From Streptomyces longispororuber (lineage in GTDB: Bacteria > Actinomycetota > Actinomycetes > Streptomycetales > Streptomycetaceae), in NCBI RefSeq assembly GCF_024448165.1, contig NZ_JAMOLN010000026.1:1-64000 (forward strand): a DNA stretch of 64,000 bases, written 5' to 3'. The position numbers were made by a program, and so were the translations under genes. Under the pieces are notes generated by a model. It was not told the DNA's origin and ran no database searches. It saw nothing but the letters and a program-made list of their open reading frames with translations. The stretch's first letter is position 1, and each line of letters begins with the position of its first letter. Positions 1-64,000 of the stretch are shown in pieces.

Positions 1-156
1 CTCACCCGGCACCTGGAGGTCGAGACGTACACCTGGCAGGCCCTCCCGCCCGAGCTGCGGCCCCGCGCCCGCACCCAGCTCGCCGACGGCATCGCCGCCG
101 AACTCACCCTCGCCCGCGACCTGCTGACCGACCTCGGACTCAAGGAGCTGCCATGA
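1..156 (+). CDS. eboE: EboE-like metabolite-traffic protein, C-terminal 51 residues (partial)
   Basis: An open frame enters from the left edge and ends at TGA 154-156. The 51 visible residues include HLEVETYTW, a pattern I associate with the C-terminus of EboE, a sugar-phosphate-isomerase-fold protein of the conserved ebo cluster. That cluster is linked to export of metabolites towards the periplasm. The stop overlaps the ATG of the next gene (ATGA), so the two are translationally coupled. The next two genes, a phosphodiesterase and a TIM-barrel isomerase-like protein, fit an ebo setting. Only the tail is visible, so the family call rests on a short match and the neighbours. Confidence 0.5.
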   Translation, partial: LTRHLEVETYTWQALPPELRPRARTQLADGIAAELTLARDLLTDLGLKELP

Positions 157-1547
157 CGGACACCCGCCCCACTCCGCTCCTCGTCCTGGACGTCGTCGGC
201 CTCACCCCCCGCCTCCTCGACCACATGCCGCACCTCAAGTCCCTCGGACAGGCCGGCTCCCGTGCGCCCCTGGAGACGGTGCTGCCCGCCGTCACCTGCG
301 CCGCCCAGTCCACGTTCCTGACCGGCACCATGCCGTCCGAGCACGGCATCGTCGGCAACGGCTGGTACTTCCGCGAACTCGGCGACGTCCTGCTCTGGCG
401 CCAGCACAACGGCCTCGTCGCCGGCGACAAGCTCTGGGACGCCGCCCGCCGCGCCCACCCCGGCTACACGGTCGCCAACATCTGCTGGTGGTACGCCATG
501 GGCGCCGACACCGACATCACCATCACCCCCCGTCCCGTCTACTACGCCGACGGCCGCAAGGAACCCGACTGCTACACCCGGCCCCCGGCCCTGCACGACG
601 AACTCACCGAGAAACTCGGCACGTTCCCCCTCTTCCACTTCTGGGGCCCCGGCGCCGACCTGGTGTCCAGCCAGTGGATCATCGACGCCACCCGCCACGT
701 CCAGAGCACCCGGCACCCCGACCTGACCCTGTGCTACCTCCCGCACCTCGACTACGACCTGCAGCGCTTCGGCCCCGACGACCCCCGCTCCCACCGGGCC
801 GCCACCGAACTCGACCGGGCCCTCGCCCCGCTCCTCGACGACGCCCGCGCCGAGGGCCGCACCGTCGTCGCCCTGTCCGAGTACGGCATCACCCGCGCCG
901 ACCGGCCCGTCGACATCAACCGCGCGCTGCGCCGGGCCGGGCTCCTGGAGGTGCACACCCAGGACGGCATGGAGTACCTCGACCCGATGGCCTCCCGTGC
1001 CTTCGCCGTCGCCGACCATCAGATCGCCCACGTCTACGTGCGCCGCCCCGAGGACCTCGACGCCACCCGCGCCGCCCTCGACGGACTGCCCGGCCTGGAG
1101 CAACTCCTCGACGACGAGGGCAAGAAGGCCCACCACCTCGACCATCCGCGCTCCGGCGAGCTCGTCGCCGTCGCGGAACCCGACGCCTGGTTCACGTACT
1201 ACTACTGGCTCGACGACGCCCGCGCGCCCGACTTCGCGCAGCTCGTCGAGATCCACCGCAAACCCGGCTACGACCCGGTCGAGCTCTTCATGGACCCCCA
1301 GGACCCCTACGTCAAGGTCAAGGCCGGGGCAGCGCTCGCCCGCAAGAAGCTCGGCATGCGCTACCGCATGGCGGTCGTGCCCCTCGACCCCGCACCCATC
1401 CGCGGCAGCCACGGCCGCCTCCCCATGAGCCAGGACGACGGTCCGCTCATCATCAGCTCCACCCCCCATGCGTTCCCCGGTCGCGTCGCCGCGACCGACG
1501 TGAAATCGCTGCTCCTCGGACTGGCCGGCCTCGGCCGGACCTCCTGA
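153..1547 (+). CDS. Alkaline phosphatase-superfamily nucleotide pyrophosphatase/phosphodiesterase (ebo-associated)
   Basis: This 464-residue protein belongs to the alkaline phosphatase/NPP superfamily. Near the N-terminus LVLDVVGL carries the metal-binding Asp13, and the segment around LPAVTCAAQSTFLTG places Thr48 as the likely nucleophile. LPHLDYDLQ, LSEYGI and GSHGRL supply further metal-site positions in the usual order. No signal peptide is visible, so it is probably cytoplasmic. The ATG overlaps the stop of the upstream EboE-like gene. Enzymes of this family hydrolyse phosphodiesters or pyrophosphates, and the substrate here is unknown. The coupling suggests it processes a phosphorylated intermediate handled by the ebo system. 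Confidence 0.8.
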   Translation: MTDTRPTPLLVLDVVGLTPRLLDHMPHLKSLGQAGSRAPLETVLPAVTCAAQSTFLTGTMPSEHGIVGNGWYFRELGDVLLWRQHNGLVAGDKLWDAARRAHPGYTVANICWWYAMGADTDITITPRPVYYADGRKEPDCYTRPPALHDELTEKLGTFPLFHFWGPGADLVSSQWIIDATRHVQSTRHPDLTLCYLPHLDYDLQRFGPDDPRSHRAATELDRALAPLLDDARAEGRTVVALSEYGITRADRPVDINRALRRAGLLEVHTQDGMEYLDPMASRAFAVADHQIAHVYVRRPEDLDATRAALDGLPGLEQLLDDEGKKAHHLDHPRSGELVAVAEPDAWFTYYYWLDDARAPDFAQLVEIHRKPGYDPVELFMDPQDPYVKVKAGAALARKKLGMRYRMAVVPLDPAPIRGSHGRLPMSQDDGPLIISSTPHAFPGRVAATDVKSLLLGLAGLGRTS

Positions 1548-1667
1548 GAAGCAGTTACAGAGAGTGAAGCACGCGCCACTGACAATGCGGCCCGCACCGC
1601 TCTGAACAGCGGGTTCGGCCACCGCACCGGCACCTCGGCACCCGCCACACCGAAGGGAAACGCACCC

Positions 1668-2837
1668 GTGACCGACTTCCACGACACCCCCGCCGCCGAC
1701 GAGGCCCTCAGACACCGTCTGGGCATCGACCGCCGCCGATTCCTCAGCACCTGCTCGGCCGTCGCCGCCGGGGCGATCGCCGCGCCCGTGTTCGGCGCGG
1801 CCCCCTCCTTCGCCCAGTCGCAGGTCGAGAGCGGCGGCGGCCACGGCCACGGCCGGGGCCACGAGCTCGTCCCCGCCGGCAAGCGCGGCATCATCCTGTA
1901 CACCGTGCGCGACGCGACCGGCCGCGACCCGCTCTCCACCGACCTGCCCTCCGGCTTCCGCGAGGTGTTCAAGGAGCTGGCCCGCTACGGGTACAAGCAG
2001 GTCGAGTTCGCCGGTTACGGCCAGCACGCGAACGCCCCCGGCGGCGCCAACCTCGAATCGGTCGAGGGCGCCAAGCTGCTGCGCTCGTGGCTCGACGCGT
2101 ACGGGCTGCGCGCCCAGGGCAACCACGGCTTCATCCCGTCGTCGTGGCCGCTCAGCCAGGCGGACCTCGACACGTTCAAGAAGCACCTCGAGATCGCCAA
2201 CATCCTCGGCATGGACCACATGGGCACCGGCGGCGACCCCACCGGCAGCTCGTACAAGGCGGACTGGGACGTCGCCGCCGACAAGTGGAACGCGCTGGGC
2301 GAGATCGCCCGCCGCGCGGGCCTCAAGCTCTACACCCACAACCACGACGCGGCGTACGGCTTCCTGCTCGACGGCGGTCCGCTGGACGCGCAGGGCAGGC
2401 CCACCCGCAGCTCCGGCATCCGCAAGCTGGAGTATTTCCTCAAGGGCACCGACCCGCGCACCGTGTGGCTGGAGATGGACATCTTCTGGGCGCACGTCGC
2501 GCAGTACAAGTTCCACACGTACACCGCGCACGACGGCTCCACGCGGGAGAACGTCTTCGACCCGGCCGCGCTGGTCCGCGCGCACAACAAGCGCTACCCG
2601 CTGTTCCACGCCAAGGACGGCACCCGCAACGACACCAACGGCATGGGCTACGACATGGTGCCGTTCGGCGAGGGCGTCATCGACTACACGACGTTCTTCA
2701 GCCGCGTCGGCGAGAAGAACTACCACAACCCGATGGTCGAGCAGGACAACGCGCCCAGCGACACCGACCTCGGCCAGTCCCTGAAGTACGCGAAGATCGG
2801 CTACAACAACATGGCGGCCCTGCGCAAGAAGCACTGA
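1668..2837 (+). CDS. Tat-exported sugar phosphate isomerase/epimerase-like protein (xylose isomerase-type TIM barrel)
   Basis: The GTG start at 1668 follows a GAAGGGA ribosome site at about 1652. The N-terminus carries a twin-arginine signal (DRRRFL, then a hydrophobic Ala/Gly-rich stretch ending near AAPSFA). The mature part is an AP-endonuclease-2/xylose-isomerase-like barrel, with GYKQVEFAGYGQ, YTHNHD, WLEMDIFW and PLFHAKDG giving the His/Glu/Asp metal site. The length of 389 residues is normal for exported members. It sits 120 bp after the ebo-associated phosphodiesterase and ends in a strong terminator. Its substrate cannot be read from sequence. Because exported members rarely have a proven isomerase activity, the name describes the fold. 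Confidence 0.75.
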   Translation: MTDFHDTPAADEALRHRLGIDRRRFLSTCSAVAAGAIAAPVFGAAPSFAQSQVESGGGHGHGRGHELVPAGKRGIILYTVRDATGRDPLSTDLPSGFREVFKELARYGYKQVEFAGYGQHANAPGGANLESVEGAKLLRSWLDAYGLRAQGNHGFIPSSWPLSQADLDTFKKHLEIANILGMDHMGTGGDPTGSSYKADWDVAADKWNALGEIARRAGLKLYTHNHDAAYGFLLDGGPLDAQGRPTRSSGIRKLEYFLKGTDPRTVWLEMDIFWAHVAQYKFHTYTAHDGSTRENVFDPAALVRAHNKRYPLFHAKDGTRNDTNGMGYDMVPFGEGVIDYTTFFSRVGEKNYHNPMVEQDNAPSDTDLGQSLKYAKIGYNNMAALRKKH

Positions 2838-2878
2838 CCGCCTGAAGCACGGACGCACCGCAACACGTGAACCGCACA

Positions 2879-2915
2879 TGAGAGGGGCCCGGTCTCCACG
2901 ACCGGGCCCCTCTCA
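2879..2915. terminator. Bidirectional hairpin terminator between convergent genes
   Basis: A perfect 15-bp inverted repeat (2879-2893 and 2901-2915) with a 7-nt loop lies between the stop of the isomerase-like gene (2837) and the stop of the minus-strand transporter (2939). It is very GC-rich and can serve both strands. Confidence 0.85.
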
Positions 2916-2938
2916 GCATGTCTGACGCACCGGCCGCA

Positions 2939-4312
2939 CTACGTGGCCGCGGCCGCCTCCCGACCCGGCTGCCGCAGCAGGAGCGCCACGACCGCCGCCA
3001 GCATCGAGATGCCGCCCGCCAGGGCGTACGCCCCGTTGTAGCCCCACGCGGCGACCACCATCGAGCCGAGGCCACCGCCGAACAGGCCGCTGACCAGCTT
3101 GCCGCTGTACACCAGGCCATAGTTGGTGGCGTTGTAGTTCTCGCCGAAGTAGTCCGGGGTCAGCGCCGCGAACATCGGGTAGAACGCGCCGCCGCCGAAT
3201 CCGGACAGGAACGCGAAGGCGAGGAACAGCCACTCGCTGTGGATCTTGCCCGCCCAGATCACGCCGAACTGGGCGAGGCCCAGCACCACGATCACGAAGA
3301 CCAGGCTCAGCTTGCGGCCCCAGATGTCGGACAGCCAGCCGACGACTCCGCGTCCCACGCCGTTGATGACGGCCATGACGCCCATCGAGGACGCCGCGAC
3401 CAGGGGCCCGAAGCCCACTTCCTTGGCGAAGTCGACCTGGAAGGAGATGCCGAAGATCGACACCCCGGCGGTGAGCACGAGGCTCAGCCACATCAGGGGC
3501 AGCATGCCGGTCCTGATCGCCTCCTTCGGCGTGAACTGGCGCACCGCCGGCGGGTTCTTGGCGAGGCTCGCCGCGCCCTTGCCCGCGCCCGCCCTGGCGA
3601 TCGGATCGACCTCCGCGGGCCACCAGTTCTTCGGCGGGTCCTTGAAGAAGAACGCGCACGCCAGCACCACGACCAGGACGTAGGCCCCGATCATGTCGAG
3701 CACACGGTGGTAGTTCCCCGTGTCGAAGGCGTAGTTGAAGATGAAGATGAACGGCAGGGATCCGTAGGCGAAGCCGCCGTTGACGAATCCCGTCTTGCCG
3801 CCCTTACGTTCCGGGAACCACTTGCCGACCATGTTGATGCAGGTCGAGTAGACGAAGCCGGAGCCCAGGCCGCCGATCACACCGAAACCGAGGATCGCCA
3901 GCCAGACGTTGCTCAGATGGGACAGGGCCAGGAATCCGATGAGACACATGAACGAGCCGATGTACATGGCACGCCGGGCGGACAGGATGCCTTTCTCTCG
4001 TAGCCAGCCCGCGGGGAACGCGATACCTGCCTGGAAGAAGACCCAGATGCTCAGGATCCAGAAGGTGTTGGACTGCGTCCAGCCGTGTGCGTGGGACAGG
4101 GTGTCCTCCGCCGAGCCGTACGCGTATTCGGAGACGCTGATGGCCATCATCGCTATCCACGGCAGGTACACCATGAACTTGCGGGAGTGGCCGAGGATGT
4201 CGCGGTCCGTCTCGCCTACGCGATAGACGCGGCCGTGCTCGTCGGTGATCTCTCGGTACTTCGCGCCGGTGGCCGGCGCACTGCTTCCTGCGGCGATGGG
4301 CTCCGCCGTCAT
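2939..4312 (-). CDS. OxlT-like MFS transporter (oxalate/formate antiporter family), copy 1
   Basis: This 457-residue, roughly 12-helix MFS protein resembles the oxalate:formate antiporter family. Typical stretches include GKWFPERKGGKTGFVNGG, FLSGFGGGAFYP and YFGENYNATNYG. The start is placed at MTAEP (4312) and not at the longer open frame, because its ATG lies one base after the stop of the upstream transporter and its N-terminus aligns with that paralogue. Both share an unusual cytosolic leader (YREITDEHGRVYRVGE and YRELTDRNGRVYRVGE) followed by a D-I-(L/M)-G segment. It lies downstream of frc and an acyl-CoA synthetase, so oxalate import with formate or carbonate export is the natural role. 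The exact substrate is inferred from context. Confidence 0.82.
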   Translation of the reverse strand: MTAEPIAAGSSAPATGAKYREITDEHGRVYRVGETDRDILGHSRKFMVYLPWIAMMAISVSEYAYGSAEDTLSHAHGWTQSNTFWILSIWVFFQAGIAFPAGWLREKGILSARRAMYIGSFMCLIGFLALSHLSNVWLAILGFGVIGGLGSGFVYSTCINMVGKWFPERKGGKTGFVNGGFAYGSLPFIFIFNYAFDTGNYHRVLDMIGAYVLVVVLACAFFFKDPPKNWWPAEVDPIARAGAGKGAASLAKNPPAVRQFTPKEAIRTGMLPLMWLSLVLTAGVSIFGISFQVDFAKEVGFGPLVAASSMGVMAVINGVGRGVVGWLSDIWGRKLSLVFVIVVLGLAQFGVIWAGKIHSEWLFLAFAFLSGFGGGAFYPMFAALTPDYFGENYNATNYGLVYSGKLVSGLFGGGLGSMVVAAWGYNGAYALAGGISMLAAVVALLLRQPGREAAAAT

Positions 4313-4313
4313 A

Positions 4314-5699
4314 TCAGGCCATCTCCTCACCGAGCGGTTGCGGGTTGGGTTTGATCGCGCCGGATTTCGGCCTGCCCGGAGGGGACAGGAAGAGAGCGAC
4401 GATTCCGGCGAAGAACGAGATGCAGCCGGCCAGGATGAACGCACCACTGAGGCCCCAGGCGCCGACGACCAGGGAACCCATGCCCGCGCCGAGTCCGGAG
4501 ACCAGCTTCGAGCTGTAGACCATTCCGTAGTTGGTCGCGTTGTTGTTCTCGCCGAAGTAGTCAGCGGTCATCGCGGCGAACATCGGGAAGATGGCGCCGC
4601 CTCCGAAGCCGGAGATCGCGGAGAAGATCAGGAACAGGGGCAGGATCTTCTGCTCGGCCGACCAGAGGATGCCGAACTGTGCGAGGCCGAGGATCACACA
4701 GACCGCGAGCAGACACTGCTTGCGGCCGTAGAGATCGGACAGCCAGCCGATCACGCCGCGTCCGGTGCCGTTGACCACGGCCTTGAGCGACATGGCGGTG
4801 GCCACGATCCCACCGGCGAAGCCGGCGTGCTCACCGATGTCGACCTGGAACGAGATGCCGAAGATGTTCACGCCCGAGGTGCAGGCGAGACAGAACCACA
4901 TCAGCGCCACCCGGCCGGTCCGCCAGGCCTCGCCGGGGCTGTACTGGTGCACGGCCGGCGGGTTCTTCTGCAGTGCACGCCGTGCGCGCGGGTCGTCCGG
5001 CGGGTTGAGCGGGTCGATCTGGGCCGGCCACCAGTTCTTCGGCGGGTCGCGGAAGAAGTACCCGGCCACGGCGACCATGGCGGCCAGGAAGACACCGACC
5101 GAGACGAGGATGACCTCGTAGTTGGACACGTCCATCACGGTCGTGAACAGGAAGACGAAGGGCACCGAGCCGTAGGCGAAACCGCCGTTGACGAAGCCGG
5201 TCTTGCCTCCCTTGCGCTCCGGATACCACTTGCCGACCATGTTGACGCAGGTGGCGTACACCATGCCCGCGCCCATACCGCTGAACACGCCGAAGCCGAG
5301 GAAGGCGAGCGTGACGTGCGGTGCGTAGGCCAGCGAGAGATAGCCGCAGAGCGTTCCGCACGCTCCGATGACCATCGCGTAGCGGGCCGGCAGCTTGCCG
5401 CTCTCCCGCAGCCGGCCGGCCGGGAAGGCCACCGCAGCCTGGAAGAACACCCAGACGGTCAGCATCCAGTAGATGCTTCCCGAGGACCAGTGGTGCGCGT
5501 CGTGCAGTGCGTCCTCGGCGGACGCGAACGCATACTCCGCCGAGCTGATGCCCATCATGCCGACCCACGGAAGGATGACCATCCACTTCCGCTTGCGGCC
5601 CATGATGTCGATGTCGGATTCACCGACGCGATAGACGCGTCCGTTCCTGTCGGTCAGTTCCCTGTACGGGACTGAACTGGGGAGATCCGTGGTGGTCAT
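4314..5699 (-). CDS. OxlT-like MFS transporter (oxalate/formate antiporter family), copy 2
   Basis: This 461-residue MFS transporter is paralogous to the downstream gene, with the same N-terminal leader and shared motifs such as GKWYPERKGGKTGFVNGG and YFGENNNATNYG. The start is set at MTTTDL (5699), where AAGGGG sits about 10 nt upstream; the 23 extra in-frame residues before it look non-coding. Its TGA is separated from the next ATG by a single base, so the pair is translationally coupled. It lies 122 bp downstream of the acyl-CoA synthetase gene and probably belongs to the frc transcript. Two carriers could differ in affinity or in exchange partner (oxalate/formate against a related C2 acid). 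Confidence 0.82.
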   Translation of the reverse strand: MTTTDLPSSVPYRELTDRNGRVYRVGESDIDIMGRKRKWMVILPWVGMMGISSAEYAFASAEDALHDAHHWSSGSIYWMLTVWVFFQAAVAFPAGRLRESGKLPARYAMVIGACGTLCGYLSLAYAPHVTLAFLGFGVFSGMGAGMVYATCVNMVGKWYPERKGGKTGFVNGGFAYGSVPFVFLFTTVMDVSNYEVILVSVGVFLAAMVAVAGYFFRDPPKNWWPAQIDPLNPPDDPRARRALQKNPPAVHQYSPGEAWRTGRVALMWFCLACTSGVNIFGISFQVDIGEHAGFAGGIVATAMSLKAVVNGTGRGVIGWLSDLYGRKQCLLAVCVILGLAQFGILWSAEQKILPLFLIFSAISGFGGGAIFPMFAAMTADYFGENNNATNYGMVYSSKLVSGLGAGMGSLVVGAWGLSGAFILAGCISFFAGIVALFLSPPGRPKSGAIKPNPQPLGEEMA

Positions 5700-5821
5700 G
5701 ACTGACGTACCCCTTGCGTCGAAAGATCTGGCCAGCGCCCCCTGTCCAAATTGCTTTCGTGTGCGCACGGGTCCTGGGCCCGGCCGGCGCGCACCGCCGG
5801 CCGGACCACCCTGAGGTCACC

Positions 5822-7975
5822 TCATCGGCCGCCCCCCAACAGACCCGCCGCACGGGCCCACTTGTACTTCGCCCCCAGCACGGCGACGGGCTTCTCGGTC
5901 GTGTACGGGTACGCGACCACACCCCGCTCGAAGAGGTACTGGCACGCCTCCTCGACCTCGACGTCCCCGGCCAGCGAAGCGACCACGGGCTTCTCGATGC
6001 CGCGCTCCCTGAACTCCTGGACCACGCGGGCCGTCACCTCCGCGAAGACCATGGGAGGCGTGACGATGGTGTGCCAGTAGCCGAGCACCAGCGAGTGGAT
6101 GCGCGGGTCCTCCAGGCCGAGGCGGATCGTCGCCTCGTACGTCGACGGGGGCTCGCCGCCCGTGATGTCGACGGGGTTGCCCGCGGCCCCGAAGGGCGGG
6201 ATGAACTTCCGGAAGGCGGCGTCCAGGTCGGCCGGGATCTCCATCAGTTCCAGGCCGTTGTCGGTCACCGCGTCCGAGAGCAGCACACCGGAGCCGCCCG
6301 CACCCGTGATGATCACGATGTTGTCGCCCTGGGGGGTCGGCAGCACGGGCAGCGCCCGCGCGTACTCCAGCATGTCGTTCAGGCCGGGGGCCCGGATGAC
6401 GCCGGCCTGCTTGAGGATGTCGTCGTACACGGCGTCGTCACCGGCCAGCGCGCCCGTGTGCGACCCGGCGGCCTTGGCGCCCGCGGCGGTACGGCCCGCC
6501 TTCAGGACGACGACCGGCTTCTTTGGCACCGTCGCGCGCGCGGCCTCCACGAAGGCCCGCCCGTCCTTGAGGTCCTCCAGGTGCATCGCGATGCACTGCG
6601 TGTTGGGGTCCTCGCCGAACCAGGTGAGCAGGTCGTCCTCGTCCAGGTCCGACTTGTTGCCGAGCCCGACGATCGCCGAGACACCCGTCTTCGTCGTCCG
6701 CGCGAAGCCCAGGATCGCCATCCCGATGCCGCCGGACTGCGAGGTGAGTGCCACGCCGCCCTTCACGTCGTACGGCGTGCAGAACGTGGCGCACAGGTCC
6801 TGCCACGTCGAGTAGTAGCCGTAGATGTTCGGCCCGAGCAGCCGTACCCCGTGCCGCTCGCCGATCGCCACGATCTCGTCCTGGAGGGCCTGTTCACCGG
6901 TCTCCGCGAACCCGGAGGGGATCAGTACGGCGTTGGGGATGCCCTTGCGTCCCACCTCGTCCAGGGCCGAGGCCACGAACTTGGCGGGGATCGCGAAGAT
7001 CGCCACATCCACCTCACCGGGCACGTCCGTGACACTCTTGTACGCCTTGCGGCCCAGAATGTCATCGGCCTTGGGGTTCACCGGGTGGATCTCTCCGGAG
7101 AAGCCGCCGTCGATGAGGTTGCGCATGACCGAATTGCCGATCTTGCCCTGCTCGTTGGAGGCGCCGATCACGGCCACCGAGCGCGGCTGCATCAGCCGCT
7201 TCATGGTGGTGAGGATCTCCTCGCGGGAGTAGGTGCGGCGCTGCTTGGGCGCACCGTCGGCGAGGATCACGCGGATGTCGGCGGCGACGGCGCCCTCGGG
7301 CGTCGCGATGACCGGGTTGAGATCGATCTCCGCGATCTCCGGGAAGTCCGCGACCAGTTGGGAGACCCGCTGGATCTGCTCGGAGAGCGCCGCCCGGTCC
7401 ACGCCGCGGGCACCGCGCACCCCGCGCAGCACCTCGGCGGCCTTGATGGAGTCGAGCATGCTGAGGGACTCGTCGGCGTCGAGCGGCGCGAGTCGGAAGG
7501 TGACGTCCTTGAGGACCTCCACCAGGACGCCGCCGAGCCCGAAGGCGACAACCTTGCCGAAGGTCGGATCGGTGACCGCTCCGACGATCACTTCCTGGGA
7601 GTCCGCGCCGGTGGGCAGCAGCTCCTGCACCTGTATGCCCTCGATGCGGGCGTCGGGCGCGTAGGCCCGGGCGTTCGCGATGATCCGGTCGAACGCGGCT
7701 CGTACGTCGGCGTCGCCCTGCACCCCGACGATCACGCCGCCGGCATCCGTCTTGTGCAGGATGTCGGGGGAGACGATCTTCAGTACCACGGGCTTGCCGA
7801 AGCGTGCCGCCGCTGCCACGGCCGCGTCGGCGTCGGGCGCGAGCTCCTCGCCCGGGACGGCGATCCCGTACGCGTCGGCGATCACCTTGCCCTCGGGCGC
7901 GGTGAGCGCGGTGCGCCCCTCGGTGCGTACGGCATCGAGCAGGGCCCGCACCGTCGCGGTCCGGTCTTGTGCCAT
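5822..7975 (-). CDS. Acetate-CoA ligase-family (ADP-forming) acyl-CoA synthetase, fused subunits
   Basis: This 717-residue protein fuses both parts of an ADP-forming acyl-CoA synthetase. An N-terminal ATP-grasp part (FGKPVVLKIVSPDILHKTDAGG and further) is followed by a CoA-binding Rossmann domain (SVAVIGASNEQGKIGN), the ligase part (LTSQSGGIG) and a C-terminal region with GSHTGALAGDD. His506 in that last motif matches the phosphorylated histidine of the family. The ATG at 7975 is preferred over the TTG three bases earlier and starts three bases after the stop of frc, so the two are one operon. A likely role is making or recycling a CoA thioester (formyl-, acetyl- or oxalyl-CoA) for the CoA-transferase. 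The acid used cannot be told from sequence. Confidence 0.82.
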   Translation of the reverse strand: MAQDRTATVRALLDAVRTEGRTALTAPEGKVIADAYGIAVPGEELAPDADAAVAAAARFGKPVVLKIVSPDILHKTDAGGVIVGVQGDADVRAAFDRIIANARAYAPDARIEGIQVQELLPTGADSQEVIVGAVTDPTFGKVVAFGLGGVLVEVLKDVTFRLAPLDADESLSMLDSIKAAEVLRGVRGARGVDRAALSEQIQRVSQLVADFPEIAEIDLNPVIATPEGAVAADIRVILADGAPKQRRTYSREEILTTMKRLMQPRSVAVIGASNEQGKIGNSVMRNLIDGGFSGEIHPVNPKADDILGRKAYKSVTDVPGEVDVAIFAIPAKFVASALDEVGRKGIPNAVLIPSGFAETGEQALQDEIVAIGERHGVRLLGPNIYGYYSTWQDLCATFCTPYDVKGGVALTSQSGGIGMAILGFARTTKTGVSAIVGLGNKSDLDEDDLLTWFGEDPNTQCIAMHLEDLKDGRAFVEAARATVPKKPVVVLKAGRTAAGAKAAGSHTGALAGDDAVYDDILKQAGVIRAPGLNDMLEYARALPVLPTPQGDNIVIITGAGGSGVLLSDAVTDNGLELMEIPADLDAAFRKFIPPFGAAGNPVDITGGEPPSTYEATIRLGLEDPRIHSLVLGYWHTIVTPPMVFAEVTARVVQEFRERGIEKPVVASLAGDVEVEEACQYLFERGVVAYPYTTEKPVAVLGAKYKWARAAGLLGGGR

Positions 7976-7978
7976 CAA

Positions 7979-9208
7979 TCAGATCACTCCGTTCGACTTC
8001 AGAAGGCGCAACTCCTCGTCGCCCAGCCCGAGTTCACCGACGAAGACCTCTTCGTTGTGCTCGCCGAGGAGGGGCGAGCTGGTGATCTCGACGGGGGAGT
8101 CGGAGAGTTTGAGGGGGGAGCCGACGGTCTTGAAGGTGCCGCGCTGGGGATGCGGGACGTCGACGACCATCTCGTTGGCGATCAGGGAGGCGTCCTCGAT
8201 GATCTCCTCGGTGGAGAGGATGGGGCCGCAGGGGATGTTGTGGGCGTTGAGCTTCTCCAGGACCTCCCACTTGGGGAGGGTGGAGGTCCACTCCTCGATG
8301 AGCTGGAACATCTTGTTGAGCTTGGGCAGCCGCGCCTCGGGGGTGGCCCACTCGGGGTCGTCGGCGAGCTCGGGGCGGCCTATCAGGTCGGTGATGGGCT
8401 GCCAGCCGATGGGCTGGACGATGACGTACACGTAGTCGTTGGGCCCGCCGGGCGCGCACTGCACGGCCCAGCCGGGCTGGCCGCCGCCGGAGGCGTTGCC
8501 GGAGCGGGGGACCTCGGTCCCGAAGTCGTCGTTGGGGTACTCGGCGAGGGGGCCGTGGGCCAGCCGCTGCTGGTCGCGGAGCTTGACGCGGCACAGGTTG
8601 AGGACGGCGTGCTGCATGGCGACGTTGACCCGCTGGCCGCGGCCGGTGTTCTCGCGCTGGAAGAGGGCGGCGAGGATGCCGGCGACGGTGTGGACGCCGG
8701 TGCCGGAGTCACCGATCTGGGCGCCCGTGGCGAGCGGTGGCCCGTCCTCGAAGCCGGTGGTCGACATCGAGCCGCCCATGGCCTGGGCGACGACCTCGTA
8801 CGCCTTGAAGTTGGTGTAGGGGCCGTCGCCGAAGCCCTTGATGGAGGCGTAGATGATCCGCGGGTTGATGGACTGGATGTGGTCCCAGGTGAACCCCATC
8901 CGGTCGATCGCGCCGGGGCCGAAGTTCTCGACGAGGATGTCCGAGCGGCGGATCAGCTCGGTCAGGATCTCCTTGCCGCGCTCGGACTTGGTGTTGAGGG
9001 TGATGCTCCGCTTGTTGCAGTTGAGCATCGTGAAGTAGAGGGAGTCGACGTCGGGGAGGTCGCGCAGTTGCTTGCGCGTGATGTCCCCTGACGGCGCCTC
9101 CAGCTTGATCACGTCCGCGCCCAGCCACGCCAATAGCTGCGTGGCGGACGGACCCGACTGGACATGGGTCATGTCCAGGACACGCACACCTTCAAGAGCC
9201 TTCGTCAC
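7979..9208 (-). CDS. frc: Formyl-CoA:oxalate CoA-transferase (class III CoA-transferase)
   Basis: This 409-residue family III CoA-transferase moves CoA from formyl-CoA (or succinyl-CoA) to oxalate, giving oxalyl-CoA for decarboxylation. The N-terminus ([19 protein letters not shown]), the [13 protein letters not shown] stretch and the GGGQPG glycine loop are typical of Frc. Asp167 in [12 protein letters not shown] is the expected residue for the acyl-aspartate intermediate. The GTG start at 9208 has GAGGTGAG about 8 nt upstream. It heads a minus-strand operon with the acyl-CoA synthetase and probably the two carriers. The divergent promoter region towards the sucC-like gene contains a perfect 8-bp inverted repeat likely bound by the GntR regulator. 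Presence of oxc in the same island makes the assignment firm. Confidence 0.92.
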
Positions 9209-9316
9209 TGCCGACTCACCTCACTACTTGTACGGGTTCATGGTTCGGGACGTACGCGTCGGGAGAGGGCGCGGCGGACCGCGGCCCACCATGCCTGGCC
9301 GGTCGTTCGTACATTG

Positions 9317-9340
9317 CATACAGTGCTCGAATACTGTATG
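9317..9340. promoter_or_regulatory. Candidate GntR operator between frc and the sucC-like gene
   Basis: CATACAGT (9317-9324) and ACTGTATG (9333-9340) form a perfect inverted repeat with an 8-nt spacer in the divergent promoter region. The half-site recurs at 13276, 14219 and 15122 in the same island. FadR-type GntR proteins recognise cores of the form GTA-TAC, and a gene for one lies at 13343-14038. Confidence 0.65.
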
Positions 9341-9406
9341 AACTTGGTATCCCGCATCCGATGGTGGTGTCCAGGGGGCGTGCGGCACTTCTTTCAGGAG
9401 CCGAGA

Positions 9407-10540
9407 ATGGACCTGTACGAACACCAGGCAAGGGAACTCTTCGCGGAACACGGCATCTTGGTGCCGCAGGCCGAGGTCACCGCCTCGGCGAAGGAAGCCA
9501 GGGAGATCGCGCGCAGGCTCGGCGGCAAGGTCGTCGTCAAGGCACAGGTGAAGACCGGCGGTCGCGGAAAGGCCGGGGGCGTCAAGCTCGCCGCCGACCC
9601 GGCAGCCACCGAGATAACGGCGCGTCAGATCCTCGGCATGGACATCAAGGGCCACACCGTCCACACGGTGATGGTGGCCCAACCCGTCGACATCGAGAGC
9701 GAGTTCTACGTCTCGTACGTGCTCGACCGGGCGGCCGGCACCTTTCTCGCCATCGCCTCCGCCGAGGGCGGCATGGACATCGAGGAGGTCGCCGCCACCC
9801 GGCCCGAGGCCGTGGCCCGGGTCGCCATCGATCCGGCCAAGGGCGTCACGACCGCCAAGGCCGCACTGATCGCCGAGGCGGCCGGACTGCCGCCGCAGAC
9901 CGTCGACGTCCTCGTCCGCCTGTGGGAGGTGCTGACCCGCGAGGACGCCGTCCTCGTCGAGGTGAACCCGCTCGTGCGCACCCGGCAGGGGCAGATCCTC
10001 GCGCTCGACGGAAAGGTCACCCTCGACGACAACGCCCGCTTCCGCCAAACCCGTTGGGGTGCGGCGGACGTCGAGCACACGGATCCGCTGGAGGCCGAGG
10101 CGGCGGCCAAGGGACTCAACTACGTCAAGCTCGACGGCGAGGTGGGCATCATCGGCAACGGCGCGGGACTGGTGATGTCCACCCTCGACGTGGTCGCCGG
10201 CTGCGGCGCCAGGCCCGCCAACTTCCTCGACATCGGGGGCGGTGCCTCCGCCGGGACGATGGCCGACGGGCTGAACGTCATCCTCTCCGACCCGGCCGTC
10301 CGGTCCGTCTTCGTCAACGTCTTCGGCGGCATCACCGCCTGCGACGCGGTCGCCGACGGCATCGTCAAGGCCCTGGACAGCGTGCGGCTGACCAAGCCGC
10401 TCGTGGTCCGGCTCGACGGGAACAACGCCGAGCGCGGGCGGGCCATCCTCGACGCGGCCGCGCATCCACTGATCGAGCAGGCCACCACCATGGACGGCGC
10501 CGCGCGCCGCGCCGCCGACCTCGCCACCGCGACCGCCTGA
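9407..10540 (+). CDS. sucC: Succinyl-CoA synthetase beta subunit-like (ATP-grasp), oxalate-island copy
   Basis: This 377-residue protein matches the beta subunit of ADP-forming succinyl-CoA ligase: [31 protein letters not shown] (ATP-grasp), VEVNPL and the C-terminal FLDIGGGA and NVFGGI segments. The ATG at 9407 has AGGAG (9396-9400) in front; the longer open frame runs through the regulatory region and is not used. It is followed by its alpha partner after 11 bases and is transcribed away from frc. Placed here, it may regenerate succinyl-CoA as CoA donor for the transferase or act on another dicarboxylate. A housekeeping TCA-cycle role is also possible if no other copy exists in the genome. 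Confidence 0.85.
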
Positions 10541-10551
10541 GGAGCCCGGAC

Positions 10552-11436
10552 ATGGCCATCTATCTCACCAAGGAGAGCAAGGTCCTCGTCCAGGGCATGA
10601 CCGGGGCCGAGGGCACCAAGCACACCCGCCGCATGATCGCCGCGGGCACGAACGTGGTCGGCGGCGTCAACCCCCGCAAGGCCGGCACCAGCGTCGACTT
10701 CGACGACCGGGCCGTCCCGGTCTTCGGCAGCGTCGCCGACGGCATGCGGGCCACCGGCGCCGACGTCACCGTCGTCTTCGTGCCGCCCGCGTTCGCCAAG
10801 GCGGCCGTCGTCGAGGCGGCCGACGCGGGCATCCCGCTCGCCGTCGTCATCACCGAGGGCATCCCGGTCCACGACTCCGTCGCCTTCACCGCGTACGCGC
10901 GGCGCAAGGGCACCCGGATCGTCGGCCCCAACTGCCCGGGACTGATCTCGCCCGGCCAGTCCAACGCGGGCATCATCCCCGCCGACATCACCAAGCAGGG
11001 CCGGATCGGCCTCGTCTCCAAGTCGGGCACCCTCACCTACCAACTCATGTACGAGCTGCGGGACATCGGCTTCACCTCGTGCGTCGGCATCGGCGGCGAC
11101 CCCGTCATCGGGACCACGCACATCGACTGCCTGGAAGCCTTCGAGAACGACCCCGAGACCGAACTCGTCGTCCTGATCGGCGAGATCGGCGGCGATGCCG
11201 AGGAGCGCGCCGCCGCCCACATCCGCGACCACGTCAGCAAGCCCGTCGTCGCCTACATCGCCGGGTTCACCGCGCCCGAGGGCAAGACCATGGGCCACGC
11301 CGGCGCCATCGTCTCCGGTTCGTCGGGCACGGCGCAGGCGAAGAAGGCGGCCCTGGAGGCCGTCGGCGTCCGCGTCGGGTCCACGCCGACGGAGACGGCC
11401 CGGCTGGTTCTCGACCGGCTCGCGGCCGATCAGTGA
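10552..11436 (+). CDS. sucD: Succinyl-CoA synthetase alpha subunit-like, oxalate-island copy
   Basis: This 294-residue protein carries the CoA-binding domain ([21 protein letters not shown]) and the ligase domain with [24 protein letters not shown] and [15 protein letters not shown]. His249 in the last motif is the phosphohistidine position. It follows the beta subunit gene by 11 bases with GGAG in the gap, so the two make one ligase. After its stop two stem-loops separate it from the aldehyde dehydrogenase gene. Its acid substrate is presumed to be succinate or a related dicarboxylate. Confidence 0.86.
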
Positions 11437-11453
11437 CGCTTGTCATAGTCATC

Positions 11454-11512
11454 AACTCCCCATATCTGTAAGGGAGTTCGCGTACGGGAGGTGTCTCCTG
11501 GGCACCTCCCGT
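11454..11512 (+). terminator. Two consecutive stem-loops after the sucD-like gene
   Basis: The first stem pairs AACTCCC (11454-11460) with GGGAGTT (11472-11478). The second is a perfect 10-bp stem, ACGGGAGGTG (11484-11493) with CACCTCCCGT (11503-11512), loop 9 nt. No T-run follows, so this could be a GC-rich terminator, an mRNA-stabilising end, or a leader structure for the aldehyde dehydrogenase 59 bp further on. Confidence 0.5.
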
Positions 11513-11570
11513 CCACCAGGGAAATCATGCAAGCACCGCCCCCGACTGTGCACCGAGAGCGGAGAGAACC

Positions 11571-13112
11571 ATGGTCACCACCCTCAAGTCCGGTACGTCC
11601 TGGGACGACGCCTGGCAGCGCTGTCTCACCGTCGCCCCCGAGGCGTTCCGGGAGGATCGCGTCCTCAACCTCTGGAACGGCACCTGGCACGCCGACGGCC
11701 GTGCCCTGCCCGCGACCAGCCCGGTCGACGGCAGCCCGATCGCGGGTCCGCCGCGGCTCGACGCCGACACCGCGCACGGCGCCGTGCGCGCCGCCCTCGA
11801 CCAGCACCGCGCGTGGCGCCACATCGCCCTGCCCGAGCGCCGCGCCCGCGTCGCCGCCACCCTCGACGCCCTCACCCAGCACCGCGAACTGCTCGCCCTG
11901 TTGCTCGTCTGGGAGATCGGCAAGCCCTGGCGGCTGGCGACGGCGGACGTGGACCGGGCGATCGACGGCGTGCGCTGGTACGTCGACAACATCGACGACA
12001 TGCTGGGCGACCGGGCACCGCTGGACGGCCCGGTGTCGAACATCGCGAGCTGGAACTACCCGATGAGCGTGCTGGTGCACGCGATGCTGGTGCAGGCCCT
12101 CGCCGGCAACGCCGTGATCGCCAAGACCCCGACGGACGGCGGGGTCGCCTGCCTGACCCTGGCCAGTGCGCTCGCGGCCCGCGAAGGACTGCCGTTCACA
12201 CTGGTCAGCGGCAGCGGGGGAGAGCTGTCGCAGGCGCTGGTGCGGGCGCCGGAGATCGGCTGCGTGTCCTTCGTGGGCGGGCGGGACACCGGCGCCGCGG
12301 TGGCGACGGCGGTCGCGGACCTGGGCAAGCGGCACATCCTGGAGCAGGAGGGGCTGAACACCTGGGGCTTCTGGAACTTCAGCGACTGGGACAAGCTGAC
12401 GGCGACGGTCCCGAAGCTGTTCGACTACGGCAAGCAGCGCTGCACCGCCTACCCGCGGTTCGTCGTGCAGCGCGACTCCTTCGACGCCTTCCTCGACGCC
12501 TATCTGCCGGCCGTCCGCAGCCTGCGGATCGGCCACCCGCTCGCCGTGGACGATCCTCAGGACCCGTATCCTCAGCTGGACTTCGGGCCGCTGATCAACG
12601 CGGCGAAGGCGAAGGAGCTCACCGACCAGGTGAGCGAGGCCATCGGCCGGGGCGCCGTCCCGCTGCACCGCTCCGCGCCCGACCCCGACCGGTTCCTGCC
12701 GGGGCAGGACACGAGCGCGTACGTCCATCCCGTCACGCTGCTCGGGCCGCCGGCGTCGTCGCCGCTGCACCACGCGGAGCCGTTCGGGCCGGTGGACACG
12801 ATCGTGCTGGTGGACACGGAGGCGGAGCTGCTCGCGGCGATGAACGCCTCGAACGGTGCGCTGGTGGCGTCGTTGTCGACGGACGACGAGGCGACGTTCG
12901 CCCGGCTGGCCCCGCAGATCCGGGCCTTCAAGGTCGGTCAGGGCGGGCCGCGTTCGCGGGGTGACCGCGAGGAGCTGTTCGGCGGGTTCGGCGCCTCGTG
13001 GCGCGGCGCGTTCGTGGGCGGCGAGCTGCTCGTCCGCGCGGTCACCCAGGGACCGGCGGGGGAACGGCTGCCCGGCAACTTCCCCGCCTACACGACGACA
13101 CCGGAGGTCTGA
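11571..13112 (+). CDS. Aldehyde dehydrogenase-family protein in the oxalate island
   Basis: This 513-residue protein is an NAD(P)-dependent aldehyde dehydrogenase by fold: NIASWNYPMSVLVHAML, a glycine-containing FVGGRDTG motif, the base region LEQEGLNTW (Glu258) and the nucleophile region GKQRCTAYPRF (Cys291). The usual E-L-G-G is altered to E-Q-E-G, so the second glycine next to the substrate is missing. A start at 11571 (ATG after GAGAGAACC) gives the normal family length. Its substrate may be glyoxylate, glycolaldehyde or an acyl-CoA-derived aldehyde of the oxalate route; CoA-acylating activity (glyoxylate/oxalyl-CoA) is possible but unproven. It ends at a strong hairpin. Confidence 0.75.
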   Translation: MVTTLKSGTSWDDAWQRCLTVAPEAFREDRVLNLWNGTWHADGRALPATSPVDGSPIAGPPRLDADTAHGAVRAALDQHRAWRHIALPERRARVAATLDALTQHRELLALLLVWEIGKPWRLATADVDRAIDGVRWYVDNIDDMLGDRAPLDGPVSNIASWNYPMSVLVHAMLVQALAGNAVIAKTPTDGGVACLTLASALAAREGLPFTLVSGSGGELSQALVRAPEIGCVSFVGGRDTGAAVATAVADLGKRHILEQEGLNTWGFWNFSDWDKLTATVPKLFDYGKQRCTAYPRFVVQRDSFDAFLDAYLPAVRSLRIGHPLAVDDPQDPYPQLDFGPLINAAKAKELTDQVSEAIGRGAVPLHRSAPDPDRFLPGQDTSAYVHPVTLLGPPASSPLHHAEPFGPVDTIVLVDTEAELLAAMNASNGALVASLSTDDEATFARLAPQIRAFKVGQGGPRSRGDREELFGGFGASWRGAFVGGELLVRAVTQGPAGERLPGNFPAYTTTPEV

Positions 13113-13120
13113 CAGCGGCT

Positions 13121-13175
13121 GCGACGGGGTCCGTGCGACGCAGGGGGCGCTCCCCGCCGCTGCGGACCCCGTCGC
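13121..13175 (+). terminator. Hairpin terminator after the aldehyde dehydrogenase gene
   Basis: GCGACGGGGTCCG (13121-13133) pairs perfectly with CGGACCCCGTCGC (13163-13175) over 13 bp with a 29-nt loop. It lies 8 bp after the aldehyde dehydrogenase stop and faces the convergent GntR gene. Confidence 0.65.
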
Positions 13176-13275
13176 CGTGCCGCGGGGCGACGCCGTGGTC
13201 GCCTGCGTACACGCTTCGGGGGATTCAAGATCGACGACTGACGGTTTTGGGCCACGGCCGGATCGCGTCGACTGG

Positions 13276-13288
13276 ATACTGTGTACAG
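13276..13288. promoter_or_regulatory. Operator-like box in the convergent gap
   Basis: ATACTGTGTACAG resembles the island's ACTGTAT/CTGTATACAG family with one central change. It is located 55 bp past the 3' end of the GntR gene and is not in front of any visible gene. It may be an auxiliary site, part of an antisense promoter, or chance. Confidence 0.35.
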
Positions 13289-13342
13289 GATGGGTCTGGC
13301 AGCGGCAAGAGCTGTCACAGCAGTCGGGGCGGCCCGCCGCCG

Positions 13343-14038
13343 TCAGTCGCTCAGGCCGATGGCGGCGGCGATCTGCCGGCAGTAGAAGTCCGTGGTGCGC
13401 TGGGTGTGTTGGCGCATCAGCGCCTCGGAGCGGTCCGGGTCGCCCTCGGCGATGGCCTCGATGATCAGTGCGTGCTCGCTCCAGGCGTCCTTGCCGCGGG
13501 GCTTGGCGATCGGCGTGTAGTACCAGCGCACCCGCTGGTCGACCTGCGGGATCAGCTCGGCGAGGACCGCGTTGCGCGAGAGGTGCGTGATGTGGGTGTG
13601 CAGTGCGGCGTTGGCCTCGACGATCGCCCGGGCGTCGTCGGCGGCGAGCGCGGCGATGCCCGCCTCCTGCAGCTCCCAGAGCCGGGCGACGTCCTGCGCC
13701 GACGCGTGCTGGGCCGCGCCGCGCGCCGAGTAGGTCTCCAACACAGCCCGCACGCCGAGGAGTTGGGTGCACTCCTCGACGGTCGGCGCGTGCACGTACG
13801 CGCCCTGGGCGGGGCGCAGGTCGACCCATCCGGCCGCCTGCAGGCGTTGCAGTGCCTCGCGCACCGGCTGCCGGCTCACCCCGAGGTGCTCGGCGAGGTC
13901 GGCCTCGACCAGGTGCTGGCCGGGGGTGAGGGTGCCATTGATGATCATCTCGATCAGGGCGTCGTAGACGGCCTGGCGGAGCGGGACCGGCCGGGAGATC
14001 GGGCCGCGGGCGGCCATGGCCATGGGCGTCTCGGGCAT
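13343..14038 (-). CDS. GntR-family transcriptional regulator with FCD ligand domain; probable oxalate-island regulator
   Basis: This 231-residue regulator has an N-terminal winged helix (RQAVYDALIEMIINGTLTPG, EADLAEHLGVSRQPVREALQRLQAAGWV) and a C-terminal all-helical FCD domain (VRAVLETYSARGAA, ANAALHTHITHLSRN, SEHALIIEAIAEGD), whose Asp/His residues usually bind a metal and an organic acid. The start at MPETP (14038) has GGAGGGG about 8 nt upstream; an earlier ATG at 14056 has no comparable site. FadR-type proteins bind short palindromes with a GTA-TAC core, and such boxes lie at several island promoters including the divergent region at 14219. The ligand is probably oxalate, glyoxylate or a CoA ester (inference). 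Activator or repressor role is unknown. Confidence 0.88.
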   Translation of the reverse strand: MPETPMAMAARGPISRPVPLRQAVYDALIEMIINGTLTPGQHLVEADLAEHLGVSRQPVREALQRLQAAGWVDLRPAQGAYVHAPTVEECTQLLGVRAVLETYSARGAAQHASAQDVARLWELQEAGIAALAADDARAIVEANAALHTHITHLSRNAVLAELIPQVDQRVRWYYTPIAKPRGKDAWSEHALIIEAIAEGDPDRSEALMRQHTQRTTDFYCRQIAAAIGLSD

Positions 14039-14061
14039 GAAGAGCCCCTCCCTCATAGGGT

Positions 14062-14078
14062 TCTGACGTTCCGTCAGA
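14062..14078. promoter_or_regulatory. Inverted repeat in the GntR gene leader
   Basis: TCTGACG (14062-14068) and CGTCAGA (14072-14078) are perfect 7-bp arms with a 3-nt spacer, just upstream of the GntR ribosome site. A related sequence, TGACGGCCCGTCA, occurs at 33209-33221 in front of an unrelated gene, so this may be a general regulatory box and not an oxalate operator. Confidence 0.45.
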
Positions 14079-14218
14079 TCTCGGGATACCGACTTTAGTA
14101 TGCAGTAGACAGTCGCGGGCCGGGGGTGTCTCGCCGTGGCGGGTGTGCCCGGAGCGGGCCTCGTAAAGGAAATCCAAAGGGCTCCGTCGTACCCCTGGCG
14201 CCAGGAAGTGCATCCGAA

Positions 14219-14230
14219 ATACTGTATGCA
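14219..14230. promoter_or_regulatory. Operator box(es) between GntR and the acyl-CoA dehydrogenase-like gene
   Basis: ATACTGTATGCA (14219-14230) carries the island half-site 44 bp before the start of the plus-strand gene. A weaker relative, AGTATGCAGT (14098-14107), lies nearer the GntR gene. Both share TATGCA and sit in a divergent promoter region, consistent with autoregulation plus control of the neighbour. Confidence 0.55.
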
Positions 14231-14273
14231 ATCAACGTACCGCATCAGATGCCGCTCACGAGGGGGTCGCCCC

Positions 14274-15059
14274 GTGTCGTACCGCACCGCTCTCACGCAC
14301 GTCCTGTCCGACGTCGTCGCGCCGCGCGCGGAAGTGACCCGAGCGCGGGGCGCCTTCCCGCGCCACGCCGTGACGGCGCTCGGCACCGCCGGGCTCCTCG
14401 GGCTCACCGTCGCCACCGAACTCGGCGGCGGCGGACGGGGGTTGACGGAGGCCGCCGCCGTGGTCGAACGCACCGCCCGGGCCTGTCCGGCGACCGCCGC
14501 CGTGCTGCAGGCGCACTACGCCGCCGTGGCTGTCGTCGAGGAGTACGGCGATCCCTGGCTGCGCGGCGAGATCGCCGCCGGCCGACACCTGTGCAGCCTC
14601 GCGCTGGCCGAGGACGACGCCGGGGAGCCGGGCGTCGGCACCTCGCTCCTGTCGCCGCACGGCACCGCCGAACAGGGCGGCGGGGTCGTGGCCCTGTGCG
14701 CCCGCAAGCACCAGGTCGTGGCGGCGGGGGAGGCCGACCTCTACCTCTGGTCGTCGCGGCCGGTCGCGGCGCGTGACGGGCTGAGTCTGTGGGCGGTCCC
14801 GGCGCACGCCCCCGACCTGTTCGTCCCGGCGCGCCCCGGCCGCTCCGGCCCGCCCGGCAGTGCCACCTCCACGGTGCTCGCGGACCCCGCGTTCGTCCCC
14901 GCGGAGGCGCTGCTCGGCGAGGACGGCGGCGGGCTCGACATCCTGCTGCGCACGGTGCTGCCGTGGCTCATCGAACTGCGGGCGGCCTGCGGCGCGGACG
15001 AGGCGGCCGGGGACGCGGGTCGCGCACCCGAGGCCGGAGTCTCGCTCGCCGCGTCGTGA
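14274..15059 (+). CDS. Short acyl-CoA dehydrogenase-like protein lacking the C-terminal domain
   Basis: The GTG start at 14274 has GAGGGGG about 10 nt upstream. The 261 residues show an N-terminal helical ACAD region (FPRHAVTALGTAGLLGLTVATELGG, ARACPATAAVLQAHYAAV) and a middle beta-domain ending near GEDGGGLDILLRTVLPWL. Full-length enzymes of this family have about 380 residues and end in a helical domain that carries the catalytic glutamate and part of the FAD site. That domain is absent here, and the chain ends in an Asp/Ala-rich tail. The following DNA to 15204 does not restore it. It may be a degenerate remnant, a binding protein, or half of a two-part enzyme. It probably answers to the GntR regulator. 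Confidence 0.65.
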   Translation: MSYRTALTHVLSDVVAPRAEVTRARGAFPRHAVTALGTAGLLGLTVATELGGGGRGLTEAAAVVERTARACPATAAVLQAHYAAVAVVEEYGDPWLRGEIAAGRHLCSLALAEDDAGEPGVGTSLLSPHGTAEQGGGVVALCARKHQVVAAGEADLYLWSSRPVAARDGLSLWAVPAHAPDLFVPARPGRSGPPGSATSTVLADPAFVPAEALLGEDGGGLDILLRTVLPWLIELRAACGADEAAGDAGRAPEAGVSLAAS

Positions 15060-15121
15060 ACGAGCTGCAGGAACGCGGGTGTTGGGGCCCGGATCCCGTC
15101 CAGGCCCTTTACTTTCGGCTT

Positions 15122-15142
15122 CTGTATACAGAAACCTGTATG
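15122..15142. promoter_or_regulatory. GntR-type operator upstream of the formate dehydrogenase operon
   Basis: CTGTATACAG (15122-15131) is a perfect 10-bp palindrome and is followed at once by CCTGTATG (15135-15142), another copy of the half-site. It lies 63 bp before the first formate dehydrogenase gene, in its only upstream gap. Confidence 0.65.
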
Positions 15143-15204
15143 GGGTAGTGCCACAGTCTCCAGCGCCTCTCGCCGGAGACCCGCATGACGGAGGCGAAGC
15201 GATC

Positions 15205-15678
15205 ATGACGACCAGCGGTACGGACGTGTCGGTCGAGAGCGTGGTCAGGAGAGCCGCGGCCGCACACCGCGCCGAACGCGGCGCGCTGCTGCCCGTACTC
15301 CACGCGGTGCAGGCCGAGTTGGGCTGCGTACCGCAGGAGGCCATCCCGGTCCTCGCCGACGAGTTCAACCTCTCCCGCGCCGACGTCCACGGAGTGGTGA
15401 CCTTCTACCACGACTTCCGCCGCGAACCCGCGGGTCGCAGCACGGTCCGCATCTGCCGGGCCGAAGCCTGCCAGGCGCTCGGCGCGAACCGCCTGGTCAG
15501 CTACGCACGCGAGGCCGGAACCCCGGTCGGGGAGACCTCCGCCGACGGCGCGGTCACCGTCGAACAGGTCTTCTGCCTCGGCAACTGCGCCCTCGGCCCG
15601 TCGGTGGAGGTCGACGGCCGGCTGCACGGCCGGGTCAGCCCCGAACGGCTCGGCGCGCTCCTCAACGGAACGGTGTGA
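15205..15678 (+). CDS. fdsG: NAD-dependent formate dehydrogenase gamma subunit (NuoE-like, [2Fe-2S])
   Basis: This 157-residue protein is NuoE-like. It has a helical N-terminus (AERGALLPVLHAVQAELG, SRADVHGVVTFYHDF) and a thioredoxin-like [2Fe-2S] domain whose four cysteines lie in CRAEAC and CLGNC. In soluble NAD-dependent formate dehydrogenases this subunit passes electrons next to the flavoprotein. It heads the G-B-A-D operon and is preceded by the CTGTATACAG operator. Its stop overlaps or nearly touches the next start. In the island it serves the oxidation of formate freed from formyl-CoA. Confidence 0.9.
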   Translation: MTTSGTDVSVESVVRRAAAAHRAERGALLPVLHAVQAELGCVPQEAIPVLADEFNLSRADVHGVVTFYHDFRREPAGRSTVRICRAEACQALGANRLVSYAREAGTPVGETSADGAVTVEQVFCLGNCALGPSVEVDGRLHGRVSPERLGALLNGTV

Positions 15679-15680
15679 CG

Positions 15681-17279
15681 ATGCAGAACCCGACCATCGT
15701 GTACGTCCCGCGCGACTCGGCGGCCCGCTCGGTCGGTGCCGACGAGGTCGCCGCCGCACTCCAACAGGCCAGTGAGCAGGGCGAGTTCGCCATCGAAGTG
15801 GTGCGCAACGGATCGCGCGGCGCACTCTGGCTCGAACCGCTCGTCGAGGTCGTCACCGAGCAGGGCCGCATCGGCTACGGCCCGGTGACCGCCGACGACG
15901 TACCAGGACTGCTCGCCGCCGGTCTGCTCACCGGCGGCGACCATCCGCTGCGCCTCGGCCGCGTCGACCAACTCCCCTGGCTGGCACGGCAGAACAGGGT
16001 CACCTTCGCCCGCGTCGGCGTCATCGACCCGCTCTCGCCCGAGGACTACGTCGCCCACGGCGGCCTGCGCGGCCTGCGCGCCGCCCTCGCGCTCGACCCC
16101 GCCGACGTCGTCGCCCAGGTCACCGAGTCCGGACTGCGCGGCCGCGGCGGCGCCGGATTCCCGGCCGGCATCAAGTGGAAGACCGTCCTCGAGTGCCAGG
16201 GCGAGGGGGCTGACCTCAAGTTCATCTGCTGCAACGCCGACGAGGGCGACAGCGGCACCTTCGCCGACCGCATGGTCATGGAGGGCGACCCGTTCCTGCT
16301 CATCGAGGGCATGGCGATCGCCGCACACGCCGTCGGCGCGAGCGAGGGCTACATCTACCTGCGCTCCGAGTACCCCGACGCCATCGCCACCATGAACGCG
16401 GCCATCGAGATCGCCCACGGCCAGGGCTGGCTCGGCAAGGGCGTCCTGGGCTCGACGCTCGACTTCGACCTGAGGGTCCGGGTCGGCGCGGGCGCGTACA
16501 TCTGCGGCGAGGAGACCTCCATGCTGGACAGCCTGGAGGGCAAGCGCGGCATGGTCCGCGCGAAGCCGCCGATCCCCGCGATCGAGGGCCTCTTCGGCAA
16601 ACCGACCGTCGTCAACAACGTCCTCACCCTCACCACCGTCCCCGTCGTCCTCGCCGACGGGCCCAAGGCCTACCAGGACCTCGGCGTCGGCCGCTCCCGC
16701 GGCACCCAGGTCTTCCAGCTCGGCGGCAACATCAAGCGCGGCGGCATCGTCGAGACCGCCTTCGGCATCACCCTGCGCGAATTGATCGAGGACTACGGCG
16801 GCGGCACCCTCAGCGGCCGCCCCGTCCGCACCGCCCAGGTCGGCGGACCGCTCGGCGCGTACCTGCCGGTGGAACAGTTCGACCTGCCGATGGACTACGA
16901 GGCGTTCGCCGAGGCCGGCGCGATGCTCGGGCACGGCGGCGTCGTGGTCTTCGACGACTCCGTGGACATGGCCGCACAGGCCCGGTTCGCCATGGAGTTC
17001 TGCGCCGAGGAGTCCTGCGGCAAGTGCACCCCCTGCCGGGTCGGCGCCGTCCGCGGCGTCGAAGTGATCGACCGCATCGTCGCCGGCACCCACCGGGACG
17101 AGAACCTGGCCCTGCTCGAAGACCTCTGCGACCTGATGACCGACGGCTCGCTGTGCGCGATGGGCGGACTGACCCCCATGCCGGTGCGCAGCGCCCTCGC
17201 CCACTTCCCCGACGACTTCCTGGGCGGCCGCAAGCTGCTCGACATCACGCCCGTACACAGGACGGAGGGCACGGCATGA
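15681..17279 (+). CDS. fdsB: NAD-dependent formate dehydrogenase beta subunit (NuoF-like, FMN, NAD site)
   Basis: This is a NuoF-type diaphorase of 532 residues. The NAD/FMN region contains GRGGAGFPAGIKW and CNADEGDSGTFADR, and the C-terminus binds a [4Fe-4S] cluster through ESCGKCTPCRVG. The N-terminal 120 residues form a thioredoxin-like extension as in FdsB. I place the start at ATG 15681, about 10 nt after GGAACGG; a GTG at 15675 overlapping the previous stop is an alternative two residues longer. It takes electrons from the molybdenum subunit to NAD+. The ATGA overlap with the next gene shows tight coupling. Confidence 0.9.
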   Translation: MQNPTIVYVPRDSAARSVGADEVAAALQQASEQGEFAIEVVRNGSRGALWLEPLVEVVTEQGRIGYGPVTADDVPGLLAAGLLTGGDHPLRLGRVDQLPWLARQNRVTFARVGVIDPLSPEDYVAHGGLRGLRAALALDPADVVAQVTESGLRGRGGAGFPAGIKWKTVLECQGEGADLKFICCNADEGDSGTFADRMVMEGDPFLLIEGMAIAAHAVGASEGYIYLRSEYPDAIATMNAAIEIAHGQGWLGKGVLGSTLDFDLRVRVGAGAYICGEETSMLDSLEGKRGMVRAKPPIPAIEGLFGKPTVVNNVLTLTTVPVVLADGPKAYQDLGVGRSRGTQVFQLGGNIKRGGIVETAFGITLRELIEDYGGGTLSGRPVRTAQVGGPLGAYLPVEQFDLPMDYEAFAEAGAMLGHGGVVVFDDSVDMAAQARFAMEFCAEESCGKCTPCRVGAVRGVEVIDRIVAGTHRDENLALLEDLCDLMTDGSLCAMGGLTPMPVRSALAHFPDDFLGGRKLLDITPVHRTEGTA

Positions 17280-20050
17280 CGCTCCTCAAGGAACCCGACT
17301 TCGGAACACCGGAACGGCCGGGCCCGGCGACCGTCTCCGTGGAGATCGACGGCATGCCGGTGACCGTGCCCGAGGGCACGTCGGTGATGCGCGCCGCCGC
17401 CGAGGCCGGCGTCGACATCCCGAAGCTGTGCGCCACCGACAGCCTGGACGCGTTCGGCTCGTGCCGGCTGTGCGTCGTGGAGATCGACGGCCGCCGCGGC
17501 ACCCCGGCCTCCTGCACCACCCCGTGCAGCGAGGGCATGTCGGTGCGCACCCAGACCCCCAAGGTGGAGAAGCTGCGCCAGGGCGTCATGGAGCTCTACA
17601 TCTCCGACCACCCCCTGGACTGTCTGACCTGCCCCGCCAACGGCGACTGCGAACTGCAGGACATGGCCGGTGTGGTGGGCCTGCGCCAGGTCCGCTACGG
17701 CTACGAGGGCGAGAACCACCTCGACGCCGAGAAGGACACCTCCAACCCCTACTTCGACTTCGACCCGTCCAAGTGCATCGCCTGCTCGCGCTGCGTACGG
17801 GCCTGCGGCGAGGTGCAGGGCACGTTCGCGCTGACCATCGAGGGGCGCGGCTTCGAGTCCAAGGTGGCGGCGGGCGCGGGCGAGTCGTTCATGGACTCCG
17901 AGTGCGTCTCCTGCGGCGCCTGCGTCCAGGCCTGCCCGACCTCGACCCTCCAGGAGCGCTCGGTCGTCGACCTCGGCATGCCGACCCGCTCCGTCGTCAC
18001 CACCTGCGCGTACTGCGGCGTCGGCTGCTCCTTCAAGGCCGAGCTGCGCGGCGACGAACTCGTGCGCATGGTCCCGTACAAGGACGGCGGGGCCAACGAG
18101 GGCCACTCCTGCGTGAAGGGCCGCTTCGCCTTCGGTTACGCGACGCACCCCGACCGTCAACTCAAGCCCATGGTGCGGGAGTCCATCACCGATCCCTGGC
18201 GCGAGGTCGAGTGGGACGAGGCGATCGGCACGGTCGCCCGCCGCATGCGCGAGATCCAGGACCGTCACGGCAAGGGCTCCATCGGCGCGATCTCCTCTTC
18301 CCGTTGCACCAATGAAGAGGTCTACGTCGTCCAGAAGATGGTCCGCGCCGCGTTCGGCAACAACAACGTCGACACCTGCGCCCGCGTCTGCCACTCGCCC
18401 ACCGGCTACGGGCTGAAGCAGACCTTCGGCGAATCGGCCGGCACCCAGGACTTCCGCTCGGTCGCCGAGGCCGACGTCATCATGGTCATCGGCGCCAATC
18501 CCACCGACGGCCACCCGGTGTTCGCCTCCCGGATGAAGCGCAGGCTGCGCGAGGGCGCCCGGCTCATCGTGGTCGACCCGCGCCGCATCGACCTGGTCCG
18601 TTCCCCGCACATCGAGGCCAGCCACCACCTCCAGCTGCGGCCCTCCACCAACGTGGCCGTGGTCAACGCGATGGCGCACGTCGTCGTCACCGAGGGCCTC
18701 GTCGACAAGGGCTTCGTCGCGCAGCGCTGCGAGGGCTACGAGGACTGGGCCGAGTTCGTGGCCCGCCCGGAGAACAGCCCCGAGGCCACCGAGGAGGTCA
18801 CCGGCGTCCCCGCCGCCGAGCTGCGCGCCGCCGCCCGCCTCTACGCGTCCGCACCCAACGGAGCCATCTACTACGGCCTCGGCGTCACCGAGCACAGCCA
18901 GGGTTCCACCATGGTCATGGGCATGGCCAACCTGGCGATGGCCTGCGGCAACATCGGCCGCGACGGCGTCGGCGTGAACCCGCTGCGCGGGCAGAACAAC
19001 GTCCAGGGCTCCTGCGACATGGGCTCCTTCCCGCACGAACTGCCCGGCTACCGGCATGTGTCGGACGACGCGGTGCGCGGCGTCTTCGAGGAACTGTGGG
19101 GCGGCACGATCCTCGCCGAGCCGGGCCTGCGCATCCCCAACATGTTCGACGCGGCCATCGACGGCACGTTCCGCGGCCTGTTCGTGCACGGCGAGGACAT
19201 CGCCCAGTCGGACCCGAACCTGAAGCACGTGACGGCGGCCCTCGAAGCCATGGAACTGGTCGTCGTCCAGGACCTGTTCCTCAACGAGACCGCCAAGTTC
19301 GCCCACGTCTTCCTGCCCGGCGCCTCCTTCCTGGAGAAGGACGGCACGTTCACCAACGCCGAGCGGCGCATCAACCTGGTCCGCCAGGTGATGGCCCCCA
19401 AGGCGGGCAAGCACGAGTGGCAGATCGTCTGCGAGATCGCCACCGCCATGGGGTACCCCATGGCCTACGACCACCCGTCGCAGATCATGGACGAGATCGC
19501 CCAGGTCACCCCGACCTTCGAGGGCGTCTCCTTCGACCTCATCGACAAGCTCGGCAGCGTCCAGTGGCCGTGCAACGAAGAGGCCCCCGAAGGCACCCCG
19601 ACCATGCACGTGGACGAATTCACCCGCGGCAAGGGCCGGTTCGTCGTCACCTCGTACGTCCCGACCAACGAACGCAGCACCCGCCGCTACCCGCTGGTCC
19701 TCACCACCGGCCGCATCCTCAGCCAGTACAACGTCGGCGCGCAGACCCGGCGCACCGGCAACGTCGCCTGGCACCCCGAGGACATCCTCGAACTGCATCC
19801 GCACGACGCCGAGGAACGCGGCATCACCGACGGCGACACCGTCACCCTCGCCAGCCGCGTCGGCACCACCACGCTCAAGGCGCAGATCTCCGACCGGATG
19901 CCGACCGGCGTCGTCTACACGACGTTCCACCACCCGGTCACCGGGGCGAACGTGGTGACCACCGAGAACTCGGACTGGGCCACCAACTGCCCCGAGTACA
20001 AGGTGACCGCCGTCCAGGTGCGGCGCGCCCGCGTCACGGCGGGGGACTGA
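17276..20050 (+). CDS. fdsA: NAD-dependent formate dehydrogenase alpha subunit (molybdenum, cysteine type)
   Basis: This 924-residue subunit oxidises formate to CO2 at a molybdopterin centre. The N-terminus is NuoG-like: a [2Fe-2S] ferredoxin fold (CATDSLDAFGSCRLC) and a Cys-rich segment (CLTCPANGDC). Two [4Fe-4S] motifs (CIACSRCVRAC, CVSCGACVQAC) follow, then the catalytic domain opening with CAYCGVGC. In CARVCHSPTG, Cys372 is the molybdenum ligand with His373 next to it, so this is a cysteine and not a selenocysteine enzyme. The C-terminus has the usual molybdopterin-binding barrel (TTGRILSQYN, FHHPVTGAN). No FdhD sulfur-carrier gene accompanies it in the window, so that maturation factor must lie elsewhere. 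Confidence 0.93.
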   Translation: MTLLKEPDFGTPERPGPATVSVEIDGMPVTVPEGTSVMRAAAEAGVDIPKLCATDSLDAFGSCRLCVVEIDGRRGTPASCTTPCSEGMSVRTQTPKVEKLRQGVMELYISDHPLDCLTCPANGDCELQDMAGVVGLRQVRYGYEGENHLDAEKDTSNPYFDFDPSKCIACSRCVRACGEVQGTFALTIEGRGFESKVAAGAGESFMDSECVSCGACVQACPTSTLQERSVVDLGMPTRSVVTTCAYCGVGCSFKAELRGDELVRMVPYKDGGANEGHSCVKGRFAFGYATHPDRQLKPMVRESITDPWREVEWDEAIGTVARRMREIQDRHGKGSIGAISSSRCTNEEVYVVQKMVRAAFGNNNVDTCARVCHSPTGYGLKQTFGESAGTQDFRSVAEADVIMVIGANPTDGHPVFASRMKRRLREGARLIVVDPRRIDLVRSPHIEASHHLQLRPSTNVAVVNAMAHVVVTEGLVDKGFVAQRCEGYEDWAEFVARPENSPEATEEVTGVPAAELRAAARLYASAPNGAIYYGLGVTEHSQGSTMVMGMANLAMACGNIGRDGVGVNPLRGQNNVQGSCDMGSFPHELPGYRHVSDDAVRGVFEELWGGTILAEPGLRIPNMFDAAIDGTFRGLFVHGEDIAQSDPNLKHVTAALEAMELVVVQDLFLNETAKFAHVFLPGASFLEKDGTFTNAERRINLVRQVMAPKAGKHEWQIVCEIATAMGYPMAYDHPSQIMDEIAQVTPTFEGVSFDLIDKLGSVQWPCNEEAPEGTPTMHVDEFTRGKGRFVVTSYVPTNERSTRRYPLVLTTGRILSQYNVGAQTRRTGNVAWHPEDILELHPHDAEERGITDGDTVTLASRVGTTTLKAQISDRMPTGVVYTTFHHPVTGANVVTTENSDWATNCPEYKVTAVQVRRARVTAGD

Positions 20051-20051
20051 C

Positions 20052-20312
20052 ATGGCCCACACCGCCGTGCCGGCCGAACGCCGGATGGCCAACGACATCG
20101 CCAAGCACCACGCCCACCTGCCGGCCGACCTGGCCGCCGAGGCCATCGCCGGCCACCTCACCAGGTTCTGGGACCCGCGGATGCGCGAGCGGCTCCTCGC
20201 CTCCGTGGACGACGGCGCCGACGGTGCCGACGGTGCCGACGGTGCCGACGGTGCCGGCGGCGCGGACGGATTCGACCCGCTCGTCCTGGCCGCGGTGAAA
20301 CTCATGCGCTGA
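20052..20312 (+). CDS. fdsD: Formate dehydrogenase delta subunit
   Basis: This 86-residue protein starts one base after the alpha-subunit stop and matches the small FdsD subunit through RMANDIAKH and HLTRFWDPRMRERLL, with a C-terminal LDPLV-type element (FDPLVLAAVKLMR). FdsD proteins are needed for assembly or stability of the complex. Between the two conserved parts lies a run of DGA tripeptides coded by 9-bp tandem repeats, which lengthens the linker. It is the last gene of the operon, followed by a strong terminator. Confidence 0.88.
   Translation: MAHTAVPAERRMANDIAKHHAHLPADLAAEAIAGHLTRFWDPRMRERLLASVDDGADGADGADGADGAGGADGFDPLVLAAVKLMR
20211..20255 (+). repeat. 9-bp tandem repeat (five units) inside fdsD
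   Basis: GACGGCGCC once and GACGGTGCC four times, head to tail, coding DGA repeats in the linker of the delta subunit. Copy number is likely to vary between strains by slippage without breaking the frame. Confidence 0.9.
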
Positions 20313-20328
20313 GGCGCTTCCCGCAGAC

Positions 20329-20366
20329 GGTGGGGCGACGCGGCCGTGCAACCGCGTCGCCCCACC
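20329..20366 (+). terminator. Hairpin terminator of the formate dehydrogenase operon
   Basis: A perfect 15-bp stem (20329-20343 with 20352-20366) with an 8-nt loop lies 17 bp after the delta-subunit stop and isolates the reductase gene that follows. Confidence 0.85.
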
Positions 20367-20434
20367 CGTTTCACCCGCACGACCTCATGTCCTCGAGTAA
20401 CTCCCCACACCCTCGAATTCCCGGAGGAGTCACG

Positions 20435-21406
20435 ATGAAGATCGCAGTTGTCGGCGCCGGAGCCATCGGCGCCTATGTCGGAGCCGCCCTGCACCGCGGC
20501 GGCGCCGAGGTCCACCTCATCGCCCGCCGCGACCACCTGCGGGCCATCCAGGAGAACGGCGTCCGGGTGCTCAGCGCCCGCGGCGACTTCACCGCCCACC
20601 CGCACGCCACCGACGACCCGAACGAGATCGGCCCGGTCGACTACGTCTTCCTCGGCCTGAAGGCCCACTCGTACCCCACCAGCGGCGCACTGATCACCCC
20701 GCTGCTCGGCGAGCACACCGCGGTCGTCGCCGGACAGAACGGCATCCCCTGGTGGTACTTCCACCAGCTGAAGGGCCCCTACGAGGGCCGCCGCATCGAA
20801 GCCGTCGACCCGGGCGGCGCCACCAGCGAGGTGCTGCCCCCGCAGCGCGCCATCGGCTGCGTCGTCTACCCGGCCACCGTCATCGAGTCCCCGGGCGTCA
20901 TCCGGCATCTGGAAGGCACCCGGTTCTCCATCGGCGAGCCGGGCGGGGAACTCTCCGACCGGTGCACGGCCCTCAGCGAAGCCATGATCGCGGGCGGTCT
21001 GAAGTGTCCCGTCGAGGAGAACCTCCGCGACGACATCTGGATCAAGCTGATGGGCAACGCGGCCTTCAACCCGATCAGCGCCCTCACCCGGGCCACCATG
21101 GTCGACATCTGCCGCCACCCGTCGACCCGCACCATGGTCACCCGCGTCATGGAGGAGATCCTCGACGTCGCGGCCCGCGTCGGCTCCCGGCCCGACATCT
21201 CCATCGAGAAGCGGCTGCGCGGCGCCGAGGGCGTCGGCCACCACAAGACGTCCATGCTCCAGGACCTCGAAGCGGGCAAGCAGCTGGAACTGGACGCCAT
21301 CGTCACGGCCGTCGTGGAGATGGCCGACATCACCGGCGCCGAGGCACCGACGCTGCGCACGGTGCACGCCGCGACCGACCTGCTGGCCCGCACCGTGGCC
21401 GCGTAG
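20435..21406 (+). CDS. PanE/ApbA-family reductase; candidate oxalyl-CoA reductase
   Basis: This 323-residue protein has the 2-dehydropantoate 2-reductase fold: N-terminal NADP site (KIAVVGAGAIGAYVGAAL, then ARRDHLRAI) and the helical C-terminal domain with the conserved lysine and asparagine in DIWIKLMGNAAFNPISALTR. GGAGGAG lies 6 nt before the ATG. It is flanked by formate dehydrogenase and a LysR gene inside the oxalate island, far from pantothenate genes. In Methylobacterium a PanE-family enzyme is reported to reduce oxalyl-CoA to glyoxylate, opening oxalate to assimilation. I infer the same role here from context. Ketopantoate reductase or reduction of another 2-oxo acid remains possible. 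Confidence 0.8.
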   Translation: MKIAVVGAGAIGAYVGAALHRGGAEVHLIARRDHLRAIQENGVRVLSARGDFTAHPHATDDPNEIGPVDYVFLGLKAHSYPTSGALITPLLGEHTAVVAGQNGIPWWYFHQLKGPYEGRRIEAVDPGGATSEVLPPQRAIGCVVYPATVIESPGVIRHLEGTRFSIGEPGGELSDRCTALSEAMIAGGLKCPVEENLRDDIWIKLMGNAAFNPISALTRATMVDICRHPSTRTMVTRVMEEILDVAARVGSRPDISIEKRLRGAEGVGHHKTSMLQDLEAGKQLELDAIVTAVVEMADITGAEAPTLRTVHAATDLLARTVAA

Positions 21407-21479
21407 CGGGTCTTGTCGTACGGGAGCCGGTGGGCGAGGCTTCGAACGATCACGTGACAGCCCCGGAAGGGAGCCGTAC

Positions 21480-22415
21480 ATGCTGTTCCGGCAGCTGGAG
21501 TACTTCGTGGCGGTGGCGCGCGAACGACACTTCGCGCGCGCCGCGGAGTCCTGCTACGTCTCCCAGCCGGCGCTCTCCGCGGCCATCGCCAAACTGGAGC
21601 GCGAACTCAACGTCACGCTGATCAACCGTGGCCACACCTACCAGGGCCTGACCGCCGAGGGGGAGCGGCTGGTCGTCTGGGCCAAGCGGATCCTCGCCGA
21701 ACAGGAGGCGTTCAAGGCCGAGGTGGCCGCCGTGCAGTCGGGCATCACCGGGACGCTGCGCCTGGGCACCGACCCCACGGCGTCCACCACGCTCGCCCTC
21801 CCGGTCGCCGCCTTCTGCTCCGCGCACCCGCTGGCCAAGGTGCAGGTCCGCTCGCGCCTGTCCACGAGGGAACTCCACCGCCAGCTGCGCGACTTCGAAC
21901 TCGACGTCGCCATCGCCCACTTCGACCCCTGCGACCAGGAGGGCCTGCAGATCGTCCCGCTCTACGAGGAGCGGTACATGCTGCTGGTCCCCGACGAACA
22001 GTTCACCTCGGTCCAGGGCAGCGTCAGCTGGGCGGACGCGGCGCAGCTCCCCCTCGCGCTGCTCACCCCCGACATGCGGATCCGGCAGATCGTCGACAAG
22101 GTCTTCGCCGACAAGGGCCTGGAGGTCACCCCGCAGGTCGAGACCGACTCGATCGCCTCCCTGTACGCCCACGTGGGCGGCGGCGACTGGGCGAGCATCG
22201 TCCCGCACACCTGGCTGCGGGCGATGCCCGTCGTCGGCCGGGCGCGGGCGCTGCCGCTGGTCGACCCGGCGGCCGGGGCGCAGGTCTCGGTCGCCATCCA
22301 CGCGGGCACGCCCGGCTCGATCGCGGCCCGCGCCTTCGTCAGCGCGGCCACCGGCCTTGGCCTCGACGAGGTCTTCGCCCAGCCGCCGCGGCCCGTGCCC
22401 GACCGGGTCCGCTGA
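21480..22415 (+). CDS. LysR-family transcriptional regulator, probable second regulator of the oxalate island
   Basis: This 311-residue protein has an N-terminal winged helix-turn-helix (LFRQLEYFVAVARERHFARAA, SQPALSAAIAKLERELNVTLINR) and a periplasmic-binding-like effector domain (LRLGTDPTAST to the end). The ATG at 21480 follows GGAAGGGAG. It runs in the same direction as the reductase gene and ends 2 bp from the convergent AMP-ligase gene, with no room for a terminator. LysR proteins bind T-N11-A boxes; two occur between the AMP-ligase gene and oxc, about 1.7 kb away. Control of those two genes is an inference. Confidence 0.88.
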   Translation: MLFRQLEYFVAVARERHFARAAESCYVSQPALSAAIAKLERELNVTLINRGHTYQGLTAEGERLVVWAKRILAEQEAFKAEVAAVQSGITGTLRLGTDPTASTTLALPVAAFCSAHPLAKVQVRSRLSTRELHRQLRDFELDVAIAHFDPCDQEGLQIVPLYEERYMLLVPDEQFTSVQGSVSWADAAQLPLALLTPDMRIRQIVDKVFADKGLEVTPQVETDSIASLYAHVGGGDWASIVPHTWLRAMPVVGRARALPLVDPAAGAQVSVAIHAGTPGSIAARAFVSAATGLGLDEVFAQPPRPVPDRVR

Positions 22416-22417
22416 TC

Positions 22418-23965
22418 TCACGCGTACCGGTCCCGTACCGCGATCCGGTCGAGCCCGCCCTGCGCGGTCCGCGGCAGCGCCCCGACCAGCACGATCCGCT
22501 CCGGCACCGCGAAGGCGGCGAGCCGGTCGCGGCAGTAGCGCAGGATCTCCGCCGGGCCCGCGCACTCCTCGCCCCGCACCACCACGGCGGCCGCCACCCG
22601 CTGCCCGCCCCCGCCGTCGGCCACCCCGAACACGGCCGCCTCGACGACGGAGGGGCACCCGGCGAGCACGTCCTCCACGTACTCGGGCGAGACCGTCCGG
22701 CCCCCGCGCTCGATGAGAGTGCCGATCCGCCCGGCCAGCGACAGGTACCCGTCCTCGTCCAGGGACCCCAGATCGCCGGTGCGCAGCCAGCCGTCGGCGG
22801 TGAACACCCGGGCCCCACCGCCGGGTTCGGCGAGACGGCCGCGCGCGACCGTCGGCCCCTGCACCCACACCTCACCGCGCACCCCGGCCGGCCGGTCCCG
22901 CCCGTCCGGGCCGACGACGCGCAGCCGCACCCCGGTCGCCCGGCCCACCGTGCCCTGCTTCAGCGGCCCGCGCTGCGGCAGCGGCTCGCCGGCGATCTGG
23001 TGCGTTGACTCCGTCGTCCCGTACGCGGACAGCAACGGCGCCGCGAACATCCGCTCCAGAGCGCGCTGCGTAGCCGCGTTCAGGGGTCCGCCGCAACTGC
23101 GGACGAACCGCAGCGGCGGCGGATGCGGCCCCGGATCCTGCGTCTCGGACCGGGCCAGCAGCGCCTCGTGGAGGCTCGGCACCGCGGTGAACCAGGTCGC
23201 CCCGACCGCCCGCAGATCGTCCCAGAGCGTCTCCGCGCGGAAGCGCCCGGACGCGGGCAGCAGCACGCACCCGCCGGTGGCCAGCGGCGCGAGGAGCGCC
23301 GCGAACAGGCCGTGCCCGTGGAAGAACGGCATCACGGCCACCGTCGCGTCCCGGGGCCCCAGCTCGTACGTGGCGCAGATCCCCCGCACCGAAGCGGCCA
23401 CGTTCGCGTGGCTCAGCGGCACCAGCCGGGCCCGGCCCATCGTGCCCGCCGTACACAGCACCACGGTGTCCTGCGGGGCGAGACCCGGCGGCGGGCCGGG
23501 GACGAGCGCACCGGACCGCAGCCCGACCGACGCCGCCCCGCCACGCCGCAGCGCCACGCGCACGGTCCAGCCCACCCCGTCCTCCGCCGCCAGCACGGCC
23601 CGCGCCCCCAACTCCGCTGTGCGTGCCGCGAGTTCGGACGCCGGGAGGGCGGGATCGAGCGGGGCGGTCACCAGGCCCGCGCGGGCCGCGCCCAGCAGGG
23701 CGACCACGAACTCGACGGTGTTCGAGGAGACCAGGGCGACCACGTCGCCGCGCCGCAGCCCCGCCGCACGCAACCGGTCCGCCGTCCGCCCGGCCAGGGC
23801 CGCGAGATCACGGTAGGAGAGCGGCAGCCGGTCCCGGCCGACGACCAGCGCGCGGGCCTCGGGACGCTCCCGGGCCTGCCGCTCGACCAGACCGGCCAGA
23901 CCCGTGAGTGCGGGCGGCCGGTACCGGTGGGCATCGCGCACGGACGCCGCGGCCGACGTGGCCAT
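22418..23965 (-). CDS. AMP-forming acyl-CoA synthetase related to oxalyl-CoA synthetase (AAE3/Pcs60 type), with altered motifs
   Basis: This 515-residue ANL enzyme resembles oxalate-CoA ligases in its core: MPFFHGHGLFAALLAPL, GRFRAETLW, TWFTAVPSLHEALL, RFVRSCGGPL and SAYGTTESTHQI. GGAGGAGG precedes the ATG. Two catalytic signatures are eroded: the phosphate loop reads CTAGTMGRARLV, with Arg180 where lysine is usual, and the C-terminal motif reads PRTAQGGLDR, with Gly504 where the adenylation lysine belongs. RGGRTVSP replaces the usual RGGEKISP. It may make oxalyl-CoA slowly, perform only the thioester half-reaction, or be decaying. It is divergent from oxc with shared regulatory repeats between. 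Confidence 0.78.
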   Translation of the reverse strand: MATSAAASVRDAHRYRPPALTGLAGLVERQARERPEARALVVGRDRLPLSYRDLAALAGRTADRLRAAGLRRGDVVALVSSNTVEFVVALLGAARAGLVTAPLDPALPASELAARTAELGARAVLAAEDGVGWTVRVALRRGGAASVGLRSGALVPGPPPGLAPQDTVVLCTAGTMGRARLVPLSHANVAASVRGICATYELGPRDATVAVMPFFHGHGLFAALLAPLATGGCVLLPASGRFRAETLWDDLRAVGATWFTAVPSLHEALLARSETQDPGPHPPPLRFVRSCGGPLNAATQRALERMFAAPLLSAYGTTESTHQIAGEPLPQRGPLKQGTVGRATGVRLRVVGPDGRDRPAGVRGEVWVQGPTVARGRLAEPGGGARVFTADGWLRTGDLGSLDEDGYLSLAGRIGTLIERGGRTVSPEYVEDVLAGCPSVVEAAVFGVADGGGGQRVAAAVVVRGEECAGPAEILRYCRDRLAAFAVPERIVLVGALPRTAQGGLDRIAVRDRYA

Positions 23966-24058
23966 GCCCTCCTCCTCCCGTCACGAACTCCCGTCACGAA
24001 GCAGTACCCAGCGAGCCTGCGAGGCCGCGCGCCCCGCGTCCAATACGCAGTCACGAAC

Positions 24059-24149
24059 AGCCGATAACCCCCGCTTATGGAGCGCGTCCGCGCAGCTCAC
24101 AGCCGTTCCCGGCCGGTCGATAGACACCGTTTATCGGCTGGAAGCCGAT
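24059..24149. promoter_or_regulatory. LysR-type operator array between the AMP-ligase gene and oxc
   Basis: The divergent region has three copies of one 7-mer: AGCCGAT (24059-24065), ATCGGCT (24133-24139) and AGCCGAT (24143-24149). The last two form a hairpin-like inverted repeat with a 3-nt spacer. Two T-N11-A boxes fall here: ATAA-N7-TTAT (24064-24078) and T24121-N11-A24133. AGCCGATAA at 24059 and TTATCGGCT at 24131 are perfect 9-bp complements. A LysR gene lies nearby at 21480. Confidence 0.6.
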
Positions 24150-24232
24150 GGGTCTTGGACGCGGGCCCACCCGCTGTCGAAGGTGGGGTCAGAAGCCGCT
24201 CCGGCAGGACCTGCCCAAGGAGGATCCGGACC

Positions 24233-25951
24233 ATGACCGCCGCCTCGAACACGCCGGCCGAGCCCACCGACGGGTACCACCTCGTCGTCGACGCGCTGAA
24301 GATGAACGGGGTCGAGACCGTCTACGGCGTGGTCGGCATCCCCATCACCGACCTCGCCCGCCTCGCGCAGGCCGAGGGCATCCGCTACGTGGGCTTCCGC
24401 CACGAGTCCAACGCCGGACACGCCGCCGCGATCGCCGGCTACCTCACCAAACAGCCGGGCATCTGTCTCACCGTCTCCGCCCCCGGCTTCCTCAACGGCC
24501 TGGTGGCGCTCGCCAACGCCACCACCAACTGCTTCCCCATGGTCCAGATCTCCGGCTCGAGCGAGCGCCACCTCGTCGACCTCAAGCAGGGCGACTACGA
24601 GGAGATGGACCAGCTCGCCGCGGCCCAGCCGTTCGTGAAGGCCGCCTACCGGGTCAGCCGTGTCGAGGACATCGGCCGCGGCATCGCCCGCGCCCTGCGC
24701 ACCGCGATCTCCGGCCGCCCCGGCGGCGTCTACCTCGACATCCCCGCCGCCGTGCTCGGCTCGATCATGGACAAGGAGGAGGGCGCGAAGACGCTGAGCC
24801 GCCTGGTCGACCCGGCCCCGCGCCAGCTGCCCGCCCCCGAGTCGGTGGACCGCGCGATCGAGCTGCTCGCCTCGGCCGAGCGCCCGCTCGTCGTCCTCGG
24901 CAAGGGCGCGGCCTACGCGCAGGCCGACACCAAGATCCGCGACTTCGTCGAGTCGACCGGCATTCCCTACGTACCGATGTCCATGGCCAAGGGCCTGCTC
25001 CCCGACGACCACCCGCAGTCCGCGGCGACGGCCCGCTCCCTCGCCCTCAAGCGGGCCGACGTGGTCATGCTGGTCGGCGCCCGGCTGAACTGGCTGCTCA
25101 ACCACGGCGAGCGCGGCTGGAACCCCGACGCCAAGTTCATCCAGGTCGACATCGAGCCCAGGGAGATCGACAGCAACCAGCCGATCGCCGCCCCGCTCGT
25201 CGGCGACATCGAATCGGTGCTCGACGCGATATCGGAGCGCGCCAAGCCCGGCCAGATCGCGACGCCCGCGGCCTGGAAGGAAGAGCTGGCAGCCCGTTCC
25301 TCCCAGAACGTGGCGAAGATGGCCAAGCGCCTGGAGGCCGACCCGCACCCCATGCAGTTCATGGGCGCGCTCCGGGCGGTACGCGACGTGCTGCGCCCGC
25401 GCCCGGAGACGTACCTGGTCAACGAGGGCGCGAACGCCCTCGACATGGCACGCAACGTGATCGACATGTCCGTCCCGCGGCACCGCCTGGACAGCGGCAC
25501 GTGGGGCGTCATGGGCATCGGCATGGGCTACGCGATCGCCGCCGCCGTCGAGACCGGGCAGCCGGTGGTGGCGGTGGAGGGCGACAGCGCCTTCGGCTTC
25601 TCCGGCATGGAACTGGAGACGATCTGCCGCTACAACCTCCCGGTCGTCACCGTGATCATGAACAACGGCGGGGTGTACCGGGGCGACGAGGCCAGCGGCC
25701 GCTCCGACGACCCGGCCCCGACCACGCTGATGAGCGCCGCCCGCCACGACCTGATGATCGAGGCATTCGGCGGCAAGGGCTACCGCGCGACCACCCCCGC
25801 CGAGGTGACCGCGGCCCTCACCGAGGCCCTGGAGTCCGGCGGCCCGGCGCTGATCGACTGCGTGATCGACCCGTCGGCGGGCACGGAGAGTGGCCACATC
25901 GCCCACCTGAACCCGAAGGGTGTCGGCAACATCGGCCCCGCCAAGAGCTGA
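24233..25951 (+). CDS. oxc: Oxalyl-CoA decarboxylase (thiamine diphosphate enzyme)
   Basis: This 572-residue ThDP enzyme converts oxalyl-CoA to formyl-CoA and CO2. It has the three domains of the family: the PYR domain with the catalytic glutamate in YVGFRHESNAGHAAAIAGYL, the central domain (LGKGAAYAQADTKIRDFVE) and the PP domain with the Mg/ThDP motif GDSAFGFSGMELETICRYNLPVVTVIMNN. GVYRGDEAS and the C-terminal DPSAGTESGHI loop, which closes over the active site in Oxc, are present. AAGGAGG sits 9 nt before the ATG. The reaction feeds formyl-CoA to Frc and the formate dehydrogenase. The array at 24059-24149 probably controls it. Confidence 0.95.
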   Translation: MTAASNTPAEPTDGYHLVVDALKMNGVETVYGVVGIPITDLARLAQAEGIRYVGFRHESNAGHAAAIAGYLTKQPGICLTVSAPGFLNGLVALANATTNCFPMVQISGSSERHLVDLKQGDYEEMDQLAAAQPFVKAAYRVSRVEDIGRGIARALRTAISGRPGGVYLDIPAAVLGSIMDKEEGAKTLSRLVDPAPRQLPAPESVDRAIELLASAERPLVVLGKGAAYAQADTKIRDFVESTGIPYVPMSMAKGLLPDDHPQSAATARSLALKRADVVMLVGARLNWLLNHGERGWNPDAKFIQVDIEPREIDSNQPIAAPLVGDIESVLDAISERAKPGQIATPAAWKEELAARSSQNVAKMAKRLEADPHPMQFMGALRAVRDVLRPRPETYLVNEGANALDMARNVIDMSVPRHRLDSGTWGVMGIGMGYAIAAAVETGQPVVAVEGDSAFGFSGMELETICRYNLPVVTVIMNNGGVYRGDEASGRSDDPAPTTLMSAARHDLMIEAFGGKGYRATTPAEVTAALTEALESGGPALIDCVIDPSAGTESGHIAHLNPKGVGNIGPAKS

Positions 25952-26049
25952 CGCCGCCGAGCGGGCGGATACGCAGGTGAAGGGCACCCCCAAACCTTGG
26001 TATTGTTGTGCGTGTCGCCGCGGGGAACACCCACGGGCGACAGCACCCG

Positions 26050-26134
26050 GTCCGGGTGGCGGAATGGCAGACGCGCTAGCTTGAGGTGCTAGTGCCCTTT
26101 ATCGGGCGTGGGGGTTCAAGTCCCCCCTCGGACA
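26050..26134 (+). tRNA. tRNA-Leu(GAG), copy 1
   Basis: An 85-nt leucine tRNA with a long variable arm. The acceptor stem GTCCGGG pairs with CTCGGAC (one G-T). The anticodon stem CTAGC/GCTAG (26076-26080, 26088-26092) encloses TTGAGGT, giving anticodon GAG at 26083-26085. The T arm is GGGGGTTCAAGTCCCCC. The discriminator A at 26134 is followed by CAG, so CCA is not encoded. Confidence 0.95.
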
Positions 26135-26151
26135 CAGAGCGTGATCGGACG

Positions 26152-26188
26152 GTGCCGGTCGGGAATGATCCCGACCGGCACTTCTGTT
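26152..26188 (+). terminator. Terminator after tRNA-Leu copy 1
   Basis: GTGCCGGTCGGGA (26152-26164) and TCCCGACCGGCAC (26169-26181) form a 13-bp stem with an ATGA loop, followed by TTCTGTTT. Confidence 0.85.
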
Positions 26189-26292
26189 TATCCGCCCGCA
26201 CGAGGTTTATGCAGGTGAGAGGCGCTCCGAAAGCTTGGTATTGTTGGCTTTACCGCTGCGGGGAACACCCGCGGAGAAGCGGTGCACACCCT

Positions 26293-26377
26293 GTCCGGGT
26301 GGCGGAATGGCAGACGCGCTAGCTTGAGGTGCTAGTGCCCTTTATCGGGCGTGGGGGTTCAAGTCCCCCCTCGGACA
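26293..26377 (+). tRNA. tRNA-Leu(GAG), copy 2
   Basis: Identical over 85 nt to copy 1, anticodon GAG at 26326-26328. Here the discriminator A (26377) is followed by CCA (26378-26380), so the 3' end appears encoded, unlike in copy 1. This may be chance. Confidence 0.95.
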
Positions 26378-26383
26378 CCAGCG

Positions 26384-26420
26384 AAGTGCCGATCGAGATC
26401 TCTCTCGATCGGCACTTTTT
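26384..26420 (+). terminator. Terminator after tRNA-Leu copy 2
   Basis: A stem of at least 13 bp (GTGCCGATCGAGA 26386-26398 with its complement 26403-26415), extended by AA/TT, and a TCTC loop runs into six T residues. This is a classical intrinsic terminator, rare in such GC-rich DNA. Confidence 0.92.
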
Positions 26421-26461
26421 TGCTGGGCGGGCATGCCCGCCAGTGAGCCCGCGGCCCGCGC

Positions 26462-27328
26462 TCAGGCCGTCCCCCGCGCCGGCCCCGCCGTCGCCAGTCG
26501 CTGCACCCGCACCAGCTCCGCGAGTGGATCGCGGGCCGATGCGATCAGCGTGCCGCCGGTGTCGCGGATCGCCTGGGACAAGCGGTCGGGGACGTCGCCG
26601 AAGACCCAGGTCACCTGGTCCGGGACGGAGGGGCCGAGGCGGTACTCGGGTTCCGGGTAGGCCTGGGCCCAGGTGTCCGCGTTGTCGCGCATCAGCTGGG
26701 CCGCTGCCTCGGCGATGCCGTACGTCCAGCCGGTGCCGAGGAACGTGAACCGGCGTGCCGTGAGCAGCGCAGGGGGCAGGGTCTCCTTGATCGCCTCGTA
26801 GGCGTCGTCCGTGGCGTCGTCCAGATTCTCGCCCAGATGGGCGCGGAGCAGGGCGAGGGCCGTGGTGGGGAAGAGGGTGGCCACCGCCGCCTGCGGCTCG
26901 TCGGCGAAGTCGAGGCGCAGCGTGTGGTCGGCGATGCCGGGGGAGTCGGGCGACGCGGTGATCGCGACGCTGGGCACGCTGCCGTGCACCTTGCCGAGCA
27001 GCCGCAGCATCACGGGCGTCGTGCCCGTGCGGGTGAGGGCCACGATGCGGTCGTACTCGCGGCCGTGGAGGAACGCCGACGCGCTGAACGCGTCCGTCTC
27101 GCCGTGCCCCGACGCCTCGCGCAGCGCCGCGTAGGCCTGCGCCATCGCGTACGAGGGGCCCGACCCGACGACGGCGACGCGCTCGCCGCGTCGGGGCAGC
27201 GGCGCCCGGGGGCTGACGGCGAGTTCGGCGGCGCGGGTCCAGCAGTCGGGCTGGCCCGCGAGGCCCAGGTCCGCCCCGTCTCGCGCCGTCGGTATCTCGG
27301 GCGTACGTCTCGCGCTCGTCCTGCTCAT
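26462..27328 (-). CDS. SIS-domain protein (sugar isomerase/AgaS- or GlmS-C-terminal-like)
   Basis: This 288-residue protein consists of two SIS (sugar isomerase) folds. The first holds VAVVGSGPSYAMAQAYAAL, HGREYDRIVALTRTGTTP and SVAITASPDSPG, with a Ser/Thr-rich phosphosugar loop. The second starts near RRFTFLGTGWTYGIAEAAAQLMRD. No glutaminase or DNA-binding domain is present. Such stand-alone proteins isomerise or deaminate phosphosugars. No sugar gene is directly adjacent, although a secreted GH30 enzyme lies 110 bp upstream on the same strand, so the substrate is open. Confidence 0.78.
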   Translation of the reverse strand: MSRTSARRTPEIPTARDGADLGLAGQPDCWTRAAELAVSPRAPLPRRGERVAVVGSGPSYAMAQAYAALREASGHGETDAFSASAFLHGREYDRIVALTRTGTTPVMLRLLGKVHGSVPSVAITASPDSPGIADHTLRLDFADEPQAAVATLFPTTALALLRAHLGENLDDATDDAYEAIKETLPPALLTARRFTFLGTGWTYGIAEAAAQLMRDNADTWAQAYPEPEYRLGPSVPDQVTWVFGDVPDRLSQAIRDTGGTLIASARDPLAELVRVQRLATAGPARGTA

Positions 27329-27438
27329 GGCCCCCCCGGGCTGCTCAGCACACGTGGCTCACCTGCGTGTTCGTGCGACGACGGTACTCGACGCCAGGGG
27401 GCCGGTGGAGCCCGGGGACGGCCGGGACGGCCAGGGCG

Positions 27439-28899
27439 TCAGTCGTGCGCCCGGCCCTGGTCCAGGACGACCGTGACCACCGAGCGGGCGGGCAGCTTCG
27501 CCGTCAGGTGGCCGGCGAAGACGCGGGCGAGGCCGGGCGTCGCCGTCGTCCCGTGGTCGCCGTCCGTCAGGTACGCGGTGGGCCGGTGGCCCTTCGCCGC
27601 CTTCAGGGACAGATCGGCGGTCGTGGCCTCGGAGCCGGTGTTGATGAGGACGGCGACGTCGCTGCCGTCCGTGTTGCGGTAGGCCGAGGTGAGCACCGCC
27701 TCGTCGCCGGACGTGGCGTCGACGCGGACCGCGCCGGGGCGGATGAACTTGCTGAACGCCCCGATCGCCCGCAGCCGCGTGGACGGTTCGTAGCTGTCGC
27801 CGTCCATCCGGACGAGCGCGCCGGTGTTGCCGATCGAGGCGCCCAGCCAGAAGAGATAGGCGGAGGAGTCGGCCCGGGCGAGGGCGTCGTGGATGTGCTC
27901 GGCCACGTACAGGCCGGCCGCGTTCGTGCCGTCGTCCCACTTGCTCGGCCACACCCCGCTGCCCGCCCACTCCGTCATCCACGCGGGCTTCGGGCTGTCG
28001 GTCAGCGGGCTGGTGGGGGCGGACGCGTAGCCGTGGGCGCTGTACGCGGACACCTCCTTCTCCGCCGCCGGGTCCGCCGCGATGGCCGCGGCGTACGCCT
28101 TGCCCTGGTCCCAGCCGAAACTGTCGCAGCAGTACAGCTGCGTGCCGGGGGCCTCGGCACGCAGTACAGGACCGATCGACTTCACCGCGTCCGCCGCCTG
28201 CTCCGGGGTGAAGAGCATCGAGGCGTACGTCGCCTGCCAGTCCGGCTCGTTGGTGAAGTTCAGGTCCGTGATCCGGATGCCTTCCTTCTTGTAGAACTTC
28301 ACGTACTGGGCGAGGTACCTGCCGTACGCGCTGCGCCAGTCGCCGCTCGCGCAGTCCGTGCCGACGACGCCGCACAGCGTGCCGCCGTTCGCGTCGGAAC
28401 CGGTCGTCTTCATGTAGCCGGGGGCGCTCCACGCGTCCGCGATGAACCGCCTCACCCCGTACTTCCTGGCCTCCTTGGCGAGCCAGACCTGACCGCCGTC
28501 GTTGCCGTCCCACTCGTACGCCAGAGGTTCGTCGGGGCTCGCGGGCGCGGTCGGGGCGATGGTCCGCATGTGGTCGTAGACCTCGTCCGTGGACGAGCCG
28601 ACGCCGAGGCGCAGCATGCTCAGGCCCGCGCCGTCCCCGCGCGAGAAGAGGAGCTTGACGATCTCGTCGCCCTTCTCGGCGGACAGACCGTTCAGACCGT
28701 GGATGACGGCCGCGCGCTGGAACGCCTCGGAGACGCCGAACCCGTCGATGCGCTGGTGGCGTTGCGAGAAGTCGATCCGGCCCGGGGCGGTGTCGGCGCC
28801 GGCCGGGGTGCCCGGCAGGGCGAGGGCGGCGGAGGTCAGGGCCAGGGTGGCGGCGAGCAGGCCGAGACGGCGGCGCTGAGGTCTGTGCTGCGACGGCAT
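27439..28899 (-). CDS. Secreted glycoside hydrolase family 30 enzyme
   Basis: This is a 486-residue secreted protein with a Sec-type signal (RRRLGLLAATLALTSAALAL, cleavage near GADTAPG). The mature chain is a GH30 (beta/alpha)8 barrel plus side beta-sandwich, with FSQRHQRIDGFGVSEAFQ, SMLRLGVGS, the acid/base Glu218 in LNFTNEPDW and the nucleophile Glu310 in WMTEWAGSG. GH30 includes glucuronoxylan-specific endoxylanases, beta-1,6-glucanases and others. The GH67, CE7 and GH39 genes later in the window favour xylan but do not prove it. It is monocistronic in appearance. Confidence 0.85.
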   Translation of the reverse strand: MPSQHRPQRRRLGLLAATLALTSAALALPGTPAGADTAPGRIDFSQRHQRIDGFGVSEAFQRAAVIHGLNGLSAEKGDEIVKLLFSRGDGAGLSMLRLGVGSSTDEVYDHMRTIAPTAPASPDEPLAYEWDGNDGGQVWLAKEARKYGVRRFIADAWSAPGYMKTTGSDANGGTLCGVVGTDCASGDWRSAYGRYLAQYVKFYKKEGIRITDLNFTNEPDWQATYASMLFTPEQAADAVKSIGPVLRAEAPGTQLYCCDSFGWDQGKAYAAAIAADPAAEKEVSAYSAHGYASAPTSPLTDSPKPAWMTEWAGSGVWPSKWDDGTNAAGLYVAEHIHDALARADSSAYLFWLGASIGNTGALVRMDGDSYEPSTRLRAIGAFSKFIRPGAVRVDATSGDEAVLTSAYRNTDGSDVAVLINTGSEATTADLSLKAAKGHRPTAYLTDGDHGTTATPGLARVFAGHLTAKLPARSVVTVVLDQGRAHD

Positions 28900-29103
28900 C
28901 CGTGTACTCCCGTGAATCCAGACATGGGTAAGTAGCCGCCCCTGTAAGGGTGTTGGGGCAGGACGGGGCGGGCCGAGCCGGTCGTGCTCCAGGTACGGTC
29001 GCGACCGCCGGCCAGTCTGTCAAGGCACTTAACAAATTGCGGAGGGAGAGGGGTCCCCGGTCTCCACGGCCGACTGTCAGTGGTGCCGTGCATGATCGGG
29101 GAC

Positions 29104-29955
29104 ATGACGTCGAACAACGAGGACGCGCTGCACGAGCTGGCCCGCGCCCAGCTGCCTGCCGACATCGCCGAGCGGTGGATCGGCCTCTTCAGACCGGGGA
29201 TCGGGCTGGGGAGCGCGGACGGTTCGGGGGCCGGGCGCGTGGTGGGGCGCCTCGGCGGGCTGCCGGGGCTGCCGGCGGGGCAGGAGTGGCCCGTCTGGGA
29301 GGGGCACGGCCCGCTCTCCTTCATCGCCTCCGTCGACCTGGGCGAACTGCCGCACGGGAGCCTGGACATCGACCTGCCGGCGGACGGCACGCTCGCCTTC
29401 TTCTACTTCGACGGACAGGCCGACGACGGGGCGGCGCAGGTGTACGCGGACCGGCCGGAGAGCAGGGCGGGCGCCCGGGTGGTGTACGTGCCGGCGGACG
29501 CGGCCGTCGCCGAGCGGCCGGTGCCGCCGGGGCTCACCGCCTACGCCGAGGTGCCGCTCGTGGCGTGGGCCGAGACCACGGCGCCGTACCTGTGGCATCC
29601 GCTCGTGTACCGGGAGTTCGGGCCGATGGACGACGAGCATCCGCTGTGGGACGAGGACTTCAAGGAAGCGCTGTGGGACCTGGGGGAGAGCCGGCACCGG
29701 ATCGGCGGGCACGCCGACCCGGTGCAGGACGAGGTGGAGACGGAGGTGGCCCACGGAGCGCTCGGCTGTCCGCCGTGGAACGATCCGCGGATCAACGAGG
29801 AGGCGCTGCGCTGGCTTCCCCTCGCCCAGTTCGACTCGGACGACGACGCCGGCATGATGTGGGGCGACGGCGGATCCCTCTACTGGCTCATCCGCCCCGA
29901 GGACCTCGCCGCACGCCGCTTCGACCGGGCCATGTTCACCTGGCAGTGCTCCTGA
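29104..29955 (+). CDS. DUF1963 (YwqG-like) protein
   Basis: A 283-residue cytoplasmic protein of the DUF1963/YwqG family, recognised from GLPGLPAGQEWPVWEGHGPLSFIASVDL, GTLAFFYFDGQ and the C-terminal LLPLAQFDSDDDAGMMWGDGGSLYWLI-like ending. Members are widespread and their function is unknown. ATG 29104 is used here; ATG 29092 (four residues longer) is possible, and neither has a strong ribosome site. Its 3' end overlaps the convergent WxLIP-like gene by 20 bp. Confidence 0.7.
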   Translation: MTSNNEDALHELARAQLPADIAERWIGLFRPGIGLGSADGSGAGRVVGRLGGLPGLPAGQEWPVWEGHGPLSFIASVDLGELPHGSLDIDLPADGTLAFFYFDGQADDGAAQVYADRPESRAGARVVYVPADAAVAERPVPPGLTAYAEVPLVAWAETTAPYLWHPLVYREFGPMDDEHPLWDEDFKEALWDLGESRHRIGGHADPVQDEVETEVAHGALGCPPWNDPRINEEALRWLPLAQFDSDDDAGMMWGDGGSLYWLIRPEDLAARRFDRAMFTWQCS

Positions 29956-30937
29956 CCACCACCCGCGGCGCGTCCACCGCCCCGACCCTGTCGCGTCCGC
30001 GTAGCCGGCGGACCCGCAGCAGCACCGCGCCCACCACCAGCACCACGGCGAGGACCGCCACGACCAGCCACGGCATCGCCACGAAGGAGGTGCTCGCCGA
30101 CTCGCGGGTCTGGCGGGCGCTCGCCGTCAGCGTGACGTCGCCCCAGTCGAACTGCGGCGCCCCCGACCAGCGCGCGGTCAGCCGCACCCGCTGGCGCGGC
30201 AGCAGCTCCGACGGCAGACCGGTCAGTCCCCGCGACACGAGGGTGCGGCCGAACAGACCGTCCGCGCGCAGCCGGACCGCCGGGTCGAGGGTGACGTTGC
30301 CGCGGTTGTGCAGCGTGTACGAGATGACGGCCGTGCTGTCGCCCGTGCCGGGCACCACCGGACGGTGCTGGTCCACGCGGACGTCCTCGACGGCGATGGC
30401 GGGCATGGTGGGACCGCTGACCCGCAGATAGACCCGGGCGGCGACGGCCTGCCGTACGCCGAGGGCGAGCGAGCCGTCCGACGCGGCGACCCGTTCGTCG
30501 AGGGCGACGATCGCGCCGGGATGGTCGCCGGGCTCGGCACTCCGCGGCACCCGGATCGTCACCGGCACGGTGACCTTGCCGTGGCCGGGCACGGTGACGC
30601 GGGTGCGGGCGGGGCGGGCCCAGACGCCGACGCCGCGCTGCCGCTCGGTGCGGGTGCGCACGGCGAACCCGCCGTCCCTGGCGGTGTTGTAGGCGTCGGC
30701 GGCGTACAGGCGGAAGGTCAGCGGCTGCGCGGTCTTGTTGGCGACGACGACCTTGTCGCGCAGCGCGTCGCCGGGGTCGGCGGAGAGGTAGAAGTAGGGG
30801 CGCTGGGCGAGCTCGGTGGCGTAGGGGAAGACGGACCAGCTGCCGTTGTCGGCGGCGTGGGCGGGTGTGCCGCCCAGCAGGTTCAGGGAGCTCAGGAGCA
30901 GGACGAGCAGGGCGGTGGCGTACGACGGCTTGCGCAT
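29936..30937 (-). CDS. WxL-protein-associated surface protein (DUF916/WxLIP-like), membrane anchored
   Basis: This 333-residue protein has a signal peptide (MRKPSYATALLVLLLSSLNLL, cut near AHAADNG), two immunoglobulin-like beta domains (YFYLSADPGDALRDKVVVANKTAQPLTF to about residue 240) and a C-terminal membrane helix (WLVVAVLAVVLVVGAVLL) with an Arg-rich cytosolic tail. DUF916-type proteins are partners of WxL surface proteins in Gram-positives and bind peptidoglycan or other matrix. It is the last gene of a three-gene minus-strand module whose other two products look like WxL-type secreted proteins. Its 3' end overlaps the DUF1963 gene by 20 bp. Confidence 0.72.
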   Translation of the reverse strand: MRKPSYATALLVLLLSSLNLLGGTPAHAADNGSWSVFPYATELAQRPYFYLSADPGDALRDKVVVANKTAQPLTFRLYAADAYNTARDGGFAVRTRTERQRGVGVWARPARTRVTVPGHGKVTVPVTIRVPRSAEPGDHPGAIVALDERVAASDGSLALGVRQAVAARVYLRVSGPTMPAIAVEDVRVDQHRPVVPGTGDSTAVISYTLHNRGNVTLDPAVRLRADGLFGRTLVSRGLTGLPSELLPRQRVRLTARWSGAPQFDWGDVTLTASARQTRESASTSFVAMPWLVVAVLAVVLVVGAVLLRVRRLRGRDRVGAVDAPRVVVRSTAR

Positions 30938-31084
30938 GGGTGCGGACCCCCGGGGCGGGCAGGCGTGACGGAGAAGGTGACGGACGGCGAGACGGACGGC
31001 GCGGCGGACAGCGCGGCGGAGAGTGAGGTGGTCCGGGCGGGTGCGCGCCCGGACCGTGGTGCTCGACGGGTGGTCCTGATCAGC

Positions 31085-32419
31085 TCAGCTCAGCGTGAGC
31101 GTGAGGACCGCCGAGTACGCGCCGGGCGGGGTGTACGCCGGCACGTTCAGCGAGAGCCGCGCGTCGACCGTGAACTCGCCGCCGGTCAGGGCGCCGTCGG
31201 GCGCGGAGGCGAGCGTCGCACCCGCGCTGCCGACCGACCCGGGGGAACCGGCCTTGCAGGTGCTCGGGCTGCCTTCCTTGGTGACGCAGACCGGGGTCCA
31301 GCCGAGCTTGTCCCCGCTGACGCTCGCCCCGCCGGGGCCGGCGAAGTCGGTGACCTTGCCGGTCAGGGACCAGCCCGCGGGCCCGCCGCGGAAGTCCTTG
31401 ACCGTCACCGTCTGCAGATTGCCGCGCGAGAAGCCGCCCTTGCCGAAGTCGACGCCCGCCAGGTCGACGGTGTCTCCGGCCTGCCCCATCGACAGCGTGC
31501 CCGCCTTCACGGACGTGTTGACCTTCTGGCTGTCCGCGGGCAGCGGGGTGTCGTCGATGACGACGTACGCCGCGGGACCCGCGCCCTTCTCGGTGCTCCA
31601 GGAACTCCCTTCGTACGCGACGACACCGGTCGTCGCCTTGTCGGTGACGGTCAGGGACCCGGTGAAGGAGCCCTGCGCGTCGGCGGTGGCGCTCGCCTTG
31701 TCGGCGGTCTCCGCGGCCCCGTTGCGGCCGGCCAGCGTGACGGTGGCGCCCGGGGTGAACTTGGCGCCGGTGACGGTGACCGCGTCACCCGGCTTGCCGG
31801 AGGCCGAACCCAGCTGGACGGTGCGGGGGTTGGTCGTGCCGCCGCCGTCCGTCGCGGTCACCGTCTCGGAGACCGGGGCGGGCGGGTTCGTCACCGTACA
31901 GGGGGTGTCCAGCTCCATGATGTAGCTGGTGTGGATGTTGTAGTCGCCGGGCGAGAGCTTGATCGCGCCGGGCGCGGTCACCGTGAACGTGCCCGTCATG
32001 GAGAACGACGGGAAGGCGCCCTTGCCGGGCACCGGGTCGTTCTTCTTGGGCCCGGCGACCGTCAGCTCCCCGCTCTGCGCACCGGACAGCACGACCTTCC
32101 CGGTGGGCGTCATGATGTCGGCGGGCAGTGCCAGGTCGACGGGGTTGCTCGCGGCCGGTTTGACCACCGTGTACGTGACGGTGACCGTGTCCCCGACCTT
32201 CGGGGCGGCGTTGTCCACCGCTATCTGCGCGGTGGTGGTGCCGTCGATCGGCGGGATGCCCGCGATGGCGGGCGGGATGCAGTGCGTGGCGAAGTCCACG
32301 GCGTCGGCCGCGGCAGCGGTCGCCGCCGCGGTGGTGGCGCTCGCGCCGGTGGCCACGAGCGCGGCGGCCCCGAGCAGGGCCGCCCAGTGGCGACGCCGTC
32401 TTCGTCCGGTGGAATCCAT
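31085..32419 (-). CDS. Secreted WxL-domain-like surface protein with Ig-like repeats
   Basis: A 444-residue secreted protein. The signal peptide follows an Arg-rich start (RRRRRHWAALLGAAALVATGAS). Two beta-sandwich segments follow: one with VGDTVTVTYTVVKP and a second IPT/TIG-like repeat (ASGKPGDAVTVTGAKFTPGATVTL). The C-terminal third holds GWSLTGKVTDF and ends in YSAVLTLTLS, typical of WxL-type cell-wall-binding domains. It probably sits on the cell surface non-covalently and works with the DUF916-like protein encoded next. The ligand is unknown. Confidence 0.68.
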   Translation of the reverse strand: MDSTGRRRRRHWAALLGAAALVATGASATTAAATAAAADAVDFATHCIPPAIAGIPPIDGTTTAQIAVDNAAPKVGDTVTVTYTVVKPAASNPVDLALPADIMTPTGKVVLSGAQSGELTVAGPKKNDPVPGKGAFPSFSMTGTFTVTAPGAIKLSPGDYNIHTSYIMELDTPCTVTNPPAPVSETVTATDGGGTTNPRTVQLGSASGKPGDAVTVTGAKFTPGATVTLAGRNGAAETADKASATADAQGSFTGSLTVTDKATTGVVAYEGSSWSTEKGAGPAAYVVIDDTPLPADSQKVNTSVKAGTLSMGQAGDTVDLAGVDFGKGGFSRGNLQTVTVKDFRGGPAGWSLTGKVTDFAGPGGASVSGDKLGWTPVCVTKEGSPSTCKAGSPGSVGSAGATLASAPDGALTGGEFTVDARLSLNVPAYTPPGAYSAVLTLTLS

Positions 32420-32485
32420 GCGTGTCCTGTCCTCTCCTCATACGTGTGCGGGTTCCGGGCAGTGCGTGTGGGGGGAGGTGAGCCG

Positions 32486-33052
32486 TCAGTCGAAGACGAA
32501 CGGGCCGGGTGCCTGCGGGCCTTCGAAGGTGCAGGTGACGGCGATGCCGAAGATCACCATGCGCAGCGAGCCGCCGTACGCCTCCAGGGTGTCGCCGGGG
32601 GCCACGACGCCGTCGAGCGGGCCGACCTGGACGCCGCTGCCCGCGCTCATGGCCGGGTTCCTGGTGCCGCTGAAGACGGTGGTGCCGCCGCCCGCCTTCG
32701 TCAGGGTGAGGGTGGCGGCGATGGTGTCCTCGGCCACGCCGACCGGTGTGGTGATCTCCGAGGAGCTGAGGGTCATGGTCGCGGCGGTGCCGGCCTGGGC
32801 GGCGGTGAGCGTGGCCTCGCCGCTGCCGTAGAGGCCGCAGTCCGCGATGACAGTGGCCGACTGCGGGGTGACGGCCGCGGCGGACGGAGCGAACGCCAGC
32901 CCCGCGGCGGCGAGGGTGCCCGCGGCCAGGGCCGCGCACGTCATGGCGCGTCGGTGCGGCGCCCCTTGCGCGGATCCGGTGGATCTCGCAGATCTCACCG
33001 ATCTCGCGGATCTCGCCGATCTCGCCGATCTCGTGGAGCCCGTGGGTCTCAT
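32486..33052 (-). CDS. Small secreted protein of the WxL-like module, with RSA-repeat N-terminus
   Basis: The start is at MRPTG (33052), with GAAGGGA 6 nt upstream. The product has 188 residues. An unusual N-terminal run of RSA/RSV/RST tripeptides precedes a typical export signal (MTCAALAAGTLAAAGLAFA, cut near SAAAVTPQ). The mature part is a single beta-rich domain with two cysteines (ADCGLYGSGEATL and AVTCTFEGPQ) that could form a disulfide. An internal ATG at 32944 would give a normal-length signal peptide but lacks a ribosome site. It lies upstream of the WxL-like and DUF916-like genes and probably shares their transcript. Function unknown. Confidence 0.62.
   Translation of the reverse strand: MRPTGSTRSARSARSARSVRSARSTGSAQGAPHRRAMTCAALAAGTLAAAGLAFAPSAAAVTPQSATVIADCGLYGSGEATLTAAQAGTAATMTLSSSEITTPVGVAEDTIAATLTLTKAGGGTTVFSGTRNPAMSAGSGVQVGPLDGVVAPGDTLEAYGGSLRMVIFGIAVTCTFEGPQAPGPFVFD
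32982..33035 (-). repeat. 9-bp tandem repeat (six units) in the 5' coding region
   Basis: Six consecutive units of GATCTCGCC or close variants. Read on the minus strand they code RSA, RSA, RSA, RSV, RSA, RST. They extend the N-region of the signal peptide of the small secreted protein. Confidence 0.88.
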
Positions 33053-33393
33053 CGAAGTCCCTTCCCGTGCTGTTCCCGTGGTGCCGCGCGCGCCGGGTGG
33101 GCGCGGGCCTGCTCGTGCGGGCACGCCGCAGGGTTGCCTGTGGCGCGAGTGGGGGAGGTGCGGCGGACCGCTCGCGAGCGGGGTGCGGCACGCGGCGCGG
33201 AGAGTTTCTGACGGCCCGTCAAACTGTGGTGCGCCGTCCATTGATGCGCAGGAAGCGTGGAGGCGCAAGAGATATTCGGAGGAACTTCCGAGGAAACTGT
33301 CCGCCGGGCGGACGGCCGGCCGAACGTTTCCGGGCCACCCCGCGTCCAGGGGACGGAGCGCGCAGCGGCTGCGCGCGGAGGGTGGTTGCGGGT
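33053..33393. other. Divergent intergenic region of 341 bp
   Basis: It separates the WxL-like module (minus) from the lipoprotein gene (plus). It contains a TGACGG-C-CCGTCA inverted repeat (33209-33221). Overlapping open frames have no coding character. I see no RNA gene or clear -10/-35 pair. Confidence 0.5.
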
Positions 33394-34275
33394 ATGCGGA
33401 TCGGTGCGGGGCAGGTCGTGGCGGGGCTCGTGGCCTTGCTGGCGGTGGCCGGCTGCGGGAGCGAGGTGCCCGAAGGGCTCGTGCTCAAGGAGTCGAAGGG
33501 GGCGGGGGCGCCCGCGTCCCCGTACGCGGGGCCGCTCAAGGCGAAGACGCCGTCCTGGGTCGGCGAGGACAGCCCGCTGGAGGGCGGTGGGGCCGCCCTG
33601 CTGACGCTGGAGTGCCAGGGGAAGCCCAGTAGTGCCGGATCGGGCTCCGACTACGACGACGACCCGACGGACTCACCGGAGGAGGCGCTGGCCGCACAGG
33701 TCGGCGACCAGTTCTGGCACGACATGCCGGACCGCGACTACCGCGTGGAACGCCGCACCGGCACCCGGGTGCTGTTCTCCTACGACGTCGGCGGTCGCAC
33801 CCGGGCCGCCGTGATCGTCGCCAAGGGCCGTGCGGACAAGGCCGGTTGGCGTGGCGAGACGCGGGCGAGCTGCGATCCGTCGGAGTTCCGCCGGGCGGAT
33901 CGCGAGCGGCTCGACATCAAGGTGTGGGAGGACCGGCGGGGCCGCCCCGTGTCCACGACGAAGATCGACAGTTCGATGGGGCCCGAGCACTGCGACTGGC
34001 AGACGGTCGAGTTCCTGCACCTCGACAGCGCGAAGGACCGGCGCGGCCAGGGGCGGCAGTACCTCCGCGACCCCGAGGGGCAGTTGACCGGCCTGAAGAC
34101 GCTGCGCTCGTCGTACGCCGAGGACGTGCCGATGCCGGCCGACGCCGTCGACACGGGCTACCGCCACCACGGCCGGGAGCTGTGGCTGGCGGCCGACGGG
34201 GCCGCGGCGTACGTGCGCACCGACGGCCGGGTGGAGCGCTGGCCCGGGGTGACGGAGCCCGTGGCCTGCGCCTGA
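33394..34275 (+). CDS. Putative lipoprotein of unknown function
   Basis: A 293-residue protein with a lipoprotein signal (GLVALLAVAGC, Cys21). GGAGGG lies about 10 nt before the ATG. The mature part is polar and acidic near the start (SDYDDDPTDSPEE) with a central FWHDMPDRDYRVERRTGTRVLFSY and three cysteines (ECQG, SCDP, HCDW). I recognise no domain. It stands alone between the WxL-like module and the hydroxyproline operon and could belong to either side's surface functions. Probably attached to the outer face of the membrane. Confidence 0.6.
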   Translation: MRIGAGQVVAGLVALLAVAGCGSEVPEGLVLKESKGAGAPASPYAGPLKAKTPSWVGEDSPLEGGGAALLTLECQGKPSSAGSGSDYDDDPTDSPEEALAAQVGDQFWHDMPDRDYRVERRTGTRVLFSYDVGGRTRAAVIVAKGRADKAGWRGETRASCDPSEFRRADRERLDIKVWEDRRGRPVSTTKIDSSMGPEHCDWQTVEFLHLDSAKDRRGQGRQYLRDPEGQLTGLKTLRSSYAEDVPMPADAVDTGYRHHGRELWLAADGAAAYVRTDGRVERWPGVTEPVACA

Positions 34276-34316
34276 AGTCCCGCATTTCGTAAGGGAGTTG
34301 CATCCCGTCCGACCCC

Positions 34317-34345
34317 TTGGCCCGTACAGTGGCGTGTGACATAGT
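34317..34345 (+). promoter_or_regulatory. Candidate promoter of the hydroxyproline operon (leaderless)
   Basis: TTGGCC (34317-34322), a 17-bp gap and CATAGT (34340-34345) give a housekeeping-type promoter whose start would fall at about 34352, the G of the GTG start codon. No ribosome site precedes that GTG, so a leaderless mRNA is likely. Confidence 0.5.
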
Positions 34346-34351
34346 ACTGAC

Positions 34352-35527
34352 GTGGCCAAGCCGCTGACCTGTGATGTCGTGGTAGTCGGGGCCGGGATGG
34401 TGGGGGCGGCGAGCGCCCTCTACGCCACCCGGGAGGGTCTGGACGTCGTGCTGGTGGACCGTGGTCCGGTGGCCGGCGGCACGACCGGATCCGGTGAGGG
34501 CAACCTCCTGGTCTCCGACAAGGAACCCGGCCCCGAGCTCGAACTCGCCCTGCTATCCGGCCGGTTGTGGTCGGCGCTCGCCGCCGAAGCCGGGGTCGCC
34601 GCCGCGATCGAGTACGAGGCGAAGGGCGGTGTCGTCGTCGCCTCGACGCCGGACGGGCTCACCGCCCTGGCGGACCTCGCCGTCGGCCAGCGGGCCGCGG
34701 GCGTCACCGCCGACCCGGTCGACGCCCACGCCCTGTACGACCTGGAGCCCCACCTCGCCCCCGGCCTGCCGGGCGGCGTCCACTACCCGCAGGACGCGCA
34801 GGTCATGCCGACGCTCGCCGCCGCCCACCTGATCCGGATCGCCCGCACCGGGGGCGCCCGGCTGCGCACCGGTTCGACCGTCACCGGCGTCCTGCGCACG
34901 GCGGCCGGTGCCGTGCGCGGCGTCCGCACGGACGGGGCGGAGATCCACGCCCCGGCCGTGGTGAACGCGGCGGGCACCTGGGGCGGCGAACTGGCCGCGC
35001 TGGCCGGGGTGGAGCTCCCCGTCCTGCCGCGCCGCGGCTTCGTCCTGGTCACCGAACCGCTGCCCCGCATGGTGCACCACAAGGTGTACGCGGCGGACTA
35101 CGTCGCCGACGTGGCCAGCGACTCGGCGGCCCTGCAGACCTCACCCGTGGTGGAGGGGACGGCGGCCGGTCCTGTCCTGATCGGGGCGAGCCGCGAGCGG
35201 GTCGGCTTCGACCGGGAGTTCTCACTCCCGGTGGCCCGCGCCCTCGCCGCCGGCGCGACCCGGCTCTTCCCCTTCCTTGCCCAAGTGCGCGCCATGCGCG
35301 GCTACTTGGGGTTCCGCCCTTACATGCCGGACCACCTGCCCGCGATCGGTCCTGACGCCCGGGTCCCCGGCCTCTTCCACGCCTGCGGCCACGAGGGTGC
35401 GGGCATCGGCCTGTCCACCGGGACCGGACGCCTCATCGCCCAGGCCCTCGCCGGGCGGACCCCGGACCTCGACCTCGCACCGTTCCGCCCCGACCGCTTC
35501 GAGCGCCGCCAGGAGGACACCGCGTGA
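34352..35527 (+). CDS. FAD-dependent D-hydroxyproline dehydrogenase, DAO-like subunit
   Basis: A 391-residue DAO-family flavoprotein. The N-terminus binds FAD (CDVVVVGAGMVGAASALYA, VDRGPVAGGTTGSGEG), and the C-terminus has the second FAD motif (YMPDHLPAIGPD, FHACGHEGAGIGLSTGTGRLIAQAL). In clusters of this kind it is the catalytic beta-like subunit that oxidises cis-4-hydroxy-D-proline to pyrroline-4-hydroxy-2-carboxylate, with the next two gene products. The GTG start has no ribosome site and probably begins a leaderless transcript. Its stop overlaps the next GTG. Sarcosine or proline oxidation is the alternative, but the epimerase and deaminase downstream favour hydroxyproline. Confidence 0.82.
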   Translation: MAKPLTCDVVVVGAGMVGAASALYATREGLDVVLVDRGPVAGGTTGSGEGNLLVSDKEPGPELELALLSGRLWSALAAEAGVAAAIEYEAKGGVVVASTPDGLTALADLAVGQRAAGVTADPVDAHALYDLEPHLAPGLPGGVHYPQDAQVMPTLAAAHLIRIARTGGARLRTGSTVTGVLRTAAGAVRGVRTDGAEIHAPAVVNAAGTWGGELAALAGVELPVLPRRGFVLVTEPLPRMVHHKVYAADYVADVASDSAALQTSPVVEGTAAGPVLIGASRERVGFDREFSLPVARALAAGATRLFPFLAQVRAMRGYLGFRPYMPDHLPAIGPDARVPGLFHACGHEGAGIGLSTGTGRLIAQALAGRTPDLDLAPFRPDRFERRQEDTA

Positions 35528-35838
35528 GAGACCGAACGCCCCTGCGGCTGACGCGGGCCCGGCCCGAGCCCGCCTTCACCGTCACCTTCGATGGCCGTGG
35601 CCTCGACGTGCTGCCCGGCCGCACGGTCGCCGCCGCGCTCTGGGCGGCGGGCATCACCTCCTGGCGCACCACCCGGCACGGCGGCACGGCGCGCGGCGTC
35701 CTCTGCGGCATCGGCGTCTGCTTCGACTGCCTGGTCACCGTCAACGGCCGCCCGAACCAGCGCGCCTGCCTCGTCCGTGCCGAACCCGGCGACGTGATCA
35801 CCACCCAGGAAGGCACCGGGCATGACGGCGCACGGTGA
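35524..35838 (+). CDS. (2Fe-2S)-binding subunit of the D-hydroxyproline dehydrogenase
   Basis: A 104-residue ferredoxin-like protein starting in a GTGA overlap with the flavoprotein gene. Cys61, Cys66, Cys69 and Cys82 (LCGIGVCFDC and RACLV) form the plant-ferredoxin-type [2Fe-2S] set. Such small subunits join the two flavin subunits in heterotrimeric hydroxyproline, sarcosine or octopine-type dehydrogenases. Its end overlaps the next gene by 17 bp. Confidence 0.86.
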   Translation: MRDRTPLRLTRARPEPAFTVTFDGRGLDVLPGRTVAAALWAAGITSWRTTRHGGTARGVLCGIGVCFDCLVTVNGRPNQRACLVRAEPGDVITTQEGTGHDGAR

Positions 35839-37291
35839 GCGGCCCCGGCTCGCCGTCGTCGGCGCGGGCCCCGCCGGACTCGCCGCCGCCCTCGCTGCCG
35901 CGCGGCAGGGCCTGACCGTCACCCTCGTCGACGCGGCACCGCAGGCGGGCGGCCAGTTCCACCGGCAGCCCGCCGAAGGGCTCGGGGCGCGCCGGGCGCG
36001 GGCACTGCACCACCGGTGGAGCACCTGGGAACGGCTGCGCGACGGCCTCGCACGGCACGTCGCGGCAGGCCGCATCACTCACCTGCCCGACCATCATGTG
36101 TGGACCGTGGAAAGGGAGAAGGACACGGACCCGGACCTGGACCCGGACGGGACCTTCGTCGTGCACGCCCTGCGCGGTCCCGCGCAAGAAGAGCCCGCCA
36201 CCGTGCGCGCCGACGGGCTGGTCATCGCCACCGGCGGCTACGAGACGGTGCTGCCGTTCCCCGGTTGGACCCTGCCCGGCGTGGTCACGGCGGGTGGCGC
36301 CCAGGCCATGCTCAAGGGTGGCCTCGTGCTGCCGGGCCGCACCGCCGTCGTCGCCGGCACCGGACCGCTCCTGATGCCCGTCGCCGCCGGACTCGCGGCG
36401 GCCGGGGCACGCGTCGCCGCGCTCGTGGAGGCGGCGGGGGCCCGGGACGTCGCGCGCAGCGCCCCCGCTCTCGCCGCGCACCCCGGCAAACTCGCGGAAG
36501 GCGCCCGGTACGCCGCCGAGCTGCTGCGCCACCGCGTACCCGTCAGGAGCCGGCACACCGTCGTCGCCGCCCACGGCACCGACCGCCTCGACGCCGTCAC
36601 CGTCGCCGCACTCGACCCCGACGGGCGGGTCAGGACCGGCACCGGGCACCGCGTCCCGTGCGACACCCTCGCCGTCGGCCACGGCATGCTGCCGCACACC
36701 GACCTCGCCGAGACCCTCGGCTGCGCGGTCGACGGACGCCGGGTCCGGGTCGACGACGAGCAGCGTACCGATGTGCCCGGCGTCTGGGCGGCCGGCGAGA
36801 CGACCGGCATCGGCGGCGCCGACCTCGCCCTCGCCGAGGGGCGGATCGCCGGACTGTCCGCCGCGGCCCGCCTCGATTCCCGTACGCCCGACCGGAGTTC
36901 GTGGCGGTCCGCCGCCGCGGCACGGTCCCGGCTCCGGCGCTTCGCCTCCGCCGTCGACGCCGTGTACCGGCCGCCCGCGCACTGGACCGACCAGGTCACC
37001 GACGACACCGTCGTGTGCCGCTGCGAGGAGGTGCCCGCGGCCGACGTCCGTGCGGCCGTCGGCGAACTCGGCGCCGGTGACCTGCGCACCGTGAAGCTGC
37101 TCACCCGCGCAGGCATGGGCTGGTGCCAGGGTCGTATGTGCGGACCGGCGGTGGCCGGACTCCTGGGGTGCGAACTCCCCGTGTCACGGCGGCCGTTCGC
37201 CCGGCCCTTACCGCTCGGCGTCCTTGCCGGAGCCACGGAAGACCCCACGGAAGACCCGCAGCCCGTACGACCCGAGGAGGAGAACGCATGA
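35822..37291 (+). CDS. FAD/NAD(P)-binding alpha-like subunit of the D-hydroxyproline dehydrogenase, with BFD-type cluster domain
   Basis: This 489-residue protein has two dinucleotide folds: [22 protein letters not shown] at the N-terminus and TAVVAGTGPLLMPVAAGLAAAG centrally. VWAAGETTGIGGADLALAEGRIAG is the usual FAD end motif. The last 70 residues form a BFD-like [2Fe-2S] domain (CRCEEVPAADVRAAV ... MGWCQGRMCG, cysteines in C-x-C and C-x4-C). This matches the alpha subunit of heterotrimeric D-hydroxyproline dehydrogenase. It overlaps the upstream small subunit by 17 bp and the downstream deaminase gene in ATGA. Confidence 0.84.
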   Translation: MTAHGERPRLAVVGAGPAGLAAALAAARQGLTVTLVDAAPQAGGQFHRQPAEGLGARRARALHHRWSTWERLRDGLARHVAAGRITHLPDHHVWTVEREKDTDPDLDPDGTFVVHALRGPAQEEPATVRADGLVIATGGYETVLPFPGWTLPGVVTAGGAQAMLKGGLVLPGRTAVVAGTGPLLMPVAAGLAAAGARVAALVEAAGARDVARSAPALAAHPGKLAEGARYAAELLRHRVPVRSRHTVVAAHGTDRLDAVTVAALDPDGRVRTGTGHRVPCDTLAVGHGMLPHTDLAETLGCAVDGRRVRVDDEQRTDVPGVWAAGETTGIGGADLALAEGRIAGLSAAARLDSRTPDRSSWRSAAAARSRLRRFASAVDAVYRPPAHWTDQVTDDTVVCRCEEVPAADVRAAVGELGAGDLRTVKLLTRAGMGWCQGRMCGPAVAGLLGCELPVSRRPFARPLPLGVLAGATEDPTEDPQPVRPEEENA

Positions 37292-38193
37292 CGCACCCCG
37301 AGTCCGGCCCCCGCCACCCCTGGCACGGCGTCCTGGTCGCCACCGCGCTGCCGTTCCGCGCCGACCTGACCGTCGACCTCGACCGGTACGCCGAGCACTG
37401 CGCCTGGCTCGTCGAGAGCGGCTGCGACGGCGTCGTGCCCAACGGCTCGCTCGGCGAGTACCAGGTGCTCACCCCGGACGAGCGGACCGCGGTCGTCGAG
37501 ACCGCCGTGGCCGCGGTCGGCGGGGACCGGGTGATGCCGGGCGTCGCCGCGTACGGCTCCGCGGAGTCCCGGCGCTGGGCCGAGCGGGCCAAGGACGCCG
37601 GCTGCCGCGCGGTGATGCTGCTGCCGCCCAACTCCTATCGTGCCGACGAGCGTTCGGTCCTCGCCCACTACGAGGAGGTCGCCCGGGCCGGGCTGCCGGT
37701 CGTGGCGTACAACAACCCGATCGACACCAAGGTCGACCTGGTCCCCGAGCTCCTCGCGAAGCTGCACGGCGAAGGGTTCATCCGGGGCGTCAAGGAGTTC
37801 TCCGGCGACGTCCGCCGCGCCTACCGCATCGCCGAACTCGCGCCGGAACTCGACCTGTTGGCGGGCGCCGACGACGTCGTGCTCGAACTCGCCGCGGCCG
37901 GGGCGAAGGGCTGGATCGCCGGATTCCCCAACGCCCTGCCGAAGGCCGGTGCGGCCCTGTACCGCGCGGCCGCCCGGGGCGACCTGACCACCGCGATGCC
38001 GCTCTACCGCACCTTGCACGCGCTCTACCGCTGGGACTCGAAGGTCGAGTTCGTCCAGGCCATCAAGGAGTCCATGGACGCCGTCGGACGGTACGGCGGC
38101 CCCTGCCGTCCGCCGCGCGTCCCGCTCCTGCCCGAGCAGGCGGCGGCCGTCCGCGCCGCGACCCAGAAGGCCGTCGCCGAAGGCCTCGCCTGA
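37288..38193 (+). CDS. DapA-family lyase; probable 1-pyrroline-4-hydroxy-2-carboxylate deaminase
   Basis: A 301-residue (beta/alpha)8 aldolase-class protein of the dihydrodipicolinate synthase family. The Schiff-base lysine is Lys169 in RGVKEFSGD, and the catalytic tyrosine lies in VVAYNNPIDT. NGSLGEYQVLTPDER replaces the GTTGE of true DapA. In hydroxyproline operons this enzyme deaminates the dehydrogenase product to alpha-ketoglutarate semialdehyde. The start overlaps the previous stop (ATGA) with GGAGGAG upstream. The final semialdehyde dehydrogenase is not in the operon and must be encoded elsewhere. Confidence 0.83.
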   Translation: MTHPESGPRHPWHGVLVATALPFRADLTVDLDRYAEHCAWLVESGCDGVVPNGSLGEYQVLTPDERTAVVETAVAAVGGDRVMPGVAAYGSAESRRWAERAKDAGCRAVMLLPPNSYRADERSVLAHYEEVARAGLPVVAYNNPIDTKVDLVPELLAKLHGEGFIRGVKEFSGDVRRAYRIAELAPELDLLAGADDVVLELAAAGAKGWIAGFPNALPKAGAALYRAAARGDLTTAMPLYRTLHALYRWDSKVEFVQAIKESMDAVGRYGGPCRPPRVPLLPEQAAAVRAATQKAVAEGLA

Positions 38194-38282
38194 CCTCCGC
38201 CGCCCCGCAGCCCGCCACCCCGTCGCCCGCCAGCGACGCCGTACGCCACCGACGACGCCCGTCACCCAAGGAAGGCCCGGCC

Positions 38283-39284
38283 ATGCGCAGCACCCTCGTC
38301 CTGCACGCCGTCGACTCGCACACCGAGGGCATGCCGACCCGCGTCGTCACCGGCGGCGTCGGCACCCTGCCCGGCGCGACGATGAACGAACGGCGCCTCC
38401 ACCTCCGGGAACACCGGGACGACATCAAGCAGTTGCTGATGAACGAGCCGCGCGGGCACGCCGCCATGAGCGGTGCGATCCTGCAGCCGCCGACCCGCCC
38501 CGACTGCGACTGGGGCGTCGTCTTCATCGAGGTCTCCGGCTACCTGCCGATGTGCGGGCACGGCACCATCGGCGTCGCCACCGTCCTCGTGGAGACCGGC
38601 ATGGTCGAGGTCGTCGAGCCGGTCACCACGATCCGCCTCGACACCCCGGCCGGACTCGTCGTCGCCGAGGTCGCCGTCACGAAGGGCGCCGCACGCCACG
38701 TCACGCTGCGGAACGTGCCGTCGTTCTCCGTCGCCCTCGACCGCAAGGCCATCCTCGCCGACGGCCGCACGGTCACGTACGACCTGGCCTACGGCGGCAA
38801 CTTCTACGCGATCCTGCCGCTCGACCAGTTCGAGCTGCCCTTCGACCGGGCCCGCAAGGACGACATCCTCCAGGCCGGGCTGGCCCTCATGGACGCCGTC
38901 AACGCCGAGGCGGAGCCGGTCCACCCGGAGGACCCGTCGATCCGGGGCTGCCACCACGTCCACCTGTACGCGCCGGGATCCGACGCCCGGCACTCGCGGC
39001 ACGCCATGGCCATCCACCCCGGCTGGTTCGACCGCTCGCCCTGCGGCACGGGCACCAGCGCGCGGATGGCGCAACTGCACGTGCGCGGCGAACTCCCGCT
39101 GCACACCGAGTTCGTGAACGAGTCCTTCATCGGAACCCGGTTCACCGGACGCCTCCTCGGCACCACCGACGTCGCCGGGACCCCCGCCGTGCTGCCCAGC
39201 TTCACCGGCCGCGCCTGGATCACCGGCACCGCCCAGTACCTGCTCGACCCCACCGACCCGTTCCCCACGGGATTCGTCCTCTGA
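38283..39284 (+). CDS. 4-hydroxyproline 2-epimerase (proline racemase family)
   Basis: A 333-residue proline-racemase-fold protein. Both active-site cysteines are present: Cys91 in LPMCGHGTIG and Cys254 in SPCGTGTSA. A Cys/Cys pair means racemase or epimerase, whereas trans-3-hydroxyproline dehydratases have threonine at the first place. It turns trans-4-hydroxy-L-proline into cis-4-hydroxy-D-proline for the dehydrogenase. It follows the deaminase gene by 89 bp. Its stop codon is the first of a series of 10-bp-spaced GAGA repeats that run up to the regulator gene. Confidence 0.88.
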   Translation: MRSTLVLHAVDSHTEGMPTRVVTGGVGTLPGATMNERRLHLREHRDDIKQLLMNEPRGHAAMSGAILQPPTRPDCDWGVVFIEVSGYLPMCGHGTIGVATVLVETGMVEVVEPVTTIRLDTPAGLVVAEVAVTKGAARHVTLRNVPSFSVALDRKAILADGRTVTYDLAYGGNFYAILPLDQFELPFDRARKDDILQAGLALMDAVNAEAEPVHPEDPSIRGCHHVHLYAPGSDARHSRHAMAIHPGWFDRSPCGTGTSARMAQLHVRGELPLHTEFVNESFIGTRFTGRLLGTTDVAGTPAVLPSFTGRAWITGTAQYLLDPTDPFPTGFVL

Positions 39285-39340
39285 GACCGCCGAGATCCGC
39301 TGAGAACGGCTGAGAACCACCGAGAACCGATGAGACAAAC
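39282..39340 (+). repeat. Six GAGA direct repeats spaced by one helical turn
   Basis: GAGA occurs at 39283, 39292, 39302, 39312, 39322 and 39332, within units such as CTGAGAACGG. The spacing is 9-10 bp throughout. The array covers the gap between the epimerase stop and the GntR start (39353), so it could be an operator for cooperative binding or a simple slippage product. Confidence 0.7.
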
Positions 39341-39352
39341 ACGGGAGTCCCG

Positions 39353-40036
39353 ATGACCGCCCACCGTCCCGCTCCCGCCCTGCCCCGTGTCGGCGCCGAG
39401 AAGCGCAGCCACCGCGAGCGGGTCGCCGACGCGCTGCGGGCCGCGCTGATCGCGGGGGAGTTGCGCGAGGGCGAGGTCTACTCCGCGCCCGGTCTCGCCG
39501 GCCGGTTCGGGGTCTCGGCCACCCCGGTGCGCGAGGCGATGCTCGACCTCGCCAAGGAGGGTCTGGTCGACGCCGTGCCCAACAAGGGGTTCCGGGTCAC
39601 CGCGGTCTCCGCGCAACAGCTCGACGAGTACACGCACGTCCGCGCCCTCATCGAGATCCCCACCACCGTCGGCCTCGCGACCACCGCGGACCCGGCGGAC
39701 CTGGCGGCGCTGCGCCCCGTCGCCCGGGAGATCGTCGACGCGGCGGCGGCCGGCGACCTCATCGCGTACGTCGAGGCGGACATCCGCTTCCACCTGGGAC
39801 TGCTCGCCCTCGCCGGGAACGACCACCTCGTCGCGGTCGTCGGCGACCTGCGCAAACGCGCCCGCCTCTACGGCCTGGACGCCCTGGTCCGCGCGGGCCG
39901 CCTCACCGCGTCCGCGGAGGAGCACCTGGAACTGCTCGACGCCCTGCTGTCCCGCGACGCGCAGGCCACCCACACAGTCATGACCCGCCACCTCTCCCAC
40001 GTGAGGGGCCTCTGGGCGTCCCCCGACCACCCGTAG
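39353..40036 (+). CDS. GntR-family regulator with FCD domain, probable hydroxyproline-operon regulator
   Basis: This 227-residue regulator has the winged helix (SHRERVADALRAALIAGELREG, APGLAGRFGVSATPVREAMLDLAKEGLVD) and an FCD domain with metal-site candidates (EIPTTVGLA, EADIRFHLGLLALAGN, SAEEHLELLDALLSRD). A GGGAG site precedes the ATG at 39353. It ends the hydroxyproline gene group and probably senses hydroxyproline or a pathway intermediate. The family usually represses, but this is not shown. It shares little with the oxalate-island GntR beyond the fold. Confidence 0.85.
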   Translation: MTAHRPAPALPRVGAEKRSHRERVADALRAALIAGELREGEVYSAPGLAGRFGVSATPVREAMLDLAKEGLVDAVPNKGFRVTAVSAQQLDEYTHVRALIEIPTTVGLATTADPADLAALRPVAREIVDAAAAGDLIAYVEADIRFHLGLLALAGNDHLVAVVGDLRKRARLYGLDALVRAGRLTASAEEHLELLDALLSRDAQATHTVMTRHLSHVRGLWASPDHP

Positions 40037-40040
40037 GCGC

Positions 40041-40160
40041 GAGGAACCGCGCGAGCAACCCACGACTCACGGCCCCGACGAGGCAGACGGCATCAGCGCC
40101 CCGAAAGGGGCGCGGGGAACTGCGCGAGCAACCCACCACTACCGGCAGCCGCGCCGCCAC
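40041..40160. repeat. Streptomyces-type intergenic repeat with stem-loop
   Basis: Two related stretches (GAACCGCGCGAGCAACCCAC at 40044 and GAACTGCGCGAGCAACCCAC at 40117) flank a perfect stem GCGCCCC-GAAA-GGGGCGC (40096-40113). This motif is very common between Streptomyces genes, mostly at 3' ends. It fills the 180-bp gap between the GntR and lipoate ligase genes and may terminate or stabilise both mRNAs. Confidence 0.75.
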
Positions 40161-40216
40161 AGAGACCGAGCAGACGCCCCCGCGCCACCCTCACACGGCC
40201 AGGCGCACCGGACGGG

Positions 40217-41272
40217 TCACGGCACCCGAGCCGTCCACGCATCGGTGCCGAACTTCGTACGCACCAGCTCCTCGGCGGCAGCCATCTCCGCCTCGGTCAC
40301 CTTGTCCTCGCTCAGCCCGTACCGGCCCCGGAACGATTCGATCATGCGGGCGATGACCTCCTCGCGGGGCAGACCGGTCTGCCGGCGCAGCGGGTCCACG
40401 CGCTTCTTGGCGCTCTTGGTGCCCTTGTCGGAGAGCTTCTCGCGACCGATGCGGAGCACCTCCACCATCTTGTCGGCATCGATGTCGTACGACATCGTCA
40501 CGTGGTGCAGCACCGCGCCCTGCCCGGCCGCGACCCGCTTCTGCGCGGCGCCCGCGACCTTGCCGACGTCCGTGGCGATGTCGTTCAGCGGCTGGTACCA
40601 CGCCTTGATCCCCATGTCGCCGAGGGCGCCGAGCACCCAGTCGTCGAGATAGGCGTACGAGTCCTGGAAGGAGAGTCCGGAGACCAGCGACTCGGGGACC
40701 GCGAGGGAGTACGTGATCGTGGACCTCGGCTCCGCGAACATCGCGCCGCCGCCCGAGATCCGGCGCACGACGGTGACGCCGTGCCGCTCGACGCCCTCGG
40801 GGTCGACCTCGTTGCGCAGCGACTGGAAGCTGCCGATGATCACCGCGGGCCGGTCCCACTCCCACACGCGCAGCGTCGGCGGCCGGTGCCCGAGTGCGAC
40901 CTGCTCCGTCATCACCTCGTCGAGCGCCATGTGCAGCACGGGGGACTGGGGCGCGTCGTGGATGAGCTGCCAGTCGTAGTCGCGCCAGTCCGTGGCCTGG
41001 GCGAGCGCGCGGCGCACCGCCGTGGCGACGCCCTCGGTGGTGAGGCCTAGCATGGTGGTGCCGGCCGGCAGCGCGGCGTCGATCCGGGCGGTCAGGGCGG
41101 CCGTGTCCGCGTCGGCCGGGGCGCCTTCGAGCGCGGCGTTGATCGCCGGGAGCGCGTCGTCCGGTTCGAGGAAGAAGTCGCCCGCGACCCGCACGTCCCG
41201 CAGGACCCCGTCCACCACGTCCACATCGACGACGACCAGCTTGCCGCCGGGAATCTTGTACTCGCCGTGCAC
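40217..41272 (-). CDS. Lipoate-protein ligase A family protein with accessory domain
   Basis: The start is set at GTG 41272 (VHGEYKIPGGKLVVVD), with GGAAGG about 8 nt upstream; a longer frame to ATG 41335 exists. The 351 residues begin with a beta-rich accessory region (about 1-95). The BPL/LplA catalytic fold follows, with LHMALDEVM, RPAVIIGSFQSLRNEV and RRISGGGAMF (lipoyl-AMP site). A lysine-rich C-terminus completes it. It attaches lipoate to E2 and H proteins. It faces the hydroxyproline genes tail to tail and has no evident functional link with them. Confidence 0.85.
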   Translation of the reverse strand: MHGEYKIPGGKLVVVDVDVVDGVLRDVRVAGDFFLEPDDALPAINAALEGAPADADTAALTARIDAALPAGTTMLGLTTEGVATAVRRALAQATDWRDYDWQLIHDAPQSPVLHMALDEVMTEQVALGHRPPTLRVWEWDRPAVIIGSFQSLRNEVDPEGVERHGVTVVRRISGGGAMFAEPRSTITYSLAVPESLVSGLSFQDSYAYLDDWVLGALGDMGIKAWYQPLNDIATDVGKVAGAAQKRVAAGQGAVLHHVTMSYDIDADKMVEVLRIGREKLSDKGTKSAKKRVDPLRRQTGLPREEVIARMIESFRGRYGLSEDKVTEAEMAAAEELVRTKFGTDAWTARVP

Positions 41273-41537
41273 CGTGTGCCGCCTTCCACCGCTGTTGTCC
41301 GTATCTTCCGACAACGCTAACCGGAAGCCGGACATTCCGGGTGCCCGTGGCGTCCCGGCACGCCCTGATCACCCACGCGACGACGGAACGCCTCAGGGAG
41401 ACCGGGCGCCCCACGAGCCGAGTTCGGTAAGGGCCTTGACGAATGCTGGTGGCGGACCGGAAGAATCCTCCTGTTCCGTCAAGTTGCCTTCTGGTGGAAC
41501 GTGTTGACACTGCCGCGCCGCTCCGAGGGGACCGTCC

Positions 41538-44500
41538 ATGTCCGTCACCCGTAGATCCGTGCTGGCCGCGGGCGCGGCCGCCCCCGTGGCCGGAGCGCTC
41601 GCCGCCCCCGCGGCCCGCGCCGCCGACCGCGCCGGGAGCACCGGCCGGCACACCGTCCCCCTCACCGACGGCTGGCGCTTCGCCCTGGTCAGCCCCGACG
41701 GCATCACCGACCCGACCGGCGCCTACACCGACGCCGAGCAGCCCGGGTACGACGACGGGGACTGGCGCCGGGTCGCCGTGCCGCACGACTGGAGCATCGA
41801 GCAGACCCCCACCCCCGAGCACAACACCACCAGCGGCACCGGCTTCCTGCCGGGCGGACTCGGCTGGTACCGCACCACGTTCACGGTGCCGAGCGCATAC
41901 GCGGGCAAGCGGATCTCCGTCGAGTTCGACGGCGTGTACATGGACGCGAACGTCTACCTCAACGGCGAGCTCGTCGGCAACCACCCCTACGGCTACACGG
42001 GCTTCGCCCTCGACGTCACCGACCTGGTGCACAGCGACGGCCGTACCGCCGACGTCCTCGCGGTCGAGGTCCGCAACCGGCTGCCCAGCAGCCGCTGGTA
42101 CTCGGGCAGCGGCATCTACCGCAACGTCCGCCTAGTCGTCACCGAACCGGTGCACGTCGAGCGCTGGGGCACCTTCGTGACCACGCCCGACCTCGCGGCC
42201 ACCGTCGACCGGGGGTACGCCACGGTCGACGTCCGCACCGCCGTCGTGAACGCGTCGGGGGCCGCGCGGGACGTCACCGTCGTCTCCACCGTCCGCGACC
42301 CCAAGGGGCGCCGTGTCGCCCGCACCGAGTCCGTCCTCACGGGGGTCGGTGCCGAGTCGAAGACCGCCCACGACCAACTGACCGTCCGGAAACCGCAGTT
42401 GTGGTCCGTCGAGACGCCGGGGCATCGCTACACGCTCGTCACCGACCTGCGCGTGGACGGCCGCACCGTCGACACGTACCGCACCCGCTTCGGCATCCGG
42501 CACGCCGCCTTCGACCCGGACACCGGATTCACCCTCAACGGCCGCTACGCCAAGCTCAAGGGCGTCGACCTGCATCACGACCTCGGCGCGCTCGGCGCCG
42601 CCGTCCAGCCCGACGCCGTGCGCCGCCAGCTGACCATCATGAAGAGCATGGGCGTGAACGCCCTGCGCACCTCCCACAACCCGCCCGCGCCCGAGGTGAT
42701 CGAGGCGTGCGAGGACCTCGGCATCGTCATGCTGGTGGAGGCCTTCGACTGCTGGCGCACCGGCAAGAACCGCTACGACTACGGGCGCTTCTTCGACGCC
42801 CACTCCGACGCGGACATCGCCGAGATGGTGCGCGCCGCCCGCAACTCGCCCGCCGTCCTCATGTGGTCGATCGGCAACGAGATCCCCGACTCCACCCGCA
42901 CCGAGGGCATCGCCATGGCGCAGCGCCTCATCGGTGACGTCAGGGCGCTCGACCCGACCCGGCCCGTCGTCATCGGCTCCGACAAGTACCGCTCGCTGCC
43001 CGCCGCCGGCTCGCCCGCCGACCAGATCCTCGCGGGCCTCGACGGCCTCGGCCTCAACTACAACACCGCCGCCTCCGTCGACGCCCTGCACGCCCGCTAT
43101 CCGCACCTGTTCCTCTTCGAGTCCGAGTCGTCGTCCGAGACGTCGACCCGCGGCACCTACCAGGAGCCCGGACACCTCAACACCGGCGAGAACCACACGC
43201 CCGGCAGGCGGGCCACGTCCAGCTACGACAACAATCTCGCCTCCTGGACGATGAGCGGAGAGTACGGCCTGAAGAAGGACCGCGACCGGCGCTTCTTCAC
43301 CGGCGAGTTCCTCTGGTCCGGCATCGACTACATCGGCGAGCCGACGCCCTACGACGTGTTCCCGGTGAAGGCGTCGTTCTTCGGCGCGGTCGACACGGCC
43401 GGGTTCCCGAAGGACATGTACCACCTCTTCCGCAGCCAGTGGTCGGACGAGCCGATGGTGCACCTGCTGCCCATGGACTGGACGACGCACGAGGACGGGG
43501 CGGAGGTCGAGGTGTGGGCGTACGCGAACGTCGCCGACGTCGAGCTGTTCCTCGACGGCCGCTCCCTGGGCGTGCGGTCCTTCGACGAGAAGAAGACCGT
43601 CGACGGGCGGACCTACCTGGAGACCACGGAGGCCACGCACGACGACAGGACCGTCACCGGCGGCCCCTACCCGGGCAGCTACACCTCACCGAACGGCAGC
43701 GCCGGCAAGCTGCACCTGACGTGGAAGGTGCCGTTCGCCGCCGGTGAGCTGAAGGCCGTGGCCCGGCGCGGCGGCAAGATCGTGGCGACGGACGTGCTGC
43801 GCACGGCGGGCCGGCCCCACGCGGTGCGGCTGACCGCCGACCGCAGGTCGACCGGCGCGGACGGGAGGTCCCTGGTGTTCGTGACCGCCGAGGTCGTCGA
43901 CGCCGAGGGCGTCGTCGTGCCCGACGCCGCGCACCTCCTCGAATTCGACGTGACCGGCGGCCGGTTGGCCGGCGTGGACAACGGGCAGCAGGAGAGCGCC
44001 GAGCGCTACCAGGCCGCCACCCGCACCACCTTCCACGGACTTGCCCTCGCGATCGTCCGCGCGGGCACGAAGCCCGGCACGCTCACCGTCACCGCCCGCT
44101 CCGCCGGCCTGAAGCCGGGCAAGGCGTCCGTGCGGGTGACCGGACCGGCGGGCGCACCCGTCACGCCCACCGAGCCCTTCGCGCCCGACCCCGGCCCCGG
44201 AACCCCGAAGTACCCGTCGGCCGACGCCAGTTACTCGGGCGCGCCGACCACCCTGCCCGCCGCGATGCTCGACGGCGACGCGGCCACCCAGTGGTCGAAC
44301 GCCTTCCAGAAGTCCGCCACCGCCCTGCTGCCCGCCTTCAACGGCGCGCGGCCCACCGACTGGGTCTCCGTGGAGTGGGCGGACGAGCGGTCCTTCGGCC
44401 GCGTCGAGGCCTCCTTCACCGTCGACACCAAACACTCCCTGCCGCGCTCCGTGGACGTCGCGGTCTGGGACGGCGCACGGTACGTCCCCGTGCCGGACGT

Positions 44501-44654
44501 CGACATCGACTGGGCCGCCGCGTCCGGCGAGCCGACCGTCCTCACCTTCGACGCCGTACGCGGCAGCCGCCTGCGCCTGACCATGACCAGCGCCCAACCC
44601 GGTGACGTCCAGGGCGCGTTCGGTATCAGCGCGCTCGACGTGGCGGAGTCGTGA
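41538..44654 (+). CDS. Tat-exported glycoside hydrolase family 2 enzyme with C-terminal discoidin-like domain
   Basis: A 1038-residue secreted protein with a twin-arginine signal (VTRRSVLAAGAAAPVAGALAA). GH2 parts in order: sugar-binding jelly roll (about 45-190, GWYRTTFTVP), Ig-like domain, catalytic barrel (about 300-600), two further Ig-like domains and a C-terminal F5/8-type sandwich (about 895-1038). The acid/base is Glu448 in SIGNEIPD and the nucleophile probably Glu530 in FLFESESSSE. GH2 covers beta-galactosidases, glucuronidases and others. The GTGA overlap with the GH67 gene suggests it trims a hemicellulose side chain. No close promoter -10 is visible behind TTGACA at 41504. Confidence 0.85.
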   Translation: MSVTRRSVLAAGAAAPVAGALAAPAARAADRAGSTGRHTVPLTDGWRFALVSPDGITDPTGAYTDAEQPGYDDGDWRRVAVPHDWSIEQTPTPEHNTTSGTGFLPGGLGWYRTTFTVPSAYAGKRISVEFDGVYMDANVYLNGELVGNHPYGYTGFALDVTDLVHSDGRTADVLAVEVRNRLPSSRWYSGSGIYRNVRLVVTEPVHVERWGTFVTTPDLAATVDRGYATVDVRTAVVNASGAARDVTVVSTVRDPKGRRVARTESVLTGVGAESKTAHDQLTVRKPQLWSVETPGHRYTLVTDLRVDGRTVDTYRTRFGIRHAAFDPDTGFTLNGRYAKLKGVDLHHDLGALGAAVQPDAVRRQLTIMKSMGVNALRTSHNPPAPEVIEACEDLGIVMLVEAFDCWRTGKNRYDYGRFFDAHSDADIAEMVRAARNSPAVLMWSIGNEIPDSTRTEGIAMAQRLIGDVRALDPTRPVVIGSDKYRSLPAAGSPADQILAGLDGLGLNYNTAASVDALHARYPHLFLFESESSSETSTRGTYQEPGHLNTGENHTPGRRATSSYDNNLASWTMSGEYGLKKDRDRRFFTGEFLWSGIDYIGEPTPYDVFPVKASFFGAVDTAGFPKDMYHLFRSQWSDEPMVHLLPMDWTTHEDGAEVEVWAYANVADVELFLDGRSLGVRSFDEKKTVDGRTYLETTEATHDDRTVTGGPYPGSYTSPNGSAGKLHLTWKVPFAAGELKAVARRGGKIVATDVLRTAGRPHAVRLTADRRSTGADGRSLVFVTAEVVDAEGVVVPDAAHLLEFDVTGGRLAGVDNGQQESAERYQAATRTTFHGLALAIVRAGTKPGTLTVTARSAGLKPGKASVRVTGPAGAPVTPTEPFAPDPGPGTPKYPSADASYSGAPTTLPAAMLDGDAATQWSNAFQKSATALLPAFNGARPTDWVSVEWADERSFGRVEASFTVDTKHSLPRSVDVAVWDGARYVPVPDVDIDWAAASGEPTVLTFDAVRGSRLRLTMTSAQPGDVQGAFGISALDVAES

Positions 44655-46618
44655 GCGGCCCATCGGCCGGGACCGACCCGGCCTGGCTCCCCGCCGAGGC
44701 GTTCCGCGCGGTCGGCTCCCGACGCGTCCAGGTGCGGGGCGAGGGACCGCTCGTCGACACCGTGCGGGCCGAGGTCGCCGACGCCCGCGCGCGGTTCGGC
44801 GGCGCGGCGGACGGGCCCGCCGACCTGGTGCTGTGCCTCGACGGCACCGGCGACGAAGGGCCCGAGGGCTTCACCCTGGAGCGGACGGCCGGGCGGACCA
44901 CCGTCACGGCCGCCGCCCCCGCCGGCCTGCTGTACGGCTTCTTCGAGGTGGTCCGGCTCGGCGAGGACGCCTTCGTCGAGGCGCCCGCGCGCACCCACCG
45001 CCCCGCCGTCGCCGAGCGCATGCTGAACCACTGGGACAACATCGACGTCCACCCCGTCATGGGCCAGGTAGAGCGCGGCTACGCGGGCGGCTCCCTCTTC
45101 TGGCAGGACGGAAAGGCCCGCGGCGACCTCGCCCGGATACGCGCCTACGGGCGGCTCCTCGCGGCCTGCGGCATCAACGCGCTCAGCGTGAACAACGTGA
45201 ACGTCCACCCGGCCGAGTCCCGCCTCCTCACCGACCGCATCCCCGAAGTCGCGGCCATCGCCGACGAGTTGCGGGTCTATGGCATTCGCACCCACCTCTC
45301 CGTCAGCTTCGCCGCACCCGTCCTCCTCGGTGGCCTCGACACCGCCGACCCGCTCGACGAGGACGTCCGGCAGTGGTGGCGGGCCGCAGCCGACCACGTG
45401 TACGCGCACGTCCCCGACTTCGGCGGCTTCGTCGTCAAGGCCGACTCCGAAGGGCAGCCGGGACCGTTCGCGTACGGCCGCAGCCACGCCGACGGCGCCG
45501 ATCTGCTCGCCGACGCCCTCGCCCCGCACGGAGGCACCGTCCACTGGCGGGCCTTCGTCTACGACCACACCCAGGACTGGCGCGACCGCACCACGGACCG
45601 GGCCCGCGCCGCGTACGACCACTTCGCCCCGCTCGACGGGCAGTTCGGGGACAACGCGGTCCTCCAGGTCAAGCACGGGCCGATGGACTTCCAGGTCCGC
45701 GAGCCCGTCTCCCCGGTCATCGGCGCCCTGCCGCACACCCGGGTCGCCGTCGAACTGCAGGTCACCCAGGAGTACACCGGGCAGCAGCGGCACGTGTGCG
45801 CGCTCGCCCCCATGTGGTCGCAGGTGCTGCGCTTCCGGCCGGAGGGCGCCGAAGGGCCGTCCGTCGGCGGCATCGCGGACAGCCTCGTCGCCGTGTCGAA
45901 CGCCGGCGACGACCCGTACTGGACCGGCCACCCGCTCGCCCAGTTCAACCTGTACGCGTTCGGCCGCCTGGCCTGGGACCCCGACGCGGACCCCGATCAA
46001 CTCCTCGGCGACTGGCTGGAGTTGACGTTCACCCCGCACCGCTCCGCCGAGCCCGAGCGGCTCCGCGCCGGACTGCGCGCGGTCCTGGCCGGGTCCTGGG
46101 CGACGTACGAGAAGTACACCGCGCCCCTCGGCGTCGGCTTCATGGTGCAGCCGGGACACCACTACGGGCCGAGCGTCGACGGCTACGAGTACAGCCCCTG
46201 GGGGACGTACCACTTCGCGGACCGCGAGGGCATCGGCGTCGACCGCAGCGCGGCCACCGGCACCGGCTACGCGGCGCAGTACGCCAAGCCGTGGCGGGAG
46301 ACGTACGAGAACGCCGACACCTGCCCCGACGACCTGCTGCTCTTCTTCCACCACGTGCCGTACGGGCACGTGCTGCACAGCGGCACGACCGTGATCCAGC
46401 ACATCTACGACACCCACTTCGAGGGCGTGGCGGAGGTGGTGGAGGCCCGCGAGGTGTGGGCGTCGCTCGCCGGACTGGTCCGTCCCGACGTGCACGAACG
46501 CGTCAGCGAGCGGTACGCGGAGCAGGAACGCTGCGCGCGCGAGTGGCGCGACCAGATCAACAGCTACTTCCTGCGCGCCTCCGGGGTGCCGGACGCGCAC
46601 GGGCGCCGCATCCACTGA
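44651..46618 (+). CDS. Alpha-glucuronidase, glycoside hydrolase family 67
   Basis: A 655-residue GH67 enzyme that removes (4-O-methyl)glucuronic acid from the end of xylo-oligosaccharides. Key residues are in place: acid Glu267 in VKADSEGQPGP, Asp346 in KHGPMDFQVREPVSP and Glu374 in LQVTQEYTGQQ, with family-like spacing of 28 between the last two. NHWDN, GFMVQPGHHYGP and YSPWGTYHFAD are further GH67 marks. No signal peptide, so it acts in the cytoplasm on imported oligomers. The GTG start overlaps the GH2 stop. This is the strongest single indication that the region handles glucuronoxylan. Confidence 0.93.
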   Translation: MSGPSAGTDPAWLPAEAFRAVGSRRVQVRGEGPLVDTVRAEVADARARFGGAADGPADLVLCLDGTGDEGPEGFTLERTAGRTTVTAAAPAGLLYGFFEVVRLGEDAFVEAPARTHRPAVAERMLNHWDNIDVHPVMGQVERGYAGGSLFWQDGKARGDLARIRAYGRLLAACGINALSVNNVNVHPAESRLLTDRIPEVAAIADELRVYGIRTHLSVSFAAPVLLGGLDTADPLDEDVRQWWRAAADHVYAHVPDFGGFVVKADSEGQPGPFAYGRSHADGADLLADALAPHGGTVHWRAFVYDHTQDWRDRTTDRARAAYDHFAPLDGQFGDNAVLQVKHGPMDFQVREPVSPVIGALPHTRVAVELQVTQEYTGQQRHVCALAPMWSQVLRFRPEGAEGPSVGGIADSLVAVSNAGDDPYWTGHPLAQFNLYAFGRLAWDPDADPDQLLGDWLELTFTPHRSAEPERLRAGLRAVLAGSWATYEKYTAPLGVGFMVQPGHHYGPSVDGYEYSPWGTYHFADREGIGVDRSAATGTGYAAQYAKPWRETYENADTCPDDLLLFFHHVPYGHVLHSGTTVIQHIYDTHFEGVAEVVEAREVWASLAGLVRPDVHERVSERYAEQERCAREWRDQINSYFLRASGVPDAHGRRIH

Positions 46619-46634
46619 GGGGCAGGGCGCCCGG

Positions 46635-47525
46635 TCAGCTCCCGAGCAGGTGCAGGGCGGCCTCGCCGAAGGCGCGGACGCGGGCGGTCGCCGCGTCCGC
46701 CCGCCACAGGAGGGCCCACTCCAGCGGCGGTGCGTCGTCGATGGGGACGTAGGCGACGTCGGGGCGCGCGTAGTAGCGCCGGACCTGCGCCCCGACGACG
46801 AAGGTGCCCTGGCCCGCGCCGATGAGGGTGAGCATCTCGTTGAACGTCGCGGTCGCGGGGCCGCGCTCGATCGGTCGGCCGGACGGCGTGGTGCGCGGCG
46901 TGCGGTGGAGGCGCAGGGACTCCGGCACCGTGGCGGGCAGCTCGAAGACCCGCACCCGGGCCAGGTCCTCCAGGGACAGGGACGTGCGCCGGGCGAAGGG
47001 ATGGTCCGACGGGACGGCCAGCATGCGCGCCTCACGCACCAGTACGGGACCCGAGACGACGTCGGGTTCGTCCACGGGGACCTCGGCCAGCGCGATGTCG
47101 ACCTCGCCCTCCCGGAGCCAGGGAAACACGTCGGCCATCTGGGCCTCGCGGATCCTGACCTCGCAGGCGGGTTCCCGGCCGCGGAACAACTCGGCTGCCC
47201 CGGAGAGCAGTTGACCGCCCGCGGCACCGACGAAGGCGACGTCCAGCGTGCCGGTGAAGCCGCGGCCCGCGTCGACCGCCCGGTTGAACGCGGCAGCGAT
47301 CAGGGACCAGGCCGGCCGGACCTCCTCCGCCAGCCGCCGGCCGACCACCGTCAGCTCCACGCGGCGGCTGGTGCGGTTGAACAGCGGCACGCCGACCCGG
47401 CGCTCCAGCCTGGCGATGGTCTGGCTGACCCGGGTGGTGGAGAGGTGCAGACGCTCGGCGGTCCGGCCGAAGTGCAGCTCCTCCGCCAGTGTCAGGAAGG
47501 CGTCCAGTTCGTGCCGCTCCAGCAT
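46635..47525 (-). CDS. LysR-family transcriptional regulator
   Basis: A 296-residue LysR protein: helix-turn-helix at ELDAFLTLAEELHFGRTAERL and STTRVSQTIARLERRVGVPLFNR, then an effector domain (LDVAFVGAAGG onward). It is convergent with GH67 (16 bp between stops) and divergent from the SnoaL-GNAT fusion gene with a 135-bp gap, so it most likely controls that gene and itself. No clear T-N11-A palindrome stood out in the gap. Confidence 0.85.
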   Translation of the reverse strand: MLERHELDAFLTLAEELHFGRTAERLHLSTTRVSQTIARLERRVGVPLFNRTSRRVELTVVGRRLAEEVRPAWSLIAAAFNRAVDAGRGFTGTLDVAFVGAAGGQLLSGAAELFRGREPACEVRIREAQMADVFPWLREGEVDIALAEVPVDEPDVVSGPVLVREARMLAVPSDHPFARRTSLSLEDLARVRVFELPATVPESLRLHRTPRTTPSGRPIERGPATATFNEMLTLIGAGQGTFVVGAQVRRYYARPDVAYVPIDDAPPLEWALLWRADAATARVRAFGEAALHLLGS

Positions 47526-47660
47526 CGCGCCCCCGCATCATGAACCGCGCATCGTGAACCCGGACTTCACGATCATCGCACAGACCGGTGTTGATCGGCC
47601 GTCTCGTCCGGCGAAGGTCGATACAGCTCGACAACGCATCTGACCTGCACGGGAGTCCTT

Positions 47661-48737
47661 ATGTACGTCACTGATGACCACGCCGTGTCCGCCCCGGCCC
47701 CCGCCGTCGACAAAGTCGTCGCGGAACTACGGGACCGGGCGGAGATCCTCGACGCGCTGTACCGGTTCGGCCTGGGGCAGGACCTCAAGGACCCGGATCT
47801 GTTCGCCTCCTCGTTCACCGTCGACGCCGAGCTGGACTTCGCTCCGGCGGCGGCGAAGTGGGGCGGGCGGCCGCCCCTGATGGTCGGCCGGGACACGATC
47901 GTCACCACCATCCTCGGCCTGTTCACCGGCCGGGTGGACACCACCCATCAGGTCACCAACCCGCGCATCTCCGTCGACGGCGACACCGCGCACCTGACCG
48001 CGCTGGTGGAGGCCCAGCACCTGCTCACCGCCGACCGCGGGACCTTCGCCCTGCTGAAGAACCCCTACGCGGTGGAGCTGGTCCGCGACGGAGACCGCTG
48101 GCTGATCCGGCGGATGCGGATCGACAACGCCTGGTACACCGGCGACCCCGTCGCGATCTTCGCCGGCGATGCCGGTGACACCAGCGATGCCAGAGACGCC
48201 AGCGACTCCAGCGACTCCAGCGATACCGGCGGCGCCACCACCGGTTCGCCGCGCGTCCGTGCGGCGACCGAGGAGGACTGGCCCGCGATGTGGGCGTTCA
48301 TGGAGGGCATCGTGCGCGCCGGGGAGACCTTCTCCTGGGATCGCGGGACCACCGAGGAGCAGGCCCGGGTCATGTGGTTCCCCCAGCCCCCGGGACACAC
48401 CTTCGTCGCCGTGGGCACCGGCGGCGAGATCCTCGGCACCGCCAACAGCGTCCGCAACCACCGCGGCGGTGCGTCGCACATCGCCAGTGCCAGCTTCATG
48501 GTGGACCCGGCGCACTCCGGGCAGGGCGTGGGACGGGCGCTCGGTGAGCACGTCCTCGCCCAGGCGCGGGCCGACGGCTTCCGGGCCATGCAGTTCAACG
48601 CCGTCGTGGAGACCAACACGAGGGCCGTCGCCCTGTGGCGCTCGCTCGGCCTCCAGGTGCTGGGCACCCTCCCCGAGGGCTTCCGGCACCCGGTGCACGG
48701 ATACGTGGGACTGCACGTGATGCACCGGGCGCTGTGA
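47661..48737 (+). CDS. SnoaL-like/GNAT acetyltransferase fusion protein
   Basis: This 358-residue protein joins two folds. Residues 20-165 form a SnoaL-like (NTF2) domain (ILDALYRFGLGQDLKDPDLFASSF, RWLIRRMRIDNAWY). Residues 168-196 are a Ser/Asp/Ala-rich linker of short repeats. Residues 197-358 form a GNAT domain with the acetyl-CoA loop in GQGVGRALGEHVLAQARADGF and the LWRSLGLQVLG end. GGGAG precedes the ATG. The NTF2 half may bind or hydrate a small hydrophobic substrate and the GNAT half acetylate it; this is speculation. Divergent from a LysR gene that probably regulates it. Confidence 0.78.
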   Translation: MYVTDDHAVSAPAPAVDKVVAELRDRAEILDALYRFGLGQDLKDPDLFASSFTVDAELDFAPAAAKWGGRPPLMVGRDTIVTTILGLFTGRVDTTHQVTNPRISVDGDTAHLTALVEAQHLLTADRGTFALLKNPYAVELVRDGDRWLIRRMRIDNAWYTGDPVAIFAGDAGDTSDARDASDSSDSSDTGGATTGSPRVRAATEEDWPAMWAFMEGIVRAGETFSWDRGTTEEQARVMWFPQPPGHTFVAVGTGGEILGTANSVRNHRGGASHIASASFMVDPAHSGQGVGRALGEHVLAQARADGFRAMQFNAVVETNTRAVALWRSLGLQVLGTLPEGFRHPVHGYVGLHVMHRAL

Positions 48738-48749
48738 GGGGGCCGCGTC

Positions 48750-50792
48750 TCACTCCAGGCGCAGTACCGCCACCCCCAGCGGATCGAGCGCGAGCGGGTC
48801 GCCGCGGTCGGTCCGCTTGCCGGTGAGCAGGTCCGTGCCGGTGGCGTGCGCCGTCAACTCCACCGCTTCCGCGGTGTGGTTGAGGAGGAAGAGGAGGGTC
48901 CGGCCGTCCGGGGCGATCCGGTGCGCTGTCTCGACGCCGGCGTGCTCCGCGTACGGTCCGACCAGGCCGTGCCGGTCCAGGACGCGGCGCACCACCCACT
49001 CGGTGCCCGCGTCGTCCAGATGGGTCGCCACGTACCAGCCCTCGCCGCCGCGCCGGCCGAACCGGTTACGGGTGACGGCGGGGGAGCCCGCGTAGAAGTC
49101 GGACGTGTAGGTGCCGACCGGTTCCGCGACGCCCATGGGCGTGACGATCTCGAAGACGAGGCGGCCCGCGGCTTCCCTGCCCGACTCCCCGTCGCCGAGC
49201 CGGACCGGGTTGGTGACGTCCGCCGGGCGGGAGTCCCACTCGTCGACGCGGACGCCGGTCAGCGGGCCGAGCGGGCCGGGGACGTCCGTGAGGAACGCCC
49301 GGTCGTGCTCGTCGCCACGCCCCGACAGGAACGTCGTCACGACGGTGCCGCCCCGCTCCGCCACCGCCTCCAGGCGCTCCGCGAGGTCACCCTTCACCAG
49401 ATGCAGCACCGGCGCGAGCACCACGTCGTACGCCGACAGGTCCGCGGTCACCGGGACGACGTCGACGTCCGCGCCCGCCGCCCGCGCGGCCCGGTAGTAG
49501 GCGTGCACGACGTCCTGGTACTTCACGAGCCGCGACGGGCCGTCCGAGATCTCCAGCGCCCACCAGCTGTCCCAGTCGAAGAGCAGCGCGGTCCTGGCCG
49601 GGGTGCGGGCGCCGAGCGTCGCTGCTCCCAGCTCCGCCAACTCCGCGCCCAGGGCGGCCACTTCGCGAAAGACGCGGGTGTCGTCGCGGCCCGCGTGGCC
49701 GATGACCGCCCCGTGGTACTTCTCGCACGCGCCCCGCGACGCCCGCATCTGGAAGTACAGGACGGCGTCCGCGCCGTGCGCCACCGCCTGCCAGCTCGCC
49801 AGCCGCAGCTCGCCCGGCCTGCGCAGCGGGTTCACGTCGCGGCACGCCGTCGTCGACGGCGTCTGCTCCATCAGCCAGAACGGCGCGCCGTCCTTGAGGC
49901 CGCGCATCAGGTCGTGGGCGAGCGCGGGCACGGTCGGCGGCGCGTCCAGCGGCGGATAGCTGTCCCACGACGCGAAGTCGAGGTGCGGCGCCCAGCGGTG
50001 GTAGTCCAGTGGCCGGAACATGCCCATGAAGTTGGTGGTCACCGGTGTGCCGGCGCTGTGGGCGCGGATCGCCTCCTTCTCGGCGAGGAAGCAGCCGAGG
50101 AGCGCGTCCGTCATGAACCGGTGGTAGTCGAGCGTGATCCCCTGGAACGCGGTGTGGTCGGGCCCGCGCCAGTGCTCGGTGAGCGCGCTCGGCGGCTCGA
50201 TCTCGGCCCAGTCCGTGTAGCGGTGCGACCAGAAGGTCGTCCACCAGGCGTCGTTGAGGACGTCGAGCGTGCCGTACTTGTCGCGCAGCCAGTCCCGGAA
50301 CGCGTCGGCGCACATCCCGCAGTAACAGGCGCCGCCGTACTCGTTGTTGATGTGCCAGGCGAGCAGCGCCGGGTGCGCCGCGTAGCGCTCCGCGAGGCGC
50401 CCCGCCAGCTCGGTGGACAGGCGCCGGTACGCGGCGGAGCTCGGGCAGAAGTTGTGACGCTGCCCGTACCCGTGCCGGCGGCCCTCGAAGTCCGTCCGGT
50501 TGACGTCCGGGTACGCCCGGGCCAGCCACGGCGGGAGCGCGGCCGTGGCCGTGGCGAGGACGACCCGGCGGCCCTCCGCCGCCGCACGGTCCAGGATCCG
50601 GTCCAGGACCCCGAAGTCGTGGACGTCCTCGGCGGGTTGGAGCAGCGACCACGCGAACACGCCCACCGTGAGCGTGTCGATCCCGGCCTTCGTGAACAGC
50701 CGGTGGTCCGCGTCCGCCACCTCCGCGGGCCACTGCTCCGGGTTGTAGTCCCCGCCGTACGGGATCTTCGGGGTGCCGGGTGCGCCGCTCAT
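48750..50792 (-). CDS. Beta-galactosidase, glycoside hydrolase family 42
   Basis: A 680-residue GH42 enzyme: IPYGGDYNPEQWP, NINNEYG-type acid/base region (Glu151 in WHINNEYGGACYC) and nucleophile Glu309 in FWLMEQTPST. Cysteines in the ACYCGMCADAF stretch form the zinc site common in this family. The trimerisation and C-terminal beta domains are present. The start at MSGAP (50792) overlaps the DUF624 gene by 4 bp. No signal, so cytoplasmic. It is the last gene of the Lpl-type transporter operon and would split beta-galactosides or alpha-L-arabinopyranosides from imported oligomers. Confidence 0.9.
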   Translation of the reverse strand: MSGAPGTPKIPYGGDYNPEQWPAEVADADHRLFTKAGIDTLTVGVFAWSLLQPAEDVHDFGVLDRILDRAAAEGRRVVLATATAALPPWLARAYPDVNRTDFEGRRHGYGQRHNFCPSSAAYRRLSTELAGRLAERYAAHPALLAWHINNEYGGACYCGMCADAFRDWLRDKYGTLDVLNDAWWTTFWSHRYTDWAEIEPPSALTEHWRGPDHTAFQGITLDYHRFMTDALLGCFLAEKEAIRAHSAGTPVTTNFMGMFRPLDYHRWAPHLDFASWDSYPPLDAPPTVPALAHDLMRGLKDGAPFWLMEQTPSTTACRDVNPLRRPGELRLASWQAVAHGADAVLYFQMRASRGACEKYHGAVIGHAGRDDTRVFREVAALGAELAELGAATLGARTPARTALLFDWDSWWALEISDGPSRLVKYQDVVHAYYRAARAAGADVDVVPVTADLSAYDVVLAPVLHLVKGDLAERLEAVAERGGTVVTTFLSGRGDEHDRAFLTDVPGPLGPLTGVRVDEWDSRPADVTNPVRLGDGESGREAAGRLVFEIVTPMGVAEPVGTYTSDFYAGSPAVTRNRFGRRGGEGWYVATHLDDAGTEWVVRRVLDRHGLVGPYAEHAGVETAHRIAPDGRTLLFLLNHTAEAVELTAHATGTDLLTGKRTDRGDPLALDPLGVAVLRLE

Positions 50793-51475
50793 GCGGTGAA
50801 CTCCTCCGTGGTCTCGGTGATCATCGGGCGGCTGGTGCGCAGCAGGGAGAGCAGCAGCGGCGGGGCGAGCAGCAGGGCGAGGACCTCCGTGAACCAGAGC
50901 GTCACGGCGCCCGCGACGACCAGGGCGCTCAGCGCCCCGACCGTCGCCCCGCCCCGGCGGAGCATGAAGTAGGCGGCGAGGCGCGCCGTGTCCGCCGTGC
51001 GGAAGCGGAAGAGGGCGAGCAGCACCAGGGAATTGGCACCCCACAGCACGGCGCCCACCCCGGTCAGTGCGAGCAGCCCCGCCCACCAGCCGGGCAGTCC
51101 CGTGGCCGCGAAGTGGGTGAGGGTGTAGGCGATGACCGTCAGCCAGGCCAGCAGCGGGACCCAAAGGCGCAGCGCAGCCGCCGAGTTGAGGCGCAGACCG
51201 CGCAGGTACGCGCGGGCCGGACGCAGCTCCGTCAGGTCGTGACTGCGGTGGTGCAACGCGTACAGCGAGGCGGCGAGGGCGGGGCCGAGCGGCACCAGGC
51301 ACAGTGCTGCCAGCGGCAGCGTGCCCGGGGCGCCACCGAGCAGGAGCAGGCCGAGACCGCCGGGAGCCACCGTCAGGAGGAGCAGCACCTCGACCGTCAG
51401 GAGGGTGTGGACCAGGGCGCAGGCCCGCGACAGCGGGCCCGCGCCGAAGTGCGCCGCGGCGGTGCCGGTGCTCAC
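50789..51475 (-). CDS. DUF624 (YesL-like) membrane protein
   Basis: A 228-residue membrane protein with about five to six helices (ALVHTLLTVEVLLLLTVAPGGLGLLLL, ALCLVPLGPALAASLYAL and others). YesL-type DUF624 proteins are found with Lpl-type carbohydrate ABC transporters in Bacillus and relatives, and are thought to assist transport. The GTG start (51475) overlaps the GH39 stop (GTGA), and its own stop overlaps the GH42 start, so the order transporter-GH39-DUF624-GH42 is translated as one coupled set. Confidence 0.82.
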   Translation of the reverse strand: MSTGTAAAHFGAGPLSRACALVHTLLTVEVLLLLTVAPGGLGLLLLGGAPGTLPLAALCLVPLGPALAASLYALHHRSHDLTELRPARAYLRGLRLNSAAALRLWVPLLAWLTVIAYTLTHFAATGLPGWWAGLLALTGVGAVLWGANSLVLLALFRFRTADTARLAAYFMLRRGGATVGALSALVVAGAVTLWFTEVLALLLAPPLLLSLLRTSRPMITETTEEFTA

Positions 51476-52995
51476 CAGGGTCCGCCGCCGAGCAGGCGCC
51501 CCTCGTCCCACCAGGGCGGCGACTCCTCCACGACCGGCTCGACCTCCACCAGCGTCACCTCGTCGGGCCGCAGGGTGATGTCGAGGGTCGCCCGCGACTC
51601 CCTTACGGGGAGCCGGAGGTGGGAGCGGCCGGGTTCGGCGGCCTCGTGCAGCAGGTCCAGCTGACGCGGACGGGGCGAGCGCGGGCTGCCCATCCGACGC
51701 CATGCCGTGTACGCGTTGCCGCGGTCCTCGTCCACGTGCGAGCGGTGCACGAAGACCTCGTCCCCGTCGGCCGGCACCGACAGGCGCACCGTGTGGCCGT
51801 CCGCGCCGGCCGCCGCCCACGCCAGGACCGCGATCCGGCCGTCGGGGTGCCGCGTGACGAGGTGGTCGTCGCCGCGCGCGAGCACCTCGTCGCCGAGGCG
51901 GGCCATGAACGCGTACAGGTGGTAGGTGGGCTTCTTGACCTGGCGGTGCGTCAGCAGCCCGAAGCCGCCGTGGAACAGCGCCGTCGGCACCCCGGCCTCC
52001 TCGAACATGTCGCTGAACGTCCAGTACGAGAAGGAGTCCACGAGATCGCCGCCCGCGGCCACGACCGGCGCCAGGTAGGCCGCGTTGTACGCCGTGTCGT
52101 GGATGGGGTTGTCCGGGCAGTACGACGAGTTGAACTCCGTGATGTGCAGCGGGAGTTCGCCGAGGCCCGTGCCCTTCAGCTCCTGTCGTGGCGCCGCGAA
52201 CTGCTCCAGGAGCCGCTCGGCCGGCGCGAGCGTCTGATAGGAGCCGAACGGCACGCGCTGGGCGGGGCCCGAGGTGTACGCGTGCCGGGACACGAAGTCG
52301 ACCGGCAGGTCCCGCTCCGCCACGAACTCGGCGAACCGTGCCAGCCATCCGTCGTCCGCACCCGGCGAGACCCCGGGCCCGCCCACCTGGAGCGACGCGT
52401 CGACGTCCTTCACGGCGAGTGCCGTCGTCTCGTACAGCCGGTGGTAGGCCGCCTGGTCCGCGTCCTGCCAGAAGATCGGCAGGTCCGGCTCGTTCCACAC
52501 CTCGATCGGCCAGGTCCGCACCTCGTCCAGGCCGTACCGGTCGACCAGGTGCGCCACGGTCGCCCGCACCAGGTCCGCCCACTCCCGGTGCGAGGACGGC
52601 GGCGTCACGTTGCCGCCCCACCAGAAGACGGTCTGCTCGCCCGACGCCAACTCCCGTGGCATGAAGCCGAGTTCGAGGAACGGGCGGATGCCGATCTCCA
52701 GGTAGGCGTCCACGATCTGGTCGACGTACGTGAACGCGTGGTGCACGCGTCGCTCGCCCTGCCACTCGTACGGCCGGTACACGCCCACGTTGTCGCTGAG
52801 CAGGCCGTGCCCGCGGATGTGCCGGAACCCGATGTCACGCTGGATCAGGGCGAGGGAGTCCTGGTAGTCGCGGCGCAGGGCCAGGTCGAAGCGGCCCGTG
52901 CCCACACACGCGCGCCAGGCGTCGCCGAGGCGGCCGACCGGCTCGGCCGGGACGTGGATCACGGCGGCAGAGGTGGAGGAGGAGGGGGAGGTCAC
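51472..52995 (-). CDS. Glycoside hydrolase family 39 enzyme (beta-xylosidase-like)
   Basis: A 507-residue GH39 protein. The acid/base is Glu169 in IEVWNEPDLPIFW and the nucleophile Glu287 in LHITEFNSSYCPD. RHIRGHGLLSDNVGVY and FSYWTFSDMFEE are further family marks. There is no signal peptide, so it is intracellular. GH39 contains beta-xylosidases and alpha-iduronidases; the transporter in front and the xylan enzymes around favour xylo-oligosaccharides. GTG start overlaps the solute-binding-protein stop. Confidence 0.88.
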   Translation of the reverse strand: MTSPSSSTSAAVIHVPAEPVGRLGDAWRACVGTGRFDLALRRDYQDSLALIQRDIGFRHIRGHGLLSDNVGVYRPYEWQGERRVHHAFTYVDQIVDAYLEIGIRPFLELGFMPRELASGEQTVFWWGGNVTPPSSHREWADLVRATVAHLVDRYGLDEVRTWPIEVWNEPDLPIFWQDADQAAYHRLYETTALAVKDVDASLQVGGPGVSPGADDGWLARFAEFVAERDLPVDFVSRHAYTSGPAQRVPFGSYQTLAPAERLLEQFAAPRQELKGTGLGELPLHITEFNSSYCPDNPIHDTAYNAAYLAPVVAAGGDLVDSFSYWTFSDMFEEAGVPTALFHGGFGLLTHRQVKKPTYHLYAFMARLGDEVLARGDDHLVTRHPDGRIAVLAWAAAGADGHTVRLSVPADGDEVFVHRSHVDEDRGNAYTAWRRMGSPRSPRPRQLDLLHEAAEPGRSHLRLPVRESRATLDITLRPDEVTLVEVEPVVEESPPWWDEGRLLGGGPW

Positions 52996-54647
52996 CCGTT
53001 GTCCTTCCGGTAGCGCTCGTAGGCCTTGGTGTGCAGATCGGCGAGGCGGTCGCTGTTCTTCGCCTTCGCCTCGGCGACGTACGCCTCCCACTGGGACATC
53101 GGACGCTTGCCGAGCACGAACTTCAGCATGTTCTGGTTCATGTGGTCCTTGAGAGGCGTCTCCCAGAGCGTCACCTGCTCCTGCTCCGCCGACTCCAGCG
53201 GGTGCGGCGGAGCGATCGGCAGCTGCTTCCGCTCGGCCATGGCGTCCTGGAACTTCTTCTCGTCCGGGCTGAACGACGACGACACCAGCTCCCAGCTGCC
53301 GCCGTAGGTGAACACGCCGTTGAAGAAGCCGAAGTCCTTCTGCAGGTCCTTCGGCGCCTTGGGGTCGGAACCCATCAGGGAGATGCCGGACTTCAGCGCG
53401 TACGAGTCGCCGGACTTGGTGTACGTGACGCCCTCGACGCCCCACTTGCAGAAGGCCTGTCCCTCGTCCGAGTACCAGAGCCAGTCCAGGAACTGCATCA
53501 TCGCGACGAAGTTGTCGCTCTTGAGCGCCTTGCTGGAGACCATCACCCCGTTCTCCAGGCGGATACCGTCCAGGACCACCGGACCGGCGGGGCCCACCGG
53601 CACCGGGATCATCTCGATCTTCGCGCCCTTGACCTGCTTCTCCAGGTTGAAGCGGTAGTTCTGCACGAGCTCCTGCGGATTCGCGCTGATCGCGAACGAC
53701 TTCTCGCCGAGGAGCTTCTTCACCGCGTCGTCATCGGTCTGCGTGAAGCTCTCCGGGTCCAGGAGCTTCTCGGCGACCAGCTTCCGCAGGTACTCGACGA
53801 CCTGGCGGAACTGGTCGGTCGTGCCGGTGTAGACGAACTTCCTCGCCTTCCGGTCGAAGGTGACGTTCTCGTAGGTCCAGCCGGCGTGGATGCCGTGGGC
53901 CTGGCCGAGGTAGCTGACCAGTGCGGCCGCGGGGTAGACCGTGTTCGTGCTCCAGCGGTCCGTGAGCGGATAGCGGTCGGGGTACTCGTCCTTGAGCGTC
54001 TTCAAGGTGTCGTACACCTCGTCCCAGGTGGTCGGCAGGGAGGCGCCGATCTTCTCCAGGACGTCGGTGCGGAAGGCCATCGAGTAGCCGGACTTGGGCT
54101 TCTCGTGCAGCCCCGGCAGCAGGTAGTACTTGCCGTCGGACTGGCGGATGGAGTCCAGCTCCGGCTCCAGATTCCACTTCTTGACCTTGTCGCGGAAGTT
54201 CGGCATCAGGTGCACGTACTCGCTGACCGGCAGGATCGCGCCCGACGACACGAACGCGACCTCGGAGGGGTGGTACGTCTTCGGGATCAGGAACGGCGCG
54301 TCACCCGAACCGATCAGCAGGCTGCGCTTCTTCTCGTAGTCGCTCAGGGGCACGTCGACGGGCTTCAGCGTGACACCGGTGCGCTTGGTGAGCTCCTGCC
54401 AGAAGAGCCAGTCCTTCTTCGTCGGATACACCGGGTTGTTGTTGTGCAGCAGGGAGATCGACAGCGCCTTGGTGGCCTTGAACTGCTCACCGGCGCGGTA
54501 GTTCTTCATCGCTCCGTCCTGCTTCTTCGACAGGTCCTTGGAGTCGCCGCCGTCGTCACCGCTGCCGCAGCCGGTGAGGGCCGAGAGACCCGCGAATCCC
54601 GCCGCGGCCAGGAGCGACCTTCTCGACAGCTGACCATGGTTCGTCAC
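52992..54647 (-). CDS. Extracellular solute-binding lipoprotein of an Lpl-type oligosaccharide ABC transporter
   Basis: This 551-residue binding protein starts at GTG 54647 with AAGGGAG upstream. The signal has a twin-arginine-like SRRSLL and a lipobox ending at Cys27 (LSALTGC). The large mature chain (LplA size, well above simple sugar-binding proteins) suggests a bulky oligosaccharide ligand. It is the third gene of the operon, after two permeases, and is coupled to GH39. No ATPase gene is present, so a shared MsiK-type ATPase is expected. Confidence 0.88.
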   Translation of the reverse strand: MTNHGQLSRRSLLAAAGFAGLSALTGCGSGDDGGDSKDLSKKQDGAMKNYRAGEQFKATKALSISLLHNNNPVYPTKKDWLFWQELTKRTGVTLKPVDVPLSDYEKKRSLLIGSGDAPFLIPKTYHPSEVAFVSSGAILPVSEYVHLMPNFRDKVKKWNLEPELDSIRQSDGKYYLLPGLHEKPKSGYSMAFRTDVLEKIGASLPTTWDEVYDTLKTLKDEYPDRYPLTDRWSTNTVYPAAALVSYLGQAHGIHAGWTYENVTFDRKARKFVYTGTTDQFRQVVEYLRKLVAEKLLDPESFTQTDDDAVKKLLGEKSFAISANPQELVQNYRFNLEKQVKGAKIEMIPVPVGPAGPVVLDGIRLENGVMVSSKALKSDNFVAMMQFLDWLWYSDEGQAFCKWGVEGVTYTKSGDSYALKSGISLMGSDPKAPKDLQKDFGFFNGVFTYGGSWELVSSSFSPDEKKFQDAMAERKQLPIAPPHPLESAEQEQVTLWETPLKDHMNQNMLKFVLGKRPMSQWEAYVAEAKAKNSDRLADLHTKAYERYRKDNG

Positions 54648-54710
54648 GTGAACTCCCTTGCTGAGTAAGGCCGGTGGGGGTGGTGAGGTGGGAAAGACGG
54701 GCGAGTGGGG

Positions 54711-55646
54711 TCAGCCCTTGACCGCGCCGAGCATCACGCCCGAGACGAAGTACCGCTGCACGAACGGGTAGACGGCGAGGATCGGCAGCGCCGTGAGCAC
54801 GATGGTCACCGACTGGATGTTCGCGGCGGCCTGCGACAGCTGATCGGTCCCGGCCCCCGCGTTGCCGCCGGTCGTGGCGCCCGCGATGAGGTTGCGCAGA
54901 TAGACCGTGGCCGGCATCAGCTCGGTCCGGTCCATGTAGAGGAACGCCGAGAACCACGAGTTCCAGAACGACACCGTGTAGAAGAGCAGCATCGTCGCGA
55001 TGACGGCCTTCGACAGCGGCAGCACGATCCGCCACAGGATCCCGTACGTGCTCAGCCCGTCGATCTGGGCGGCCTCCTCCAGCTCGCCCGGCATGTTCTC
55101 GAAGAACGCCTTCATCACGAGGAGGTTGAAGACGCTGATCGCGTTCGGCAGGGCGATCGCCCAGATCGAGTTCTTCAGGCCGAGGCTGGTGATCAGTACG
55201 TAGTTGGGGATCAGGCCGCCGGAGAAGAACATCGTGAACACGGCGATCCCGATGAGCGCCCCGCGCCCGCGCAGGTCCTTCTTCGACAGGACGTACGCGT
55301 AGACCGTCGTCAGCGTCATGGCGACGACGGTGGAGACGACCGTGTAGAGCACGGTGTTCCCGTACGAGCGCCAGAACGTGCCGTCGCCGAAGACGATCCG
55401 GTACGTGGTGAGGTTGAAGTCCTTCGGCCACAGCGTGACCTCGCCCGCCCTGATCTGCCGCTCACCGCTGAAGGAGCGGGCGATGATGTTGAGGAAGGGG
55501 TACAGGGTGACGGCCACGACCAGGGTCAGGACGATGCCGTTGACGCCCTGGAAGACGCGGTAGCCGCGGGTCGGCCGGTTCACCGAGGCACGGCTCACCG
55601 CGGCACGTTTCACCGAGGCACGGTTCGCCGGTACGCGTGCGTTCAC
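54711..55646 (-). CDS. ABC transporter permease, LplC-like
   Basis: A 311-residue permease with six helices (NGIVLTLVVAVTLYPFLNIIA and further). The EAA loop ELEEAAQIDGLSTYGILWRIVLPLSKAV contacts the ATPase. GTG 55646 overlaps the upstream permease stop (GTGA); GTG 55649 is an alternative. The N-terminal 25 residues are built from 15-bp repeats giving SVKRA/AVSRA/SVNRP, unusual for such a protein. Ends AVKG, as is typical for CUT1 permeases. Confidence 0.9.
   Translation of the reverse strand: MNARVPANRASVKRAAVSRASVNRPTRGYRVFQGVNGIVLTLVVAVTLYPFLNIIARSFSGERQIRAGEVTLWPKDFNLTTYRIVFGDGTFWRSYGNTVLYTVVSTVVAMTLTTVYAYVLSKKDLRGRGALIGIAVFTMFFSGGLIPNYVLITSLGLKNSIWAIALPNAISVFNLLVMKAFFENMPGELEEAAQIDGLSTYGILWRIVLPLSKAVIATMLLFYTVSFWNSWFSAFLYMDRTELMPATVYLRNLIAGATTGGNAGAGTDQLSQAAANIQSVTIVLTALPILAVYPFVQRYFVSGVMLGAVKG
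55576..55635 (-). repeat. 15-bp tandem repeat (four units) at the permease N-terminus
   Basis: Units CGGTTCACCGAGGCA (55576), CGGCTCACCGCGGCA (55591), CGTTTCACCGAGGCA (55606) and CGGTTCGCCGGTACG (55621) lie head to tail. They code four 5-residue basic repeats before the first membrane helix. Confidence 0.85.
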
Positions 55647-56629
55647 CACAGGCTCGTCCCCACCGTCTTGCGCGACATCTGGTTCGCCGACGTGATCAGT
55701 ACGAGGCCGATGACCGCCTCGAACAGGCCGATCGCCGCGGCGTAGCTGAAGGAGTTCGACTCGATGCCCGTGCGGTACAGATACGTCGAGATGACGTCGG
55801 CCGTCGGGTACGTCAGCGGGTTGTAGAGCAGCATGATCTTCTCGAAGCCGACCGCCATGAATGTGCCGGTGTTCAGGATCAGCAGCGTCATCATGGTCGG
55901 GCGGATGCCGGGCAGCGTCACGTGCCAGGTCTGCTGCCAGCGGTTCGCGCCGTCGATGCGGGCGGCCTCGTACAGGTCGTCGTCGATGGTGCTCAGCGCG
56001 GCGAGATAGAGGATCGTGCCCCAGCCGGCCGTCTGCCAGACCTCGGAACCGACGTAGATCGTCCGGAACCACTCGGGCTCCTGGATGAACCGGATCGGGT
56101 CGTGCCCGAACGTCGTCAGGGCGTGGTTGACCGGGCCGTCCGTGGCCAGCATCTGCATCGTGATGCCGGCGACGATCACGATCGACAGGAAGTGCGGCAG
56201 ATACGAGACCGACTGAACGAAACGTTTCAACGCGGTGCGGCGGACCTCGTTGAGCAGCAGCGCCAGGACGATCGGCACGGGGAAGCAGAACAGCAGGGTC
56301 AGCAGACCCATCCAGAGCGTGTTCCGGAAGACCTGCCAGAAGGCGGGGTCGCTGAGGAACATGTCCACGTAGCGAAGGCCCACCCACTCCTCGCCGAGGA
56401 TCGAGCCGCCCGGCTCGAAGCGGCGGAAGGCGATGACGTTGCCGATCATCGGCAGATAGCGGAACACGAGGAAGAACAGGATCGGCAGGACCGCCAGGGA
56501 GTACAACTGCCAGTCGCGGCGCACTGCTTGGCGCCAGGTGCGCTTGCCCGACGGGGTGCTGTGCGGCGGTGGCGGGTCCTGGGCGGGTTCGGTTCGGGGC
56601 GGGCTGCCCGTCGTGGTGGACGTACTCAT
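55643..56629 (-). CDS. ABC transporter permease, LplB-like
   Basis: A 328-residue CUT1 permease with six predicted helices (LYSLAVLPILFFLVFRYLPMIGNVIAF first). The EAA loop is DLYEAARIDGANRWQQTWHVTLPGI. The start is taken at MSTST (56629); the 17 codons upstream in frame lie in the leader. It is the first gene of the minus-strand hemicellulose operon, whose promoter is at 56735-56763. Its long proline-rich N-terminus is cytosolic. Confidence 0.9.
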   Translation of the reverse strand: MSTSTTTGSPPRTEPAQDPPPPHSTPSGKRTWRQAVRRDWQLYSLAVLPILFFLVFRYLPMIGNVIAFRRFEPGGSILGEEWVGLRYVDMFLSDPAFWQVFRNTLWMGLLTLLFCFPVPIVLALLLNEVRRTALKRFVQSVSYLPHFLSIVIVAGITMQMLATDGPVNHALTTFGHDPIRFIQEPEWFRTIYVGSEVWQTAGWGTILYLAALSTIDDDLYEAARIDGANRWQQTWHVTLPGIRPTMMTLLILNTGTFMAVGFEKIMLLYNPLTYPTADVISTYLYRTGIESNSFSYAAAIGLFEAVIGLVLITSANQMSRKTVGTSLW

Positions 56630-56734
56630 GCAGGGCCTTTCGTCACACGGGCATGCTCGGGAGCGCGCTGTGGCGCTCAAGGGCAGGGAAAGGCGGACCG
56701 AGAACTTTCAGGAATCTTCCGGTAACGTCGCCGC

Positions 56735-56763
56735 AACCTAAAGCCGCTCCCGACCCCTGTCAA
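56735..56763 (-). promoter_or_regulatory. Promoter of the Lpl-type transporter/GH operon
   Basis: Reading the minus strand, TTGACA (56763-56758), 17 bp, then TAGGTT (56740-56735). This is a near-consensus vegetative promoter about 100 bp before the first start codon. A CCGGAAGATTCC stretch (56722-56711) lies just past the predicted start of transcription and could be an operator. Confidence 0.65.
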
Positions 56764-56813
56764 TGGGGGCTGCCGCCACGGGAGTTGCACCCCCGACGCG
56801 CTGTGAGGTGCCC

Positions 56814-57812
56814 GTGCCCGCCTTCGACCTCCCGCTCGACCAGCTGGAGCGCCACCGCCCCGAGCCGGACGAACCCGCCGACTTCGACGCCTTCTGGCAG
56901 ACCACGCTGAAGTCCGCGGCGCACCCCGAACCACTGATCGGCGCCGAGCGGATCGAGACCGGCCTGACCCTCGTCGAGAGCTGGGACGTCACCTTCCGCG
57001 GCTTCGGCGGCGACCCCGTCCACGCCTGGTACACCCGGCCCGCGGACACCCCCGAACTCCTGCCGGGCGTGGTGGAGTTCGCCGGGTACGGGCGTGGCCG
57101 CGGTATGCCGCACGAGCGCCTCACCTGGGTGAACGCCGGATACGCGCATCTGCTCATGGACAATCGCGGGCAGGGCGACCAGTACGGCAACGGCGGCGCG
57201 ACCCCCGATCCGCACGCGCACGCCGCCGGCGGCCCCGGGCCCGCCGTGCGCGGGCTGCTCGACCCGCACGACTTCCACTACCGGCGCCTGATCACCGACG
57301 CGGTGGGCGCGGTCGCCGCGCTGCGCGCCCTGCCGGGCACCGATCCGGCGCGGGTCGCCGCCGTCGGCAACAGCCAGGGCGGGGGAGTGGCCCTCGCGGT
57401 CGCCGGACTCGTCCCGGATCTCGCGGCCGCGCTGATCACGGCGCCGCTGCTGTGCGGCATCCGGCGCGCCCTCGACCTCACGGACGACGGGCCCTACGGA
57501 GAGATCGCCGCCTACCTCGCCGTGCACCGGGGCGCGGAGGACGCCGCCTACCGGACGCTCTCGTACGTCGAGGGCATCTCGTTCGCCCGCCGGGCCCGCG
57601 CGCCGCTGCACCTGGGCGTCGGCCTGCGCGACACGGTGTGCCCGCCGAGCGGCGCGTACGCCGCGTACCACCGCTACGGCGAACTCACCGGGGAGGCCCC
57701 CGAGCGGGAGATCCACGCCTACCCGTTCAATGGCCACGAGGGCGGCGACGCCGTGCACGTACGACGTCAACTCGCCTGGCTGCGTGGGGTACGGGCGGCG
57801 CGGAACGCGTAA
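56814..57812 (+). CDS. Acetyl xylan esterase, carbohydrate esterase family 7
   Basis: A 332-residue CE7 alpha/beta hydrolase that removes acetyl groups from xylo-oligosaccharides. PAFDLPLDQLERHRPEPDEPADFDAFW is the family N-terminus. The nucleophile is Ser187 in VGNSQGGG, with Asp in LRDTVCPP and His in NGHEGG. DNRGQGDQYG is also typical. The start is placed at GTG 56814 with GAGG 5 nt before; GTG 56808 and ATG 56763 are in frame. No signal, so it acts inside the cell. Divergent from the transporter operon and next to the LacI gene. Confidence 0.86.
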   Translation: MPAFDLPLDQLERHRPEPDEPADFDAFWQTTLKSAAHPEPLIGAERIETGLTLVESWDVTFRGFGGDPVHAWYTRPADTPELLPGVVEFAGYGRGRGMPHERLTWVNAGYAHLLMDNRGQGDQYGNGGATPDPHAHAAGGPGPAVRGLLDPHDFHYRRLITDAVGAVAALRALPGTDPARVAAVGNSQGGGVALAVAGLVPDLAAALITAPLLCGIRRALDLTDDGPYGEIAAYLAVHRGAEDAAYRTLSYVEGISFARRARAPLHLGVGLRDTVCPPSGAYAAYHRYGELTGEAPEREIHAYPFNGHEGGDAVHVRRQLAWLRGVRAARNA

Positions 57813-57944
57813 GTTCGAGGCCGGACGTTCGGCCGGTCGGACAGAGTGCCGACGCGTCCGGCGTGCGGTTGACGGCATGACCTACGGTTTTCCGGAAGGC
57901 GTCCGGAGATCTTTCGGGCGCACGGTGTGATGGAGGTGGGGTAC

Positions 57945-59003
57945 GTGGCCCGCGACGGCGGCAAGGGCAAGGCAGCCACGCAGAGCGCGGACGGGCCGGG
58001 CAAGGTGACGATCACCGAGATAGCGCGGGAGGCCGGCGTCTCGGTCCCGACGGTCTCCCGGGTCGTGAACGGGCGCTCCGACGTGTCACCGGCCACCCGG
58101 GCCCGGGTGGAGGACCTGCTGAACCGGCACGGATACCGACGGCGCCCGCCCGCGCCCGGTGACCGGGCGGCCCTGCTCGACCTGGTCTTCAACGATCTGG
58201 ACAGCCCCTGGGCCGTGGAGATCATCCGCGGTGTCGAGGAGGTCGCGCACGAGGCCGGCGTGGGCACCGTGGTCTCCGCGATCCACGACCGGGCGGGTGC
58301 CGCGCGGCAGTGGATGACCAATCTGCGGGCCCGCGCGTCCGACGGTGTGATCCTGGTGACGTCCGTGCTCGAACCCGGCCTGCACGAGGAGCTCCGGCGC
58401 CTCGGCGTGCCGTTGGTGGTGATCGATCCGGCGGGATCGCCCGCGACGGACGCGGCGACCGTGGGCGCCACCAACTGGGCGGGCGGGATGGCGGCGACGG
58501 AGCACCTGCTCGGGCTCGGACACCGCCGGATCGGGTTCATCGAGGGCCCGCCCCGGCTGCTGTGCTCGCGGGCCAGGCTCGACGGCTACCGGGCCGCGCT
58601 CGACGTGGCGGGGGTGCCGGTCGAGGACGGGCTGATCGTGCCCGGCGACTTCTACCACGAGTCCGGATTCACCGGCTGCAACGCGCTGTTGGACCTGGCC
58701 GCACCACCCACGGCCGTCTTCGCCTCCAGCGACCAGATGGCCCTGGGCGCGATCGAGGCGCTGCGCCGGCGGGGTCTGCGGGTGCCCGAGGACATGAGCG
58801 TCGTCGGCTTCGACGACCTGCCCGAGGTGCGCTGGTCGGCGCCGCCGCTCACCACGGTCCGCCAACCACTCGCGGAAATGGGCAAGTTGGCGGCCCGCTC
58901 CGTCCTCGACCTCGCCCGGTCCGTCGCGCCCGCCTCGCCGCGCGTCGAGCTGGCGACGGAACTGGTGGTCAGGGCCAGTACGGCGGCGCCGCGCGAGGTG
59001 TAG
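57945..59003 (+). CDS. LacI-family transcriptional regulator of the hemicellulose genes
   Basis: A 352-residue LacI protein: helix-turn-helix and hinge (VTITEIAREAGVSVPTVSRVVNGRSDVSPATRARVEDLLNRHGY) and a sugar-binding core (RIGFIEGPP, TAVFASSDQMALGAIEALRRRGLRVPEDMSVVGFDD). The start at GTG 57945 has GGAGG 8 nt upstream; GTG 57927 is a longer alternative. It lies between the CE7 gene and a sugar ABC operon. It probably represses one or both until a xylo-oligosaccharide binds. Confidence 0.88.
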   Translation: MARDGGKGKAATQSADGPGKVTITEIAREAGVSVPTVSRVVNGRSDVSPATRARVEDLLNRHGYRRRPPAPGDRAALLDLVFNDLDSPWAVEIIRGVEEVAHEAGVGTVVSAIHDRAGAARQWMTNLRARASDGVILVTSVLEPGLHEELRRLGVPLVVIDPAGSPATDAATVGATNWAGGMAATEHLLGLGHRRIGFIEGPPRLLCSRARLDGYRAALDVAGVPVEDGLIVPGDFYHESGFTGCNALLDLAAPPTAVFASSDQMALGAIEALRRRGLRVPEDMSVVGFDDLPEVRWSAPPLTTVRQPLAEMGKLAARSVLDLARSVAPASPRVELATELVVRASTAAPREV

Positions 59004-59042
59004 CGCCGGCCGCGATCCGAGCAGAACCGGGGATTCCGTCTC

Positions 59043-59083
59043 GGGGTGTCAACTGCCTTTTTTGTCAAGGCCGTTGACACCCC
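59043..59083. promoter_or_regulatory. Inverted repeat around the -35 of the second sugar ABC operon
   Basis: GGGGTGTCAA (59043-59052) and TTGACACCCC (59074-59083) are perfect 10-bp complements separated by 21 nt that include a T6 run. A second pair, TGTCAA (59063-59068) and TTGACA (59074-59079), shares the right arm. It could terminate lacI or be an operator overlapping the -35 box. Confidence 0.55.
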
Positions 59084-59102
59084 GTTTCCCTTTCCGTAGC
59101 TT
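59074..59102 (+). promoter_or_regulatory. Promoter of the second sugar ABC operon
   Basis: TTGACA (59074-59079), 17 bp, TAGCTT (59097-59102). The architecture matches the promoter found on the other strand at 56735-56763. Confidence 0.65.
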
Positions 59103-59115
59103 CCGTGGCCGTCTC

Positions 59116-59129
59116 CCGATAATTATCGG
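59116..59129. promoter_or_regulatory. Palindromic operator candidate downstream of the promoter
   Basis: CCGATAATTATCGG is a perfect 14-bp palindrome just after the predicted transcription start and 22 bp before the binding-protein ATG. It is AT-rich in its centre in otherwise GC-rich DNA. A smaller palindrome, CTTCCGGAAG (59134-59143), follows and overlaps the ribosome site. The adjacent LacI protein is the natural candidate to bind. Confidence 0.6.
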
Positions 59130-59150
59130 ATCGCTTCCGGAAGGTGCGCC

Positions 59151-60458
59151 ATGCGAGCCACTGCTCCGTTCACGTTCTCCCGCCGTCGTTTCCTCGGTAC
59201 CGCCTCGGCGGCCGGTCTCGGGGCCGCCGCGCTCACCGCGTGCGGCGGCTCCGACTCCGACGGCGGGAAGGACAGTTCGGGCCGGACCGTCGTCGAATGG
59301 TGGAACATCCAGACCACGGAGCCGTCGAAGAGCATCTGGCCCGAGCGGGCGAAGGCGTTCGAGGCCAAGAACCCCAAGGTGCGCATCAAGCTCGTCACGC
59401 TGGAGAACGACGCCTACAAGTCGAAGATGACGGCGCTGACCAGCTCCGGAAAGCTTCCGGACATCTACCACACCTGGGGTGGCGGAGTCCTCAAGCAGCA
59501 GATCGACGCGGGCCTCGTCGAGGACCTCAGCGAGCCCGTCAAGACCACGCTGGACACGATGGTGCCCGCCTCGGTCAAGCCCTACCAGTTCGACGGCAAG
59601 ACGTACGCGATGCCCTTCGACATCGGCGCCGTCGGCTTCTGGTACAACAAGGCGCTCTTCAAGAAGGCCGGCATCAGCGCGCCGCCGACCACCTGGGACG
59701 ACTACCTCGACACGGTCAGGAAGCTGAAGTCCGCGGGCATCACGCCGATCGCCCTCGCGGGCAAGGAGAAGTGGCCCGGCATGTACTTCTGGTCGTACCT
59801 GTCGATGCGGATCGCCGGGGTCGACGGCATGCAGAAGGCCGCCGACGCCAAGGACTTCACCGGCGACGACTTCGTCAAGGCGGGCGAGCACCTCAAGGAA
59901 CTCGTCGCGCTCAAGCCGTTCCAGAAGGGGTTCCTCGGCGCCGCCTACTCCACCCCGAACGGGGAGGCCGCCACCATGGGCAACGGCAAGGCGGCCATGG
60001 AGCTGATGGGCCAGTGGGCGCCCGTCGTGCAGGCCGACGCGGGCAAGGGCATCGGCAAGGACCTCGGCTTCTTCTCCTTCCCCTCGGTGGCCGGCGGCCA
60101 GGGCGCCGTCACGGACGTGTTCGGCGGAGGCGGCGGCTACGCGGTCCGCAAGGGAGCGCCGAAGGCCGCCGTCGACTTCCTGAACTTCTTCATGACGGCC
60201 GAGTCCGACCGCATCCTCGTCTCCAAGGCCAACATGATCCCGGTCGTCAAGGACGCCACCAGCGCCCTGACCGACCCGAACCTCACGGCCGTCTCGGACA
60301 TGCTCGGCAAGTCCACCGGCTTCCAGCTCTACCTCGACCAGGCCTACCCGCCGGCCGTCGGGCAGGAGATCAACGACTCCACCGCCGCCCTCATCGCCGG
60401 ATCCAAGTCGCCCGAGCAGGTGGCCCGTTCGGTCACCCAGGTCGCCAAGAGCCAGTAA
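59151..60458 (+). CDS. Sugar ABC transporter solute-binding lipoprotein (CUT1)
   Basis: A 435-residue binding protein with a Tat-like, lipoprotein signal (SRRRFLGTAS ... LTAC, Cys31). GGAAGG lies 6 nt before the ATG. The mature part is a typical CUT1 receptor (VVEWWNIQTTE, DIYHTWGGGVLKQQIDAGLVEDL, MPFDIGAVGFWYNKALFKKAGI). With two permeases and a GH3 enzyme following, it probably takes up a xylo- or other beta-linked oligosaccharide. Unrelated in size to the larger Lpl-type receptor at 52992. Confidence 0.92.
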   Translation: MRATAPFTFSRRRFLGTASAAGLGAAALTACGGSDSDGGKDSSGRTVVEWWNIQTTEPSKSIWPERAKAFEAKNPKVRIKLVTLENDAYKSKMTALTSSGKLPDIYHTWGGGVLKQQIDAGLVEDLSEPVKTTLDTMVPASVKPYQFDGKTYAMPFDIGAVGFWYNKALFKKAGISAPPTTWDDYLDTVRKLKSAGITPIALAGKEKWPGMYFWSYLSMRIAGVDGMQKAADAKDFTGDDFVKAGEHLKELVALKPFQKGFLGAAYSTPNGEAATMGNGKAAMELMGQWAPVVQADAGKGIGKDLGFFSFPSVAGGQGAVTDVFGGGGGYAVRKGAPKAAVDFLNFFMTAESDRILVSKANMIPVVKDATSALTDPNLTAVSDMLGKSTGFQLYLDQAYPPAVGQEINDSTAALIAGSKSPEQVARSVTQVAKSQ

Positions 60459-60464
60459 GAGACG

Positions 60465-61454
60465 ATGACTTCGACCTTCGTAGAGGACGCGCGGGACGCC
60501 ACCGTCGAGGCGCCGGGCGGCGCACCCGGCAACCGGCGCCCGCTCGTCCGGCGCGTCACCGACTGGCTGACCGCCGTCTCCTTCACCCTGCCCGCCCTGA
60601 TCCTGTTCGGCGCGCTGGTCCTCGCCCCGATCATGTACGCGCTGTACGTCAGCCTCTTCAACTGGGGCGGGTTCGGGTCTCCCACGGACTACACGGGACT
60701 CGACAACTACAGCCGTCTGATCAAGGACCCGGTCTTCCTCGGCGACCTGTGGCGCGGTCTGCTCCTGGTCGGCTTCTCGGTGCTGATCCAGCTGCCGTTC
60801 GCGCTCGCCATGGCGGTCCTGCTCAACCAGAAGCTGCGCGGACGCGCCGTCTACCGGATGCTGTTCTTCGCCCCGTACGTGCTGTCCGAAGTGATCACCG
60901 GCGTCCTGTTCTCCATGATCTTCGCGCCGGACGACGGGCTCGCCGACAAGGTGCTCGGCGCGATCGGCCTCGACGGACTCGGCGGGCTCTGGTTCGCCGA
61001 CCAGTCCACCGTCATGCCGACCCTGTTCCTCGTCATGACGTGGAAGTACTTCGGCTTCCACATGATGCTCTACCTGGCCGGGCTCCAGGGCATCCCGGCC
61101 GAACTGCACGAAGCCGCCCGCATCGACGGCGCGAACGCCTGGGAGCGCTTCCGGTACATCACCCTGCCGCTGCTCGGACCGACCGTCCGGATCAGCGCGT
61201 TCCTGTCGGTCATCGGCGCCATCCAGCTCTTCGACCTGGTGTGGGTGACGTCGGCGGGCGGCCCCGACCACGCCTCCGAGACCATGGCCATCACCCTGTT
61301 CCAGTACGGGTTCAAGCGCTACCAGATCGGCTACGCCAGCGCGCTCAGCATCGCGCTGTTCCTCATCAGCCTCGTCTTCGCCATCGCCTACCAGCGCTTC
61401 GTGCTGCGTCGCGACACCGAAGGAGCCCTCACGAACATGCGAGCCACCCGATGA
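60465..61454 (+). CDS. Sugar ABC transporter permease (CUT1, first)
   Basis: A 329-residue permease: six helices starting at WLTAVSFTLPALILFGALVLAPIMYALYVSLF, EAA loop ELHEAARIDGANAWERFRYITLPLLGP. It begins 6 bp after the binding-protein stop and its stop overlaps the next start (ATGA). Confidence 0.93.
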   Translation: MTSTFVEDARDATVEAPGGAPGNRRPLVRRVTDWLTAVSFTLPALILFGALVLAPIMYALYVSLFNWGGFGSPTDYTGLDNYSRLIKDPVFLGDLWRGLLLVGFSVLIQLPFALAMAVLLNQKLRGRAVYRMLFFAPYVLSEVITGVLFSMIFAPDDGLADKVLGAIGLDGLGGLWFADQSTVMPTLFLVMTWKYFGFHMMLYLAGLQGIPAELHEAARIDGANAWERFRYITLPLLGPTVRISAFLSVIGAIQLFDLVWVTSAGGPDHASETMAITLFQYGFKRYQIGYASALSIALFLISLVFAIAYQRFVLRRDTEGALTNMRATR

Positions 61455-62296
61455 GCGCCCCCGACGCGGTGGGCCGCCGGCGCTTCGGCAAGGTGCCCCT
61501 GTACCTGATCGTGTGGCTGGTCGGCATCGTCATGGTGACGCCGCTGCTCTACGCCCTCGTGTCCGGTTTCAAGTCCACCGACCAGCTCTCCAGCAACCCC
61601 TTCGGCCTGCCCTCGCCGTGGGTGACGTCCAACTACACCGACATCCTCGCGTCGAGCTCCTTCTGGCGGATGCTCGGCTCGTCCACCCTGGTGGCCATCG
61701 GCACGACCGTCCTCACCGTGGGGGCGGCGGCCCTCGCCGCGTTCTCCCTGGCCCGGTTCGCCTATCGGGGGCGGGAGCTGCTGTTCACGCTCTTCACCAT
61801 GGGCCTGATGTTCCCGTTCGCGGTGGCGATCCTGCCGCTGTTCATCCTGCTGCGCACCTTCGGGCTCCTCGACAATCCGTGGGGGGTGATCCTGCCGCAG
61901 GCCGCGTTCGGCCTTCCCATCACCATCGTCATCCTGCGCGGCTTCTTCCGGCAGATCCCCGGCGAACTGGAGGAGGCGGCCACCCTCGACGGCTGCTCCC
62001 CGTTCGGCTTCTTCTGGCGGATCCTGCTGCCGATGGCCCGTCCGGCGCTCGGCACCGTGTCCGTCCTCGCCGTGGTGAGCAGCTGGAACAACTTCCTGCT
62101 GCCGCTCCTGGTGTTCAGCAACGAGACCTGGTGGACGATCCCGGTCGGCGTCCAGCAGTTCCAGGGGCAGTACGCCGCCGACATCGCCCGTGTCTTCGCC
62201 TACCTCGTCCTCGCCATGGTGCCCGCCCTCGCGTTCTACGCGGTGGCCGAACGGCAGCTCATCGGGGGCATCACGATGGGCGCCACCAAGGGCTGA
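61451..62296 (+). CDS. Sugar ABC transporter permease (CUT1, second)
   Basis: A 281-residue permease: first helix VPLYLIVWLVGIVMVTPLLYALVSGF, EAA loop ELEEAATLDGCSPFGFFWRILLPMARP, ending in TMGATKG. Start overlaps the previous stop (ATGA). No ATPase gene follows; a shared MsiK-type ATPase elsewhere in the genome is expected. Confidence 0.93.
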   Translation: MSAPDAVGRRRFGKVPLYLIVWLVGIVMVTPLLYALVSGFKSTDQLSSNPFGLPSPWVTSNYTDILASSSFWRMLGSSTLVAIGTTVLTVGAAALAAFSLARFAYRGRELLFTLFTMGLMFPFAVAILPLFILLRTFGLLDNPWGVILPQAAFGLPITIVILRGFFRQIPGELEEAATLDGCSPFGFFWRILLPMARPALGTVSVLAVVSSWNNFLLPLLVFSNETWWTIPVGVQQFQGQYAADIARVFAYLVLAMVPALAFYAVAERQLIGGITMGATKG

Positions 62297-62352
62297 GCCG
62301 CAGCGTCGCGGATTCGCCACCACCCCTGCACGTACCGCACTTGAGGAGTTCC

Positions 62353-64000
62353 ATGGTCCAGCCCTGGCAGGACACCAGCCTGCCCGCGAAGGTCCGGGCG
62401 GCCGACCTGCTCGCCCGGATGACCAGCGAGGAGAAGAAGGCCCAGCTCTGCAGTGTGTGGCTGGGCGCCGACATCGACACCGACACCGCCGCCGTGGCGC
62501 CCGGACAGCACACGTACGTCGCCGAGAGCGCGGTCCTCGACGCCCTGCTCCCGCACGGTCTCGGCCAGCTGACCCGGCCCTTCGGCACCGTCCCCGTCGA
62601 ACCGGCCGAAGGCGCGGCCCGGCTCGCCGAACTGCAGCACCGGATCCGCGAGGGCAACCGGTTCGCCGTGCCCGCGCTCGCCCACGAGGAGTGCCTCACC
62701 GGCTTCGCCGCCTGGCAGGCCACCGTCTTCCCGACGCCGCTCGCCTGGGGCGCCACCTTCGACCCGGCCCTGATCACCGAGATGGCCGAGGCCATCGGCA
62801 CGTCCATGCGCGCGGTCGGCATCCACCAGGGTCTCGCCCCCGTCCTCGACGTCGTACGGGACCCGCGCTGGGGCCGCACGGAGGAGTCCATCGGCGAGGA
62901 CCCGTACCTGGTCGGCACCATCGGTACCGCCTACGTGCGCGGTCTGGAGGCCGCCGGCATCGTCGCCACGCTCAAGCACTTCGCCGGGTACTCGGCCTCG
63001 CGCGGCGCCCGCAACCACGCACCCGCCCCGCTCGGCCCGCGCGAGCTCGCCGACGTCATCCTGCCCCCGTTCGAGATGGCGCTGCGCGAGGGCGGGGCCC
63101 GCTCCGTGATGGCCGCCTACAACGACATCGACGGTCTTCCCGGCCACGCCCACGCCGGCCATCTCACCCGACTCCTGCGGAACGACTGGGGGTTCACCGG
63201 CACGGTCGTCGCCGACTACTTCGGCATCGCGTTCCTGGAGTCCGCCCACAAGATCGCCGCCTCCGAGGGGGAAGCAGCCCGGCTCGCCCTCGCGGCCGGC
63301 GTCGACGTCGAACTGCCCGCCGCGCGCTGCCTGCCCGCCGCCGACCGCGTCCCCGAGGACCTGCTCGACCGCGCTGCGCTGCGCGTCCTCACCCAGAAGT
63401 GCGAACTCGGCCTGCTCGACCCGGGCTGGGAGCCGGTCGCCGGGGAGGCGCCCGTCGACCTGAACCCGCCCCAGATGCGGGACCTGGCCCGGACGGTGGC
63501 GCAGGAGTCCGTCGTGCTGCTCGCGAACGAGGGGGGCGTGCTGCCGCTGGCCGACGGGGTGCGCATCGCCGTGGCCGGGCCGCTCGCCGACGAACAGGCC
63601 GCGATGCTCGGCTGCTACACGTTCCCGCGGCACGTCGGCGTCAACCACCCCGAGCTCCCCGCCGGGGTCGAGGTGCCGACGTTCGCCGAGGCGCTCCGCG
63701 CGGAGCTGCCCGGCGCCGTCCTCCGCGACGACCCGGCGGACGCCGACGTGTGCCTGGCCGTCGTCGGTGACCGCTCGGGTCTGTTCGGACGCGGCTCCTC
63801 CGGTGAGGGCTGCGACGCCGAGGACCTTCAACTGCCCTATGGGCAGGCCGAGATGCTGGACGAGGTGTTCCGCTCGGGTGTGCCCGTGGTCCTGGTCGTC
63901 CTCAGCGGGCGGCCCTACGCGCTCGGCCGCTGGGCCGACCGCGCCGCCGCCGTCGTCCAGGCGTTCTTCCCGGGGCAGGAGGGCGGCCCCGCCGTCGCCG
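62353..64000 (+). CDS. Glycoside hydrolase family 3 enzyme (beta-glucosidase/beta-xylosidase), 3' end beyond the window
   Basis: The frame runs from ATG 62353 (GAGGAG 5 nt upstream) to the window edge; 549 residues are visible. The N-terminal GH3 barrel shows HEECLTGF, WGRTEESIGEDPYLVG, LKHFAGYSASRGARN and the nucleophile Asp288 in TVVADYFGIAFLE. The second alpha/beta domain begins near ESVVLLANEGGVLPL and includes AVVGDRSGLFGRGSSGEGCD. No signal peptide, so it cuts imported oligomers. It lies 56 bp after the second permease in the same operon. Context favours beta-xylosidase, but beta-glucosidase cannot be excluded. Confidence 0.9.
   Translation, partial: MVQPWQDTSLPAKVRAADLLARMTSEEKKAQLCSVWLGADIDTDTAAVAPGQHTYVAESAVLDALLPHGLGQLTRPFGTVPVEPAEGAARLAELQHRIREGNRFAVPALAHEECLTGFAAWQATVFPTPLAWGATFDPALITEMAEAIGTSMRAVGIHQGLAPVLDVVRDPRWGRTEESIGEDPYLVGTIGTAYVRGLEAAGIVATLKHFAGYSASRGARNHAPAPLGPRELADVILPPFEMALREGGARSVMAAYNDIDGLPGHAHAGHLTRLLRNDWGFTGTVVADYFGIAFLESAHKIAASEGEAARLALAAGVDVELPAARCLPAADRVPEDLLDRAALRVLTQKCELGLLDPGWEPVAGEAPVDLNPPQMRDLARTVAQESVVLLANEGGVLPLADGVRIAVAGPLADEQAAMLGCYTFPRHVGVNHPELPAGVEVPTFAEALRAELPGAVLRDDPADADVCLAVVGDRSGLFGRGSSGEGCDAEDLQLPYGQAEMLDEVFRSGVPVVLVVLSGRPYALGRWADRAAAVVQAFFPGQEGGPAVA

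Follow-up and report, generated by a model that had tools for sequence, protein, structure and literature searches.

A PanE-like gene in an oxalate gene island of Streptomyces longispororuber: a candidate actinobacterial oxalyl-CoA reductase

Introduction

The primary paper on the PanE2 protein of Methylobacterium extorquens is reportedly that of Schneider (2012). The accessible part of PMC8411744 presents PanE2 as a characterised oxalyl-CoA reductase and uses it for the conversion of oxalyl-CoA into glyoxylate, which agrees with what the preliminary description of our locus had stated about a PanE-family protein of Methylobacterium. The ApbA2 protein of Cupriavidus necator shares 51% identity with M. 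extorquens PanE2, its gene is located close to frc-oxc, and when this gene is deleted, doubling on oxalate takes 10 h instead of 6.5 h (PMC7486775, accessible part). A synthetic pathway in yeast, in which panE2 supplies the oxalyl-CoA reductase, is said in the accessible part of PMC12686821 to rescue the synthesis of both glycine and serine; the use of panE2 in yeast is also mentioned in the accessible part of PMC10127448.

A survey of oxalotrophy was based on oxc, frc, oxdC and oxlT, and the word glyoxylate is absent from its accessible part (PMC10192776). Oxalyl-CoA reductase is named as an enzyme in PMC12927642, in the accessible part of which no mention of panE or Streptomyces was found, and PMC9476978 names no reductase gene. 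Among the literature matches listed, there was no paper on an actinobacterial oxalyl-CoA reductase; most subscription journals, including a cited paper on oxalate in Kribbella, lay outside the search. Here, we describe a panE-like gene of Streptomyces longispororuber whose sequence and surroundings suggest that it is most likely a new actinobacterial case of this known reductase type.

Results

The window, i.e., the whole stretch of DNA analysed, comprises 64,000 nucleotides of the S. longispororuber genome and lies on contig C179. The preliminary description had placed a ketopantoate-reductase-fold gene between formate dehydrogenase and oxalate genes, and this arrangement was confirmed: the formate dehydrogenase genes are upstream, the synthetase-like ligase and oxc are downstream, and frc belongs to the same island (Table 1). 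It also proved right in stating that no pantothenate genes are near, as panB and panC are found on contigs C93 and C102, respectively. The single glyoxylate carboligase gene (gcl) of this genome is likewise on a contig other than that of the window (G000:C430; TIGR01504 1176 bits, cut-off 711), and ilvC is present in two copies.

Table 1. Features of the oxalate island in the window (bit scores are given with the cut-offs of the models).
Feature	Position	Strand	Match or remark
MFS transporter, oxalate/formate antiport-like	2939..4447	-	TIGR00890 180 bits, below cut-off 375; L-lactate MFS model 190, below 320
Second MFS transporter, same kind	4314..5768	-	TIGR00890 175 bits, below cut-off 375
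ADP-forming acyl-CoA synthetase family	5822..7978	-	top matches 4-hydroxybutyrate- and acetate-CoA ligases, all under cut-offs
frc, formyl-CoA transferase	7979..9208	-	TIGR03253 689 bits, cut-off 504
sucC, succinyl-CoA ligase beta	9398..10540	+	
sucD, succinyl-CoA ligase alpha	10558..11436	+	
Divergent aldehyde dehydrogenase (ALDH), beside sucCD	11571..13112	+	
GntR/FCD regulator, start uncertain	13343..14200	-	
Formate dehydrogenase gamma (NuoE-like)	15205..15678	+	PF01257
Formate dehydrogenase beta (NuoF-like)	15675..17279	+	NuoF best match, 433 bits, below cut-off 559
Formate dehydrogenase alpha, start proposed	17276..20050	+	TIGR01591 921 bits, cut-off 666
Formate dehydrogenase delta FdsD	20052..20312	+	PF11390 61 bits
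panE-like gene, candidate NADPH-dependent oxalyl-CoA reductase	20435..21406	+	323 aa, extra loop at about residues 104-128
LysR-family regulator	21480..22415	+	
Oxalyl-CoA synthetase-like AMP ligase	22418..23965	-	6qjz/5ie0 339/335 bits
oxc, oxalyl-CoA decarboxylase, start proposed	24233..25951	+	TIGR03254 1000 bits, cut-off 739

The AMP ligase matched the two oxalyl-CoA synthetases 6qjz and 5ie0 above the best differently named chain (188 bits), and its NCBIfam name is that of the FadD7 family. The gene for the ADP-forming acyl-CoA synthetase adjoins frc and has counterparts in 21 of the 33 named actinobacterial loci among the matches listed, as well as in C. metallidurans. Some further features of the window were noted on the way. 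In the FdsD gene, near-identical GADGADGAD repeats form a short run at 20211-20270 (+). The open reading frame at 14136-15059 (+) encodes only an acyl-CoA dehydrogenase N-terminal domain and a weak middle domain and is possibly a remnant gene. Genes for an FAD amino-acid oxidase-like protein, a BFD/FAD oxidoreductase and a protein of the dihydrodipicolinate synthase family follow one another at 34352-38193 (+), a row which, as we assume, resembles hydroxyproline catabolism clusters.

The reading frame of the panE-like gene has no internal stop, and a ribosome-binding-like GGAGGAG stands immediately 5′ of its ATG. In the product, both Pfam domains ApbA and ApbA_C were matched, and the subfamily model NF005089 ('2-dehydropantoate 2-reductase') gave 456 bits against a cut-off of 223, other PanE models scoring far lower. 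The protein is 49% identical to the ApbA2-type protein of C. metallidurans (locus L122) and 44% to that of M. bullatum, which are themselves 49% identical to each other, and 23% identical to E. coli PanE. An AlphaFold2 model built from 55 sequences (mean pLDDT 96.6, pTM 0.92) has as its closest solved structure 3GHY (TM 0.91-0.93, 37% identity), followed by E. coli PanE, 1ks9 (TM 0.72/0.80).

The alignment of the active sites showed that K76, N102, K204, N208, N212, S273 and E285 of the window protein correspond to K72, N98, K176, N180, N184, S244 and E256 of E. coli PanE, all seven being identical; we take these residues to have the catalytic roles assigned to them in the E. coli enzyme. Since all of them are kept, the protein may also act on ketopantoate. 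Together with the PanE fold, they speak for an alternative in which the protein would serve pantothenate synthesis as its ketopantoate reductase, its place in the oxalate island being a coincidence; the low identity to E. coli PanE, the placement of panB and panC on other contigs and the recurrence of the oxalate linkage described below speak against it.

The distance between the residues aligned with Asn98 and Lys176 amounts to 77 residues in E. coli PanE and to 101 in the window protein, i.e., about 24 extra residues follow the active-site Asn, forming an ordered loop in the model. The same spacing (100-102) was found in the C. metallidurans, M. bullatum and Phyllobacterium proteins, in L046 and in 3GHY. 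The insert was considered as a signature of oxalyl-CoA reductases, and this was rejected because 3GHY, L165 and L170 share the spacing; in the latter two it was measured directly, and both of these loci are outside oxalate clusters.

The preliminary description had suggested a phylogeny as a check. In a tree built from 57 rows, the window protein does not cluster with E. coli PanE, the only verified PanE included; a branch with 100/99 support separates it from E. coli PanE and the outgroup rows, which likewise argues against a ketopantoate reductase of pantothenate synthesis. It lies inside an actinobacterial clade of 24 rows (support 99/100), and the neighbouring groups are of the Methylobacterium type (9 rows, 99/100) and the Cupriavidus type (8 rows, 59/91). 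3GHY and its relatives, several of which have neighbouring genes that have nothing to do with oxalate, form a long-branch group placed among the rows of Proteobacteria. A single clade of all 42 oxalate-linked rows was neither rejected (p-AU 0.309) nor established, the 3GHY-type group nesting among them in the tree. Neither the insert nor the tree is therefore diagnostic, since L165 and L170 carry the insert outside oxalate clusters and their group nests among proteobacterial oxalate-linked groups.

The neighbourhoods of the relatives were compared in a scan of named genomes that was blind to neighbours and yielded at least 79 loci. Stretches of up to 10 kb on each side were searched with reference proteins, at identity thresholds chosen after the matches were known. 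The actinobacterial genera among the matches listed included Streptomyces, Mycobacterium, Actinoplanes, Plantactinospora, Pseudonocardia, Amycolatopsis (over-represented), Lentzea, Kutzneria and Fodinicola. The panE-like gene stands beside frc, oxc or an oxalyl-CoA synthetase gene in 32 of the 33 named actinobacterial loci listed; the sole locus without such a marker, L034, has gcl and formate dehydrogenase. By gene, the 33 loci comprise 28 with frc, 17 with the second ThDP enzyme described below, nine with oxc, two with the synthetase, 21 with gcl and 19 with formate dehydrogenase. Among the proteobacterial loci listed, an oxalate marker was found in 21 of 28, in 20 cases the synthetase, and the other seven, some of them on short contigs, showed no frc, oxc or synthetase marker in the stretch. 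For the outgroup PanE-family loci listed, the same scan detected these three markers in 0 of 17; sub-threshold matches there were CoA-transferases (24-32%) and a ligase (26%), at L077, L081 and L083. Oxalate linkage of the panE-like gene is thus a recurrent feature, seen across many genera of actinobacteria as well as in Proteobacteria and a single Acidobacteriota bin.

In a plasmid collection, the best 18 panE matches (H1-H18, at least 43% identity) were compared with the best 25 rows each for oxc and for the second ThDP enzyme: oxc was 5-28 kb away in ten and the second ThDP enzyme 1-9 kb away in six, i.e., one or the other in 16 of the 18. In M. bullatum, oxc is 1.4 Mb from panE, which is adjoined by a ligase gene and OxlT, and a Rhodobacteraceae record, present in neither of the best-25 sets, has a ligase gene beside panE. 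Two single loci deserve mention. A distant actinobacterium of another family (L149, G208:C87) has a 64% identical panE-like gene adjoining a gene for an oxalyl-CoA synthetase-like ligase, which is 45% identical to the M. bullatum ligase; the other markers were not found in that stretch. At G128:C1:1723635-1724598 (L008, L013, L146), the panE-like gene is in two pieces in different frames, which may reflect a broken copy or a sequencing error.

The vicinity of gcl brings in another alternative, namely that the enzyme reduces a different 2-oxo acid of the pathway, for example tartronate semialdehyde formed after glyoxylate carboligase, or glyoxylate, which would yield glycolate. In Actinoplanes solisilvae (L023), gcl starts a few bases 3′ of the panE-like gene (NF008431 914 bits, cut-off 791; TIGR01504 713, cut-off 711), gcl is near in the 21 actinobacterial loci counted above, and, judging from structure titles, D-mandelate dehydrogenases share the fold. 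The nearby gcl of Amycolatopsis L027 is above the cut-off of NF008431 and below that of TIGR01504, and that of Mycobacterium L018 is above both. In Azospirillum ramasamyi, the panE-like gene occurs together with oxlT, transhydrogenase genes and gcl. Against this alternative, there is no gcl match in the stretch searched at the ligase-panE(-OxlT) modules L046, L048-L051, L053-L055, L058-L066 and L123, and the nearest named homologues are reported, in the accessible parts of PMC8411744 and PMC7486775, to act on oxalyl-CoA. We consider it unlikely that a different 2-oxo acid is the substrate.

Modules in which the panE-like gene accompanies the synthetase gene, with or without OxlT, occur in Proteobacteria and one Acidobacteriota bin, and neither the gcl nor the ALDH references were matched there in the stretch searched. 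They bear on a further alternative, in which the ALDH of the island (11571-13112) would be the oxalyl-CoA/glyoxylate enzyme and the PanE-like protein would do something else. Copies 82-87% identical to this ALDH do recur at the end of the genus cluster in L175, L177-L180 and L182; against such a role, the modules L046, L048-L066 and L123 gave no ALDH match at E 1e-20, and we regard it as very improbable. The PntAB transhydrogenase genes found shortly 3′ of the panE-like gene in Skermanella and Azospirillum fit the use of NADPH by the PanE-like enzyme.

Within the genus Streptomyces, a relative at E 1e-30 or better was found in 163 of 392 genomes, five of these matches being weak. A type 84-100% identical to the window protein occurs in seven genomes, in each of which oxc is within 14 kb; most of the others are 65-73% identical. 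frc was present in 156/163 genomes with the panE-like gene vs. 33/229 without it (Fisher p 1e-65, uncorrected for kinship). The panE-like gene was likewise present in 33 of 35 oxc genomes vs. 130 of 357 without oxc, a comparison uncorrected for kinship in which the marker references mixed Oxc with the second ThDP enzyme, the two being kept apart in the neighbourhood counts; the oxc genomes without it are G488 and G550. For the 65-73% type, 27 stretches of 20 kb were sampled: formate dehydrogenase was present in 24, no frc, oxc, synthetase or transporter marker was found in 23, and such a marker was found in four. Where both coordinates could be compared on one contig (57 of the 156 genomes), the distance between frc and the panE-like gene was 7.0-41.0 kb, with a median of 29.5. 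In G499, of the same genus, the gene is in the same kind of cluster.

This patchy distribution is hardly that of a ketopantoate reductase of pantothenate synthesis, since the gene is far from near-universal. In favour of that role, this genome yielded just one further ApbA_C protein, C415, which is itself patchy in the genus; considered as the universal ketopantoate reductase, it was rejected because it occurs in only 16 of 37 genus genomes. Neither C415 nor the panE-like protein (at E up to 1e-30) was found in 14 of the 37, so that pantoate is presumably made otherwise in these genomes. IlvC is able to substitute for PanE, and there are, as mentioned, two ilvC copies here. Overall, a housekeeping role in pantothenate synthesis appears very unlikely.

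The second ThDP enzyme is 29% identical to the window Oxc. Many Actinobacteria have it adjoining frc, as do Phyllobacterium and C. metallidurans; examples are L178:4318-5997 (+), L126:16448-18199 (-) and L122:14507-16258 (+). The Phyllobacterium protein encoded next to frc, considered as an Oxc, turned out to be this enzyme. It remains under the cut-off of every NCBIfam model listed, the best being acetolactate synthase (506 bits, cut-off 587), with 244 (cut-off 739) for the Oxc model, and its best solved relative is a 2-hydroxyacyl-CoA lyase (289 bits). It occurs in 157 of the 392 genus genomes, always with frc. The 189 frc genomes divide into 32 with Oxc only, 154 with the second ThDP enzyme only, three with both and none with neither. 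In Cupriavidus and Caballeronia, Oxc is close to panE in some records and the second ThDP enzyme in others. A decarboxylation-free oxalate route was considered for the 123 genomes that have frc and the panE-like gene but lack oxc; it was dropped because all 123 turned out to have the second ThDP enzyme. The simplest reading of these data is that it is likely to be a non-orthologous, so far unrecognised oxalyl-CoA decarboxylase. As the 1396 Oxc sequences in the accessible part of PMC7190790 form one network at 50% identity, the second ThDP enzyme should fall outside that set.

Discussion

Genome context lends good support to the reading of the window protein as a PanE-fold NADPH-dependent oxalyl-CoA reductase (acylating glyoxylate dehydrogenase) that represents an actinobacterial branch of the PanE2/ApbA2 type, and on these sequence-based grounds we consider it quite probable. 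The same context supports the central proposal of the preliminary description, a candidate actinobacterial counterpart of the Methylobacterium enzyme.

In the route that we propose, oxalate would enter the cell via the oxalate-antiporter-like carriers and would be converted into oxalyl-CoA by Frc and the ATP-dependent synthetase, whose genes are assigned by homology. Oxc would decarboxylate one share of the oxalyl-CoA to formyl-CoA, and the resulting formate would be oxidised by formate dehydrogenase, thus providing reducing power, while the PanE-like enzyme would reduce the other share to glyoxylate. Glyoxylate carboligase would then direct the glyoxylate into biomass; its gene is on another contig here and adjoins the panE-like gene in relatives. 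The genes for the decarboxylating branch and for the carboligase are present, and the flux through them is what we suppose. Speculatively, the extra loop after the active-site Asn, which relatives outside oxalate clusters share, may fit the pocket to a thioester.

The same enzyme might instead work mainly in the opposite direction, oxidising glyoxylate with CoA to oxalyl-CoA for disposal, as proposed for C. necator on glycolate in the accessible part of PMC7486775. Two oxalate-activating enzymes and oxalate-type carriers in the island make oxalate look like the input, and without ApbA2, C. necator grows more slowly on oxalate (PMC7486775, accessible part), so that disposal as the main function seems improbable. 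An oxalyl-CoA reductase acting in the assimilatory direction is thus our preferred reading.

On balance, we also lean towards a broader conclusion, that the '2-dehydropantoate 2-reductase' of the 163 genus genomes is an oxalyl-CoA reductase, mostly partnered not by Oxc but by the second ThDP enzyme (named acetolactate synthase or TPP-binding protein by the models), and that this misnaming has hidden actinobacterial oxalate assimilation. Two enzymes that go uncounted in surveys of oxc, frc and oxdC would then share the oxalyl-CoA, one reducing and the other decarboxylating it. Surveys based on oxc alone miss most frc genomes of the genus, as 154 of the 189 have the second ThDP enzyme and no Oxc.

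If the assignment of the window protein is true, soil actinobacteria (e.g., Streptomyces, Amycolatopsis, Actinoplanes) also turn oxalate into biomass by reducing oxalyl-CoA, a route known in Methylobacterium and Cupriavidus; this would change the share of oxalate carbon that these bacteria are expected to keep vs. release as CO2. It would also put right a mistaken vitamin B5-pathway annotation in a sizeable fraction of Streptomyces genomes and make the panE-like gene a marker by which bacteria that assimilate oxalate are told from those that only oxidise it.

With E. coli PanE, the window protein shares the fold and the seven aligned active-site residues; it differs in its 23% identity, in the stretch between Asn98 and Lys176, which is 24 residues shorter in E. 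coli, and in its separate position in the tree. The archaeal ketopantoate reductase 5AYV was solved with bound CoA, as its title states, so the PanE fold can hold CoA; we take this CoA to be an inhibitor, not a substrate. 3GHY, a putative ketopantoate reductase of Ralstonia solanacearum, is the closest solved structure and has the same loop length, but it is only 37% identical and is placed in the tree with long-branch relatives, several of which come from loci outside oxalate clusters; we know of no functional test of it. C. necator ApbA2 is represented here by C. metallidurans (L122), to which the window protein is 49% identical, and C. campinensis (L174), where the gene has frc and a ThDP decarboxylase, or a substitute for it, nearby; unlike the window protein, the Cupriavidus type belongs to a proteobacterial branch, and its stretches searched gave no formate dehydrogenase match. 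Homology to M. extorquens PanE2 itself was judged by proxies, M. bullatum (44%) and C. metallidurans (49%). The M. bullatum protein has the PanE fold, the same extra loop and an adjoining oxalate-activating gene, just as the window protein does, and the two differ in phylum and in company, M. bullatum having OxlT and a ligase beside the gene, whereas in the window it is accompanied by frc, oxc and formate dehydrogenase.
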